Shown: piece after piece, positions 1 through 58,578 of the stretch
Layout of the letters: every line of letters begins with the position of its first letter
How positions within the stretch are numbered: position 1 is the stretch's first letter
NCBI GenBank assembly: GCA_001275005.1
Contig: JWZX01003310.1
Location: 1 to 58,578, forward strand
DNA from: Chrysochromulina tobinii
Taxonomy: Eukaryota > Haptophyta > Prymnesiales > Chrysochromulinaceae
DNA length: 58,578 bases
Direction of reading: 5' to 3'
Notes under the pieces: model-generated
What the model was told of the DNA's origin: nothing
Seen by the model: only the letters and a program-made list of their open reading frames with translations
The model's database searches: none
Made by a program: the position numbers and the translations under genes

Positions 1-542
1 GGGTCGCGCGTCGGTGGCGCGATTTGCTGCGTAGCAGCGCCAGCAGAGGCGCTGTCACATGGAAGCCTCTTCGGCCGGTGGAGAAATTGGGACGCGGTTC
101 GAAGGAGCTGAAGCGCCCGCTTTTGTGCTCCCAAACGACAGACTGGCCGACGGACGGACAGACACACAGACGCACTAGTCGGAAATCGGGCTCCACCGCA
201 AATTCCTATCGTTTCGCGCACGCGCTAATTTCACGCTGGCGGTTAATCTCTGAGGCTTCCCTCCCGGTATTCAGACGAAACCGGGGTGGGGGAAGAACAC
301 AGTGAAGATTTATTGGGCTTACTTGTTAACAGTGAAACGAGACACAGAGAAGAACTGCAACCAAATCTCTTGGAAACTCAGGAGCTTAAGCGGTGAGAGT
401 TAGAGCAACCGGTGCTCCGCGAGCCCACCCTCAAGGAGTGGGGCGCGGCCGGCGCTCCGTCGATTCCGAGATCCACATCACATCTTTTTTGCTCGCGAAA
501 ACGCGAAATTCATGCCCAAAACGACGCGTTTGGCCACCCTAT
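1..542. other. left-edge non-coding stretch
   Basis: No convincing reading frame, RNA gene or repeat is seen. Short open frames here lack any recognisable protein character and the composition is mixed. It may hold the missing 5' part of the following leucine-rich-repeat gene, but no acceptor site that would join cleanly is evident. Confidence 0.4.
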
Positions 543-899
543 AACCTGACCAACCTGGACTTGTTCCACAACTCCATCGGTGCGGAGGGTGCCATCGCGA
601 TTGCGGAGGCGCTGAAGGTCAACGCGGTGGTGACCACCCTGCGCTTGAACGACAACAACATCGGTCCGGAGGGAGCCATCGCGATCGCGGAGGCGCTGAA
701 GGTCAACGCGGTCCTGACCGAGCTCAACCTCCGGCTCAACAGCATCGGTCCAGAGGGAGCCATCGCGATCGCGGAGGCGCTGAAGGTCAACGCGGTCCTG
801 ACCAAACTGGACATCCGGATCAACAGAATGGGAGATGCAGGTAAAAAAGCGGTGCGAGATGCGGTGATGGACCGGAGTGGATTTGAGTTGAAGCTGTAG
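543..899 (+). CDS. leucine-rich repeat (ribonuclease-inhibitor-like) protein, 5'-incomplete
   Basis: About 118 residues with four tandem LRRs of roughly 28 residues. Each carries the pattern L-x-L-x-x-N-x-I-G-x-E-G-A-x-A-I-A-E-A-L-K-V-N-A, typical of ribonuclease-inhibitor/NLR-type LRRs that bind proteins. The frame closes with a charged tail (KKAVRDAVMDRSGFELKL) and a stop. No in-frame ATG precedes the first repeat: the nearest ATG (512) is in another frame and stops after ten codons. No obvious splice acceptor is seen just before the first repeat. It is therefore either the 3' exon of a longer gene or a truncated fragment. The repeats are near-identical at the DNA level, suggesting recent tandem expansion. 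Role unknown. Confidence 0.55.
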   Translation, partial: NLTNLDLFHNSIGAEGAIAIAEALKVNAVVTTLRLNDNNIGPEGAIAIAEALKVNAVLTELNLRLNSIGPEGAIAIAEALKVNAVLTKLDIRINRMGDAGKKAVRDAVMDRSGFELKL

Positions 900-1900
900 A
901 AAATGATTGTGCGAGCACTGTGAACATGTGTGGATCGCTGTTTTGGGGTTTGTGAAGATATTTCCTAATTTGGCAGCTGCCTTAAAAGGCGTTTTCAATA
1001 GGGTGCTGAAAAATTTACGCAAAGCGGTCGCCTCCAGCACGGAGTTCTACAGGAAAATGTCGAGGAAAAAATGCTTGCCATTTCGCATTCCATCGCGAGC
1101 TTCCAGACATCCGCTCACGCATCAGGTCGTCCGTGCTCTAAGGAGCTCATGAAAATGAGCTCAACGACGACACCGGGGGACGCCCTCCGAGCCGCTGTCC
1201 AGCCGGGATTCGCGATCGACCTGTGACTCCTTGCGCCCGAAGCCCCGGCACGACCGCCGCTCACGGGTGCCGGCTCATCGCCTGCGTGTGCAGACCAGCC
1301 CGACGCCCAACCGGTCAAACTGTCCAAGACGGCGCGCAAGCGAGTATTGCAGCGCTAAAGCGGGCCGCTCACGCGCGTTCCCAAACAGGTGCGTGCTACG
1401 CTCGGTCACGCACGCCAACGCGTGCTACAAGGACGCCTTTTTAAGTGCCTTCCCCAAGCCGGTTCTTCGCTGCGTGCCCCCCCCGCACGGCGGCGCATGC
1501 CCGCACAACTTCCGCGTCGACCTGACATGCGCGAGAGCGTAATATGCGACGCTCGGCGAGCTGCACCTTGACCACGAGATTTTAGAGAGAGAGATTGAGA
1601 GTGGTTCACGCTGCGGGTCTGGTCACGGGTCATGCCTGGTCATCTGTAGTGGGGGGATTCGGGATAAATGTCTATGTGGCTCGGCCGGGTCCGGTCGATC
1701 GTAGCGCGCGACCGGGCCCGGACCGCAGGGGGGGTGCCCGGAGCCGCCCGGACCGGACGGAAGGACCGCCTAAGCCGGCGTCGCGAACGGAACCGTCCGC
1801 AAGTGGTTGGAGCGCGCAGCGTTTGAGCTAAAAACTGATATTTAGCTCAAAGCATCTCAGACGTCAATACACTCCGCAATTTGCGATTTGCGATTTGCGA
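900..1900. other. intergenic region with one hairpin and a short tandem repeat
   Basis: No supported gene. It contains a 13-bp inverted repeat (arms 1685-1697 and 1709-1721, loop 11 nt, one G.T mismatch) and three tandem copies of ATTTGCG ending near 1900. The tandem repeat abuts the stop codon of the minus-strand membrane-protein gene, so it lies in that gene's 3' flank. Confidence 0.5.
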
Positions 1901-4180
1901 TCAGCAAGACACTCCGCAAACGGCCTCGCCTCGGCCCCAGCTGGAGGTGAATACCCGACCGAGGGCGTCGCAGAGCGCGGCGGCGACGAGCACGGCGGTC
2001 CCCACATCCCACTCGACACTGAGCTCGAGCCGCTCGACGCGCGCAAAGGTGCGCAGCGTCGCCCCGAGCTCGCCGGACATGAGCCGCGGCGCGAGGGTGC
2101 TCACCACGAGCGACTCGAGCAGGAGCGCCGTCACGAGCACGTCGGCCAGCCGCCAGGTGCCCGACCGATTCGCCGGATCGTGCGGCAGGCCAGCCGCCGC
2201 GACGGCGCGCCACGCTGGAGGCCCCGCGAGCAGCAGCAGCAGAGGCGGCGCCACGAGCGCGGCAGGCGGCGTCACGAGTCCGCACAGCTCGCCCACATGG
2301 CTCAGCCCGCCGTGCAGCACGAGGGGCGTCTCGGGGTCAAAGGCGGTGCCGGTGGCGCCCACGATCACGTCGATGAGCGACAGCTTGCGCGTGCGCACGA
2401 GCGGCGCCGTATCGGGCGCCATCGTCGCCGTAAGGGTAGCGGGCGCTGCGACGGGCGCTGTGGCGGGCGCTGTGGTGGGCGCTGTGGCGGGCGCTGCGTT
2501 GATCGCCGCGTGGCTCGAAAAGGCAACGGTCGCGGCGGCGGCAGCGGCGGCATCGGTGGCGGCGCCCACCCGAAGGTTCACGCTCTCCCGCAGTGTGACG
2601 ACCGGGATTATGAGAGCACTCAGGAGGAGCAACGTCGTCAGTCCATGGAGGCTGACCGCCGCCCAGCGCCGCCGGCGCGCCGTGCCACCGAACGCACGCG
2701 CCACCGCGGTTCCAAACGCCCCCGCGATGTGATCGTGCGTGTCAGGAGAGAGAGGCGTGGCGATGCTTGTGCTGTGGCTCGGCTGCTGCTGCTGCTGCTG
2801 CGGCTGCTGCGGCTGCTGCGGCTGCTGCGGCTGCTGCGGCTGCTGCTGGGTGCTGTTGGCGTGCGCAGCGGCAGCGGCGCCGGCTTGCTTGGCATTCTCC
2901 CCGGCGACGCGTCCGGCCGTCTCCGCGCGTGAGGCGGGCGGCGGCAGCGACGCGATCGCGGCTTGGTTGGCGGCGAGCAAGGTGAGGATGGCGGTGGACG
3001 TGTACAGGGCCACCGCACAGCCGAGCCGCAGCTCAATGCGCAGCGCGGTGCCGCCGCCGCTGTCTCGGCCCGCTTCTCGGCCAAAGGGTACCGTTGGTAG
3101 AGTGAGGCTCGTCTGTACACTCGCGGAGAGCAGCAGCAGCAGGCAAACTGGGAGGAGCGACCAGATGCCGATCGCCTCGATGAGAGCGAGCAGCCACCCT
3201 CGGATGGCGACCCAGCGTCGTGGCTCGAGCTCGGGCGGTGACCAAGGCAGCACGAGCAGCAGCAGCAGCAGCGAGGCGAGGGGTATGGCGGCACAAAAGG
3301 CGAGCGCGCACGCGGCGATCCGCGCCGTCGTGGGCAGCGTCCACAGGTCCTCGAGCGCCGGCGTGGGCAGCGGCAGCGCGAGCACGCCGCCGTCGGACTG
3401 TGCCGTGAGCGCTCGGTAACTGTGATAGCTGTGGTAGCTGCCCCCCGAGAGCTGTGGGGAGAGCAGCTGCGAGGCGGCACTCGCGAGGGCAGTGAAGAGA
3501 TCTGTGGGGAAAGCAGCGGCAAGGCCGGCGCTCACCCCGGCGCTCACCGGTGGCGCGTCGTCGGCGCGCGCGGGCGTGGCCCAGACGAGTAGCAGGGCCA
3601 CATCCTCCGTCGCGGGCGACTCGGCCGACGACGCGTCCAGGTCGAGCCACCCAAGCCGTGCCGCCAGCAGCGCGTGCAGCGCGATAGCACCCACGGTGAG
3701 CAGCCAGGTGGCGATGACTCTCCACCACGCGCTCGAGAGCGATGCGCGCTGCTGCTGCGCCATCTGCGCCACCTCGGCGCGAATCGACTCGCGAGGCGGC
3801 CGGCGCCGCGGCGAGTTCGCCGCGGACGACCGCTCCGACGTCGTGAACGACCGATCCGTGGTGAACGACCGGTCCGACGATGTCGGCGAGGGCGGCGCCG
3901 GCAAGCCGATGGCGAGCGCTGCTGCGGCATAGTTGATGCGTTGAAGCAGCGGCTCCGCCGCCGCTGCTAACCCGCTGCTGCCTTCCTCGAGCGACCGCTG
4001 CTGCTTTGAGTATTTCTCGAGCAGCAGGCTCCAGCGCTCACGGTCCTTCATCCGCCGGATCTGGCGCTGGCGCCACGCGCAAGCCAGCGAGGCGACCGTA
4101 ACGATGGAGAGGACGCCGAGCGCGCCAAAGGCGAGCCAGGCGCCGAAGCGGGTCTCGTTGCCGTCCTGCATTCCCGCCAT
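1901..4180 (-). CDS. multipass membrane protein, possibly PqiA-like
   Basis: A 759-residue single-exon frame. The start is the ATG at 4180 (MAGMQDGN); the open frame continues upstream but without an ATG. A hydrophobic segment follows at about residues 12-35, then a Ser/Arg-rich linker with repeated DRSFTT, then at least eight more hydrophobic helices. The C-terminal third (LIDVIVG..., then PPLLLLLAG, then RLADVLVTALLLES) resembles the spacing of paraquat-inducible protein A membrane domains. That is only a suggestion from pattern, not an identification. Between helices lies a poly-Gln/Pro stretch encoded by a CAG-rich microsatellite (2781-2848) and an Ala/Pro/Thr repeat (2440-2510). Membrane location is clear; function is not. 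The same-strand hydrolase gene ends about 155 bp upstream. Confidence 0.6.
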   Translation of the reverse strand: MAGMQDGNETRFGAWLAFGALGVLSIVTVASLACAWRQRQIRRMKDRERWSLLLEKYSKQQRSLEEGSSGLAAAAEPLLQRINYAAAALAIGLPAPPSPTSSDRSFTTDRSFTTSERSSAANSPRRRPPRESIRAEVAQMAQQQRASLSSAWWRVIATWLLTVGAIALHALLAARLGWLDLDASSAESPATEDVALLLVWATPARADDAPPVSAGVSAGLAAAFPTDLFTALASAASQLLSPQLSGGSYHSYHSYRALTAQSDGGVLALPLPTPALEDLWTLPTTARIAACALAFCAAIPLASLLLLLLVLPWSPPELEPRRWVAIRGWLLALIEAIGIWSLLPVCLLLLLSASVQTSLTLPTVPFGREAGRDSGGGTALRIELRLGCAVALYTSTAILTLLAANQAAIASLPPPASRAETAGRVAGENAKQAGAAAAAHANSTQQQPQQPQQPQQPQQPQQQQQQPSHSTSIATPLSPDTHDHIAGAFGTAVARAFGGTARRRRWAAVSLHGLTTLLLLSALIIPVVTLRESVNLRVGAATDAAAAAAATVAFSSHAAINAAPATAPTTAPATAPVAAPATLTATMAPDTAPLVRTRKLSLIDVIVGATGTAFDPETPLVLHGGLSHVGELCGLVTPPAALVAPPLLLLLAGPPAWRAVAAAGLPHDPANRSGTWRLADVLVTALLLESLVVSTLAPRLMSGELGATLRTFARVERLELSVEWDVGTAVLVAAALCDALGRVFTSSWGRGEAVCGVSC
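2781..2848. repeat. CTG/CAG-rich microsatellite
   Basis: Interrupted trinucleotide repeat (CTG and CGG units, read CAG/CCG on the minus strand) inside the membrane-protein gene. It encodes a Gln/Pro tract of the pattern QQPQQPQQPQQ. Confidence 0.85.
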
Positions 4181-4334
4181 CCGCGCGCCCGAGCCGATCT
4201 CGGCGGCCAAGAATTCCGTGCGTCGCTCAGGGGCGCGTTGGCCTTTTCCTCGTTCCCGACATGTTTGGATCCTCAATCGTGTCTAAATCGGGCAACTTTA
4301 CTGAAATTCACAGCGCGAAATCAGGCCTCCATGT

Positions 4335-5657
4335 TCACGGCGCCGGCGTGCACGTGCACTTGCCGATGAAGCGCTGGGGCACAACAAAGGTGCAGGCCGG
4401 CGGAGGGGTGCCCTCGAGGACCGCCTTAACTGCGTGGTAGCCGAGGCAGGTGGCCTCGCCCGGCTGCGCTTGCGAGCTCGTCTCCACGTTGGTCGCCACC
4501 GCCAGCGCCGAGCCCGACGGGCCTAGGCCGTGGAAGAACGTGCTCTGGCTTTGGTAGCCGTACGTATCCCCCACGTGGCCGTATGCGGCGCCCGTGCCAT
4601 CAACGGCACCAATCGACCAGTCGAGGTCGAAGGTGCCCATGCCGTAAAAGTGGCCCGAGGAGGTACCGGGAGCGCTGAAGTTCCTCATTTGCTGCTGCGC
4701 CGCCGCGGACACGAGCTGTGAACCCGGTCTGTACAGCTCGTGGGTGAAGCGCGCCACGTCACCGACTGGACCGATAAAGTTGCCCGCGGTCCAGCCACCC
4801 ACGCACGAGACGTTCCACACGTCCTGGCTCGCGATCGGCGGCTGCACGCCCACATATGACTGGAGGAAGCCGTGCACCGGCGTGTACGCCGAGCAGCGGC
4901 CCGCATCCACAAACGTCGAGCCGACGAGCAGATCGCGCTTGAGGGACGCGGGTAGGACGGACGCTTTCTGATCGTAAGCTTGCCAACTGGCAGGGCCGCC
5001 CTCGGCCCAGGCCTGCGCTGCGAGGACCATCCCGAGCAGGATGTAGTTGGTCGAGCAGTAGTGCTGTGACGTGCCTGGCTTTGCATACGGCGAGAGGGGC
5101 GGCACGTATCCCCGCAGGATTTCAATCGGGGAGAAGTCGTGCGCAAAGTTGGCGAATTGGTCGACCGTGTACTTGGTCCCGTCGTAGTCGCCGATGCCAC
5201 TCGTCATGTGCAGCAGCTGGGCGATGGTCACCTTGCGAATTCCCTCGCCCAGAAGCGTTTCGAGCTTGGTGCCGTTGACGGCCTCCAGAAAGGCATCCAC
5301 GCGTGAAGTCACAGAGTCGGCGTACGCGAGCTTTCCAGCGTCGATGAGCTGAAGGATGGCTGCCGCCGTAAACATCTTGGTGATTGAGCCATACACGTAG
5401 ACATCTTCGGGCAGCGCAGCGCGCGTCGGTTTTCCTAGCCTCAGCCCTGCATCTGTGAAGCCGGCTGCGACGCTCACGTTGGCACTCGGAAGCCCGGACG
5501 CGCCCGGCAAAAAGTACGAAATCGCGATGGAGCAGTTGAACTTGGCGGCAACGTGGTCGGCGACCTGCTGCAATGCGGCGGCAATGCGTGCCTCCGGCGC
5601 TTGCGCTGTCGTGCCTGCAAGCAGGCTGGAAAGGAGGACGAGCGACGGACCCCGCAT
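4335..5657 (-). CDS. secreted beta-lactamase-related serine hydrolase
   Basis: 440 residues starting at the ATG at 5657. This start gives a clean signal peptide (MRGPSLVLLSSLLAGTTAQA), whereas the longer open frame upstream has no ATG at its head and no such signal. Family signatures of the class C beta-lactamase/peptidase S12 fold are visible. The catalytic SxxK is S91-I-T-K94 in VYGSITKMFTAAAI. A Tyr motif at 200 is followed by TNYILLG, and a C-terminal HVG box lies in AYGHVGDTYGY. The Tyr motif reads Y-C-S where the family usually has Y-x-N, so it is slightly atypical. Enzymes of this family hydrolyse amide or ester bonds in peptides, lactams or lipids; the substrate here cannot be predicted. 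Likely secreted or in the endomembrane lumen. Confidence 0.85.
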   Translation of the reverse strand: MRGPSLVLLSSLLAGTTAQAPEARIAAALQQVADHVAAKFNCSIAISYFLPGASGLPSANVSVAAGFTDAGLRLGKPTRAALPEDVYVYGSITKMFTAAAILQLIDAGKLAYADSVTSRVDAFLEAVNGTKLETLLGEGIRKVTIAQLLHMTSGIGDYDGTKYTVDQFANFAHDFSPIEILRGYVPPLSPYAKPGTSQHYCSTNYILLGMVLAAQAWAEGGPASWQAYDQKASVLPASLKRDLLVGSTFVDAGRCSAYTPVHGFLQSYVGVQPPIASQDVWNVSCVGGWTAGNFIGPVGDVARFTHELYRPGSQLVSAAAQQQMRNFSAPGTSSGHFYGMGTFDLDWSIGAVDGTGAAYGHVGDTYGYQSQSTFFHGLGPSGSALAVATNVETSSQAQPGEATCLGYHAVKAVLEGTPPPACTFVVPQRFIGKCTCTPAP

Positions 5658-5787
5658 TCCCGTCCGAGTTCGGCCCCTCCGGTCACAGTGATCCCTGTGA
5701 ACGTACTGTTGTCCACGGGCATCCCGTTTCCGATGGGCCATCTCTCCGTCTCTTCTAATCGGGTCTACACGTTCTGACCACATTCCT

Positions 5788-8778
5788 CTACGGCGGAACG
5801 TCTCTCTGCCCTGCGGCATCGCCCTCGTCCCCGATCCCCATCCCCTCCTCCTGGGCCTGCTCTAGATGGCTCGCCTCGACCTCGTCGTCGGTGCCGTCCG
5901 CCAGCGCATACAGCTTGCCCTGCGGCAGTGCGAGCCAGGCGAGCGTCATCTCCGGCGCCGTGGCGAGCACTTGCACCTCCGGCGCGCCGGCGGCGTCCGT
6001 GATGGCGCCCGCATCGCGGGCAGCGGCGGCGGCCGCCGCATTCGCCGTATCGTTCGCCGTCTCGAGCGCGAGAGACGCTCCGCGAGCATCGAGTTTCGCA
6101 CAGCGCGGGCGAGCGAGCAGCCCAGCTGCCCCGCCGCCGATGGCTGCGTAGAGGAGCAGCGGGAAGCTCAGCATGCAATGAGGGAGGCAATCAGCATGCA
6201 ATGAGGGTGGCAATCATGATCACCTGCGTAGAGGAGCAGCGGGACTTCCGGGTAGTCCACCTCGAAGCTCAGGTCGTGTGACGCACCTGTGGGGAAGGGC
6301 CCGGGCGCCGTGGTGAGCACTTGCATGCTGGGCGAGGAGGCGGGTAGTCCACTTCGAAGCTCAGGGCGTGTGACGCACCGATGGCGGCCTGGATGGTACC
6401 GGAGAGCATCCCGTCACCTGTGGGGAAGAGGAGATGGCGCCGTGGTGAGCACTTGCATGCTAGGAGGGCAGGAGGGCACGAGGGCTAGAGAGCATCCACT
6501 CACCGCCCTCGGCGTCGACTGCCACCCATGCCACGACGGCGCTCCGAGCTGCCGGAGCACCGAGCATGCTTGTGCTCGCCACGGCGCTCCGAGCTGCCGG
6601 CACTCCGAGGTGCCGCCGGACGCGCCGGCCGCGCACGCGCGCCTGCAGCTTCACTGCCGCGTCGGTCTGCTCCTGCTCCGCCTCCGCTGGCGCCGGGTCG
6701 ATGGATCCGCCGCTGTGAACGCCGCTGTGAACGCCGCTGCTGTGAACGCCGCTGCTCGATGGATCTGCCGCGGCCGCGCTCGAGTGCGTCGCGCCGGCGC
6801 CAGCTCGCCCACCCTTTGGTCCAGCGCCATCGGGCAGCAGAGAGAGCGAGAATCCGCCCGCGCTCGCCTGATGAGGGACGCAATCAGACGCCATCAGACG
6901 CCATCAGACGCCATCAGACGCAATCAAGGGCGCAATCAGACGCAATCAAGGGCTCTCGAGAATCCGGCCGCGCTCACCTCGGTGCACGTGGCGCGCAGCC
7001 CCGTGTCGCCACCCTGGAGTGTGAACAGCAGGCACGGGGTGCGCTCGAAGGCATCGGCTCCCTCCTCGTCCGTCTCGACGTACCTGTGGGGAAGAGAAGG
7101 CGCCGTGGTGAGCACTTGCATGCTGGGGAGGGCAGGAGGGAAGGCATCGGCTCCCTCCTCGTCCGTCTCGACGTACCTGTGGGGAAGAGAAGGCGCCGTG
7201 GTGAGCACTTGCATGCTGGGGAGGGCAGGAGGGAAGGCATCGGCTCCCTCCTCGTCCGTCTCGACGTACATGTCGAAGCGGGCCGCATGCGTATCGCCCT
7301 CGGCCAGAGCGGTCTCCCCGGCGATCAAGCGCGCGCCTGTGGGGAAGGGCCCGGGCGCCGTGGTGAGCACTTGCATGCTGGGCGTGGAGGCGGGGCGAGC
7401 GGTCTCCCCGGCGCCCAGGCACGCACCTGAGGAGGGAGATCATCAGAGGCAATCAGAGAGGTCATCCGGTCTCCCCGGCGCCCCGGCACGTACCGCCATC
7501 GAGCGTGTGCGCGCCGGCCTCCAGCACGAGGTATGCGATCGTCACGTCCATCCCCGCGGGAGGGACCAGCTGCAGCGTGAACGAGGTGCTGTTCTTAAAG
7601 GGCACGCACACGACGCTCGACACGGCGCCGCTGGCCCATCGAGCCTTCTCGACGCCCGACACGGCGCCCGAGCCCACCGAGCTGAAGCCAAGGGCCGCCG
7701 CGCCTCCGCGCGGCGCCGTGGGCGAGTGGGGCGAGGGCGAGGCGGAGCCGGGGCGCGTGGGCACGACGCATGCGAACACGACGGGCTCCCGGTACTGTAA
7801 CTGCAGGCTCACCTGATGAGTGAGGCAATCAGCATGCACTCAGAGGCAATCACGCAGGCTCACCTGCTTCATGCCGCGCGTCTGATGAGTGAGGCAATCA
7901 GCATGCACTCAGAGGCAAGCACGCAGGCTCACCTGCTTCATGCCGCGCCCAGGTACGTTGACGGTGCCGGCCTCGCCCACTCCCGCCATCGCCGACTCCT
8001 CGGCGCTCACGCTCGCCATGCCGGCGAGCGCCTCGAGACCGACGGCCGCCACGTTCCCGTCCTCGTCCAGCAGCGCCAGCTCATCGTCTGGCGCCTCGTC
8101 CGCCTCGTCCTCGTCCGCCTCGTCCTCGTCCTCGTACCCGGCGCGAGAGGCGGCGGCGGCGAAGTCCGCACCGCCGCCGCCGCCGCCCGTGCCGCCGCCG
8201 CCCGGGAGCAGCATGCCGTGGGCCCCAAAGAGCGCGCCCGCGCCCGTGCCGCCCATGGTCGGATCCGGCACGACCATGCTGCCCGCATCCACCGCGCCGC
8301 CGCCGCCGTCGTGCGTGAGGCCGAGGATGCCGGCGAGCCCTCCGCTGGCCGCTGCACGCGGCAGCGGCAGCGCGGCGGTCTTGGCCATGAGCTCCTCGAG
8401 CGCCGCCGACATTCGCTGGTTTTGCTCCTCCTGATGCCGCAGCGCGTTCGTGAGGATCATAGTCCGGTGCTCGAGCTGCGCGACACGCATGTCCAGCTGC
8501 TTGCAACGCTCCTCGCAGCGCTCGCAGTTTCGGCCTGGGTGACTTGCAGGTGGCGCGAGCCGTGCGGCCGCCGAGCTCTCGTACAGGGCCGCCACGCTCC
8601 GAATGTGCGGCGGCGCCGACAGGTTGCCGTACTTGTTGAGCAGCTGCACCTTTGCCTCGGGCGACAGGTACGAGCTGGTGCCCTCCTGGAGCGCGGGCAG
8701 CTGATGCGGCCGGCGGTACGAGGAGGTGCCGTCCTGGAAGCCGGGCGGCTGATGCGGACGCCGCTGCGATGGGTCCAT
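5788..8778 (-). CDS. coiled-coil / IQ-motif protein with lectin-like beta domain, 8 exons
   Basis: Exons (minus strand): 8778-7933, 7812-7494, 7336-7270, 7083-6978, 6867-6504, 6417-6379, 6286-6224, 6143-5788. The spliced length is 2,160 nt, an exact 719 codons plus stop, which supports the model. The N-terminus has repeated GTSSY segments, a Cys cluster (C85, C88, C92) and a coiled coil at about 88-133. Acidic and Gly-rich linkers follow. A beta-rich part contains PVVFACVV, FTLQLVPPAG and AYLVLEAGAHTLDGG, resembling repeat patterns in H-type-lectin-like domains (weak). An IQ motif lies at about 516-535 (AAVKLQARVRGRRVRRHL), a calmodulin-binding signature. A short hydrophobic stretch (VPLLLYAAIGGGAAGLLA) sits near 600. 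All seven introns belong to repeated families. Function unknown; a cytoskeletal or ciliary role is conceivable. Confidence 0.75.
6144..6223 (-). mobile_element. family B introner intron (80 nt), acceptor from duplicated exon
   Basis: Donor CTACGCAG|GTGATC; acceptor CTACGCAG|CCATC. A 20-bp exon segment ending CTCCTCTACGCAG is present at both ends, so the acceptor AG is a copy of the exon end. The insert carries GCATGCTGATTGCCTCCCTC. Confidence 0.8.
6287..6378 (-). mobile_element. family A introner intron (92 nt) with ~38-bp exon duplication
   Basis: Donor ATCG|GTGCGTCAC; acceptor CCTTCCCCACAG. The first ~38 nt of the intron repeat the start of the downstream exon with few mismatches. The remainder is the family A core (GCATGCAAGTGCTCACCAC). 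Confidence 0.85.
6418..6503 (-). mobile_element. family A introner intron (86 nt)
   Basis: Donor GGGCG|GTGAGTGG; acceptor CTTCCCCACAG|GTGACGG. The flanking duplication is about 17 bp and partly diverged. The core contains GCATGCAAGTGCTCACCAC followed by GGCGCC. Confidence 0.8.
6535..6600 (-). repeat. antisense family A core inside coding exon
   Basis: The plus strand reads GCATGCTTGTGCTCGCCAC (6564-6582), a diverged family A core that is antisense to this minus-strand gene. It is flanked by two 21-bp copies (6535-6555, 6580-6600) 45 nt apart. No splice sites are offered and the 45 nt are translated in frame as 15 residues. Confidence 0.65.
6868..6977 (-). mobile_element. family B introner intron (110 nt)
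   Basis: Donor ACCGAG|GTGAGCG; acceptor GTCCCTCATCAG|GCGAGCG. A 19-bp exon segment (GAGCGCGG, then CGGATTCTCG) is duplicated. The interior is a run of 10-nt units TGATTGCGTC/TGATGGCGTC. Confidence 0.85.
7084..7269 (-). mobile_element. two perfect tandem family A introners (2 x 93 nt)
   Basis: Units 7084-7176 and 7177-7269 are identical 93-mers. Each consists of 37 nt copied from the downstream exon (starting GTACGTCGAG) plus a 56-nt core ending TCTCTTCCCCACAG. No exon lies between them, so they are probably spliced out as one 186-nt intron from the first GT to the last AG. Confidence 0.85.
7337..7493 (-). mobile_element. composite family B + family A intron (157 nt)
   Basis: 7427-7493 is a family B unit (GTACGTGCC start, CTCCCTCCTCAG end). 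7337-7426 is a family A unit (GTGCGTGCC start, CTTCCCCACAG end). The ~27-nt exon-derived sequence ending GCCGGGGAGACCG occurs three times. This is consistent with a second insertion into the duplicated copy left by the first. Confidence 0.8.
7813..7932 (-). mobile_element. duplicated family B introner with possible 18-nt microexon
   Basis: Donor AAGCAG|GTGAGCCTG; acceptor CTCACTCATCAG|GTGAGCCTG. The unit is tandemly duplicated together with the exon end. This leaves an 18-nt in-frame segment (7864-7881, TRGMKQ) that has its own acceptor and donor. It may be skipped (120-nt intron) or included. Confidence 0.75.
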
Positions 8779-9001
8779 GAAACACTGGCGGTGTTGTGCT
8801 GCAGCCGCTACGGGGCGGCCACGGCTGTAGCGAGTTGTGGCATGCAGAGCGGTTGACGCTGGCCGTTTGCGCTATGCGCGTGTTAGGTGCTTCTACAATT
8901 AGAAACCCTGTCTCTGCGACGAACCGCGGGCAGTTCGAAGTTGCATGTGTTTCGTCAGGCTCTGTTTTCTACATCAATGTGTCATCACATCTCGTGTAAA
9001 G
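8779..9001. promoter_or_regulatory. divergent promoter region
   Basis: 223 bp between the start codons of the minus-strand coiled-coil/IQ gene and the plus-strand RING gene. Any promoter for both must lie here or in the 5' ends. No TATA-like element is obvious. Inferred from gene geometry only. Confidence 0.3.
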
Positions 9002-10312
9002 ATGAGCTCCCTGCGCTTCTTCGGCGCGACACATCCTCCGGGCAGCCCACCGCCGCCGGCGGACGACGATGAGGAGCTCGTGCCGCTCGCCGGCGGTGCC
9101 GCGGGCGCGGGCGGTGGTCCCAACGAAAACACCTCACGCATGCGCCGCTTCTCCATGGCACTCCAGCGAGGCGACGGGATGCGCGCCTTTGGCACGCTGC
9201 GCGAGCACGTGCGCGGGGCCGTCGCGGGCGACGCGCAGGCCCTGGCGGCTTCCCAGGAGGAGCTGGCCACGGCCGTGGCCGCCACCGCCTCGACGGGCGC
9301 CGCGGGAAACACGGCCGGCGCCGGCGCCGGCACCGCCAACGACCTGCCAACAGGCGACATCGCGGAGGTCGCGCGCTGGATGGAGGACGCGGCGCCCTCG
9401 CTGATGCTCCTCTTCGCCGTCTTCCTCTACCGGCACCTGCTCGGCATCATCACCTTCGGCTGGCTCACATCTGTGCTGCACGGCGCAAACGAACGCATGC
9501 GACGGCAGACGATGGGCAAAGAGCATCGGTCGCGTGCGGGTCTGCTCATGCTCTCGGGGCTGCTCTTCGCGCTGCTCTGCTTCGTGAGCGTCGTGCAGGC
9601 CTGGGACCGCGTCGCGCACCAGCCGAGCGCGCGCCTGCTCCACCAGCTTCAGCTGCGCCGCGTCGCCGACTTTGAAGCTGAGCCTCCGCCGATCGCCCAC
9701 CTGCTGTGGGATGTGGTGGTGGCGGATCTGGTGGCGCGCGCGGCGCTGCTGCTCGCCAAGGCGCAGCTCGCTCTCGTCTGCTTCTACGTGCTCCCGCACG
9801 GCGGCTCCGCGGGCGCCGGGCGCAGGCTGCGTCGCGTCTTCGCCTTCGTCGAGGCAGCGGGGCTTTGCTACCGTGTGCTGCTTCCCGCGCCTCTGTGGTT
9901 TCACTTCTTCTTCCACGCGGCCGAGAGCTACCCGACGGACGCATCGGTGTGGGCGTTCGGCGTGAGCCACTTCTACCTCGCCATCAAGCTCCTCTCGTTT
10001 TGCGAGCGGCTCAAGAAGGCAGTCGCCTCGGCGCAGGCCGCTGTGAGCCTCCGACTGCCCGTCGGGACGTACGCGACGCCCGAGGACATCATGGAGCTCG
10101 GCGACTCCGACGGGTGCACCATCTGCCAGGAGGAGCACTTCACAGTGCCCGTGCGCCTCGAGTGCTCGCACGTTTTCTGTGAAGATTGCATCACCTCATG
10201 GTGTGAACGCACGAGCAACCCAACGTGCCCGCTCTGCCGCGCGCCGGTGCCCGCTGCGCTCGCGCTCGCCCACTCGGACGGAAGCACGCCGCTGCTGCCC
10301 CAAGTCTTCTGA
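9002..10312 (+). CDS. RNFT1: RNFT-like transmembrane RING E3 ubiquitin ligase
   Basis: 436 residues from the ATG at 9002 (MSSLRFFGATHPPGS). The open frame extends 19 codons upstream without added conservation. A Pro/Asp-rich N-terminus is followed by several hydrophobic helices (LMLLFAVFLYRHLLGIITFG, LLFALLCFVSVVQAW, later ones near 230-330). The C-terminus is a C3HC4 RING at about 372-412 (CTICQ, CSHVFCEDC, CPLC). Multi-helix membrane part plus C-terminal RING, and the tail ending in QVF, match the RNFT1/RNFT2 family of ER-associated ubiquitin ligases. It would transfer ubiquitin to ER-membrane clients with an E2. No introns. It shares a short divergent intergenic region with the IQ gene. 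Confidence 0.85.
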   Translation: MSSLRFFGATHPPGSPPPPADDDEELVPLAGGAAGAGGGPNENTSRMRRFSMALQRGDGMRAFGTLREHVRGAVAGDAQALAASQEELATAVAATASTGAAGNTAGAGAGTANDLPTGDIAEVARWMEDAAPSLMLLFAVFLYRHLLGIITFGWLTSVLHGANERMRRQTMGKEHRSRAGLLMLSGLLFALLCFVSVVQAWDRVAHQPSARLLHQLQLRRVADFEAEPPPIAHLLWDVVVADLVARAALLLAKAQLALVCFYVLPHGGSAGAGRRLRRVFAFVEAAGLCYRVLLPAPLWFHFFFHAAESYPTDASVWAFGVSHFYLAIKLLSFCERLKKAVASAQAAVSLRLPVGTYATPEDIMELGDSDGCTICQEEHFTVPVRLECSHVFCEDCITSWCERTSNPTCPLCRAPVPAALALAHSDGSTPLLPQVF

Positions 10313-10789
10313 GTGGACTCCCTCGGCCAGACGGATCAGAAGTACAGTTACTAGCGCGAGTGTAGACGGGGTTTAAACAGGCTCTCAGACACTGTGCTCG
10401 ACGACACCATTTAATCTAGCGGCGACGACGCGGGCGCCGCGCGCGACGGCGCCTTCTACCGCCGACAGCGACATGCGCCGCCATCGCCGCATGCATCGCC
10501 GGCACATCATCGTACGCTCACCGGACCGTGGCCGGAGCGCAGGCCGGCGCGCGCCACGACAGGGCCAGTAGAGCCCTGGCTAGAACCAAGAGCGCGCATC
10601 GCGCGGCCGCGCGTGTCGCGCCCGGCCCCGGGAATTCCCATCCCACGGACACGCGCCGGCTAAAGAGCAGCCTGTTCAACCTCATATTGCACCTTGACTC
10701 CACTAGCGACTATCTTCGACTCAAGCCACGAGTGCGGCAAGGGTGGCATCTGAAATGCCGGTACTCTCAGCGCGGTGAATGCAAATCGC
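10313..10789. other. convergent intergenic region
   Basis: Lies between the 3' ends of the RING gene (plus) and the methyltransferase gene (minus). No gene or strong repeat seen; both 3' untranslated regions are presumably here. Confidence 0.5.
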
Positions 10790-11914
10790 CTAGATCCATG
10801 AGTGCGCGCGCACACCGCGCTGACGAAATTGGAGGAAGCTGGCGTACGAATCTGACAAGGTTCTCACCCCACTTGTACCCGCCGTAAACCAACTGTTTGC
10901 CCACCATTTGTCCATCCACGGGTTTCGCACATGATGTTCCCAGAAGAACTCATCGATGAATTCCAGATCGGCTGCTCCTTCAGGCGAAAGGAGGTGGTCG
11001 ACGATACCCTGCTCAGTTTCGATGTTGTCAATGTCCAACTTGAATAGGACATAGTCACCGGTGCGCGCAGTCCTACGAATGATGGTCGGGAGAAACGGAT
11101 GCGTCGTGTTGTCCTTGGCGACGGCTGCTTGGTGAAACCGTACGCGGCTGGCCCATGCGTCTGGTACTGTTTTGAGGAACCGTTTAGGGTCTGTGGTTGG
11201 CTCCCACGCCTCGACGAAATCAAAGTCAATGCCATGCCGCGCCCACAAGGTAGTGAAGAAATCGAGGGACGCGCCGCCCAACCCCACGTTCCAACTCGAT
11301 GCTCCGGCATCAAAGTAGTACGCGCGCTGTCCCAAAAGTAGGTTGGGGACTGGCACTATGTACGAGCGCTCATCGTTTCTGATTCTGGGATCGCCCGCTC
11401 GCTGGCAGCCGTTGAGTGGGTGCCGCAGGTGCGATACCAGTGGTTCGATGTACTCCACCGTGCGTTCCAACGTGCAGTCGTTGACAAACTCAAGCTGGGA
11501 GAATATGGCCGGGTTTCGGGGCATCAAAGGTAAAGGCTTTGGATCATGTTGTGCGAGGCCGGCAGGCCTTTTGTCGGTGAGTCGACCTGTTTGTTTGTTC
11601 AACCACATCGTTTGCACTGTGTCGTCAAGTGCACACCAGATTGGATCATCGTAGTGCACTGCGCAGGTCGAATTTAGGAAAGCGTGGATTTGTGCAGCCT
11701 GGGAATTGACCGCTGAGCAGAGAGAACCAAGCGACCCCTGCCACTCGCCTATGTTGTCAAGCCAAAGCTGTTCCCAAGGCGAAGAAGTATATCGCAGGAA
11801 GCGCTTCAGCTGGCAAGGACCTTTTGGGGTTGGTGCCGAATCGGCTCCTATGACCGTCCCAGAGGGCGGCCTCATGTAGCGTTGTGAGAGCTCCCTTGCT
11901 GTGTGCATATCCAT
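10790..11914 (-). CDS. FkbM-like SAM-dependent methyltransferase domain protein
   Basis: 374 residues from the ATG at 11914. The central and C-terminal parts have a Rossmann-methyltransferase rhythm. YYFDAGASSW at about 200 stands in the usual SAM-binding position. It is followed by FDFVEAWEPTTDPKRF (acidic end of strand 2 region), RVRFHQAAVAKD and DYVLFKLDIDNIE, a segment typical of FkbM-type domains. After that comes LEFIDEFFWEHHVRN. The family methylates sugars or other small acceptors; the acceptor here is unknown. No clear signal peptide or transmembrane helix, no introns. GC is slightly lower than in neighbouring genes. Confidence 0.6.
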   Translation of the reverse strand: MDMHTARELSQRYMRPPSGTVIGADSAPTPKGPCQLKRFLRYTSSPWEQLWLDNIGEWQGSLGSLCSAVNSQAAQIHAFLNSTCAVHYDDPIWCALDDTVQTMWLNKQTGRLTDKRPAGLAQHDPKPLPLMPRNPAIFSQLEFVNDCTLERTVEYIEPLVSHLRHPLNGCQRAGDPRIRNDERSYIVPVPNLLLGQRAYYFDAGASSWNVGLGGASLDFFTTLWARHGIDFDFVEAWEPTTDPKRFLKTVPDAWASRVRFHQAAVAKDNTTHPFLPTIIRRTARTGDYVLFKLDIDNIETEQGIVDHLLSPEGAADLEFIDEFFWEHHVRNPWMDKWWANSWFTAGTSGVRTLSDSYASFLQFRQRGVRAHSWI

Positions 11915-12323
11915 CTGCGAACTGGACTCTTAGCACCTGCCACAACCGCCGCACTCGCCTGGCACCACGCAAAGTGCTTGCCAAGGCCAGTATTTGATCG
12001 GTGCCGAGGGCGTGTGAGCGAGCACGCGCGAGCGGCGCATACACAGGTCGACTGATGATTGAATCCCTCATCAAGGGCTCCTAGGCCGAGCTCTCGCGGC
12101 AGGGCTCCCCGCACAGTGGGGGAAAAGTACCTTTGGATGAGTGTGAGAGCCCTCATGGCTGGATATTTGTGATCACACTGACGCGCTATCGACGTCCGAG
12201 TGCAAATAGTCCAAAGTGCAAAGAAGTCCAAAGACCCTGGAGCTCATCTGATACTGAACAAAGAACAAAGATCAAAGTACATCGTATGACAAAATACACC
12301 GCCCATGGCATTGCCTACCGCTT
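11915..12323. other. non-coding gap
   Basis: Between the methyltransferase start and the 3' end of the small membrane-protein gene. Overlapping short open frames on both strands show no recognisable protein features. Nothing further seen. Confidence 0.4.
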
Positions 12324-12692
12324 TCAACGTCGCGGCGACACGTCCTCCGTGGAAGCGGTTCGGAACCGTATCAAGGCGGGGCTGGGGTCGGCGTCGCTGC
12401 TCGCGTCCGTGTTATACATGATGGTGCTGGCGATCCCATAAGCGAAGAACGTGGCGACCCAAAACGCAGGCCGGTAGGTTGCCGGTAGCCTTCGCGATCC
12501 GAGGATGCCGGCGGGAAGTATTGCAAAAGGTGCGAAGGTGGCGACTCTTCGAGCGCCGTATGAATCCGAATCACCCAACACCGCCTTGCCTCTAGAGGCA
12601 AAGTGCGCCCGGTAGGCATGCGCTCCCACGACCGGTCGCTCGTCTTGTTCAGGCGATCGCGGCTTGCGCCATTCGTAGCGCGCCTCGGCCAT
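12324..12692 (-). CDS. small putative membrane protein
   Basis: 122 residues from the ATG at 12692 (MAEARYEWRKPRSPEQ). A hydrophilic N-terminus is followed by two hydrophobic stretches, FAPFAILPAGILG and FWVATFFAYGIASTIMY, then a polar tail. No family recognised. Size and hydropathy would fit a small organelle-membrane subunit, but this is inference. It is on the same strand as both neighbours and ends well clear of them. A shorter overlapping frame on the plus strand looks less protein-like. Confidence 0.45.
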   Translation of the reverse strand: MAEARYEWRKPRSPEQDERPVVGAHAYRAHFASRGKAVLGDSDSYGARRVATFAPFAILPAGILGSRRLPATYRPAFWVATFFAYGIASTIMYNTDASSDADPSPALIRFRTASTEDVSPRR

Positions 12693-12821
12693 GACGTTCG
12701 GCCGGGCCTCTACCTCGGTTGACGTTTCCCGCCGAAGGGACGTGTGAAGTCACTTTCGACCTGTGTCTCCAAATATAAAAAGAAGTCTCCACACCTCTGA
12801 ACGTGAGAATGATGACTATGC

Positions 12822-15800
12822 CTAAGGCTTCTTCTGCCCTTCGAGCAAGAAGAGGGCGACGCCACGCCAGTAGCAGAAGGCGGGGTGCTCGTACTGAGCG
12901 ACTCCGAGCGTCGGGTTGTAGTACATCGGAGCTTGCGCGCCCGCCACGGCGCCCGACGGCTCAGCAGGCGCCTCCAGCCACCCGAGGGGCAGCCCCGAGC
13001 ACACGGCCGCCGACGCTAGCCACAGAAGCTGAGGGTGCGTGCGCAAGGGCACGCCAAGATACACAGAGGCCGCGTGGAGCTCGTGCAACGAGATTGGGCG
13101 GATGCCGAGGGCGGCTATACGCGCCTCGAGGCTCGCCGTGCACAGGCGCGCCGCGGCGGCGTCGGGTGGCTCGCCCGATGCACGCAGAGCCTCGAGCGTC
13201 TCGAGAGTGAGCGCCTTGGCCGACGGCTCCTGCTGGAAGGGTGGCATGATCTCGCTGCTGATGAAGGGGCAATCAGGCAGCGCCTCCTCCAGACTGGTCG
13301 TGCGCTGTCCGCTCACCATGTTGATGAAGGGGCAATCAGGCAGCGCCTCCTCCAGACTGGTCGTGTGCAGGCCGCTCACCATGTCGACGAGCCACGTGCC
13401 GCCGAGAGAGCCGCCCTGGCGAGTACTAGAGCCTTGTACCAGTGGGGAAGTGCCGGCGCGTGCCGCCTCTGTGATCGGTTCCGCTGCCGTTGGGGATGAC
13501 GCGTCGGCGCGTTGGCCGGTAGGGCTACCGGCACGACGCTCGAGCGCGGCGCCGTTCTGGGCGGCGCCGTTCTGGGCGGTGGCGGGGGCAGAGCCGTCCG
13601 CGAACCCTTCCGCCTCGGGCGGCGGCGCAAACTCCATCCAGCGCAGGTGGAGCAGCTTCGCGTTCGGAGGCTCTTCATGGAACTTTCGTGGTACTCGCTG
13701 GTATGCCCGGAGCAGAGGATGCACCGCGCTTATGGCGCCGCTGAGCGTGTTCTGATAGCCCTGTGGACTTTGCTTCCAGGGTGGCGGTAGCGGCGCCGCC
13801 GCAAAGGCGACTGCGCACCAGAGCTTGGGCACATCCGTCGGCATCGAGGGCTTCAGAGAGTACCTATGAGGGGAAGAGAGGGCGTCGTGGTGAGCACTTG
13901 CATGCTGAGGAGGGCAGGAGGGCTTGAGAGCGTACCCGAGGGCCTCGGCTGCCCGGCGCACGTGCGCCGGCTGCAGGGGTAGCTGTATGGCAGCGGGCGC
14001 CAGGCATAAGAGGGCGCGCAGCTCGCCAAGGTGCCCCTTGAGTGGACGCGAGCTCTGGAGGAGAGGCGTTGCGATCGTCCCCTGCGCCGGATGTGCCCAC
14101 GGCGACGCTTGCTCTCGGGTCAGCGCCGTGGTGGGCACTTGCATGCTGGCCCGCGGGGGCGACGCTTGCTCTCGGGTCAGCGCCGTGGTGGGCACTTGCA
14201 TGCTGGCCCGCGGGGGCGACGCTTGCTCTCGGGCCAGCGCTGCCGCGGCGGCCGTTGCCGCCTCCACGGCCTCCGCCTCCACTTGCTTCGCAGCGAGCGA
14301 GATGGCGAGCGCGAGAGCGCGTCGTTGCATCCGAGCCTTGCGACACACCTGTGGGGACGTGAGGGCGCCGTGGTGAGCACTTGCATGCGGGGCGAGAGCG
14401 CGTCGTTGCATCCGAGCCTTGCGACACACCTCGACGTAGACTGAGCGTCGCCAGCACACGGGCGGCGGCGGCGGCGGCGGCGGCGGATGCGTGCGCGCCG
14501 TCGTGGGCAGCGCGAGCTCGGCCATCGAGATTGAGCCCGCCAGCCGATGGCACAGGCGCCGCGCCTGCTTAGCCATGGTCGCCGCCGGGCGCAGCGCCGC
14601 TCGCTCCGCGACCACCGAGGCCAACTCTGCATGCAAACGGGGAGGCAATAGGGAGGCAATTAGGGAGGCAATTAGGGAGGCAATTAGGGAGGCAATTAGG
14701 GAGGCAATTAGGGAGGCAATTAGGGAGGCAATTAGAGTGGCACTCACCTGCATGCAAATGGGTCTGCAGCTCGTCGAGGGCGTGTGGCTTGTACTCGAGC
14801 ACGCCGGCGCGCTTGCGCCGGACGCACTCCATGAATGTATGGGTGCCTCGTACCTATGTGGGGAAGAGCGGGCCCCGTGGTTAGCATTTGCATGCAGAAA
14901 CGCACTCCATGAATGTATGAGTGCCTCGTACAGGTGGGTTTAGCCCTGCGCAATTAGAGGGGCAATTAGAGGCAATTAGAGGCAATTAGAGGCAATTACC
15001 GGTGGGTTGAGCCCTGCGCAGTAGAAGCAGATCTGGCTGAGCGTTGTGGTGAGCGCTCCTCCCTCGGCCTCCGCTGGCTGGCTGCTCACGGCACGCGTCG
15101 CCTCGTTGGCAGCACCAGTAATGGCGTCGGACCCCTTGGGGACGCCTCCCCCCTTGGGGTCGCCTCCCCCGCTGGTGACGCCTCCGCTATTGGGGACGCG
15201 CCCCGTTTTCACAAGTGCATCCGCTTCGGCCTCGAGGCGAGCCAGCGTCTTCTCGGCGTCCGACGTGTTCAGCCTGAGTTTCTTTGCATCCTTGATGGTC
15301 TTCTTGAGCACGTCAATGTCAAGATCACCAGCTGCAGCAGCCGCAGCCGCAGCCGCAGCCGCACTGGACTTTGCCGCGCTCGCCCGGGCCTTTGCCGCGC
15401 GCGCCGCCGACGAGTGCGACCCCATCCGAAAGTTCCACTCGCGGTCCACGCAGAGCTCCGGCCGGTTGGGTACCTGTGGGGAGGGGTGAGGGCGCCGTGG
15501 TGAGCGCTTGCATGCCGACGAGCAGCACCCCATTTGGACGCAGGGCTCCGGCCGGTTGGGTACCGGTATTTCGTCCCACTTGGAGAGCTCGTCGCTCTGC
15601 TCGATGACGTGGCACACGGCCAGCGCCGCCCGCCGCGCCTCGAGCAGCCCAGCACGGCGCTGCTTGAGCTCCGATGATCTCCGAAGGGTTTCGTCCACCG
15701 CGTCCATCTGCTCCTCGAAGAGCCGTTGCGCCGCCGTCGGCTCGTCTTTTGACGAAGCCCGCCGTGCCACGCGCTCGACGCCGGCGCCCACGAGCACGCC

Positions 15801-18800
15801 ACCGGCGCCGCCTTGGGCACCATCCAGCGCGCCGCCTCCGGAGCCGCCGAGCTCGTAGCTGGCTTCGTCAGCCGCCTCCTCGCCGGCGCTCGGGCGCTCG
15901 TCACGGCGCGCATGCAGCCACTCGATGGCGCCACGCGTATAGAACCATCGCTGGGTGGATCCACGAAGCGCGAGGCGTTCCACGTCGAGGGCGGCAAGGG
16001 CGGCTGTGGCTTCTCGTGCCTCGGTGCGCGCGTCTTCGAGTGTGCCCTGGAGGGTAAGGGTAAGGGTAAGGGTAAGGGTTTGGTTTAGGGTTAGCGTCCT
16101 CGAGTGTGCTCTGGAGCGTAGGCGACGCTTCGATGGCGGCGCGTGAGAGGTCATCACTAATCATCACAAGCACTCCAATGATACTCGGAGCTCATCGTTG
16201 GCAATCAAGGGCTAATCAAGGGTGAGCGTGGGAGGTCATCACTCATCGTACCTGGAGCGTTGGCACTTCGGCCGCGACGGCGAGGTGGGCGGGACGGACG
16301 GAGATCACCTCGAGATTGAGCTTCGCGACCCCGAGCTCGCGCGAGGTTGTGGCAAGAGCCTGCATAGCCATGAGCACGGCGGTCATCAGAGCTACCCAGA
16401 GGGGCAATGAAGGTCATCACTAGCAATCAAGGTCATCACTAGCAATCAAGGTGATCACTATCAATCAAGGTCATCACTATCAATCAAGGTCATCACCTCC
16501 GGCTCGAAAGAGTTTGTCTTCCCCACCTCGCCGGTCATCAGACGCATCAGCTCGTTCACCGCCTCCACGGCCGCCTCCGCCGGCGGCTCCACGCTCTCAT
16601 CAGTGCTGGACGCGACGCTGCCGAACCCTCTGTGCTTGGTCGCTCCCGGAGAGTGCACGGGCGAATGGACTGGTGACGTGGCCCTCAAGGTCGGTGACGT
16701 GGCCCTCAAGGTCGGTGACGTGGCCCTCAAGGTTGGTGACGTGGCCCTCGAGAGGAGGGCTGTGGGGAGAATCTGCACCGTGAGCAGATATCGATCTCGG
16801 GCGGGCTGCTTCACCTGTGGGGACGTGAGGGCGCCGTGGTGAGCACTTGCATGCGGGGCGAGAGCAGATATCGATCTCGGGCGGGCTGCTTCACCTCGGC
16901 GATGCGCAGCCAATCATATGCAATCAGACGCAATCAGACGCAATCAAGGGCGGGCTGCTTCACCTCGGCGATGCGCAGCGTCACAAGGTGAGCATCCGCA
17001 TGCCACCAGCCGAGAAGGTCAGCCACGCACACATGGCCGACGCTGTCGTCAAAGGCACGCGTGATGGCCTCGCTTTGACGTCGCCCGGATGCCGCGAGCA
17101 GCAAGCTTGCCTCGGCCTCGACACGCCTCACCAGAACCCGGGATGGCAGGCCCGCGGCATAGGCCACACAGCGGCGCAGAAAGTCCTCGCGCTCCGTCAG
17201 GGCGCGCAGCCGGGCGCGCTCGCCTGATGAGGGACGCAATCAGACGCAATCAGACGCAATCAGACGCAATCAGACGCAATCAGACGCAATCAGACGCAAT
17301 CAAGGGAGCTTACGGCACACGAGCGCCGCCCGGAGGGCCGCCTGCCGTTGCATGCGCAATCTCGAGAGCTCGAGATCGAGATCTCGCCGCCGGAGCTCAG
17401 TGAGCAGCCGCAGCGCGCCGAGCGACTGGCCGGCGCGCTCGAGGGCGTCGTGCTGAGCGCCGTCGGACGCGCCGTCCGCCTCGTCGGCGCTCGGGACGGC
17501 GCCGTCCGCCTGCAGCTCGGCCAGGCGCGCGCGCGTCTGGGCCGCGCGCTCGTCCAGCGCCGTGCTGAGCGCCGCGCCGCGCGCCGTTCTGGGCACATCG
17601 AGTTCGAGCAGCTCGGCGAGGAGCTTGTGGCGTGCGCGCTCCATCTGTGGGGAAGGGGGGGGGCGCCGTGGTGAGCACGTGCATGCAGGGCGGGGGCGTC
17701 CAAGCAGCTTGCGGCGCCGTGGTGAGCGCGCGCGCCGCTCCACACCTGGTTGCTCTCCTCCGCGGTCGAGAGGGCCGCCGCGTCGGCCAGCCTTGCCACC
17801 GCCTCGGCCTCGACCGCACGCAACCGAGCCCGGAGCGCTGGAATGATTCCCCACAGGGCCTCGACCGCCGGAAAGCGAGCCGCGAGCGTCGACGCGCACT
17901 CGGCGATGCCGCGCAGCTCGGCGGCGTGGGCGATCAAGGTGTGGGCGGCCGCATGGGCTGCGTCGAGCTTCGAGGCGAATAGCATCGAGGTGGACAGGGC
18001 GGAGGTGGCGGCGGAGAGGCCGGGAGATCGCACCTCGTGGCTGAGCATCTTCGCCTCGATCTCGGCTCGGAGATCGCGGAGCTCGCGAAAGATCTCGTCG
18101 TGCGGCGCCGAGATGGGCGCCGAGTTAGGCGCCGAGTTGGGCGCCGCTATGGCCTCGGTCCTCTCGGCGAGCGTCGTCCTGAGCGCCTCGCACAGCTGGA
18201 GCCGCGCCCCGAGCGAGCTCAGCTCGAGATCGCGCTTTTGACGAACCTTGCGCGCTGCACTGATCTGCCTGCCGAGGGCCGCCGCTGCCGCCCCGGGTGG
18301 GGGCACCGCTCGCCCGTCGACGAAGACGGTGGCGCCCGAGCGCGCGCCCGCCGCCGCCGTCGCCGATCGGATGACCGTCCCCTTCCATGCGCCGCTCCGC
18401 TGGCCCTTGGGAGTGGCGTGACGGGAGTCGCCGAGGGAGCTACGGTGGGCCGTTGGGCTGCCGCTACGGTGGGCCGTTGGGCTGACGAAACGGTCAGCTG
18501 ATGGGCTACCGGGATGGCTGCTCGATGCGCCGCCCGCGCCTCCGTCGGGGTCGGCGCTTCCCCCGTCGGGCGCTCGGCGCGGCGCGAGCCCGATCGATGC
18601 ATGCACGCTCTCAAGCTGGTGACTCGCCACTTCCCACAGAAGCTCCCGCAACGCCGCCCAACCCATCCGCTGCCGCTCCGCCGCGCGCAGCTCGAGCCAC
18701 GGGCCCGTTGTCCCACCTGATGATGCATGCACTCATGATGAGCGAGGCAATCATGATGAGGGAGGCACTCAGGATGAGGGAGGCAATCATGACGAGGGAG

Positions 18801-21800
18801 GCAATCATGACGAGGGAGGCAATGATGATGAGGGAGGCCATCGGGTGCTCGAGCACAAGCCCATCGTCCCAGCTGATGATGGAGGCAATCACGATGAGCG
18901 AGGCAATCAGGTCGTCCCACCGAGCACACGTGCAAGGAGCGCCTCCTTGGCCGCCGACACGGCGCGGTACGCGCGGTACGCGCGGGCGATCGTGAACACG
19001 GCGAGCGCCTCATGGCTGAAGACATTCTTGGCCTTGGCGATCGTCTGCTCTTTGAAGGCGCGGCGTGCCGCCTTGCGCTCCTCGGCCTTCTTGCGCGCCG
19101 TACGCCGGCGCACGACGGCTTGCATTGTGAGGCACGCTTTCCGGCGTAGGTACGCTTGACGCTGGTAGCGAGGTGATCGGAAGAGGGACTGGAGCTTGCG
19201 CACGTACCTGTGGGGAAAAGATGGCGCCGTGGTGAGCACTTGCATGCTGGGGACTGGAGCTTGCGCACGTACATCGTCATGCGCAGCCGTCGGATGATCT
19301 CTTCATACGTCGCCTTCTTGGCGACGCCGGTGCGGTCTCGGCGGCGTGGTTTGGGGCGCGGGGGGTAGCGATCTGGGTGCGCGGCGAGGACCCGACGCCA
19401 CCAACGCTGAAGGATGCCCGCGGCGACGCCACGGCCGAAGCTGTCAGGCTCGGGCCGGCTAGCGCGGGGTCGGCAGACGGCGCGCAACGCGCGTGTCTGG
19501 ACTGTCCGCGCGGCAGCGTCGCGCTCGAACCAGCGCGCAAGCCGATCTCGCGCCGCCAGATACCGACCTGTGGGGAAGAGGTGGTGGGGCGCCGTTGTGA
19601 GCGTGCGCATGCAAGGCGTCGTTGTGGGCGTGTGCATGCAAGGCGTGGCTGACCAGCGCCGCCATAGAGGAGAAGCTCGGCCTCGAGGTAGAGTGTTGAG
19701 TCCAATTCGAATCCCGGGGCGCGCTCCGATAACGGCACCTGATGAGGGGTGAAATCAGGTGCACTCAGGTGCAATCAGGAACAATCATATGCAATAAGGT
19801 GCACTCAGGTGCACTTAATCAGGTGCCCTCAATATGCACTCAAGATGCACTCAAGATGCACTCAGTATGCACTCAAGGACGGCACTCAAGATGCACTCAA
19901 GGACGGCACCTCCCTCGGCCCCTTGGCGAGCGCCGTGATGAGCGCGGCGCTCGCCGCGTGCAGGCTGGCGGGAGTGGGGCGGAGCTCGTTGATCAGGGCC
20001 GTTGACGCCGCCCCAAGACGCATCGCCTCGATCAGAGAGTGGACGCACTTGTCGGTGTACGGCGGCAGCTCGTCGAGCGACACGGGCGAGAAGCGGCGAG
20101 AGGAGTTGTCACTGCCGCTGCCGCTGCCGCTGCCGGTGGCGGCGCTCCTCCTTCTTGATCGGCTCGAGGTGGCGCGTGCGGCGGCGGCGCTCCGGACAGC
20201 CACGCCTGTGCCCTCCACCAACGCCTCCTCCTCCTCCTCCTCGTCCTCGTCCGCGTCCTCGTCCTCGTCGTCGTCCGCCTCGTCGATGGTCGGCTGATCG
20301 GACGCCCACAGCGGGCGCAGCTGCTTCGGCTGCGTCCAGGCAAGCACCATCGGGTCCACATCGAGAGGCAACGGGAGCCATGGACGCGTCTTCGTGAGCG
20401 CCTCGAGCGCCGCGCGCCCCTCTGTCAGCGCCGCGCCTCGCGCGTCCGCGGCGACCCGCTGAACGCGAGCACTTGCATGCATGCGCACGGCGACGCGCAA
20501 CGCGTACACGCTCGCCTCGGTGCTCGCTTTTCGCTGCTCCGTGACGGCTTCCACCACCGCGGCCGCGGCGAGCCGAAGTTGACGAATCCTATCGCCGAAC
20601 TCGCACACGTGCCCCGCACGCACCGAGGCGCCCAGCCAGGCGGTGTGAGCGGAGGCGACGCCTCTGCTCACGTATGGAGTCGTCCGGTCGCCGATGGCGC
20701 GCCGCGCGCGTGCAATCGAGCCGAGGCGGGCACGCAGCTGCTCGAGCTGCGCGCTGTGAACAGCGAGGGCGTCCGCCGTGCGCTTCCGGTGTGAATCGAG
20801 ATTCGTCAAGAGGTCTTCGTACGCGAGATCGTTTCTGACGAGATCGGCGAGCTCCTTTTCGGGCTCGTCCCTCATGGCGGCGGCTAGCAGCCGGCCGCTG
20901 CGTGCAAAGCTCGAGAGCACGTCGCTCTCGGCCTCGCCGTACCTAATTAGGGAGAGAGAGGGGGGCGCCGTGGTGAGCACATGCATGCAAGGCAGGTCAT
21001 CAGTCGCTCTCAACGCCTCGCCGTACCAGGCGTCTGGAACGGACGAGGTGCCACTCCCTAATTTGGAAGAACCAGACATGCCTAATTTGGTTCGCGACAT
21101 GGCCGCCGAACCGCTGACGCCGCCGCTGCCAGCGTCAGGGTTCGCTGGCGGCCGTCGGCCACTTGGCTGAGACGACGGGCGGCGGGACGCCGGGCGGTGC
21201 GGCACCGACGAGGAAGCGCCAGAGAGCGTCAAATGCCAGTCGTCGATGCCGCCGCCGCCACCGCCGCCGACGTCCTCGATGCCGCCGCATCCGGCGTCGA
21301 GTGCCGAGAAGGGCCTGGAATGGGCGGAGCGACGTGTCAAGCGCATCGCAAGCTCGCGGGAGGACCGCCTCGCATTGCCGTCGAGGGACGGCAACCAACT
21401 CGAGTACACCTTCGCAGCGCGCCCAGTGTTGTAGCTCGGGATCACCGACGAGATGCCCCCATTCCGCCTCTCGGAGATTGCCATCTCATCCCGCCTCTCG
21501 GAGATTGCCATCTCATCCCGCCTCTCGGAGATTGCCATCTCGGAGCGCGCGGAGCCTCGGCCCGCGGACGGTCGAGGCGCCGTGCTGCCGCCGCGCCAGC
21601 CGGAGCCGGCGGCGCCAAACATGCCCTCCCCAGACAGTCGATCGAGGGCGATCAGGAGCGCCGGCGCGGGGCTCGGGGGCATGAGAGGCGGAGCGCCCGA
21701 GCTGGCGAGCTCGAGGGCGAGCCGAGCCGAGCCAGCGAACGGGGAGCCGGCGAGGACGGAGCTCGAGATGCAATCTCGAACGGCGAGGACGGAGCTCTGA

Positions 21801-22843
21801 GTCACTGGGCGAGCTGTCGAGGAAGCGGCGGCGCCGCTCGCCATCATCGAAGCCTCGGCGCGAGATTGCATCTGCGAGGGCGGTCGAGATTGAATCTGCG
21901 AGGGCGGTCGAGATTGCATCTGCGAGGGCGGTCGAGATTGCACCTGCGAGGGCGGTCGGCGGCCGGCGAACGAGCTGCTCAGCACGGCGCTCGCGCGCAT
22001 TTCGTGAGCCGTGATTGCCTCCCTCATCAGGTGCGTGCTGCCGCCCGCGTGCACAGTCTCGCCTTCCTCAAAGGCCGGCGGCTCCGCCGCCACCGCCGCC
22101 ACCGCCGCTGCCACCGCCGCCATCACCGTCTCCGCCGCCATCGCCGCCACCGCCGCTGCCACCGCCAACGCCTCCGCCACCGCCTCCTCCTCCGCCGCCG
22201 CCACCGCCGTCCGCGCGTCGAAGCCCTTTGGTAGGACGACGGCGATTGAAGGACGGAGGCTCCGCCATGGCCACGACGGAGGCTCCGACATCGACGCGAG
22301 GTTCGCAGCTGCCACGAACGCGCCGGCGCCGGGCGTCCCACCCGTCCCATCACCGGTCTCCTCTGCAGGCCAATCGCCGTGCGGCCAGAAGAGATCGCTC
22401 GGCGTGTACGACGGCTGCGTGCTGCGTGCAGCGCTTGCAGCGGCGAGGCGCACGCCGTAGCGAGGCGACGGCGGTGCGCTCATCACGCCCGGAGGCGCAG
22501 GTGGCACGACGGGGCTATTGTAACAGATATCAGACCGACCCATCAGCAGTCGTCGTCGAAACACGTGGTCCGGCATCGGCGCTGGCGCGGCACTTCTTGT
22601 CGTAGTTAACAAGAGCGCGGCGGGCACGTCGATCGACCCGACATGGAGCGCGTTCCGGTCCGCGCTCGCCCAGCCCGTCGTCGAGGTTGGCTGCTGCGGC
22701 ATGGCCAAGCCGAGCTGCTCCCGCTGCCGCCGTTCCGCGACGAACGAATTCACCTCGGCGAGGTCCTGCGTCGCTGAGAGAAGCGCGGATCGGCGCCGAG
22801 GACGAGCGAAAGACTGAGGGACAGGGAGGGAGTATTGCACCAT
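12822..22843 (-). CDS. giant 16-exon coiled-coil protein with IQ-like motifs and CEP164-like WW domain
   Basis: Exons (minus): 22843-21027, 20942-19910, 19738-19654, 19567-19273, 19207-18921, 18716-17746, 17644-17314, 17223-16964, 16814-16497, 16359-16252, 16046-15564, 15473-15000, 14853-14748, 14626-14430, 14348-13936, 13863-12822. They sum to 8,220 nt, exactly 2,739 codons plus stop. The N-terminal ~600 residues are low complexity with repeats (RPPSQMQS, EMAISERRD). Helical, charged coiled-coil segments follow. Basic IQ-like helices lie around 980-1170 (AARTVQTRALRAV, FTIARAYRAYRAV). The C-terminus has LGVPLRTHPQLLWLA then YYNPTLGVAQYEHP, matching the helix-plus-WW module of CEP164-type basal-body proteins. 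A centriolar/ciliary role is inferred. Every intron is a repeat-type element. Confidence 0.75.
13258..13379 (-). repeat. 63-nt in-frame tandem duplication ending like family B
   Basis: Two 63-nt copies encode MVSG-x-x-TTSLEEALPDCPFI. Each begins ATGGTGAGC (donor-like) and the second ends TGATTGCCCCTTCATCAG (family B acceptor-like). Using that donor and acceptor would break the frame, whereas keeping both copies preserves it. They are therefore probably coding. Confidence 0.6.
13864..13935 (-). mobile_element. family A introner intron (72 nt)
   Basis: Donor CTCGG|GTACGCTCT; acceptor CTTCCCCTCATAG|GTACTCTCT. About 20 bp of exon are duplicated with two mismatches. Core GCATGCAAGTGCTCACCAC is intact. 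Confidence 0.8.
14101..14240 (-). repeat. exonised family A cores: 57-nt tandem repeat in coding sequence
   Basis: Units 14101-14157 and 14158-14214 plus a partial third copy. Each contains GCATGCAAGTGCCCACCAC and a 26-nt exon duplicate, but the pyrimidine tract and acceptor are missing. The repeat is a multiple of three and is read as 19-residue repeats (ALTREQASPPRASMQVPTT). Confidence 0.75.
14349..14429 (-). mobile_element. family A introner intron (81 nt) with ~39-bp exon duplication
   Basis: Donor GTCGAG|GTGTGTCGC; acceptor CACGTCCCCACAG|GTGTGTCGC. The first ~39 nt are an exact copy of the downstream exon; the rest is the core. Confidence 0.9.
14627..14747 (-). mobile_element. family B-like intron of 12-nt repeats (121 nt)
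   Basis: Donor TTTGCATGCAG|GTGAGTG; acceptor TTTGCATGCAG|AGTTGG. The 11-nt TTTGCATGCAG occurs at both junctions. The interior is about eight copies of ATTGCCTCCCTA. Confidence 0.85.
14854..14999 (-). mobile_element. composite A + B intron (146 nt)
   Basis: Donor CCACCG|GTAATTGCC; acceptor CTTCCCCACATAG|GTACGAGGC. The 5' part is TAATTGCCTC repeats with a copy of the upstream exon end (GGGCTAAACCCACC). The 3' part is a copy of the downstream exon plus a family A core with GCATGCAAATGCTAACCAC. Confidence 0.8.
15474..15563 (-). mobile_element. family A introner intron (90 nt)
   Basis: Donor ATACCG|GTACCCAAC; acceptor CCCTCCCCACAG|GTACCCAAC. About 26 bp of exon are duplicated with one mismatch. 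The core has GCATGCAAGCGCTCACCAC. Confidence 0.85.
16047..16251 (-). mobile_element. intron with telomere-like filler (205 nt)
   Basis: Donor CTCCAG|GTACGATG; acceptor TTACCCTCCAG|GGCACACTC. The plus strand at 16053-16093 reads (GGGTAA)4-type repeats then GGGTTTGG and TTAGGG. It is flanked by 23-bp copies of exon (16030-16052, 16094-16116; two mismatches). A second, family B-like insertion (TGATGACCTC) fills the 5' part. Confidence 0.8.
16360..16496 (-). mobile_element. family B intron (137 nt)
   Basis: Donor CCGGAG|GTGATGACC; acceptor GGCTATGCAG|GCTCTTGCC. The interior has tandem units of GTGATGACCTTGATTG. The acceptor differs from other family B ends; it was chosen because it keeps the frame. 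Confidence 0.65.
16815..16963 (-). mobile_element. composite B + A intron (149 nt)
   Basis: Donor GCCGAG|GTGAAGCAG; acceptor CACGTCCCCACAG|GTGAAGCAG. The segment GTGAAGCAGCCCGCC occurs three times. The 5' unit is TGATTGCGTC-type (family B) and the 3' unit is a family A core. Confidence 0.85.
17224..17313 (-). mobile_element. family B intron of TGATTGCGTC decamers (90 nt)
   Basis: Donor TGTGCC|GTAAGCTCC; acceptor GTCCCTCATCAG|GCGAGCG. About seven near-perfect decamers. Donor GTAAG is close to consensus. Confidence 0.85.
17645..17745 (-). mobile_element. double family A intron (101 nt)
   Basis: Donor AACCAG|GTGTGGAGC; acceptor CTTCCCCACAG|ATGGAGC. Two cores are present: a degenerate one (GCGCTCACCACGGCGCC) and one with GCATGCACGTGCTCACCAC. 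Confidence 0.8.
18717..18920 (-). mobile_element. long family B intron (204 nt)
   Basis: Donor GTGCTCG|GTGGGACG; acceptor GCATGCATCATCAG|GTGGGACA. The interior is about ten units of TGATTGCCTCCCTCATCA. A second copy of GTGGGAC-like exon sequence lies inside, indicating two rounds of insertion. Confidence 0.85.
19208..19272 (-). mobile_element. shortest family A introner intron (65 nt)
   Basis: 22 nt identical to the downstream exon (GTACGTGCGCAAG...) followed by a 43-nt core ending CTTTTCCCCACAG. It defines the minimal core. Confidence 0.9.
19568..19653 (-). mobile_element. family A-derived intron with two diverged cores (86 nt)
   Basis: Donor GCGCTG|GTCAGCC; acceptor CCTCTTCCCCACAG|GTCGG. 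The cores read GCATGCACACGCCCACAAC and GCATGCGCACGCTCACAAC. Confidence 0.75.
19739..19909 (-). mobile_element. family B-like intron with GAGTGCATCTT repeats (171 nt)
   Basis: Donor GAGGGAG|GTGCCGTCC; acceptor CACCCCTCATCAG|GTGCCGTTA. GTGCCGT is duplicated at the ends. The interior shows 10-11-nt units (TTGAGTGCATC, CTGAGTGCAC). Confidence 0.8.
20943..21026 (-). mobile_element. family A introner intron (84 nt) with TAATTAG acceptor
   Basis: Donor GCCTG|GTACGGCGAG; acceptor CTCTCCCTAATTAG|GTACGG. About 25 bp of exon are duplicated with a few changes. The core has GCATGCATGTGCTCACCAC. Confidence 0.85.
22012..22030 (+). repeat. family B terminal motif antisense to the host gene, translated
   Basis: The plus strand reads TGATTGCCTCCCTCATCAG followed by GTGC, identical to the family B acceptor end. 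The host exon is on the minus strand, so no splice site is offered. It is read as MREAITAH within exon 1 of the giant gene. Confidence 0.7.
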
Positions 22844-23095
22844 TGCAGTCCAAGTCTGTTGAAAACTCTATTGTGCCCAGGAGAACGCTTTTTGACGAAC
22901 CGACCAATCTGTGGCGGACAGACCGTTTCGTTACAAGCACTTAGGATCCCCCTCGTGGTGGCGAGATTAAAGAAGTCTTTTTTTCGAAGTTTCGGCACCA
23001 AACTTACGCATGATAGTTTGGACAAAACGGAAAAAGAGGCGCGTCGGACTGCGGAGCCAAAGCTGCCCTCTCGCGAGCGGTCAAGGTTGTTGTTC
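22844..23095. promoter_or_regulatory. divergent promoter region
   Basis: 252 bp between the start codons of the giant WW gene (minus) and the SAM-domain gene (plus). It has lower GC than the flanks and includes T-rich stretches. A regulatory role is inferred from position. Confidence 0.3.
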
Positions 23096-26000
23096 ATGGA
23101 TAGCGACGACGTACCACCACCTCCTCCGCCAGTGGGGATCCCCGACAACTCCGACGAGCTGCCAGCTCCACCGCCTCCAGAAGTGTCGCCGCCACCCGAG
23201 TCACGCCGTTTGCAAACCAAGGCCTTGAGATCATTTCGGGGCGGGCGCGATTCCAGCGAGGCCACCTCCTCCAAAGACGATGCGACGACGATCAATGATT
23301 GGGTCCAGGAGGCTGGCTTGGGGACCATCCCTAATTTGAGCGAGACGCTCTTTGAGAAGGCGGGCACCCTCGACAACTTGCGCCGCATGGGGCTGGCCGA
23401 GAGGGATGAGATGCTCGTGCCGCTGCGGCTCAAGGGCGTGACTGCCAAGAAGGTGCAAGCCGCCCTGGACGCCCTCCGTGGGCCGGAGATACCGAACGGG
23501 CCGTCCAGCATCCTGTGGAACCTGGACCTCGCCGTCACCAGCGCCCCTCGCTCATATCGGGCAGACCAATCGGGGATCCAGAGCGCGCGACTACCCTCCG
23601 AGCGGACGCCCTCGTACCGGTCGGCGATGGCGTTGAAGCCCGCGCCGATCCTGTCGAACCGAGGCTCGCCTACCAAGCTCCTCTCCAACCGTGGCTCTCC
23701 CTCGAAGCTCTCGCCTCCCATGTCCGATGCGCAGGAGGTCGACGACCTCGTCGCGATGCTGTCCTCGCGGGGATCCTCGAGCAGCGCGCACTCGCCGCAG
23801 CTGCAGGCGCTGCTGGAGGCACAGGAGAAGGCGGCGGCCGAGAAGGCGGTGGCCGAGAAGGCGGCGGCCGAGAGGGCGGCGGTGCTGGCGCTCGAGCCTG
23901 GGCAACGTTACGCTGTCGGCACGTCCGTGTATTTCAAACGGAGTGACGGCTCGGAAACGGCCGCGATCGTCGACGAGTTCGACGACTCGCACCACCCACC
24001 CATCTACGTGCTCCGACTCGCGACTGGGGATGTGAAGCGCGCGCGCGAAAAGGAGTTGCGCCTCGACCGTGGGCCTGAGGCTGAGGCGGCGGCGGCGGCC
24101 GAGGCGGCTGCGGCCGAGGCGGCGGCGGCCGAGGCGGCGGCGGCGGCCCTAGCGGTGGACGAGGACGCGGCGGCCGACGTGGAGGTCCTCGAGCGCGAGT
24201 ACGAAGAGTCTGATTCAGACGACGAGGAAGAGGAGGAGGAGACCGAGGAGGAGCGCGCGACCCGAGAGGCCGCGGCCGCCTTCGAGCAGAGCGGCATTCC
24301 GGTCGCTACTGCCCAACGCAAGGGGAAGAGAGAGCCACTCCCTTTCACGCTCAAGCTGCCCGCACAACAGCCGTCCTCGGACATAGAGGTCTCCGAGGAC
24401 GGCCCCATCTTCACGGCGCGTGGGACGATGATCTTCGCAGGCTCGGGCACGGGCGAGGGTGAGGATATGCCCATCTTCACGCCACGCACGATCGCTCTTC
24501 AAGTAGCAGCGATGGAGGAATTACAGTTGCAGGCGCAAGCTTTGGAGTCCGATGTGCCCGTCTTCACGCCGCGCTCGATGGCGATCGCTCTCAGTGCGCG
24601 CCTCACCCACCCCTCTGCACACCGTAACCCCCCCTGTACACCGTACCCATCCCCCCTGCACACCGTACCCAGTTTTAAGTCCACACTCCCTACGCTGACC
24701 CCCCCCTCCCCGTGTGAACACGCTCCCTGCGCGGTGTGAACACACTCCCTACGCTGACCCCCCCCTCCCCGTGTGAACACGCTCCCTGCGCGGTGTGAAC
24801 ACGCTCCCTACGCTGACCCCCCCTCCCCTTCCTCCCCTGCCTCCCCTGCCCCGCTCAGTGATCGTGGCTGCCGACGAGGCGGATGAGGGCGCGTCGGCGC
24901 TCTCGCAGCGCGGCGCCCGGCCAGGTGGCGAAGGTGGGCCAATCTTCACCCCCCGCGATTTTCTGGACGACGACACGCCCGTCGAGAGCCTGTTCACACC
25001 GCGCTCGCGGGAGCGCGTGCTCACGCATCGCGACCGCGAGGGCGAGGATCCGGAGCTTGAAGGGGCGATGTCGGGGCTGTCGCTGGGTGCCTCGTCCAAG
25101 GGCCCTTCCCCATCGAAAAAGAAGGGAAAAGGTGACAAGGCAGCCAAGGCCAAGGGGGACAAGACAGCCAAGGGGGACAAGACAGCCAAAGGTGAGAAGA
25201 CAGCTACGGCCAGGGGCAAGGAGAAGGCAGTCGAGGCAGCTACGGCAGCTACGGCAGGTGCATCGTCGGAGGAGCCGTTGGCGGCGGCAGGTGCATCCGA
25301 GGAAGCGCCGAGCGACGGCGCGAGCAAAGAGAAGGGCAAGAAGGGCAAGAAGGAGAAGAAGGACAAGGCGCCCAAGGCTCGTAAGGAGTGGAGTTTTGTG
25401 CTTGACGTGCAGACGGCCGACGGTACCGTCGTGCACTCGATGGGGACGGTGCTCAAGGCGAAGGCGATGGAGAAACCCGTTTGGGCGGGGCTGATCGTGC
25501 CCGCGCTCGACGCGTACGCCAACGCGGCGTTCGAATCCCAAGAGGCCTTCAACACAGCCGTCTCCGACAACCTCGGCAAGACCGAGCGCGTGCGCGTCTC
25601 GGTCGACGGCACGCTGCTTGAAACGTCCCAAAAGGAGACTAAGATCTCATCCCTGCTCAAGCCCGAGTCGCAGGCGTATCAGTTCACGCGCATCGTGATC
25701 GCGCTGCCGTTGCTCGGTGAGCAGGCGCCGTTGGCCAAGAAGCCCATCGACGCCGACACGGCCCACTTTCATGTAGACCTGCGCTCGCTCGACGGCGTGA
25801 TCCTCACGTCTCTCGAGTGCGTTGTGCCCAAGAGCTCGTTCAACAAGGTGCTCACGAAGGCGGTCGTCGTACCCGCACTCAGGCACTATTTCAAGTTGTG
25901 CCCGGACGCGCCACGCGTCGCGTACGACGCGATCCAAATCGAGGTGGATGGCGTGGTCACCCCTGGCGACGACAAGGCGATCTCATACGTCAAGGCGGCC

Positions 26001-27239
26001 AACTTGCCCGTGCCGATCAAGCTCACGCTCCCTACGACCCTGCTCGGGGGCTCTGAGGGGGGTGCGCCCGCAACGGCCGACGAAGAAGGCGCCTCGGCCA
26101 AGAAGGACAAGGGCAAGAAGAAGGGCAAGAAGGAGAAGAAGGAGAAGGGGGCCAAGGAGGTGCCTTTGCCCCTGGGCCCTCCGTCAAAATTCGTCATCGA
26201 TCTGCAGACCGACACGGGTGAGGTCGTCTCGTCCTTCGGCACCGAGCTGACCGCCAAGTTCCTCAACATGCCGATCACCGAGTCGATCGTGAAGCCGCTG
26301 CTCATCGATTGGTGCAATAAGAACAAGCTCAAGATGTCGGTCGACCCCTCCGCCATCCGGATCATTGTCAACGGCCAGCCTGTGGAAGGCGCGTCCAAGT
26401 GCTCGAGTTTCGTACGGCCGGACGCCGACGTCGTGGGCGTGGTGCTGATGCTGCCCGCGAGCTTCAAGCTGCCCGGCGCGGGCGATGGGCCACTGAGGGC
26501 TGCGGACTTCCACGTCATCATGCGGTTCACCTCGGGTGAGATGGCCGAATTTGACGTGAAGCTCAACGAGCGGTGGCTTGCCGAGCCGATCTTGAAATCC
26601 ATCGTCAAGACCGCCCTCAAGACTGCCAAACAGGGGGGTCTCGCGCCCGAGAGGGTCGGAGTGATCATCGACTCCGAGCCGATCGAGCTGCGCGACCTCG
26701 AGAAGCGACCCTCGTCCTATTTCGTCAAGCGGGCCAGGTTAGGGCCGACGCTCGTTGAGCTCGCGTTGCCTGATTACGACATCACGCAGAGCCCAGCTCC
26801 GCCCTCGTTCTTCGGCGCGCTCGTCGCTGGCGCCAAGCACGCGGTCAGCCTCTTCAACCCCTTTTCGCACGCATCACACCCCAAGGGCAGCACCGCCTTG
26901 GCTCTCCTCGAGCCCGCCCAGTTCCAGGTCAATATCCACGGCGGTCTGAAGCGCTGGGAGACGGAGACTGAGCTGGTGCACAAATGGCTCAACAAGTCCC
27001 TCAGGGACGGTCTCGTGGCTCCCGCGCTCAAGGCCTATTTCCGTGATGACATTGGCTCCGTGCCCGTGAATGCGGACGACGAGGGGCTCAAGGTCGAGGT
27101 GAATCACAAGGCGATCTCCGCCGCTGACCTCAGCAAGCACTCGGAGGCCTTCGTCGATCGCCGGAACAATACCCCGACTCGGATCGACATTACCCTGCCG
27201 ACGCGCCAGTACACGCTCAAGCGCATAAGCAAGGCGTGA
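23096..27239 (+). CDS. SAM-domain protein with five copies of an unrecognised ~100-residue domain
   Basis: Exons 23096-24593 and 24859-27239 give 3,879 nt, 1,292 codons plus stop. The ATG at 23096 (MDSDDVPPPPPPVG) is the first in a plausible context. A Pro-rich start leads to a SAM-like helical domain at about 66-125 (INDWVQEAGLG, then GVTAKKVQAALDAL). An Ala/Glu coiled coil and a small SH3/Tudor-like beta module follow at about 270-322 (GTSVYFKRSDGSETAAIVDEF). Next come acidic stretches and five [PV]-[IVL]-F-T-[AP]-R motifs, then Lys-rich linkers. Five tandem domains lie at about 675-785, 800-894, 941-1036, 1048-1142 and 1186-1284. Each begins F-x-V/H-x-L or similar and ends in a hydrophobic strand (IxLxLP). 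SAM domains mediate self-association; overall function unknown. Confidence 0.75.
24594..24858 (+). repeat. intron containing two minisatellites
   Basis: Intron between GCTCTCA|GTGCGCG and CCCGCTCAG|TGATC; removing it keeps the frame. It holds ~20-nt units of CACACCGTACCC (24610-24672) and a ~57-nt unit containing CTCCCTACGCTGACCCCCC and CTCCCTGCGCGGTGTGAA (24680-24820, about 2.5 copies). It resembles neither introner family. Confidence 0.75.
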
Positions 27240-27870
27240 GCGAGCGCACAGATGAGGCGAACTCGTGTACCGGCATGCATCGGAGCGCTTGAAGCCACGC
27301 CGCCCGTCACGGCGCCGCGTCGGAGTTTGGTGCGGGTGTGACAAAGACAGATTTGATCAGCAGTGATATGGCCATGCGTGGCTTGTCCGAGATCGATCGA
27401 GGCTTCCGAGCTTCGCTGTCTGTGCTCGTCCACCCGTACCAGGGAGTGATGAAAGTTGCGAGCGTTGGTGGTTGCATTTGAAATTGACCGTTGAACACGG
27501 CTACTGACAGAGTCCAAATTCTCTTGTTTACCAGAAACATGGCCGACCTCCACCCGACAGTCACCCAGAGAGTTGGGGCCCCCGCTAGTTCCGGTCAAGT
27601 GACAGAACATGACCAAAATCGAAACCAAACTCAAACATGACACCCTCACCGAAAAAGGACGTCGCCACGTCGGTTCAAAAACACCCGGGGAAGCCGGAAC
27701 ACACACGAGACTGGAACACGTGCCTTCCTAACTTGAAAGTCGCTGGGATCGCGACGAAACTGACGGACTTCGTCCAGAAACTGTCGGAGGTAGTCGGAGG
27801 TCATGAATGCAGTCAAAGATGGACTCCACCGATGAATTGCGTACCGAGCCTTCTCCGCTCGTGCGTGCCG
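27240..27870. other. intergenic region
   Basis: Between the SAM-domain gene and the GST start. GC is lower than in the genes. Open frames on both strands have no recognisable content. It presumably carries the 3' end of one gene and the promoter of the next. Confidence 0.4.
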
Positions 27871-28632
27871 ATGCCCCGGCCGATTTTCACTTACTTCGAC
27901 TTTGGAGGGCGCGCGTTTGCGGTCCGCGCCGCGCTGTTCAAGGCACTGGGCAAGGACGGGTGGGAGGACGAGCGCATCGACGGCCCGACGTTCGCGCGTC
28001 GCAAGGCTGCGGGAGAGCTTCCGCTCGGAGCGCTGCCGATGATCACGCTACCTGACGGGCTGAAGGTGTCCCAGTCGACTGCTTTGGCGCGTTGGGCCGG
28101 CCGGCAGTCAACTCTGTACCCTACCGACCCGACCGCCGCGCTGATCGTCGACTTCGTCATGGAGACCGCCAACGAGATCCTTGGCAAGTCACCGACGTCG
28201 AAGGATCCGGACGAGAAGAAAAAGGCACGAGAGGAGTACTCGCAGTCGGGGTTCATGTTCCGCGCGATGAGCGCGCTGGAGGCGAGATACGACGACGCGA
28301 GCGGCTTCTGCACCGGCAGCCTCACGATCGCCGACCTCGTTCTGTACGGCGTCGTCGACATGGTGCTCACGGGCAACTTTGACTATGTGCCTCCCTCGTA
28401 CATGCTGGCCCACTGATTGCTCCTGATTGCACCTGATCACTCCTGATCGCTCCGGATTGCTCATGGTAATCTCTACGGGTCTCTCTGATGGCCTCCCTGA
28501 TGACCTCCGTGATGGCACCTGATTGACTCCCACATTAGGTACATGGATGGCTACCCCAAGCTGCTCGCGATGCATGCGGCGGTCAAGAGCGACCCACTGG
28601 TCGTCGCGTACTTTGCAGAGTACAAGGACTGA
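27871..28632 (+). CDS. glutathione S-transferase (sigma-like)
   Basis: Exons 27871-28397 and 28539-28632 sum to 621 nt (206 residues). The ATG at 27871 gives MPRPIFTYFDFGGRAF, the usual beta-alpha start with a catalytic-type Tyr and the F/GGRA motif of sigma/alpha-class GSTs. LPMITLPDGLKVSQSTALARW contains the cis-Pro strand and the Q-S-T/A residues that bind glutathione. The C-terminal helical domain has LTIADLVLYGVVDM, the conserved N-capping T-I-A-D segment. The second exon supplies the last 31 residues (YMDGYPKLLAMHAAVKS...). Length is standard for the cytosolic family. Conjugates glutathione to electrophiles or acts as an isomerase. Confidence 0.9.
28398..28538 (+). mobile_element. family B intron in GST (141 nt)
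   Basis: Donor CCCTC|GTACATGC; acceptor CCCACATTAG|GTACATGG. GTACATG is duplicated at both ends. The interior is TGATTGCTCC/TGATTGCACC/TGATGGCC-type decamers. Confidence 0.85.
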
Positions 28633-29486
28633 GTCTGAGATAGCGCTCCCGTTGTGGGATCTTGGATCCGATCTTGCTCAACGTTCTCGCGGCAGCTAAG
28701 CGGCAGCTCTCCACCATGACGTTCGTCGGTTGCCGCGCCGAGTACGCAGCGTATAGGGTGCGAACACGCGGATCGGCTGCGTCGCGTACACGCGAGTATC
28801 GCGTGGGTGCATTAACGCAGGGTATGCGTGTACGGACATAACAGGATTACACATTAAAGCAAATAAAGGCATTTCGCCGAAAGTGGTTTCTCGGAGATCG
28901 TCGAGATGCCACGAAAGTCGATAATTACAGACACGTGCGCACGCAGTTTGCGCGATGAATCGGCTCAATCGCGCGTGAAAATTCAACTCTAAGGTACGTT
29001 AAAACCTAGACGCGTGCTTGGTGTGCGCGGCGTCAGGCAGGGTTGTCAGGTGTGTCGTGAATGACAAGTCGTTACATATCATTGACTTGACTTGACTTGA
29101 CACACAAAATATAAGTTGGCCAGGGTACATTGTAGGCCAGGTAGGCCAGGTGGGCCAGGTACTGCGTACAGGCCACAAGGTCAGGGGCGCGCCGCTCAGG
29201 CTGTGGCAAGGGCTGTGGGTAGAGCTGTAAACTGAGTCTGGGCACAGCGTGGTCCATGGGCTGAGTTGGTCTGGGGCGGGAGCTCCATAGGGGTGCGGGG
29301 CAGCGCCCCGCATCAGAAAATTTTCAGGTACTAAGGTCTCCGGACTTTGAGAAAACTTGATGATCTTTCCAAACGTAGAAGAGGCTCGATCGATGGGAGC
29401 GCGAGCGAAGCGTGCGTCGTCTCGCGGCGCGTGCGTAGGAACTTGCGTAGGGTCCCTACGCTCTCGTGGTTGCCTATCTGGGTGAC
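28633..29486. other. lower-GC intergenic region with small tandem repeats
   Basis: No gene supported. It contains (TTGAC)n near 29081-29102 and a GGCCAGGTA/GGCCAGGTG repeat near 29133-29160. Confidence 0.5.
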
Positions 29487-29909
29487 ATGTTCACCGAGCT
29501 GGTCCAAGAAAGCCGCGTGCGGCGTGAACGGCTGGCGGCTGACAATGAGGTGCGCAAGCGCGAGGCCATAGCATCGATCGGCGCGGCCACGGATGCGGCA
29601 ATGGACTCGATCAATGACGGCTCCGCCGCCGTGTGGCACAATCAGCAGCAACTTGAGGCAGAAGCGCGTCTGCTCCACCAGAACTCACAGCGTCTCGCCG
29701 CCGAAGCATCACAATGGGTGGCCTCCTACCAAGGATTCCACCAGGCGCTCAAAAACCTCGGTGATATCGAGAACTGGGCGCGGGCGATCGAGTCAGACAT
29801 GACGTTCATCAGCTCGTCGCTTGACGGACTGCAGCAGCGAATGCGGTCGCCTTCTTCGGGCTCGAGTTCTCTACCGAGCGCATCGAGCCGAGCAAAAGCA
29901 GTGGACTAG
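29487..29909 (+). CDS. BLOC1S1: BLOC-1 complex subunit 1 (GCN5L1)
   Basis: 140 residues from the ATG at 29487 (MFTELVQESRVRRERL); the frame extends a little upstream without an ATG. The long amphipathic helix matches BLOC1S1: RKREAIAS near 23-30, NQQQLEAEARLL near 52-64, and the family's diagnostic block QALKNLGDIENWARAIESDM at 86-105. BLOC1S1 is a shared subunit of BLOC-1 and BORC. These complexes act in biogenesis of lysosome-related organelles and in lysosome positioning. A mitochondrial acetylation role is also described in animals. The length is near that of the animal protein. Single exon. Confidence 0.92.
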   Translation: MFTELVQESRVRRERLAADNEVRKREAIASIGAATDAAMDSINDGSAAVWHNQQQLEAEARLLHQNSQRLAAEASQWVASYQGFHQALKNLGDIENWARAIESDMTFISSSLDGLQQRMRSPSSGSSSLPSASSRAKAVD

Positions 29910-30343
29910 ACATTTCGGCTCTGCTGCAGCCCACACAGTGTGAGAGTTTCTCACTCGAATTGTAGTGAGTGTGACTGTGGCAAATTGGTACGAGACTCGA
30001 GGCGACTAAGTATCGCAGATCATCTATGAATAGGCGCTAGGCCAACACTCAGCATACACGTGGGGGCACCGCACACAAAGGGGTGATATCGAGTCCGCAG
30101 AACTTCATCTACTTCACCGTGATCTTTCCCCCTACGGGGGGGCGGGCACGTCCCTCCTCGCTCCTGTGAGTGTTCCTGTCGCTGTGTGCGGTGTCAACCC
30201 ATGCGCGAAACCTAACCAGCGGCTCCTGACGAAACCGGCTCCGAGGTCGAGCAGAGCCACGCGCACGCGACTTTCCACAGCGGACAGCGCGCCAGCCTCT
30301 CGCGTTTAGTCGGTTTCGTCAGCCACTCGGGTCCTTAGTGTAC
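29910..30343. other. intergenic region
   Basis: Convergent gap between BLOC1S1 (plus) and SURF4 (minus). No gene, RNA or notable repeat seen. Confidence 0.5.
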
Positions 30344-31524
30344 TTAGTCAGTCGCCTTAGCCTCCATTGCATGCAAGGCGCTGGTCTCGCCGTGAACCGC
30401 CTCGTCTAACGAGAGGCGGCCGGGTCCGAACACCACGAGCTGCAGCAAGGCACCGGCGGTGGACCACTGTTGGAAGAAGAAGTAGCGCTGGTGCGTCGCA
30501 TAGACCCACGCGGGCACCACAGCACCTTCGAAGCCAATCACCTGACGACGGACGCAATCAGACGTCATCAGAGGAGCCATCAGATGCAATCAGGATCGAG
30601 CACCTTCGAAGCCAATCACCTCGTCGAGCGTGTAGTTGCGATCGGACCAGAGAACGACATACCAGGGATGTGAATAGAGCGCCGCGAACAGCGTCACCAC
30701 CGCAAGGATGAAAGCGCACCTGATGAGGGAGCCAATCAGCATGCACTCAGAGAGGCACTCAAAGGCCATCCTCATCGAGCGCGTCACCACCGCCGCGAGG
30801 AGGATGCGAGAGCCGCCTAATGAAAGGGAGGCAATCAGCATGCACTCAGGATGAGAGCGCGCGGCACCAGCGCGATCTCAATCCAATGACGAGCCAGGCG
30901 GTGAGCGGGAGCAACATGACGAGTAGAGCGATCTCCGTCATCGTGGCGGGCAGGTTCTCATGGGTGAATCCGTCGTTCAGCGCCGCGAACCGCTCGCGCG
31001 CCATCTTCTGCGCATAGAAGAGATAGAGAGCCGACAAGGCAGCAGCGGCCTGCTAGCTGCAGGCGATCCGTCTCGGTCTGGCGCTCCTCTTGCGACACGA
31101 CGGGCAACGCGCTCGAGCGCAGCGTCGCGCGCGTGCTCGACAGCAGGATGAGTAGGCCGCCGATGATGGATACTTCCTCGACGACAAACTCTGTGTTGCG
31201 CTGCTGCTGGTAGAGGAAAGGATGAGCGGCGCTCCAGGAGATCAGCACGACGCAGCCGATTTGCACGAACCGCGCCTGCCCGGAGAGCACGAGGCCGGCG
31301 CCGATGCCCTGCACCGCGCAGAAGAGCGCAGGCAGGATGGAGGACGCTGGTTCGCCGAATCCGACCGTCCGCATCGAGTCTGCTTGGCCAGTGTAGTCAC
31401 TGGCGATACGCACAAAGTCGTCCACGAAGGTACCGACGATCAGCGCGCGCGAAAGCGCCTGCAAGGGCCGCCACGTGCGCTTGACATGGGGCTTGTCGAG
31501 GAGGGAGGTGAAGGCCTGCGCCAT
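30344..31524 (-). CDS. SURF4: SURF4/Erv29 ER cargo receptor, with an apparent +1 frameshift
   Basis: Exons 31524-30868, 30719-30620 and 30541-30344. Multipass protein of about 317 residues. Segments match the SURF4 family: IVGTFVDDFVRIASDY near the N-terminus, the internal GGLLILLSS helix, LYLFYAQKMARERF, and the C-terminal YFFFQQWSTAGALLQLVVFG then GPGRLSLDE. SURF4 exports soluble and membrane cargo from the ER in COPII vesicles. The exons sum to 955 nt, one more than a multiple of three. The frame changes near 31038-31053, between RLQLAGR and ALYLFYAQKM. One base there is extra: a sequencing error, an unusual splice, or a real lesion. No C-terminal dilysine signal is present (ends EAKATD). 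Confidence 0.85.
30542..30619 (-). mobile_element. family B intron in SURF4 (78 nt)
   Basis: Donor GACGAG|GTGATTGGC; acceptor GTCCGTCGTCAG|GTGATTGGC. A 21-bp exon segment (GTGATTGGCTTCGAAGGTGC) is perfectly duplicated. Confidence 0.9.
30720..30867 (-). mobile_element. composite family B intron in SURF4 (148 nt)
   Basis: Donor CGCTG|GTGCCGCGC; acceptor GGCTCCCTCATCAG|GTGCGC. Two family B units (GAGTGCATGCTGATTG) are separated by a diverged second copy of the downstream exon start (GCGGTGGTGACGC). Confidence 0.85.
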
Positions 31525-31932
31525 TCTTGAGAAAAGGTCAGTGGAATCGATCCAGATTCATACGAAAAGGTCAGCAGAGTTCCCCTCTAAGACGCCCAGA
31601 TCTAGACAAACATCGGCAGCCGAACTCCACTGAGGCCAGAGTTACCGACGCCGACTCACAGACGCGCACCGCACGACGCACGATCACGGCCCCCGGTGCC
31701 ACCGACCAATTGCCACCGACTCTGAAGAGGCCGCCCGGCGGGGTTAAGTACCGTGTCGTCTGTGTGCCGTAGACCCGTGGGAGAAAGGATGTGTAACAGA
31801 GTTTTGATGTGTGCTGCTAGAGCCGAGTTGACACGCCGTGGGGTACCCCGTGTTCTCGCCGCGTTGACACCTCCTCGTGCTGCCTGTGTACCTACCGTGT
31901 CTTGCGTGGGCGGGGGCTCTTGCTGCCTGTTT
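31525..31932. other. intergenic region
   Basis: Upstream of SURF4 and downstream of the propeller gene's stop. No gene or repeat of note. Confidence 0.5.
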
Positions 31933-34628
31933 TTACCTACGATCTCGCGGCGACGAAGCCGTATGTGGCTTGTACTCGAGGCCCATCGCTTGCAGCGTGC
32001 GTGTAAGGGCGTCCGCCCGCGCGAGCGATTGCGGCGTCGGCGGCGGCGTCGGCGGCGGCGATGACGTTGTCGACGACGTTGACGACGGCGGCGAATGAAG
32101 CGGCTGCGGCAGCAAAAGCGGCGGTAATCGCGGAGACTCTCCTGGGATGGTCGTCGCCATCGCCTCTGCGTGCCTAGGAGGTGAGCGAGGTGGCAAGTTC
32201 ATTTCGAGCTCGCTTTCCGTGCCGTAGCTGCTCCCGTTAGAGGGGATGCCAGGTCGAGCAATAAATTGGTCCAGGTGGCCCATGGCTGAGGACGCCGCGG
32301 CCCGCGAGGGGGATGCCGCTCTCCAAAGTGGTGCCGCAGCGCGCGAAGGCTCTGGCGGGCCCGCGGCTCTGACAACGGCTGACATGCTTTGGGTGGAGTG
32401 CGGGGCGGCGCCCCCGGCAGCGATCGCGAGGGCGGCACTGTCCGTAGGCAGAGGTGCACTGTCCCGAGGCGGACCGGTACCCCTCGGCCTCACTGTCGCT
32501 TTGAATCGGGAAAGTAGGATCTGACGCCTAGATCGCTTATCAATCGGCACCATCTCGACCCCCAACGCATCCGGCCCAGGCGCCCTCGCTGCCCTAACGG
32601 GCCGAGCAGTACTCGCGCCCGTGTCCTCGACGTCAATCGGGTCCGAGGCGTCGTTCCGAGCAGTACTCGCGCCCGAGTCGTCGACGTCATTCGGGCCCGA
32701 GGCATCGCTGGTGCGATGCCCGTCCCTCAAGTGGTCCCCGTTTTGTGACTCCTCTGGGGGAGTAGAGTTCGGGTTAGGGTTAGGGTGGTCCCCGTCTTGT
32801 GACTCCTCTTGGGGAGTCGAGTTCCTCGAGTAGAGGGCGTGGAGGGCGAACGATCGCTCGTACTTGAGTCGCTCCTTCTCCCGTGCGAGCTGAGCGTTGC
32901 GCCGGTGCGAGTTCCTACGCGCACACCCAACAGCCAAGCACGATCGGTCAGTGAAGCCAAGGACGGTCGGTCAGTGAAGCCACCGGCGCGTGCTCATTCA
33001 GCTTCAAAAGGCACAGGGAAGGCTCACCAGAGCAACAGTGCAGACACAGTGAGGACCGAGGCCGCGAAGGCCAACGAGGCGCCCAAGACGGCGTAGTTGT
33101 CGTCGAGTGGGCTACCCTCTCTCGTGGGCGCTGTGCTGGGCGCTGTCTGGGGACTCGGAGGTGGACTTGGAGCGTCGGGCTCAAAGTCCGGGAACGGCAC
33201 CAATCCCGTATCCTTACCAGGCACAAGTGAAGCAGCGAAACAGGTGGGTTTGTCCGCATGGAGGGACAGCGCCTTCGAGCCGAACGACGCGTCGCCCATG
33301 AAAGTACCGCTCACGAGCACACGTCCACTGCCGGTGTAGTGTGCGATGCCAAGGCCGTACCGGAAGCCTGGTTCGCTGGACGTGCTACTAGCCCGGACAA
33401 CCCAGTCAATCGCGCCCGACGCCGTCACGTGCGTCACAAAAGCGTCGTAGGCGTTGTTGTCCGTAACGTATTCGTACATTTGAAACCACGCCGTGCCAGC
33501 AAAGGAGCCGATCACGAAAGCGCCGCCCACGCCATCGTGCGCGATGCCGCGGCCTTCGTCGTTGGACGCACCGCCCGCCTGTATGGCCCAGTCGATGACG
33601 CCCGATGCCGTCACGTGCATCACGAAAGCGTCGGCGTTGCCGCGGCTTACAAGCGTCGTCGAGCCGAACGAAGCCTTGCCCATGAAGTCGCCCGTGACGA
33701 GAGCACCCCCTGCGCCATCCTGCGCGATGCCGTGCCCATGGTTTGAACCCATGCCCCCCGCCTGGACGGCCCAGCCGATGGCCCCCGACGCCGTCATGTG
33801 CATCACGAAGATATCTAACGTGCCGGTGCTCGCGAGTGACGTCGAGCCGAACGATGTTTCGCCCCTAAAGTCGCCCGTCACGAAAGCACCCCCAGCGCTA
33901 TCGTGCGCGATGCCGTAGTACTCGATGCTGTTGCCTGCTTCATCGAACTCGCCGCCCGCCTGGACGGCCCAGTCGATGACGCCCGACGCTGTCACGTGCA
34001 TCACAAAGGCGCCGTAACTGCCGCGGCTTACGAGTGTCGTCGAGCCGAACGAAGCATTGCCCCTGAAGTCGCCCGTGACGAGAGCACCACCCATGCCATC
34101 TTGCGCGATATCGTAGCCATGGTCTGGGCCCATGCCGCCCGCCTGCACGGCCCAGTCGATGGTCCCAGACGCCGTCACGTGCATCACGAACGCATCGTAC
34201 ACGAACCCTGAAGCTTCGAGCACGGTCGAGCCGAACAATGCCTTGCCAGCGAAGTACCCTGCCACGAAAGCACCCCCGGCGTCATCAGACGCTATGCTGT
34301 AGCCTACGCATTCGGATTCTCCACCAGCCTTCACACCCCAGTCAATTGTGCCAGACGCCGTCACGTGCATCACGAAAGTGCTCATACTCCTGCTGGATAG
34401 GAGGGACGTCGAGCCGAACAATCCCTTATCGCTGAACCAGCCTGTCACGAAAGAACCGCCTGCGCCATCGGGGGCGATGGTACTGCCAGAGCCGGCCGAC
34501 TGGACAGCCCATGCGGGAGCCTGGACAGCCGTCGTCGCGGGAGGTTCCAATCGTACGGGTGGCGGAGGCAGCGGCACGGTTTCTGGTGGTTGCACGAACA
34601 TTAACGGCACCATCATGAGCACGATCAT
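31933..34628 (-). CDS. SBBP-type beta-propeller repeat membrane protein with cytoplasmic tail
   Basis: Exons 34628-33028 and 32914-31933 give 2,583 nt, 860 residues. The ATG at 34628 begins a short hydrophobic leader (MIVLMMVPLMFVQ). Residues ~60-430 hold about seven tandem ~50-residue repeats with GGAFVTGDF-x(5)-FGST-x(10)-AFVMHVTASG-x-IDWAVQAGG, resembling SBBP beta-propeller repeats. A single transmembrane helix (LGASLAFAASVLTVSALLLW) sits at the end of exon 1. Splicing there joins LLLW to a basic stretch (NSHRRNAQLAREKERLKY) and a long disordered Pro/Ser-rich tail, giving an outside-helix-inside topology. A cell-surface adhesion or sensing role is inference. The tail carries a telomere-like insertion. 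Confidence 0.7.
32731..32824. repeat. 40-bp direct repeat around telomere-like TTAGGG filler, coding
   Basis: Copies 32731-32770 and 32785-32824 (a few mismatches) flank GGGTTAGGGTTAGG (32771-32784). The spacing is 54 nt, so the host minus-strand frame continues (STPQEESQDGDHPNPNPN...). Confidence 0.85.
32915..33027 (-). other. conventional intron of propeller gene (113 nt)
   Basis: Donor CTCTG|GTGAGCC, acceptor TGTGCGCGTAG|GAACTC. Removing it bypasses an in-frame stop just after the transmembrane helix. It contains a tandem ~23-nt repeat (GGCTTCACTGACCGA) but no introner core. Confidence 0.7.
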
Positions 34629-35152
34629 GTGTGGTCTCCGTCTCGCTGCAACAAGAACCCAGAAAGGAAACGCGTCTCTTGAAATTGATTTAGAACTTCA
34701 TCCAGAAAGTCAGTTTCGTCGCGGTGCTCCCGCGCTCAAGTTCAAGTTCAAGTTCAAGTTCAAGTTCAACAACTTGAACTCCCGCGCTCACCACTAGAAC
34801 TTTGATATAGAACTTGAGTGAGAACCCAACGCGCAAATAGTTTGGCATGGATGGGGAGGATTCTTTTGGATTGACACATGGATCCGATGATACGCCCAGA
34901 CCCCACCTTACTCCTTAGCGCACCTTCCTGACTTGGACGCTCTCTGAGCGGATTTTGGGTCAATATTTTGGGTAATAAACAAGTCAGAGCCGATCTAGTA
35001 CCCAGTCCCAGACGCGCGGTTAGTTTTAAGTTTAAAGGACACCGCGGGTGTAATGACAGAGAGGCGGTACCATAGTAATCATTTCCACAGACACCAAGAC
35101 ACGTCATCGAGAGCAACGCTGGAAGGATGTAGATTGTTGCGAGAGCGTGGCC
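34629..35152. other. lower-GC intergenic region with hexamer repeat
   Basis: Contains (AAGTTC)n at about 34738-34768. No gene supported. Confidence 0.5.
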
Positions 35153-36381
35153 TTATCGAGCTGCACCATCTCGCCTGCAACCCCGCCATTGCTGCGAGAG
35201 GCGCCCGAGCCCGCAGCGAGTGGCCGCTGCCGGCGCCGAGCGGGTGGATCGCATGGGACTCGGCAGGCAGCCACTCGGCAGGTAGCCGCAGCCGCTTGGC
35301 AGGTAGCCAGCCTCGGCCTCGTCATGCGTGTCCTGCCGGTACGGTAATGATGGGGGCCAGCTGCTGCACTCTGCCTGCCCACCGCCGCCGCTGCCAGCGG
35401 CAGCAGCGTGCAACGAATGGATGAGCGAATGGCTCGCGCCACGTCGCCCATCACCACTCCGCCTCGCATGCATGCATGCATGCTCACGTCGCCCATCTCC
35501 ACTCCGCCTCGCATGCATGCATGCATGCTCAAGCGATCGCTGTGTCTCGAGTCTCTCCAACTCGTCTAACGGTTCGTTCTCGAACCGCTCTGCTGAGGAG
35601 GCCCCCGAGCTGGATGAGGTGCCATTGCGGGCCTCCACCTGGTCGAGCGCATCGCCGCCACCATCGCCCTCGGCAGTGGCGTTGTCGTGGGCGAGGCTGT
35701 GCCAACCGCCTGCATAGCCGCTGTTGCCGTACGCCGGAAGCCGGCCCTCTTCGTCCACGGCGCCGCCGCCCGTGATCTCCGTCTCCGCCCTCCGCCCTCC
35801 GCCTCCGCCTCCGCCTCCGCCTCCCCCTGCGCCTCCGCCTCCGCCTCCGCCGCGTCCACCGCCTGCATGCCGTCGTCATCGCTGTCGTCATCGTCATCAC
35901 CGTCATCGCCGTCGCCGCTGCGGCCGTCGCCTGGCCGCCCGGCCGCTGAAGCGACGCTAGCGTCCGGCGGCGCGACTAACGGCCGGCGCGCCGCCTCCTG
36001 CATCCGGCGGCGACGCTCGCGCTCTGCTTGCTGTCGGCGCTCGCGCTGGTGGAGGAGCAGGTACCGCTCGCGTTCGGACGTCGACAGCCACGAGGAGCTG
36101 ACGAGCGGCGCACTGCTCTTCGGATCGTAGCGCTGCATCGCGCGCGCACTCAGCTTCCGCTCGCGTTGTCGCTCGTTGAGCCACTCTTTCTTCGCCGCTT
36201 CGGCGAGATCACCGCTCGGCGTGGGGGGTATTTGCTGAGACGCCGCGCGCAACCTGTGTCGCTGCGCCTCCGCCCACTCCTGCCGCCGCGCGGTCAGCCA
36301 CGTCTCCTTCTCGCGCGCCCAGGTGACATCATCGTACAACAGGGTCTCAACGTTCGCCGCGTCAGCCGAAGCGCGGCACAT
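35153..36381 (-). CDS. charged coiled-coil protein, frameshifted in a hexamer repeat
   Basis: The start ATG at 36381 gives MCRASADAANVETLLYDDV. It is followed by strongly charged helices (TWAREKETWLTARRQEW, LNERQRERKL, QRERRQQAERERRRR), an Asp-rich stretch (DDGDDDDDSDDDG) and a Glu-Ala repeat. At 35785-35800 the (GGCGGA)n run has two units with an extra base each, shifting the frame by two. Ignoring both extra bases gives EAETEITGGGAVDEEG and an open frame to 35153. Without that correction the frame ends at 35566. I cannot tell a real allele from a sequencing slip. The last ~70 residues (duplicated HACMHARRSGDGRR) look poorly protein-like. Family not recognised. Confidence 0.5.
35440..35529. 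repeat. 45-nt tandem duplication ending in (GCAT)n
   Basis: Two 45-nt copies (35440-35484, 35485-35529) differing at one or two bases. Each ends in GCATGCATGCATGCATGC, within the second frame of the coiled-coil gene. Confidence 0.85.
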
Positions 36382-36573
36382 GTGTCCTCGCCGCGCTTTG
36401 ACCAATCATCGCGAAGGTCCCGCGCCCCTCCGTGATGTCAAACAAGTCAAGCCTTGTCAAGTCTCGTCAAGTGTGAACGTCAACACGACAAAGAACTGTG
36501 AAGCAAATCGCCGACGGATTCACGACATAGGAATTACGGAAGTTCCCGCGACCTCATCAAGTTGGTGTTCATC
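36382..36573. promoter_or_regulatory. divergent promoter region
   Basis: 192 bp separating the ATGs of the coiled-coil gene (minus) and the CNNM gene (plus). It includes repeated GTCAAGC/GTCAAGT near 36445-36475. Inferred from geometry. Confidence 0.3.
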
Positions 36574-39155
<2,582 letters not shown>

Positions 39156-39698
39156 GGGGAGCGCTCAGCACGGTGCCCGTTACGGCGCCCGGCCACCACT
39201 CAGTGTGGGGAGCGCTCCGTACGGCGCTCGGAACGGCGCTCGGCCGCCACTCAGTGAGGGGAGCGCTCGGTACGGCGCTCGAGCACCGTTCATGAGGAGA
39301 GAGCTCATTACGGCGCCGGTGCTCGGAGAGGCCGGCGATCTCGGAAGCGATCTCGGAGACTGGAGATCGGACGTCGGAGCTTCTCGCTTACGGAGGAATG
39401 GGCAGTTATTATCCTACGGAGATATATTCATATATTCGGAGGAGAGCTCCGAGACATGAAGCGCTCCGAGATAGAAGAACACCGGTCACCGCAGCAGGCC
39501 GCTGCTGGGAGGCGCGCGCGCAAGGACAAGCGAGCGCCTCCATGGGTGTGCTGTAGCACTGGCATATGGTGCATGCCTTGTCCCGTATGGCCGAATTCTG
39601 TCCAAACAGGGCCAAACTTGATTGCCCAAATACTTTTGACGAAGAGTGGACCGCAAAACTCCGACCGCGTGAACGACGAGACGGTGCTCCCCTACGAC
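39156..39698. other. intergenic region with 3' minisatellite
   Basis: 39156-39320 holds three to four diverged ~50-nt units sharing GGGGAGCGCTC, TACGGCGCTCG and CACTCAGTG. Further right is an AT-rich patch (ATATATTCATATATTC, near 39421-39437), a possible core-promoter element for the OTU gene. Confidence 0.5.
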
Positions 39699-40535
39699 AT
39701 GGCTGCATACGCGTCGGTGGACGTGGAATGGTTCTATGCGCGCTCCAAACAGCAGCAAGGGCCTGTCAGCTTTGGGGAGCTCGCGGCGTTGCTCGCGATG
39801 GGCAAGGGACCCGGCATCACGCCCGAGACCCTCGTTTGGTGTGAGGGCTTGACAGCGTGGACGCGCATCAAGGAGAACGTCGCGCTGCTGGCCGAATTGC
39901 AGGGCGCAGCTGCACTGGCGGCTCCTCCTCCCTCGCATGCCGCGCCCGAACCTCTTCCGCCCCTGCCTGCCACACCTTCCTTGCCCTTTCCGCCTGTGGC
40001 ACCATCATCCTGTCCAGCTCCGCCAGCGCCAGCGTTCCCGGATCATGAGGGAGTCGACCGCACCCGAGTGGGATTCGCACGCTGTGAAGATGATTGCACA
40101 CGTGTGGATGCGCAGGCGCAGCATGCCTTCGTGGCCAGGGACGCTGTGAAGATGATTGGAGGAGCCGTTGGAGCCGTTGGAGCCGTTGGAGCCGTTGGAG
40201 CCGTTGGAGCCATTGGAGCGGGCCCGAGCCGTTGGAGTGGCACTTCTGGAGTGAGTGCTCCGGTCTCCATGCTTGAGCCGCAGCACCAAGCGCTGCAGCA
40301 GCTGGAGCAGCTGAAGAGTCGCTGGATGCAGACTGCCGAGCTCTACTTTGCAACGGATGCACCCGAGCGCCGCTTGGCGCTCGAGCAGAGCATGCGTGCG
40401 AGCGCAGAGCTCACCATGGAGATGCATGTGCGGCTGGGTGGCGACAGGGAGGCATTGGCGACGGACATGGACCAGTACTGCTTTGAAGTGCAACAGAGGC
40501 TGCGGGAGGTAGCCCAGCTGAGCTATCGCACAGCG

Positions 40536-40595
<60 letters not shown>

Positions 40596-42747
40596 CAGTT
40601 CTATCGGCAGCAGCCAACGCTGAGCACCAGCCCGCCGCAGCAGCACTGGCTACCGCATCACTCATCGTATCCGCCGCAACAACCACCTCTGCCACCTCAG
40701 CCGCCGCCGCCGCCGCAGCAGCATCAACAGCACGAGTGGCAGCGGCCAGCGCAGCCGCCCCTTCCTAAATCTCCTCCTCCCGCACCATCGCCGCTATCCC
40801 ATCCGCCACCGCAGCACCCTCCTCCGCTACAGCCTCCACTTCCGCAGGAGCAGCCTTTCGTTCAGCTCAAGCCGGTGGCGTCCGCACCTGCGCCACTGCC
40901 GCCGCTGCCGCCGCTGCCGCCGCTGCCGCCAACACCAACGCCAACGCCGCCAACACCGGTGGCGGCGGCGGCGGCGGCGAGCTCCTCATCCGATCTCGGG
41001 CTGAGCTCCTCATCCGATCTCGGGCTGAGCTCCTCATCCGATCTCGGGCTGAGCTCCTCATCCGATCTCGGGCTGAGCTCCTCATCCGATCTCGGGCTGC
41101 AGAAGCTGCTCGCTCAGCTCGACGCGCTGCATGGAGCGGGAGACCCTAGCCTGCAGCCTCCCGACGGGCGTCGTATCGGGCGCCTGCAGCCTCCCGACGG
41201 GCGTCGTATCGGGCGCCTGGAGCCTCCCGACGGGCGTCGTATCGGGCGCCTGGGGCCTCCTGCGACGCTCCTGTCGGGCGTCGTATCGGGCGCCGCGCCG
41301 GGCACCCTGCCGCCGGGCCTGCTACCTGCCGCGTTGCTACCGGCCGCGATGCTACCCGCCGCGTCGCTGCCCACTTCGTCGTTCCTCGCCAACCTCCTTG
41401 CGGACGTTGCGCGTGCCGCACCAGCCGCCGCGCCAGCCGCCGCGCCCGCCGCCGTGCCCACCGCCGTGCCCACCGCCGTGCCCACCGCCGTGCCCCCCGC
41501 CGCCAGGGCGGCAGTGAGCTGGGCGAGCGTAGCTGGATCGTCTAGGGACGCAGCGGCGGTTGAGCCGGTGGACATAACGTCCGAATCGCCTGCGGCGGCG
41601 TATGACACACCGTCGGCCATGGTGCCGATGGTGCCGATGATGCCGTCACTCGATACGGCGCCACAGGCCGACGAGGGAGACCGCGCGCGGGCGGCGCAGC
41701 TTCAGTCCGAGGCGTCGTACCGGGCGGCGCAGCTTCAGTCCGAGGCGTCGTACCGGGCGGCGCAGCTTCAGTCCGAGGCGTCGTACCGGGCGGCGCAGCT
41801 TCAATCCGAGGCGGCGGACGATGAGGAGGAGGCGCGACAGATGGCGGATGCTATCCGCGCGTCTCTGGCCTCCGCCGAGGCCGAGGCCGCCGCCGACGCC
41901 GCGCGCCCTCTGTTCGACGCCGACACGGCGCCCGAGGAGTTTTTGCGCTCGATGCAAGCCGAGATCGCCACGCAGACGTATGCGGAGGCGGAGGCGGCGT
42001 TCGCGGCACGGTTGGAGGCGGAGGGTCTACTGACTGTGTGTGTGCCCCGGGACGGGGACTGTGCCTTCCGATGCGCGCACCTCTGGCAGCTGCTCCTCGA
42101 TGTGGCGAGCGGTCGGGCGAGCGACGATGCCTTGCTGCATGAGTTTGGTGACTGGGTGCGCGAGGGCCGGCTCGCGTCGCGTCGCTCCTCAGCGAGTACG
42201 TCGGCGCGTGCGAGCCTCGTCGAGAGCCGCGCCGGCTCGCCGCGGCCAGAGACATCCTCAGCAGCACTCACGCCGGCGCCGACGCGCACGCCGCCTGCGC
42301 CCCTCTCGCTGCATCATCAGCTGCGATGCCGTACAGTCGAGCACCTCTTGCAGAAGCTCGCCGACCCTCATTCGCCCGAGGCCGAGCGAGTCGAGGCCCT
42401 CCTAGCAGACGCGTGCCGCGGTACATGCCGTGACGGCACGAGCAAGCGGCTTCGTCGCCGGCTGCGCTCAACACAACGCTCCTCCGCCGCCCCGCCGGCG
42501 CCGGCGGCGGACGTGCGTGAGGCATCCGGTGACGACGAGGAGGACGATGCACCGAGCCCCTTGGACATGCGTGAACTCTCCCTTGCGAAGCGCCACTCGG
42601 TGTACCTCGAGACCATGAGAGAGCCCGGTGTCTTTGCCGAGAGGCTCGAGCTCGAGGCGCTCAGCGCAACGCTTGGAGTGCCCATCCATGTCTACTTCTG
42701 CACCAATGCGGAGGCGGAGCTCGCCGCCGCTCAGCTGCGCGAGGCGA

Positions 42748-42784
<37 letters not shown>

Positions 42785-44936
42785 CGGCGGTGGCGGCGGA
42801 GCACCCTCGCCTGACGGGCCGTCGACCGACGAGGCAAGCGGCAAGGGCAGCAAGGCAGGCGAGGGCGGTAGCAACGGAGGCAGCGGCGGCAACGGCAAGA
42901 GGGTCCACCGGCCCGGCAAAGGTGGCAGGCATGGTCGGCGTCTGCCCCGCCCTGCCGAGGTGCTCGGTACGGAGAATCGTAAGCTCGAGGCAGCGGGAGA
43001 TGAGAAGCATAGCGCCAAGGGCGGCGCCGGCGGCAGGAATGGCGGCCGGCGCTCGAGCGGCGGGAGCGGCGGCGGCGGCGGTGGCGGCGGTTTCGGAGGG
43101 GAGCCTCTGCGTTTACTGCATCGCGTGAGCGCGCGTCACTTCGACCTTCTCCTTCCTCTCGGCTCCCCCGCTGCGCAGGCGGCCATGGTGGCCTTAACGG
43201 TGGCCAAGGCTGAGGAGGCCTATGAAGAGGCCGAGGCTGACGACTCACAGGTGCTGCGTGTGGGGGAGGCGGGGCCTCCCGTGTCCTCCGCGGCGACGAA
43301 GCTTGAGGCGAGCAGCAACGAGCGGATGGAGGGGATGGGTGCGACGCTCGAGATGAGGGACGCGATGGCCGCGCAGCTGCAGACGAGCCGCGCGCCGCCG
43401 TCGCCGCCCTCGGCGCCGGCAGAGAGCGCCCCGCTGCATGTGGAGGCCACAGTCCCCTCCACGGACAGCAGATCGCCAACGCTCTCCAAGCGCGCCTCCC
43501 AGGCTCCCAGCTCCCAGGCTGTGAAGCTCCCAACTGGCTGTGAAGCTCCCAGCTCCCAGGCTGTGAAGCTCCCAACTGGCTGTGAAGCTCCCAGCTCCCA
43601 GGCTGTGAAACTCCCAACTGGCTGTGAAGCTCCCAGCTCCCCGGCTCGCAGCTCCCCGGCCTCGCCGACGGCCACGCTGGCGGACGGGGCGGCGGATGGG
43701 CTTGACCGGGCTGCTGCTCGTGGGGCCGACGAGGCGAACCCGGATTCGCCGGAGCTCTATGCCATCTCGGAGGACGCGAGATCGCAGGTGGACCCGGAAT
43801 TATCGGAGCTCTATGCCATCTCGGAGGACGCGAGATCGCAGGTGGACCCGGAATTATCGGAGCTCTATGCCATCTCGGAGGACGCGAGATCGCTGCTGCT
43901 CAATATCATCGGGCGGGAGTTTGAGGAGGCGGTCGACTACGCACTCCACGTACTGCTCGATGCGGTCGAGAGTTGCGATCAGACCGAGGGCTCGAAAGGC
44001 AGCGGCGCCGCCGTGGCCGACCTCGAAGGTGCTGGCTGGCGGCCGGGAGAGGGCGCCGTGGCGGGCGTGGCGGGTGCGCTCCTCGAAACGCTCGAGGCGC
44101 ACTATGATGGTGATCTGCCGCGTGCCTCGCTCCAGCGCGTCGCCCGCCGAGCCCATGAGCTCGTGAGCAGCGGTCGCCATGGACTGCCCACAGCACCCGA
44201 GGCATGGATCACGCCCGCGGCGGCGCGTCGGCCGGAGCCGCCGGCCGCCGGCGCCGCCGGCGCCCGTCCGAGATTCAGCGGCAAGGACGGCAACGGCAAG
44301 GACGGCAGCGGCAAGGACGGCAGCGGCAAGGACGGCAGCGGCAAGGACGGCAGCGGCAAGGACGGCAGCAAGGAGGGTGGGCGGCCGGCCGATGGGCGCC
44401 TGGCACGTTGCCAGGGGAGGGGCTCAGGGCAGTCGCCGCTCAGCACGGCGCCGCCGCCAGGGTACGCCGAGGCGATCGCGATGCTGCAGGAGCTCAAGCC
44501 TGGTGTGAGCGAGGCCCTGTGCGCGCACGTGCTGCGCCAGAGTGCGGGGGATTCAGGTGCGGCGGCCGAGCTGCTCTTCTCGAGTGACGAAGCCGAGCTC
44601 GAGCGTCAGGTGCAGGTGGAGCTTGCGCGCGAGACGGAGGAGCGGCGCCAACTGGCGAAGGCCGACAAAGACGCGCGCAGGCGCGCCATCGAGCGCAACG
44701 ACGCGGTGCGCGACCTCGCGGCCGACTGCGTCGAGTTGAGCGCGCCGCGGCTGCCGTACGCCAAGAGCCGCAAAGAGAGCCTCGCCGCCGCCAAGGGGCC
44801 GCGCTACCTCGACGGTCAGGTTGTCGCGCACAAGGGTGAGAAGCACATCGTCGTGGACAACAGGGAGGAGTGGGATGGCGGCAGCCGCGGCCGGGTCAAG
44901 ACCAAAGGCAAGCGCGGGCCAGGCTGGACTGCATGA
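39699..44936 (+). CDS. GYF-UIM-OTU-CUE deubiquitinase
   Basis: 1,745 residues from the ATG at 39699 (MAAYASVDVEWFYARS). An upstream in-frame ATG at 39456 would add 81 residues that look like leader DNA. Domains in order: GYF_2-like at 8-65 (WFYARSKQQQGPVSFGEL); long low-complexity region with poly-Gln and Pro; UIM near 707-727 (EEEARQMADAIRASLAS); OTU cysteine protease with D785-G-D-C788 and catalytic-type His1147 in ARHFDLLLP, interrupted by a Gly-rich insert; CUE-like helix at about 1588-1630 (AIAMLQELKPGVSEALCAHVL). The conserved-looking C-terminus ends EWDGGSRGRVKTKGKRGPG. It should cleave ubiquitin chains, with UIM and CUE binding ubiquitin. No introns in 5.2 kb. It carries many in-frame tandem repeats. 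Confidence 0.85.
40535..40598 (+). repeat. CAG microsatellite (poly-Gln)
   Basis: About 20 uninterrupted or nearly uninterrupted CAG codons in the OTU gene. Confidence 0.95.
40980..41098 (+). repeat. 24-nt tandem repeat in OTU gene
   Basis: Five copies of a 24-mer (GAGCTCCTCATCCGATCTCG...) encoding LSSSSDLG. Followed at 41150-41260 by three 33-nt copies encoding PPDGRRIGRL. Confidence 0.9.
43740..43895 (+). repeat. 54-nt tandem repeat bounded by AG|GT
   Basis: Repeat of SELYAISEDARSQVDPEL. The 54-nt segment 43788-43841 starts GTGGAC and ends TCGCAG with AG|GT at both borders, so it is intron-like in its ends. It keeps the frame whether or not it is removed. Confidence 0.8.
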
Positions 44937-45799
44937 GGCCAAGTCAAGACCAAAGGCAAGTGCGGGCCAGGCTGGACTGCAAAAGCAGGGTGGAATGATA
45001 CGTTGATAGGGACCCGCCCGGCACGGCGCCAGTCCGTGCTCGTCGCGTCCCTGCTGCTACGTGGTAAGTGCAGGCGAACAAGGAGCTCTGTGGCGTGAGA
45101 GATTTGTGGTTAGGCTACTCGGCTTCCTCCCTTGCCGTCCAGCTCAATGTCGACTTGGTCATCTCGTGTGGCATTGCTGCCGGCTGCGGCGGTGCCGATG
45201 GTCACGTGTCGCCGACGATGATATCGTTTGGTCGTGCGCGGTCCCGTGATCCATTCGAGTGGCCCGTGACTGTCCGCGTGCCGACTCGACTTTTACCTCC
45301 GCGCATTTCTGGTTCTCATCTCGGTTCTCTGTGTCCGTTCGTCTCGTCCTGTGACTTATCGTGTTAACCGTGGTGCGCCGGACCGTGCGGAGCGGTGGTG
45401 CTGCGCGCCGGACCGCGCCGACCACGCCGAGAGGTGAGCAGAGTGGACGTGTGACGGCCGATGCGCGACGTGTGACGTGATGAATCTGATGTGGAATATA
45501 CTGTTTTTGTGTTTACTCACTGTGATCACTGATTTCACAAACGGTCACTACGAAATCAGTGACTTATCTGATGCTCGTTCCGCGCTCGGAAGATCACGCT
45601 CGCTCTCCTGCCACGACGCACGAGACCATCAAATAATGCTTAATGGACAATCCTCAATCTATCGCTCAACCGAGGCGGGGGAACAGCCTGCCGCCAACCG
45701 ATACGCGATAGCACGCGACTAACGGGTGCTGCTGCCTGCTGCGCTGCCCCGCTCCCGCACCGCGGCCGGTCCCGGGTTCCGCCTTCTGCTTCTCGTCTT
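44937..45799. other. intergenic region with a hairpin
   Basis: Between the 3' ends of the OTU and pseudouridine synthase genes. It contains an 11-bp perfect inverted repeat (45526-45536 and 45552-45562, loop 15 nt) in a low-GC stretch. The ATG frame at 45480 (MNLMWNILFLCLLTVITDF) has a hydrophobic start but no other support. Confidence 0.45.
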
Positions 45800-47227
45800 T
45801 CAATCGGTCCAAACTGCGCCGCCACAAGCGCGCCGCGCATCGTCCTCGTCAAAGTGCGTCAGCGTTGCGGCGCCTCCGCTCGCAACCGTCGCAATCAGCG
45901 GCGTTGGCAATGGTGCCTCTGGCGTCAGCGCCGCGAGCGTCGTGCCGACGTCGCCGACTTCGCGCGCCGCCGTTCCCACACCGCGCCTCGCCAAGACCCC
46001 TACATCGCGGCTGCCCCCCCACACCGCCGTACCCAGACCACGCATCTGCGGTGGCATCCAGTGCTCATCGGGAATCCCATAGAAGCAATGCTCCAACGTG
46101 AGCCCTAGGGCAGGTGCCTTGACGACTTCGAGACCGCGCTCGAGCCGCACTGCCTTGCGCCCGCGCGCCTCGAGCAAGGCGCTCACGTCATCAGGCGTGA
46201 GGCGGCCGAGGCCCACTTCTACGAGCGTGCCGCTGATCATGCGCATCATGTTGTACAGGAAGCGATCACACTCGGCGCATATGGTGACGACACTCTCGCT
46301 AGTGCCCACGCCGATTCCAAGCCCGCTCAAGCCACCGTAGCCGGCGTCGCTGACGCCTTCGCCGCCGCTGGCGACGGTGCCCTCGTCCACGGCGGCCGCG
46401 GGTCTGACGCTTGCGGCCGCTGCCACAGGATCCATGAGGCCCGAGTGTCGGCGCACCTCGAGTCGTCGCATGCGCTTCACTGGCGTTCGCGGATCCGTGG
46501 GCTCGCGCACGCCAAAGGTCGAAAAGTCGTGCGTGCCTACCAGCCGCGCGGCCGCCTCAACCATCGCGGGCACATCGAGCTTCTGTTTGCGGCCGAGCGT
46601 CCACCGGTAGCGCGCCGTCATGGGATTGCCCGCGCCCTCGTGCACCGTATACACGTACCGCTTCCCGACGCAGTTCTCGCGTGCGTGGAAGTCCTCGGGT
46701 GCCGGCCTGATGCTGTGCACCTGCACGTCACTCGGCAACCCGCTGCTCAGCGAGCCCAGCGTGCGCTCGAGTACCTCGGCAAGCACCTCGTCAGAGCTGT
46801 CCAGCACCTTGGCAATGTGCGGAACTGGCTTCGAGCCCGGCTCCACGGGCGGCTCGAAGTGGAAGACCTGCGCTCGAGCGTGGACGCCCGCATCGGTGCG
46901 GCCGCTCCCCGCCACGTACACGCGCCCGCCGAGCAGCTTGCTCAGGCGCGCCTCGAGCACGTCCTGGATTGTCTGTAGGCCTGGTTGCTGCGTCTGCCAT
47001 CCCTTGTAGTCGGTGCCATCGTACGCGACGACGCCGCAGAAGCGGCGTGGCAGCGGATTCGCCCGATCGTACGCCTGGCGCGACGCACGCTGGCACATGG
47101 CCCGCAGGCGCTGTGCAGATCGCGTGATGCCAAGTTGCGACTGATTGAAAGGGACGACCGCGTGCGTCGCGCACTCTTGTGTCGTCGAGCGCGCTGTGCT
47201 GCTGCTGCTGAGCGTTGCACACATCAT
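45800..47227 (-). CDS. truA: TruA-type tRNA pseudouridine synthase
   Basis: 475 residues from the ATG at 47227 (MMCATLSSSS); the longer open frame upstream has no ATG. The N-terminal ~55 residues are Ser/Arg/Gln-rich and may be an organelle-targeting peptide. FCGVVAYDGTDYKGWQTQQ opens the TruA fold, and the catalytic Asp is D112 in AGSGRTDAGVHAR. Further family blocks are ENCVGKRYVYTVHEG, VGTHDFSTFGV and FLYNMMRMISGTLVEVG. TruA isomerises uridines 38-40 of the tRNA anticodon arm. An Ala/Gly-rich insertion of about 45 residues precedes the last core strand, and there is a long C-terminal extension. Divergent from the Fd-GOGAT gene. Confidence 0.92.
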   Translation of the reverse strand: MMCATLSSSSTARSTTQECATHAVVPFNQSQLGITRSAQRLRAMCQRASRQAYDRANPLPRRFCGVVAYDGTDYKGWQTQQPGLQTIQDVLEARLSKLLGGRVYVAGSGRTDAGVHARAQVFHFEPPVEPGSKPVPHIAKVLDSSDEVLAEVLERTLGSLSSGLPSDVQVHSIRPAPEDFHARENCVGKRYVYTVHEGAGNPMTARYRWTLGRKQKLDVPAMVEAAARLVGTHDFSTFGVREPTDPRTPVKRMRRLEVRRHSGLMDPVAAAASVRPAAAVDEGTVASGGEGVSDAGYGGLSGLGIGVGTSESVVTICAECDRFLYNMMRMISGTLVEVGLGRLTPDDVSALLEARGRKAVRLERGLEVVKAPALGLTLEHCFYGIPDEHWMPPQMRGLGTAVWGGSRDVGVLARRGVGTAAREVGDVGTTLAALTPEAPLPTPLIATVASGGAATLTHFDEDDARRACGGAVWTD

Positions 47228-47534
47228 GAAATTCACACCCCCAAAACAACAAACAACACGTACTGTACATGTACAACGCACTCGCCACACCCCGCGCGTG
47301 CGAAAAAAGATACTCGCGCAGGTGTGAAACGGCCGTTCCCCACATGTCGTGCGCGCGCAACGGAGAGCCGGATCGAATCTTGAGGTTCGTGCTCGTATAG
47401 TCCGACAGCGTACCAAAACGCAATCTGCGGAATTAGTTCGGTTTCATTATGAACAGTGGACGTGAGAGACCTCGTCCCGCGAAAGCCGAGTTGTGGGCTC
47501 GTCGGCGATCTCCACAGGGGGTCCTCCTATTGTG
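47228..47534. promoter_or_regulatory. divergent promoter region of pseudouridine synthase and Fd-GOGAT
   Basis: 307 bp between the two ATGs. A repeated GTACTGTACATGTACAACG-like palindromic patch lies near 47260-47278. Regulatory role inferred from position. Confidence 0.3.
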
Positions 47535-50500
47535 ATGCTATTAGCCCACTTCGCCGCGTCTTTTGCGTTCCTGGTGCCCAATGCGCCGCTCGCGCCGCGC
47601 ACGGGCACCGCCACACGTCCGCAGGTTGCCCCCGCGCGGGCAAGTGCCCCCTTGTTGCAACTTGCAACGCCGCCGCTGCGAATTGGCCAGTTTGGCTTTC
47701 CTGAGCCCGGGCCACCGGTCCTGGTCGAGGAGCGCGACGCGTGCGGAGTGGGTTTCATCGCGGACATCAAGGGGCGGCGGCGGCACGAGACCATCGCGCG
47801 CGCTATTCACGCGCTCAGCTGCATGGAGCACCGCGGCGGCTGCGGCGGCGACGGCATCTCAGGCGACGGCGCGGGCGTGCTGACCTCGGTGCCTTGGGAG
47901 CTCTTCGAGGCCGAGGGGTACCTGAAGGGGAAGCCTTCGGAGAGCTGCGGCGTGGCCATGATGTTCCTCCCGCAGGCGGAGGCGGACGCGCAGAAAGCTC
48001 AATCGCTGCTGGAGGTGCAGGCAGCGGCCAAAGGCTTTGTGTTCCTCGGCTGGCGTGACCCGCCGCAGAACAAGGACGTGCTGGGTCCGCTAGCACGCGC
48101 GGCACTCCCGAGAATCCGGCAGGCCTTCCTGCACCACCCGACGCTCCGCGGCGACGCTCTCGAGGCTGCGCTTTACCAGGTGCGTCGCTCGACTCAGGCC
48201 GAAGTGCTCGACAAGTGCGGCAAGCGTGTGGGAGGCGCGCAGACGTACTTCTGCTCGCTCTCGTCGCGCACGATCATCTACAAGGGCATGGTGATGTCTG
48301 CGGTACTCGGCCCCTTTTACGGCGACCTGACCAACCCTGCCTTCCACACCAACTTTGCCGTCTACCACCGGCGCTTCTCGACGAACACGAATCCGAAGTG
48401 GCCACTCGCGCAACCTATGCGTTGCCTCGCGCACAATGGCGAGATCAACACGCTCATCGGGAACGTGAACTGGCAGCGCGCGCTCGACATCCAGCGCAAG
48501 CGGCGCGACCCGCTGTGCTCGCTAGACAAGTCGGACTCGGCGAACCTCGACGCCGTCTTCGAGAATCTCGTGCGGAGCGGCGGCAAGACGCCCGCCATGG
48601 CGCTCTCAATCTTGGTGCCCGAGGCGTATCGCGAGCAGCCGGAATACAAGAACGACCCAGAGGTGGAGGCGATGTACGAGTACTACTCCGGGCTGCAGGA
48701 GCCGTGGGACGGCCCCGCACTCCTCATCTTCTGCGACGGCAAGCAGCTCGGCGCCACGCTCGATCGCAATGGGTTGCGCCCCGCGCGCTACCTGCTGACC
48801 AAGGATGGGCTCCTCGGGTTCATGTCCGAGACGGGCGTCATCGAGGTGGACGACAGTGAGGTGGTGAGCAAGGGGCGGCTCGGCCCGGGCAACATGATCA
48901 CGCTCGACCTTGAGACGGGCGAGTTCCGTCCGAACCAGGAGGTCAAGCGTGACCTTGCCTCGAAGGCTCCCTACGGCGAGTGGCTCAAAGAGCGTCGGGC
49001 GATTGTCGAGCCGCTTCCTTTCAACGTCGAGGAGGCGGAAGCGGTGCCTGAGAATCTGATGCAGCAGCTGACGGCATTTGGCTGGTCGCTCGAAGACCTC
49101 GAGATGCAGGTGGGCGACATGGCGAATTCGGGCAAGGAGACCCTCTTCTCCCTGGGCGAGGACACGCCCCTCGCCGTCCTGTCGGAGAAGCCCCACCCGC
49201 TCTACGACTACTTTAAGCAGCGCTTCGCGCAGGTGACCAACCCACCCATCGACCCACTGCGCGAGGGCATCGTGATGAACCTTGACATGGCGCTCGGCAA
49301 GCGGCACGACCTTCGCGACGCGCCCTCGCCCGAGCTCGCCGAGCAGCTGCGCATCACCAGCCCCGTCCTCAACGGCAACGAGCTGGGCGCGATCCGCAAG
49401 CTGCGCAAAGTGGCCACGGCCTCGACGATCTACCCGATCAGCGATGGGCCCGAGGGGCTCGAGAAGGCCGTCAAGGCGCTGTGCGCCGCGGCGGAGCAGC
49501 AGGTGCGCAACGGCGCCGAGGTCATTGTCCTTTCGGACCAAAAGGCTGGCGGTATGGGAGTGGACGACGCCTTCATCCCGCCGCTGCTGGCCGTGGGCGC
49601 GGTGCACCACCATCTGATCACTGCGGGCGTGCGTCTCGAGGCATCAATCATCGTCGAGACCGCTCAGGCGTGGTCGACGCACCACATCGCGTGCCTCGTC
49701 GGCTTCGGAGCCTCGGCGGTGCACCCGTACCTCCTCTATTCGTCCGTCAAGTACCTGTACGCGTCCGAGAAGCGCACCAAGATGCGCGCGAGCGGACAGA
49801 TCAACGACATTACGCTCGCGAAAAACTTCGAGAACTTGCGCTATGCGCTCGACTCGGGCGTGCTCAAGATCCTTTCCAAGATCGGCATCTCGCTGCTCTC
49901 GTCCTACCACGGCGCGCAGATCTTCGAGGCGATCGGCCTGGGCAAGGAGCTCATCGACAGCGCCTTCGTGGGCACTCCATCTCGCATCGGAGGGCTCACC
50001 TTCAAGGACGTGGCCGAGGAGGTCGCCGTGTGGCACGCGACCGCTCAGCTAGTCGACGGCACGAAGCCGCTCAACAACTGGGGCTTCGTCAAGTTCTACC
50101 AGAAGCTCGAGCACCACAACTGGAACCCGCCCATGAGCCGGCTGCTGCACAAGGCGCTGCGGTCGGCCGACGCGTCGGGCGAGGGCCTCGACTTTTACAA
50201 GACGTACACGGACTCGGTCGAGGAGACAGTGCCCTCGACCATCCGCGACATGCTCGAGATCGTCTCAGATCGTAAGCCGATCTCGATCGACCTCGTCGAG
50301 CCCGTCGAGGCGATCATGAAGCGCTTCTGCACGGGCGGCATGTCGCTCGGCGCGCTCTCGCGCGAGGCTCACGAGACGCTTGCGATTGGGGTCAACCGCG
50401 CGGGCGGCCGTTCCAACTCAGGCGAGGGCGGCGAAGACGAGTGCCGCTGGTCCTCGATCGAGGATGCCACCGCGGAGGGCACCTCAGACTCGTTCCCTCA

Positions 50501-52304
50501 CCTTAAGGGCCTGCGCAACGGCGACATCGCCGTCTCCAAGATCAAGCAGGTCGCTTCCGGCCGCTTCGGCGTGACACCCGCGTACCTGATGTCGGCGGAG
50601 CAGATCGAAATCAAGATCGCGCAGGGCGCCAAGCCGGGCGAGGGAGGGCAGCTGCCTGGTTCCAAGGTGAACGAGTACATTGCGTCGATCCGCGCGTGCA
50701 AGAAGGGCGTGATGCTTGTTTCGCCGCCGCCACACCACGACATCTACTCGATCGAGGACCTCGCCCAGCTCATCTACGACCTGCACCAGATCAACCCGAA
50801 GGCCAAGGTATCCGTGAAGCTCGTCAGCCAGGTGGGCATCGGCACAGTGGCCTCGGGCGTCGCTAAGGCGGGATCGGACGTAATCCAGATCTCGGGCCAC
50901 GACGGCGGCACGGGCGCCGCACCGCTCACCTCGATCAAGCACGCTGGGGGGCCGTGGGAACTCGGGCTTGCGGAGGCTCACCAACAGCTCGTCCTCAACG
51001 GCTTGCGTGACCGTGTCGTGCTGCGCGTCGACGGCGGTCTCAAGACTGGGTACGATGTGCTCATGGGCGCGCTCTTTGGGGCGAACGAATTCGGCTTTGG
51101 CACGATCGCGATGATCTCGGTCGGCTGCATCGTGGCGCGCATCTGCCACACGAACAACTGCCCGGTGGGCGTGACGACCCAAAAGAAGGAGCTACGCGAA
51201 AAGTTCGTGGGCGTGCCGAGCGACACGTTCAACTTTTTCTGGTACGCAGCACAGGAGGTGCGCCAGTGCCTCGCAGAGCTGGGCTACACGTCTCTCTCCG
51301 AGGTGATCGGGCGTGCCGACCTGCTCAAGCAACGCGAGCGCACGCTCGGCAAGACATCGTCCCTCGACCTGCGCTACATCCAGCAGATCCCCCAGCTGCG
51401 CACCCCCGAGGAGCGCGAGCAGCTAGAGGAGGACCCGCTGCCACACTCGCAGACGAACACGCTCGACGACGAGCTGCTCGCGCGAGAGGACGTGCAGCGC
51501 GCCATCCGCGAGCACGCGCACGTGACGGTCGAGTCGAGCATCACCAACGTCGACCGCACCGCCTCGGCGCGCATCACCGGCGAGATCGCCAAGCTGCACG
51601 GCAACAAGGGCTGGCGTGGCTCGCTCCACCTGATCTTCACCGGCTGCGCTGGCCAGTCGTTCGGTTTCGCGTGCCTGCCCGGTCTCGACCTCGAAGTGCG
51701 GGGCGACGCGAACGACTATGTGGGCAAGTCGATGCACGGCGGGCGCATCCGAATCCGGCCAGTCGACTGCATTGAGGGGCGCAAGATCGGCTTTGATCCG
51801 TCGAAGAGCGTCATCGTGGGCAACACGTGCCTGTATGGCGCCACCGGCGGTCGCTTCTTTGCATGCGGGCGCGCAGGTGAGCGCTTCTGCGTGCGCAACT
51901 CGAACGCCGAGGCGGTCGTCGAGGGGGCGGGTGACCACTGCTGTGAGTATATGACGGGTGGTGTCGTAGCAGTGCTTGGTCCGGTGGGTCGCAACGTGGG
52001 CGCGGGCCAGACGGGCGGCTGGGGGTACTTCCTCGAGGATGGCGAGGACTATTCGCTCGACGGTCGCATCAATAGCGACGTCGTCATGCAGCCCGTGAAC
52101 GCCATCGGTGCCGCGCAGCTCAAGACGCTCATCGAGGCGCACCTCGAGGCAACTGGCTCGAAGAAGGCACAGACCATTCTCGACGATTGGGATGCGTACC
52201 TGCCCAAGTTCAAGCAGGTGTATCCCATGTCCGAGGCCGGTGCACCCGAGGTGAGCGGCGTGGCCGAGGGCATCTCCACGACCGAGTTCGCCGTCGTCGA
52301 TTGA
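47535..52304 (+). CDS. GLSF: ferredoxin-dependent glutamate synthase, plastid-targeted
   Basis: 1,589 residues from the ATG at 47535. The presequence MLLAHFAASFAFLVPNAP has a hydrophobic signal followed by a Phe-containing cleavage-like motif, as in secondary-plastid proteins. Then a class II glutaminase domain: the Cys nucleophile C70 in ERDACGVGF would become N-terminal after processing. The central and FMN-binding synthase domains follow (GMSLGALSREAHETLAIG, ISGHDGGTGAAPLTSIKHAG). The 3Fe-4S cluster cysteines are C1198, C1204 and C1209 in GCIVARICHTNNCPVG. A C-terminal GXGXG beta-helix ends the protein. It makes two glutamates from glutamine and 2-oxoglutarate using reduced ferredoxin, completing the GS-GOGAT cycle. 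No NADPH subunit is fused, which supports the Fd type. No introns. Confidence 0.97.
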   Translation: MLLAHFAASFAFLVPNAPLAPRTGTATRPQVAPARASAPLLQLATPPLRIGQFGFPEPGPPVLVEERDACGVGFIADIKGRRRHETIARAIHALSCMEHRGGCGGDGISGDGAGVLTSVPWELFEAEGYLKGKPSESCGVAMMFLPQAEADAQKAQSLLEVQAAAKGFVFLGWRDPPQNKDVLGPLARAALPRIRQAFLHHPTLRGDALEAALYQVRRSTQAEVLDKCGKRVGGAQTYFCSLSSRTIIYKGMVMSAVLGPFYGDLTNPAFHTNFAVYHRRFSTNTNPKWPLAQPMRCLAHNGEINTLIGNVNWQRALDIQRKRRDPLCSLDKSDSANLDAVFENLVRSGGKTPAMALSILVPEAYREQPEYKNDPEVEAMYEYYSGLQEPWDGPALLIFCDGKQLGATLDRNGLRPARYLLTKDGLLGFMSETGVIEVDDSEVVSKGRLGPGNMITLDLETGEFRPNQEVKRDLASKAPYGEWLKERRAIVEPLPFNVEEAEAVPENLMQQLTAFGWSLEDLEMQVGDMANSGKETLFSLGEDTPLAVLSEKPHPLYDYFKQRFAQVTNPPIDPLREGIVMNLDMALGKRHDLRDAPSPELAEQLRITSPVLNGNELGAIRKLRKVATASTIYPISDGPEGLEKAVKALCAAAEQQVRNGAEVIVLSDQKAGGMGVDDAFIPPLLAVGAVHHHLITAGVRLEASIIVETAQAWSTHHIACLVGFGASAVHPYLLYSSVKYLYASEKRTKMRASGQINDITLAKNFENLRYALDSGVLKILSKIGISLLSSYHGAQIFEAIGLGKELIDSAFVGTPSRIGGLTFKDVAEEVAVWHATAQLVDGTKPLNNWGFVKFYQKLEHHNWNPPMSRLLHKALRSADASGEGLDFYKTYTDSVEETVPSTIRDMLEIVSDRKPISIDLVEPVEAIMKRFCTGGMSLGALSREAHETLAIGVNRAGGRSNSGEGGEDECRWSSIEDATAEGTSDSFPHLKGLRNGDIAVSKIKQVASGRFGVTPAYLMSAEQIEIKIAQGAKPGEGGQLPGSKVNEYIASIRACKKGVMLVSPPPHHDIYSIEDLAQLIYDLHQINPKAKVSVKLVSQVGIGTVASGVAKAGSDVIQISGHDGGTGAAPLTSIKHAGGPWELGLAEAHQQLVLNGLRDRVVLRVDGGLKTGYDVLMGALFGANEFGFGTIAMISVGCIVARICHTNNCPVGVTTQKKELREKFVGVPSDTFNFFWYAAQEVRQCLAELGYTSLSEVIGRADLLKQRERTLGKTSSLDLRYIQQIPQLRTPEEREQLEEDPLPHSQTNTLDDELLAREDVQRAIREHAHVTVESSITNVDRTASARITGEIAKLHGNKGWRGSLHLIFTGCAGQSFGFACLPGLDLEVRGDANDYVGKSMHGGRIRIRPVDCIEGRKIGFDPSKSVIVGNTCLYGATGGRFFACGRAGERFCVRNSNAEAVVEGAGDHCCEYMTGGVVAVLGPVGRNVGAGQTGGWGYFLEDGEDYSLDGRINSDVVMQPVNAIGAAQLKTLIEAHLEATGSKKAQTILDDWDAYLPKFKQVYPMSEAGAPEVSGVAEGISTTEFAVVD

Positions 52305-53557
52305 GTTATCGATTGTGAGCCCCGTCTTCAGGATAGGGGCGAATCTTGCTGTGGCGACCCGATAGATTGTTGCAAAGGGCCCGCAAGTGGCGCATCTTGC
52401 ATGACCATAACCATGAAAGGTCGCCCGTGGCGTCTACAGTCTGTGTCCGACCGTACCGAGGGGTTGGGAACTGGGTGAGCTGTAATCCGTGACGAAGCTG
52501 CGGCCGCGGGCCGGCGCGGCGAGGGTACCGGGGTGAGATGGGTGTGACGTGGCGATGGTGGACATGCGGCTTGCGGGTCACAGGAGTCAGGACCGCGTCG
52601 CTGAACACAGCCGCCGCCGAGCCCCGTTTCTTTTACCCGTAAGCGTACCCGACCGATCGACCGACCGAGGACCGACCGAGGACCGCCTGCGACGACCACG
52701 GTCCACGCGACGTTCATGGCGACCTGTCTTCCCGCTCCAGCTGTTCTTTGTATGGTTATTGAAGAGGTATTGAGTTGGTTTGCCTTCCCCAATCCCTGAC
52801 CAGACCGGGCATTCCCAAGCCGACGGTCTGGTTAGGGGTACACACAAATAAATACCATACTGTACATGCGTGATGCGATCTATCGAGTATCACTCGCAGA
52901 GTGGGTTGCGGGTGGGCGGGTTTCAAGAGAGAGAGAATGTGCTGTCGCTGTTCGCGACGGTCACGATGCTTGCGCTCGCCTCGATTTAGTTCTCGCGAGC
53001 CTCTGTGGAAGCACCAAAGGTATTCTTTCCCGGTGTGCATGCGAGGAAATTCCGGAGCGCCCCTGGGGGCTCCAGGATTTTCGAGATCGCCCACTGACGC
53101 GCGCCGATCGGCGCGCGGCCTAGCATCTCACCCGCCGCTCCAGACAGCCACGGTTCTCGCATGCGCGAGAACCCCCAGTTCGAGCACGACGCGGTTTGCG
53201 GTGCCGGGATCGCGGGTTGATCGCGGGCATCGCGTCAACAGACAACCGAACACGACAGCACGACTCTCTCGACTCTCGTCTCGACTGCCCGGCCAGGCTC
53301 GGCCGTCGGCGCTCGCGCGATCTCTCACCAAATCACGCGGCCTGTCCTAGCCTAACTGCTAACAAATAACACGGTCGGGTAGGTACCACACACGGCCCTT
53401 CTAGCTAGCCCTCATGCGATGGATCTGTGCTTGGGATCTCATCATACACGTCGACTAGTGACGTGCATGCATGATCGACACCACTCCACTCAATACTTGA
53501 GACGCACTCCCTCACGCACTCCCTGCGACGACCCATGCCGCATGCCAAGAGACCACT
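52305..53557. other. convergent intergenic region
   Basis: 1.25 kb between Fd-GOGAT and the VTT gene 3' ends. Small duplications such as GACCGAGGACCGACCGAGG near 52660-52685. No gene, tRNA or strong structure seen. Confidence 0.5.
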
Positions 53558-56467
53558 CTAAATGATATCATTCGTTGCGGAACTGTGTCGTTTGAGCGCC
53601 TGTTTACCCACCCAGGCCGCCTCGGCATCCGACATGTCCTCTGCCACGACCGGAGAGTCGGTAGCGCCCTGTTCGTAAAGCCCCCCTCCCGAGTGGCACT
53701 CGCTTGGAGTCCCAAGTGCCCTTGCCGCCTTCGCCGCCGCCTTCGACGTCGCCCTCGCCTCTGCCTCAGTCGCCGCCTCCCTCATCGAGCTCGCCGCCTG
53801 CCTCGCCTCCGCCGCCCTCGCCTTCGCAGCCTTGGCAGCCGCTGCGCTGGCCTCGACGCGCACATCAACGTCGGCGGGCTGGGCGAGCTCGACCCACTTC
53901 TTGCTTTCCTCGTCGGTGACGTCGAACCCATTGCTCTCATCCCCCATCGAGCTGGCCACGTGGCCGGCACCGGTGAGCTCGTCGTGTGCCTTCACATCGT
54001 CGACCAGTTGGCTCTTGACTTGCTTGTTGGCCCACTTCTCGAACATCCAGAGGGCGAAGCTGCCGTAGATGAGCGCGACGAGGCCGATCCAGCCCAAAGG
54101 CATCTTGATGATGGCGGCTTCGCAGGTCCAGCAGAACACTGCGGAGATGCTGTCGGTCATTGCGAACGGCTCAAACAGATACGAGGGCACGAAGAAGAGG
54201 AAATAGCTTGAGACGGCGAGGGTGCCGACGCTCGAGAAGAGCCAAAATTTGGCCAGCCGCGGCATGATCGCCAGCCGCGTGACTGCCGCGTAGCGCACCG
54301 AAGCCGCGGCGGCGGCCTTGTCGAGCTTAAGCACCTCCGCGTCATCAGGGTACTTGGCAAGCTCGTCCGCTTTCTCGCGGCGAACCTTCTCGATCTGGTA
54401 GAGAGCGACGCAGCCGAAGACGAGCTGAAGGAGCGTGGCGACGATGAGAAACACCGTCGCCGCCGAGGCCCACGCCGCGCCATCGTCGATTTTGAGCTGG
54501 AAGGCGCCGGCGAGGGTCGTTGGGAACGTGAGAATGCAGATCGGGGTGAGGCCGAGCAACATCTGGAGGAGAGGAACGCGGAGGATGCCGCAGAGGACGG
54601 ACGTGGGCCAGTCTGGCCCACCGCACAGGATCATCACCTTGCCCAAACTGAGCCCAGGCTGCTCAAGCAGGTAGCGCACTGCCTTCATCAGCGGCGCGTT
54701 GATGCCGACTGCTTGTCGCACCCACAGCTTGCTTCCGAGGCTCTCGCCCAGCCACTTTTGCTGGAGGATGTGCGCGAAGAACTTCATGATCCAGGCCATG
54801 AACGCACCGTAGATTGAGGCGGGGATGAAGCCGCCGAAGGTGTCGGCGCACGTTGGCCCCAGGATGACCCCCGCGCTCAGATAGACGGCGAGCCCGGGAA
54901 TCACAGGGACGATGAACATGATGATGCCAATAATAAAGAAGAGGAAGGTAACCAGCACCCAGTGCAGCGTGATCAGCCACTCAATGAGGACCGCGAGGCC
55001 CATGTAGGTGAGGGTCGTGCCGAGCTGAAGGGCCCAGATGGTGAGCCCAATGTACCCAACGAGGAGAAGCACAGGGGCCCACTCCCAGTCCACCACCATC
55101 GCCACGTGCGAGTTGGCGATCGGCGTGAGCCACTTGACGCGCATTACCCCTTTATGTGTAAGAGTGCGCTCCTGCTCGTCGAGGAGCTTGCGGCGCTTGG
55201 TGGCGACGCACGGGCAGACGACGTAGGTCGCCTGGCGCACCAACTGGTTGAGAGACGAGAGCGCCAGGTAGCAGATTGCAAACGGGAGCAAGAAGTAGAG
55301 AGTGAGCGCGCGCGCCAGGTTGGAGCTCGCCGCCGAGCGCACCAGACTCATCATGGGCGAATTATTCATCGAGTTTGCAAGGGCGCCAAAGCCGATGGTG
55401 TTGCCGATGATGAGAAGGACTGCGACGATCAACACGAAGCACAGCGTCTCGATCGTTTGCGCGAGCCGCATCCCCACGCCCGCGATTGCAGCCGCGGACC
55501 AGGCGCCCACAACGGCAATGCCGATCACCATGGCGACGAGGCGTGCGGCCGAGTTGGCAAACTCCTGCTTGTCTGCTTTAGACGAGAGGACTCGTGCCAT
55601 GATGAATAAGATGACTGCGTACATCATGCACATCACGCTCATCGCGAGCGGCGATGCCCAGAGCATGAAGCCCGCGAGGCACGCGATGCGATGTTTATCC
55701 GTAATTTTCAACTCTTTGGTGCTGCCGTTGATGCCGTCGACAAAAAGGATGCCGTCGCCGTCGTTGATGCCGTCGTTGTTGCCGTCGCCGTCGACAACAT
55801 CGTTGCAATCCAGCACTCCGTTTAGTTTATCGCGGTGCTCGATTGACCATGCCCCATCTTCCGTGGCCGCCCACCAGAAGAAGATCGCCATCGCGGTGAT
55901 GGAGCTCGCGAGGAACGTGAAGCTCAGCAGTTGGAGCGCCTTCTTATGCGGCGCGTGGCTGAGCACCGTACGGCGCAGCCCCTCAGCAACGAGTGGCAGC
56001 CCGAGCAGATAAGCGGCCATGGGGTAGGTTGGCTCCCGCTCGGCGGAGACGATGAAGCATACGAAGAGCACCAGGCTGACCACGCTGACCATGCTCCGGC
56101 GCGCCAGTGCTCCCTTGCGCCCAGCCCAGTACGAAGCGTCGAAGAGGTACATTATGACGAGGAGCAGGAATGCGACAAAAAACAAGATGCTGGAAGCCGC
56201 GACGCTCCTCCTGAGTGCATGGAAGATCTCCTCGCCGTGGAAAGCCTCGGAAAAGAGCACCAAGAAAATGAACGAAATGAAATAGAGGAGCAGAAACGCG
56301 AGGAGCCGCAGGCTGTAGTCAAGGCAGGGCCCCACTTGAGCACAGCCGAGGGCATTTCCTGGGGCGTGCATTTGTTCGATCGAAATAGAGTTGCTGGGGG
56401 AGTTCAAGACACTGTCTTTCGTGGGGGATGGCCCTTTGCCCTTGTCCGGCGCTGATCGGGATTCCAT
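53558..56467 (-). CDS. multipass VTT (SNARE-associated/TMEM41-like) domain protein
   Basis: 969 residues from the ATG at 56467 (MESRSAPDKGKG); the open frame continues into the repeat-rich upstream DNA without an ATG at its head. The N-terminal half has about nine hydrophobic helices. An Asp/Gly/Asn-rich loop near 220-245 (DGDGNNDGINDGDG) resembles calcium-binding dockerin/thrombospondin-type loops. A VTT domain lies around 480-640, with IPGLAVYLSAGVILGP and the Gly-rich segment GLSLGKVMILCGGPDWPTSV. VTT proteins of the TMEM41/VMP1/TMEM64 group act at ER membranes, with lipid scramblase activity shown for some. Two more helices and a helical Ala/Glu/Arg coiled coil (residues ~880-935) follow. 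No introns. Confidence 0.75.
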   Translation of the reverse strand: MESRSAPDKGKGPSPTKDSVLNSPSNSISIEQMHAPGNALGCAQVGPCLDYSLRLLAFLLLYFISFIFLVLFSEAFHGEEIFHALRRSVAASSILFFVAFLLLVIMYLFDASYWAGRKGALARRSMVSVVSLVLFVCFIVSAEREPTYPMAAYLLGLPLVAEGLRRTVLSHAPHKKALQLLSFTFLASSITAMAIFFWWAATEDGAWSIEHRDKLNGVLDCNDVVDGDGNNDGINDGDGILFVDGINGSTKELKITDKHRIACLAGFMLWASPLAMSVMCMMYAVILFIMARVLSSKADKQEFANSAARLVAMVIGIAVVGAWSAAAIAGVGMRLAQTIETLCFVLIVAVLLIIGNTIGFGALANSMNNSPMMSLVRSAASSNLARALTLYFLLPFAICYLALSSLNQLVRQATYVVCPCVATKRRKLLDEQERTLTHKGVMRVKWLTPIANSHVAMVVDWEWAPVLLLVGYIGLTIWALQLGTTLTYMGLAVLIEWLITLHWVLVTFLFFIIGIIMFIVPVIPGLAVYLSAGVILGPTCADTFGGFIPASIYGAFMAWIMKFFAHILQQKWLGESLGSKLWVRQAVGINAPLMKAVRYLLEQPGLSLGKVMILCGGPDWPTSVLCGILRVPLLQMLLGLTPICILTFPTTLAGAFQLKIDDGAAWASAATVFLIVATLLQLVFGCVALYQIEKVRREKADELAKYPDDAEVLKLDKAAAAASVRYAAVTRLAIMPRLAKFWLFSSVGTLAVSSYFLFFVPSYLFEPFAMTDSISAVFCWTCEAAIIKMPLGWIGLVALIYGSFALWMFEKWANKQVKSQLVDDVKAHDELTGAGHVASSMGDESNGFDVTDEESKKWVELAQPADVDVRVEASAAAAKAAKARAAEARQAASSMREAATEAEARATSKAAAKAARALGTPSECHSGGGLYEQGATDSPVVAEDMSDAEAAWVGKQALKRHSSATNDII

Positions 56468-57160
56468 TGCAGGCGAATCGGGTCCGGCGCGGCGGGCGCG
56501 AGGACTGAAGGAGTTGATCCAGGGCGATGCTTCTGAGGTAGGTGACTGTGTGTGTTTCGTTTTTTTCTGGGAACCCCGAACATTGGGGGGAACCCGAAAC
56601 ATACGGGTACCCGGTAAAAAGACACCGGGGGGGGAGCCGGGACACACACGGGACACACGGGACACGCGGACGCACAAAGGCACACAGACCACACAGACGA
56701 ACCTCACAACCATCCAAACCCAGTTCCCGGTAAAAAGACACCGGGGGGAGCCCGGTACGTGTACCGAGATCCCCAATTTCAGAAGGAGTTGTGAATACTT
56801 GCGTACCGACCGGCCCGGGCACGGCATCGAAAAGTCGAAATGGCGTGAATTTGAAATGGCGTGAATTTGAAAGTGCTGGATTGCTGAAAGTGCGTGCTGA
56901 AAGAAATATTGGGGTCGGCGCGCTTGCGCGCCCCAAAAAAAATTAAAAAGGTTGGCACGCGCACCGGAAAAAAAACAGCGGTCGGCGCAGTGCGCCGAAA
57001 AAATATTGTGGTCGGCGCGTATACATGTGGGCAGGCCGTGTGCCCATGTTTCCCGTGTGATCCGTGTGTCACCATGGCTCCCCGTTGCCTTTTTACCGGT
57101 TACTGAGTCCCGTGTGAGCGTGTGTGTCCCGGCTCCCGAAGTTTCTCAAACTTCAAGGGT
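56468..57160. repeat. low-GC upstream region with dispersed and inverted repeats
   Basis: GTCTTTTTACCGG-type segments occur in minus orientation near 56608-56634 and 56730-56748, and a related GCCTTTTTACCGG in plus orientation near 57088-57100. They are accompanied by GGGACACACGGGACAC and its inverse. Further inverted repeats GGTCGGCGC...GCGCGCC lie between 56910 and 57025. It looks like fragments of one repetitive element in both orientations. Confidence 0.55.
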
Positions 57161-57868
57161 ATGAACGCACGACGTGGGACGTGGCCGAGGACCCAGCCCA
57201 GCACGGGCCGCAGACCTGGGCGACCCGGCACGCCGCGAACCTGGGCGCGACTGGCAATCATGTCACGTTCCGTGCATGGCCAACCTCCGCGCTTTGAGCA
57301 CGTTGGCAAGCTCAGCTCCATCAATGCCAATTATCGCGTCACATTTTCCGAGGCCTCCGGAAGAGTTAATTTCTGGGTTGCGCCGGCAACGAGCCCGCTC
57401 CCAGAGATGCCCGTGCAAGTGGCTTGGAAGAGTTTGACTCAGGAGGAGTTCTCTCGATTGCCTCTCGCCATCGAGCAATGTGGCAATCGTTGCACAACCC
57501 TCGACCTCACGAAGCTCAAGTCGTGCCATCAGATCATCGACGATGCTGTTGAGAGCATGGGCCGTCCACGGCCACGCAGAATGCATCAGCAGCCACAAGC
57601 AGAGCCAACCGCTCCTCGTGAATGCATCGCGGCGGATGGTTCAGCTCTGCCCGCTCACGAACATAGCCCAGTCTCACCTCAGTCGCAGCAACCTTGTAAA
57701 AGATTACCCGCTCGAGATGAAGCCAGTTCACGACTGCCACAATCCATCACAGATGTACCAGCGCTTACAGGACAGCTGGTGCACGTAGGTGGAAGCCTCG
57801 AGCGCTTCTTTTTGAGATGCAACAGTGATCGATGTGAGCTGCCTCTCCCTCTTTTGACCGTGGTTTAG
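57161..57868 (+). CDS. hypothetical protein
   Basis: 235 residues from the ATG at 57161, or 202 from the ATG at 57260 (MSRSVHGQPPRFEHVG). The central part (KLSSINANYRVTFSEASGRVNFWVAPATSP, written here only to 57420) has a regular mix of residues suggesting a real folded segment. The C-terminal half is Gln/Pro/Ser-rich. No family recognised, no signal peptide or membrane helix. The right end runs into a minisatellite, so it may be incomplete or non-functional. Confidence 0.4.
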   Translation: MNARRGTWPRTQPSTGRRPGRPGTPRTWARLAIMSRSVHGQPPRFEHVGKLSSINANYRVTFSEASGRVNFWVAPATSPLPEMPVQVAWKSLTQEEFSRLPLAIEQCGNRCTTLDLTKLKSCHQIIDDAVESMGRPRPRRMHQQPQAEPTAPRECIAADGSALPAHEHSPVSPQSQQPCKRLPARDEASSRLPQSITDVPALTGQLVHVGGSLERFFLRCNSDRCELPLPLLTVV

Positions 57869-58012
57869 CCTCTGCTCGCCTTCTGCTCGCCTTCTGCTCG
57901 CCTTCTGCTTGCCTTCTGCTTGCCTTCTGCTCGCCTTTTGCTCGCCTTCTGCTCGCCTTCTGCTCGCCTTCTGCTTGCCTTCTGCTCGCCTTCTGCTCAG
58001 CCTTCTCGCGCC
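57869..58012. repeat. 11-nt minisatellite
   Basis: About 13 tandem copies of GCCTTCTGCTC with C/T variants at one position. On the minus strand three units make an 11-residue repeat (RRRAEGEQKAS), read through by an open frame. Confidence 0.9.
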
Positions 58013-58578
58013 TCCATCGCCACCACCGCCATCAACCCCACCACCCACACCGACGCCGCCCTCTTGATCGCCGCTGCCCTCGCCACCACCCACGCCTCCG
58101 CCACCGTCGCCCCCACCTCCTTCCGCCGCCACCGCCGCCGCCGCCACCGCCGCCGCCATCATCACCACCTCCTTCGCAGCCACCGACGTCACCGCCACCC
58201 TCGTCGCCACATCCATCGCCGCCGCCGCCATCGCCACCGCCATCGCCACCGCCGTCGCCCCCTCCCGAGCCACCGCCCTCACCGCCACCCCCATCGCCGT
58301 CGCCACCGCCGCTGTCGCCACCGCCGCCGTCGCCGCCGCCGCCCTCATCGCCACCGCCGTCACCTCCATCCTCGCCCCCGCCACCCTCACCGCCACCCCC
58401 ATCGCCACCGCCGCCATCACCACCGCCGCTACCGCCTCCACCCTCACCTCTGCCGCCGCCGCCGTCGACCACACCGCCACCGCCGTCACCTTCACCCTCA
58501 CCGCCTCCCCCATCTCCGCCACCCCCATCGCCTCCGCCGCCATCGCCACCCCCGCCGTCGCCGCCGCCCTCACCGCCG
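58013..58578. repeat. GC-rich low-complexity array at window edge
   Basis: Degenerate CCACCGCCGTC/CCATCGCCACC-type trinucleotide and 6-12-nt repeats fill the window to its end. Open frames on the minus strand (Gly-Gly-Asp or Ala-Val-Ala) are products of the repeat. It continues past the window. Confidence 0.85.

What the first reader, a model, noticed from the sequence alone, without database searches (positions are those of the whole stretch)
6287..21026. Family A: a short intron family made of a ~43-56 nt core plus a long copy of the neighbouring exon
About 17 intronic copies share GCATGCAAGTGCTCACCAC, GGCGCC and a CTTCCCCACAG acceptor. CTCAC (CTAAC in one copy) could be the branch site. 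The 5' half of each intron is not family sequence: it is a 17-39 bp copy of the downstream exon, and the donor GT comes from that copy. Known introners (Micromonas, Aureococcus) use short target duplications. Duplications this long and variable argue against simple transposition and for staggered-break fill-in or template switching that captures a portable branch-site/acceptor cassette.
Basis: partly seen in the sequence, partly recalled or inferred. Interest (0 to 1): 0.92.

Follow-up and report, generated by a model that had tools for sequence, protein, structure and literature searches.

The report
Introns built from copied exon ends
In this unnamed alga-like genome a short conserved sequence has landed in hundreds of places, usually together with a duplicated stretch of some 14 to 49 letters of the host DNA, and inside genes that copied stretch can supply the start of a new intron, which may point to intron birth by break repair rather than by a classical transposon.

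Summary
The shared part is a 24-nt core (GCATGCAAGTGCTCACCACGGCGC; its first 19 nt have 720 exact genome matches, a T variant of the whole core 135), usually followed by pyrimidines and CACAG. In 85 isolated copies classed as introns, the 5' part is a copy of the downstream exon (median 29 nt) that gives the GT donor and spacing. Splicing from it to CACAG restores ClpB, phosphatase, JmjC, SNF2 and other domains. A metagenome protein lacks one such intron and its duplication but carries the next intron (a partly spliced cDNA is not excluded).

By my reading 13 of the 16 window copies are introns and 3 are in-frame inserts. Cores sit in frame in both orientations inside one open frame, so insertion is not tied to splicing. 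Some interstitial telomeric repeats carry similar duplications: the one strict case in the window, one degenerate case picked by eye, and 2 clear of 5 fetched (1 messy, 1 none, 1 uninformative). I therefore put a staggered break, filled in around captured short DNA, first (0.5). Enzyme, organism and RNA-level splicing are unproven.

The parts
6287..6378 (-). Intron, 92 nt; core 6305-6328; exon copy inside intron 6341-6378 (38 nt), matching exon 6249-6286
   Evidence: dup score 68
6418..6503 (-). Intron, 86 nt (borders worked out by hand); core 6437-6460; 17-nt diverged duplication
   Evidence: dup score 24
6564..6587 (+). Core-only copy in a 45-nt unit with 21-nt diverged duplication; not an intron; antisense to the gene if that gene runs on the minus strand as the neighbouring intron copies suggest (inferred; one search shows open frames on both strands)
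7084..7176 (-). Intron, 93 nt, one of a tandem pair; core 7100-7123; 37-nt exon copy 7140-7176
7177..7269 (-). Intron, 93 nt, second of the tandem pair; core 7193-7216
7337..7426 (-). Intron, 90 nt; core 7355-7378; 30-nt exon copy, diverged
13864..13935 (-). Intron, 72 nt; core 13882-13905; 18-nt exon copy
14123..14203 (-). Two tandem copies read as non-intronic (cores 14123-14146 and 14180-14203), 57-nt in-frame units inside a 705-codon open frame
14349..14429 (-). Intron, 81 nt; core 14365-14388; 38-nt exon copy 14392-14429, exact
14854..14931 (-). Intron, 78 nt; core 14872-14895 (branch word CTAAC); 32-nt exon copy
15474..15563 (-). Intron, 90 nt; core 15492-15515; 26-nt exon copy plus a further diverged copied stretch (by eye)
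16815..16894 (-). Intron, 80 nt; core 16831-16854; exon copy about 33-36 nt
17645..17745 (-). Probable intron, about 101 nt (borders by hand); core 17663-17686; nested partial core inside a diverged exon copy
19208..19272 (-). Intron, 65 nt; core 19224-19247; 23-nt exact exon copy 19250-19272
20943..21026 (-). Intron, 84 nt; core 20965-20988; 24-nt exon copy; left spacer TGATGACCTGCCTT, a piece of the longer B/A form
38871..38945 (+). Further diverged intron copy (5 mismatches in core 38906-38929), 75 nt, 32-nt exon copy (plus-strand coordinates converted by hand)
32731..32824 (+). Interstitial telomeric insert GGGTTAGGGTTAGG (32771-32784) between two 40-nt copies of host sequence; 54-nt unit
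16031..16114 (+). Degenerate telomere-like insert (16051-16094), picked by eye, between two 20-nt copies of host sequence

Best explanation
A family of introner-like inserts whose repeated unit is a 24-nt core carrying the branch word CTCAC, usually with a pyrimidine-CACAG acceptor. A break with strands cut some 14-49 nt apart is filled in at both ends, and a short piece (core, B array or telomeric repeat) is captured between the filled ends, so the host stretch ends up on both sides. If the piece lies sense to a gene and the duplicated stretch starts with GT or GC, splicing from that copy to the CACAG removes the insert with one exon copy and restores the old message; other copies survive when the unit is a multiple of three. 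Shown: core, duplication, restored reading, both orientations, in-frame non-introns, some telomeric inserts with duplication. Inferred: the break, the fill-in, the capture, and splicing in RNA.
For: Duplication in 110 of 150 isolated copies vs 7 of 750 mixed-flank pairs and 158 of 1500 random sites. Duplication length broad (84 isolated introns, median 29, 5-95% 17-39). No inverted-repeat ends in 84 inserts. Splicing restores ClpB without a gap through the junction (the unspliced frame has stops) and Pfam matches span the junction in 8 of 10 tested windows. P0137: intron and duplication absent together. Copies without acceptor: 22 of 30 units are multiples of 3, p 9e-6; counted by locus 12 of 20, p 0.013. 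Cores in both orientations in one 1044-codon frame. Telomeric inserts: the one strict match in the window and loci scanned has a 40-nt duplication, a degenerate one a 20-nt duplication; of five fetched, L118 and L121 clear, L120 messy, L119 none, L122 low-complexity. B-family inserts lie between repeats of score 18 or more too.
Against: Hundreds of copies of one core need a reason why this piece is captured again and again; random filler would be diverse. 40 of 150 isolated copies show no duplication at the threshold. About one random site in ten reaches the same score. The telomeric sample is small, one site has no duplication, and in its mixed-flank control 1 of 20 pairs scored 46, the others 10-17. 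Junction microhomology is thin: two isolated core-only copies with 7 nt at the right junction and a small excess at the left. In mammals duplication is the minority outcome of telomeric insertion (6 of 130 rodent, 4 of 25 primate loci, PMC2246262 passages).
Confidence: 0.5

Rival explanations
1. Target-primed reverse transcription by a LINE-type enzyme acting in trans on intron or other short RNAs: staggered nicks give variable target duplications, and reverse transcription stops early, giving ragged left ends.
For: 26 reverse-transcriptase (RVT_1) matches in the genome, most in long open frames. The left edge matches the end of GTACGTTGATTGCCACTGATGACCTGCCTT over 3 nt or more in 25 of 110 isolated copies, over 14 nt or more in 7, which can be read as a truncation series. 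The L073 copy lacks the first 7 core bases. Duplications are variable.
Against: No poly-A or simple-repeat tail seen by eye; the right end is CACAG where splicing selects for it, while several core-only copies end at or near the core. B and B/A copies are anchored on the other side (my reading). Telomeric inserts with duplication do not need a LINE.
Confidence: 0.22
2. A DNA transposase or integrase, unknown, recognises the 24-nt core and inserts it with an unusually long and variable stagger (a classical introner with odd target duplication).
For: One core in hundreds of copies; bare-core inserts at several loci; both orientations.
Against: No inverted-repeat ends; the repeat varies from 14 to 49 nt; some telomeric and B inserts show similar duplications without the core. 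Transposase genes were not searched for.
Confidence: 0.18
3. Local tandem duplication (slippage or unequal exchange) around a pre-existing core word, with no insertion of new DNA.
For: The words CACCACGGCGC and kin are common in coding minisatellites; 77 of 227 copies stand in tandem.
Against: P0137 and bacterial ClpB lack the core as well as the second exon copy; isolated copies have unrelated flanks (mixed-flank control).
Confidence: 0.06

Closest known systems
Introners in algae, dinoflagellates and others (Gozashti et al. 2022, PMC9860276; outline and passages read)
   Same: Many near-identical sequences making introns at new places; the arrangement with the 3' splice site in the element and the 5' splice site from the target duplication is described there (Symbiodinium); families without inverted repeats are described.
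   Different: Duplications given there are 3-9 bp for some previously characterised families, 4 bp in the Symbiodinium and Chrysochromulina examples and 8 bp in Aureococcus; here 14-49 nt, making up the 5' half of the intron.
New introns of Daphnia pulex from staggered breaks (PMC4202315, passages)
   Same: A copy of the adjacent exon at the other end of the intron, attributed to repair of staggered breaks; mean length 77.7 bp, near the median of 78 here.
   Different: Repeats of this kind are 4-12 bp there; the passages I saw describe no single shared core.
Interstitial telomeric sequences inserted at double-strand breaks (Nergadze et al. 2007, PMC2246262, passages)
   Same: Telomeric hexamers placed at breaks, sometimes with target duplication and microhomology.
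   Different: There duplication is the minority outcome (6 of 130 rodent, 4 of 25 primate loci); here it is seen in several of the few sites examined, and a similar footprint surrounds intron-making inserts.
Templated sequence insertion polymorphisms (PMC5110952, passages)
   Same: Short pieces templated from elsewhere placed at breaks (class 2) or by LINE-1 with target duplication (class 1).
   Different: The passages I saw mention no intron-making and no single repeated core.
Introner elements of Amoebophrya (PMC7789003, passages)
   Same: Repeated introns with direct repeats at the borders.
   Different: Direct repeats of 3-5 nt and 8-20 nt inverted repeats; no inverted repeats at the ends here.

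Membership tests
Introner | Many similar introns at unrelated gene positions in one genome | tested here: met
   107 of 227 copies classed as introns with the donor in the duplication; 720 exact 19-mers and 135 exact variant 24-mers in the genome
Introner | Insertion creates a removable intron at a formerly uninterrupted site | tested here: inconclusive
   P0137 lacks intron and duplication at one site but could be a partly spliced cDNA; ClpB homologues run through another site
Introner | Short target duplication (3-9 bp in some characterised families, PMC9860276; typical of DNA-transposon introners, not of all) | tested here: not met
   Duplication median 29, 5-95% 17-39 nt in 84 introns
Introner | Splicing shown in RNA | not testable with these tools
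   No RNA reads; the protein database gave no clear transcript-derived copy
MITE / DNA transposon | Terminal inverted repeats | tested here: not met
   0 of 84 inserts score >=7; mean 3.20 equals that of shuffled ends
MITE / DNA transposon | Mobilising transposase in the genome | not tested
   Transposase families were not searched
LINE/SINE-type retroposon | Variable-length target duplication | tested here: met
LINE/SINE-type retroposon | Fixed 3' end with tail | tested here: not met
   Several core-only copies end at or near the core; tails judged by eye only
Break-repair filler (telomeric type) | Telomeric or other short DNA inserted with target duplication | tested here: inconclusive
   Seen in the one strict and one hand-picked window case and clearly in 2 of 5 fetched sites; the break itself cannot be seen

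The most novel reading that the evidence does not exclude
Introns in this lineage are mass-produced by break repair: long-staggered breaks are filled in around whatever short piece is at hand, and a 24-nt core spreads because, once captured, it supplies a branch site that makes the scar splice out and so survive. Propagation would run by repair and selection for spliceability, without any transposase: a self-spreading sequence smaller than any mobile element I can recall.
Probability: 0.35. Interest if true: 0.95.

Novelty: new variant of a known kind. Interest (0 to 1): 0.84.

Why it matters
How new introns arise is an old open question, and the mass gains described in PMC9860276 are put down mostly to transposons. 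Here the scar of the event is long enough to read at single sites, resembles the scar around some telomeric patches, is still identical in 25 of 85 intron copies, and may be polymorphic between strains. That makes the break-repair model of intron gain testable in one genome.

Tried and rejected
A bias of intron length modulo 3 (33, 26 and 5 of 64) looked striking but did not repeat in 22 new copies (8, 8, 6); I treat it as unreplicated. Reverse splicing of intron RNA into mRNA was rejected as the only route because in-frame cores lie in both orientations. Inverted-repeat transposon rejected. A second copy of window 5500-21500 in the own genome was sought; only repeats matched. L015/L024 are 99.8% identical redundant contigs in which I saw no intron difference of this family. 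Contig scans: the core pattern hit one viral-collection contig (L117) and no genome contig; the B/A pattern hit no viral contig. Of 5306 ClpB relatives 120 were listed, all at or below 79% identity, so no transcript of this species showed there. Rfam gathering search finds nothing in the window. The organism was not identified: the small-subunit rRNA search did not complete. Counts of junction microhomology are inflated by tandem arrays and set to zero by repeat extension elsewhere; I use only the two isolated cases.

Rows dropped before counts: loci L001-L008 (overlap others); copies closer than 125 nt to a locus end; copies with identical 60-nt flanks; tandem copies (another core within 130 nt, same strand) for the isolated counts; copies with an acceptor or a TGATTG-type left part; L001-L008, L117, L024 and L078. 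The one search set still holds about five copies that I take for introns (L013, L023, L105 not multiples of three; L014, L056 multiples); it was not corrected. The intron rule also admitted doubtful ones (L025 2363, L046, L083, L097, L101, L103); they were left in.

That introner duplications this long are not in print rests (search listings) in a library without most subscription papers. Huff et al. 2016 on Micromonas and Aureococcus is recalled, not read.
Full report
What is there. The motif GCATGCAAGTGCTCACCAC occurs 16 times in the window with up to 3 mismatches (0.05 expected) and 720 times exactly in the 53,154,812-base own genome, against none for the pattern read backwards. A 24-nt variant with T at position 8 adds 135 exact matches. 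Eight stretches of 4 kb chosen without regard to the core (32 kb) hold no full copy but one truncated copy (L073). Conservation is confined to 24 nt, GCATGCAAGTGCTCACCACGGCGC: in 126 copies column identity is 83-100% inside it and at most 73% outside.

The duplication. I aligned the left against the right flank of each copy. Of 227 distinct copies 150 are isolated, and 110 of these 150 have a direct repeat of score at least 28; when the flanks come from different copies it is 7 of 750. Random positions in the window and 28 loci reach that score in 158 of 1500 cases, which I put down to the many other inserts and coding minisatellites. The aligned repeat in the 110 copies is 14-49 nt, median 30. 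In 84 isolated intron copies the duplication counted from the donor has median 29 nt (5-95%: 17-39); the ragged left spacer between duplication and core has median 6, and the two trade off (Spearman -0.57, p 2e-8), so that the donor-to-core distance stays within 24-50 nt. Isolated introns are 62-93 nt long, median 78. I read this as survivorship: the duplication has to supply the spacing between donor and branch site. Some copies that carry their own left part show shorter duplications (L061 14, L053 16, L046 17, but L030 27). Copies without an acceptor also have long ones (14-41 nt, leaving out composite tandem cases and the introns that the rule missed), so the length is not only a splicing effect.

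Splicing. The presumed branch A in CTCAC is present in 85 of 85 isolated intron copies, median 25 nt from the AG. Of 107 intron copies the donor is GT in 94 and GC in 13 (other dinucleotides were excluded by the rule), and the last six bases are CCACAG in 90. Splicing from the duplication's GT to CACAG restores conserved proteins: a ClpB fragment aligns without a gap through the junction to solved ClpB (E 4.8e-85), whereas the unspliced frame has stops. Pfam matches span the junction in 8 of 10 spliced windows (DSPc, JmjC, SNF2, ion channel, CRAL_TRIO, gelsolin, PP2C, EF-hand); for ClpB the Pfam matches lie on either side of it, and one window had no family. The ten windows were chosen by me because they looked like conserved proteins.

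Presence and absence. A VPS13-like gene (my recalled label) in L014 has three such introns within about 600 nt. The protein database holds P0137, from a JGI contig of 1203 bases. It matches 178 of 180 aligned residues outside one 26-residue stretch, passes the second junction with one copy of the duplicated residues and no intron, and reads through the third intron, core included. P0138 reads into the second intron. The presence of the third intron suggests genomic DNA; a partly spliced transcript cannot be excluded, and this is one site.

Not all copies are introns. Copies that my rule finds without an acceptor have unit lengths divisible by three in 22 of 30 cases (p 9e-6 against one third), and counted by locus in 12 of 20 (p 0.013). 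L021 holds a 1044-codon minus-strand open frame that runs through plus-strand cores and one minus-strand core, all in frame; a 594-codon frame is open on the other strand, but whichever strand codes, both orientations occur. In the window, 6564-6587 and the pair at 14123-14203 are of this kind. So the insertion works on DNA, in both orientations, and splicing is only one of the ways to survive it.

What sits between the repeats. Family B (arrays of CTGATTGCC or CTGATGACC) lies between direct repeats in 6 places in the window and 37 in the 20 core-rich loci (a few counted twice in L015/L024); 43 further repeat pairs in those loci fall in neither class, 4 are simple adjacent duplications. Some telomeric repeats do too. 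The genome's telomere is taken to be TTAGGG, with arrays at the ends of some contigs. A strict telomeric search of the window and loci (those of the rows named above left out) gave one site: a 14-nt insert between two 40-nt copies at window 32731-32824. A degenerate one that I picked by eye lies between two 20-nt copies. Of five interstitial sites fetched from the list, L118 (25 nt) and L121 (31 nt) are clear, L120 has a 46-nt repeat but with other sequence between, L119 has none, and L122 is low-complexity and cannot be judged; in the control with flanks of different sites 19 of 20 pairs score 10-17 and one 46. In primates and rodents such repeats entered during repair of double-strand breaks, sometimes with target duplication (PMC2246262, passages). 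That telomeric repeats are not carried by transposases is general knowledge, not a result here. This is the main reason why I put staggered break, fill-in and capture first.

What does not fit. Random filler would be diverse, yet one 24-nt core is found hundreds of times. Either abundant copies in genes serve as templates again and again, or something recognises the core. The inserts have no inverted-repeat ends (84 inserts). The genome has 26 reverse-transcriptase matches, and left ends that match a longer B/A form over 3 nt or more in 25 of 110 copies would suit target-primed reverse transcription; the lack of a fixed right end in core-only copies and the telomeric inserts speak against it as the sole cause. 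Transposases were not searched.

Comparison. Introners with the acceptor in the element and the donor from the target duplication are known, with duplications of 3-9 bp in some previously characterised families (PMC9860276, passages). Daphnia new introns have adjacent-exon repeats of 4-12 bp put down to staggered breaks (PMC4202315, passages). A 2025 survey of repeats around introns gives a mean of 11.4 bp, range 4-30 (PMC11782384, passages). The present case works like an introner and looks like an extreme of the Daphnia scar combined with a repeated core. I file it as a new variant, because the short duplication and the inverted repeats of transposon-type introners are not met.

Noticed in passing
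window 32731-32824 and 16031-16114; L118, L120, L121: Interstitial telomeric or telomere-like repeats flanked by 20-46 nt duplications, as described in the report; L121 reads TTAG|GTGAGCG and could itself be a small intron made of telomeric repeats.
   Followed up: partly
window 14640-14750, 16905-16950, 17220-17310 and other places (by eye); 37 places in L009-L028: Family B introns made of CTGATTGCC or CTGATGACC arrays, also between direct repeats; a hybrid form joins B and A (GTACGTTGATTGCCACTGATGACCTGCCTT plus core), with the donor in the insert and the acceptor in the duplication (L053, L061; my reading).
   Followed up: partly
L009 7330-7402, L010 9070-9473, L056 651-801: Minisatellites in what look like coding frames, built on CTCACCACGGCGC or CCCACGACGGCGC words, which may be where the core's right half came from.
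   Followed up: no
L117 4206-4554: A 4.5-kb contig in the viral collection (name holds 3300027760) ends in an alga-like stretch with a core and CCACCACAG, next to phage- or bacterium-like open frames (my reading); perhaps an assembly chimera.
   Followed up: no
64 isolated intron copies: Intron length modulo 3 strongly uneven (33, 26, 5), not repeated in 22 further copies (8, 8, 6).
   Followed up: partly
window 8945-10312 (+): Intronless open frame of 455 codons whose relatives carry RING-type Pfam domains; the best match stands for a cluster of 52 member sequences and is 99% identical, so the organism may be widespread.
   Followed up: no
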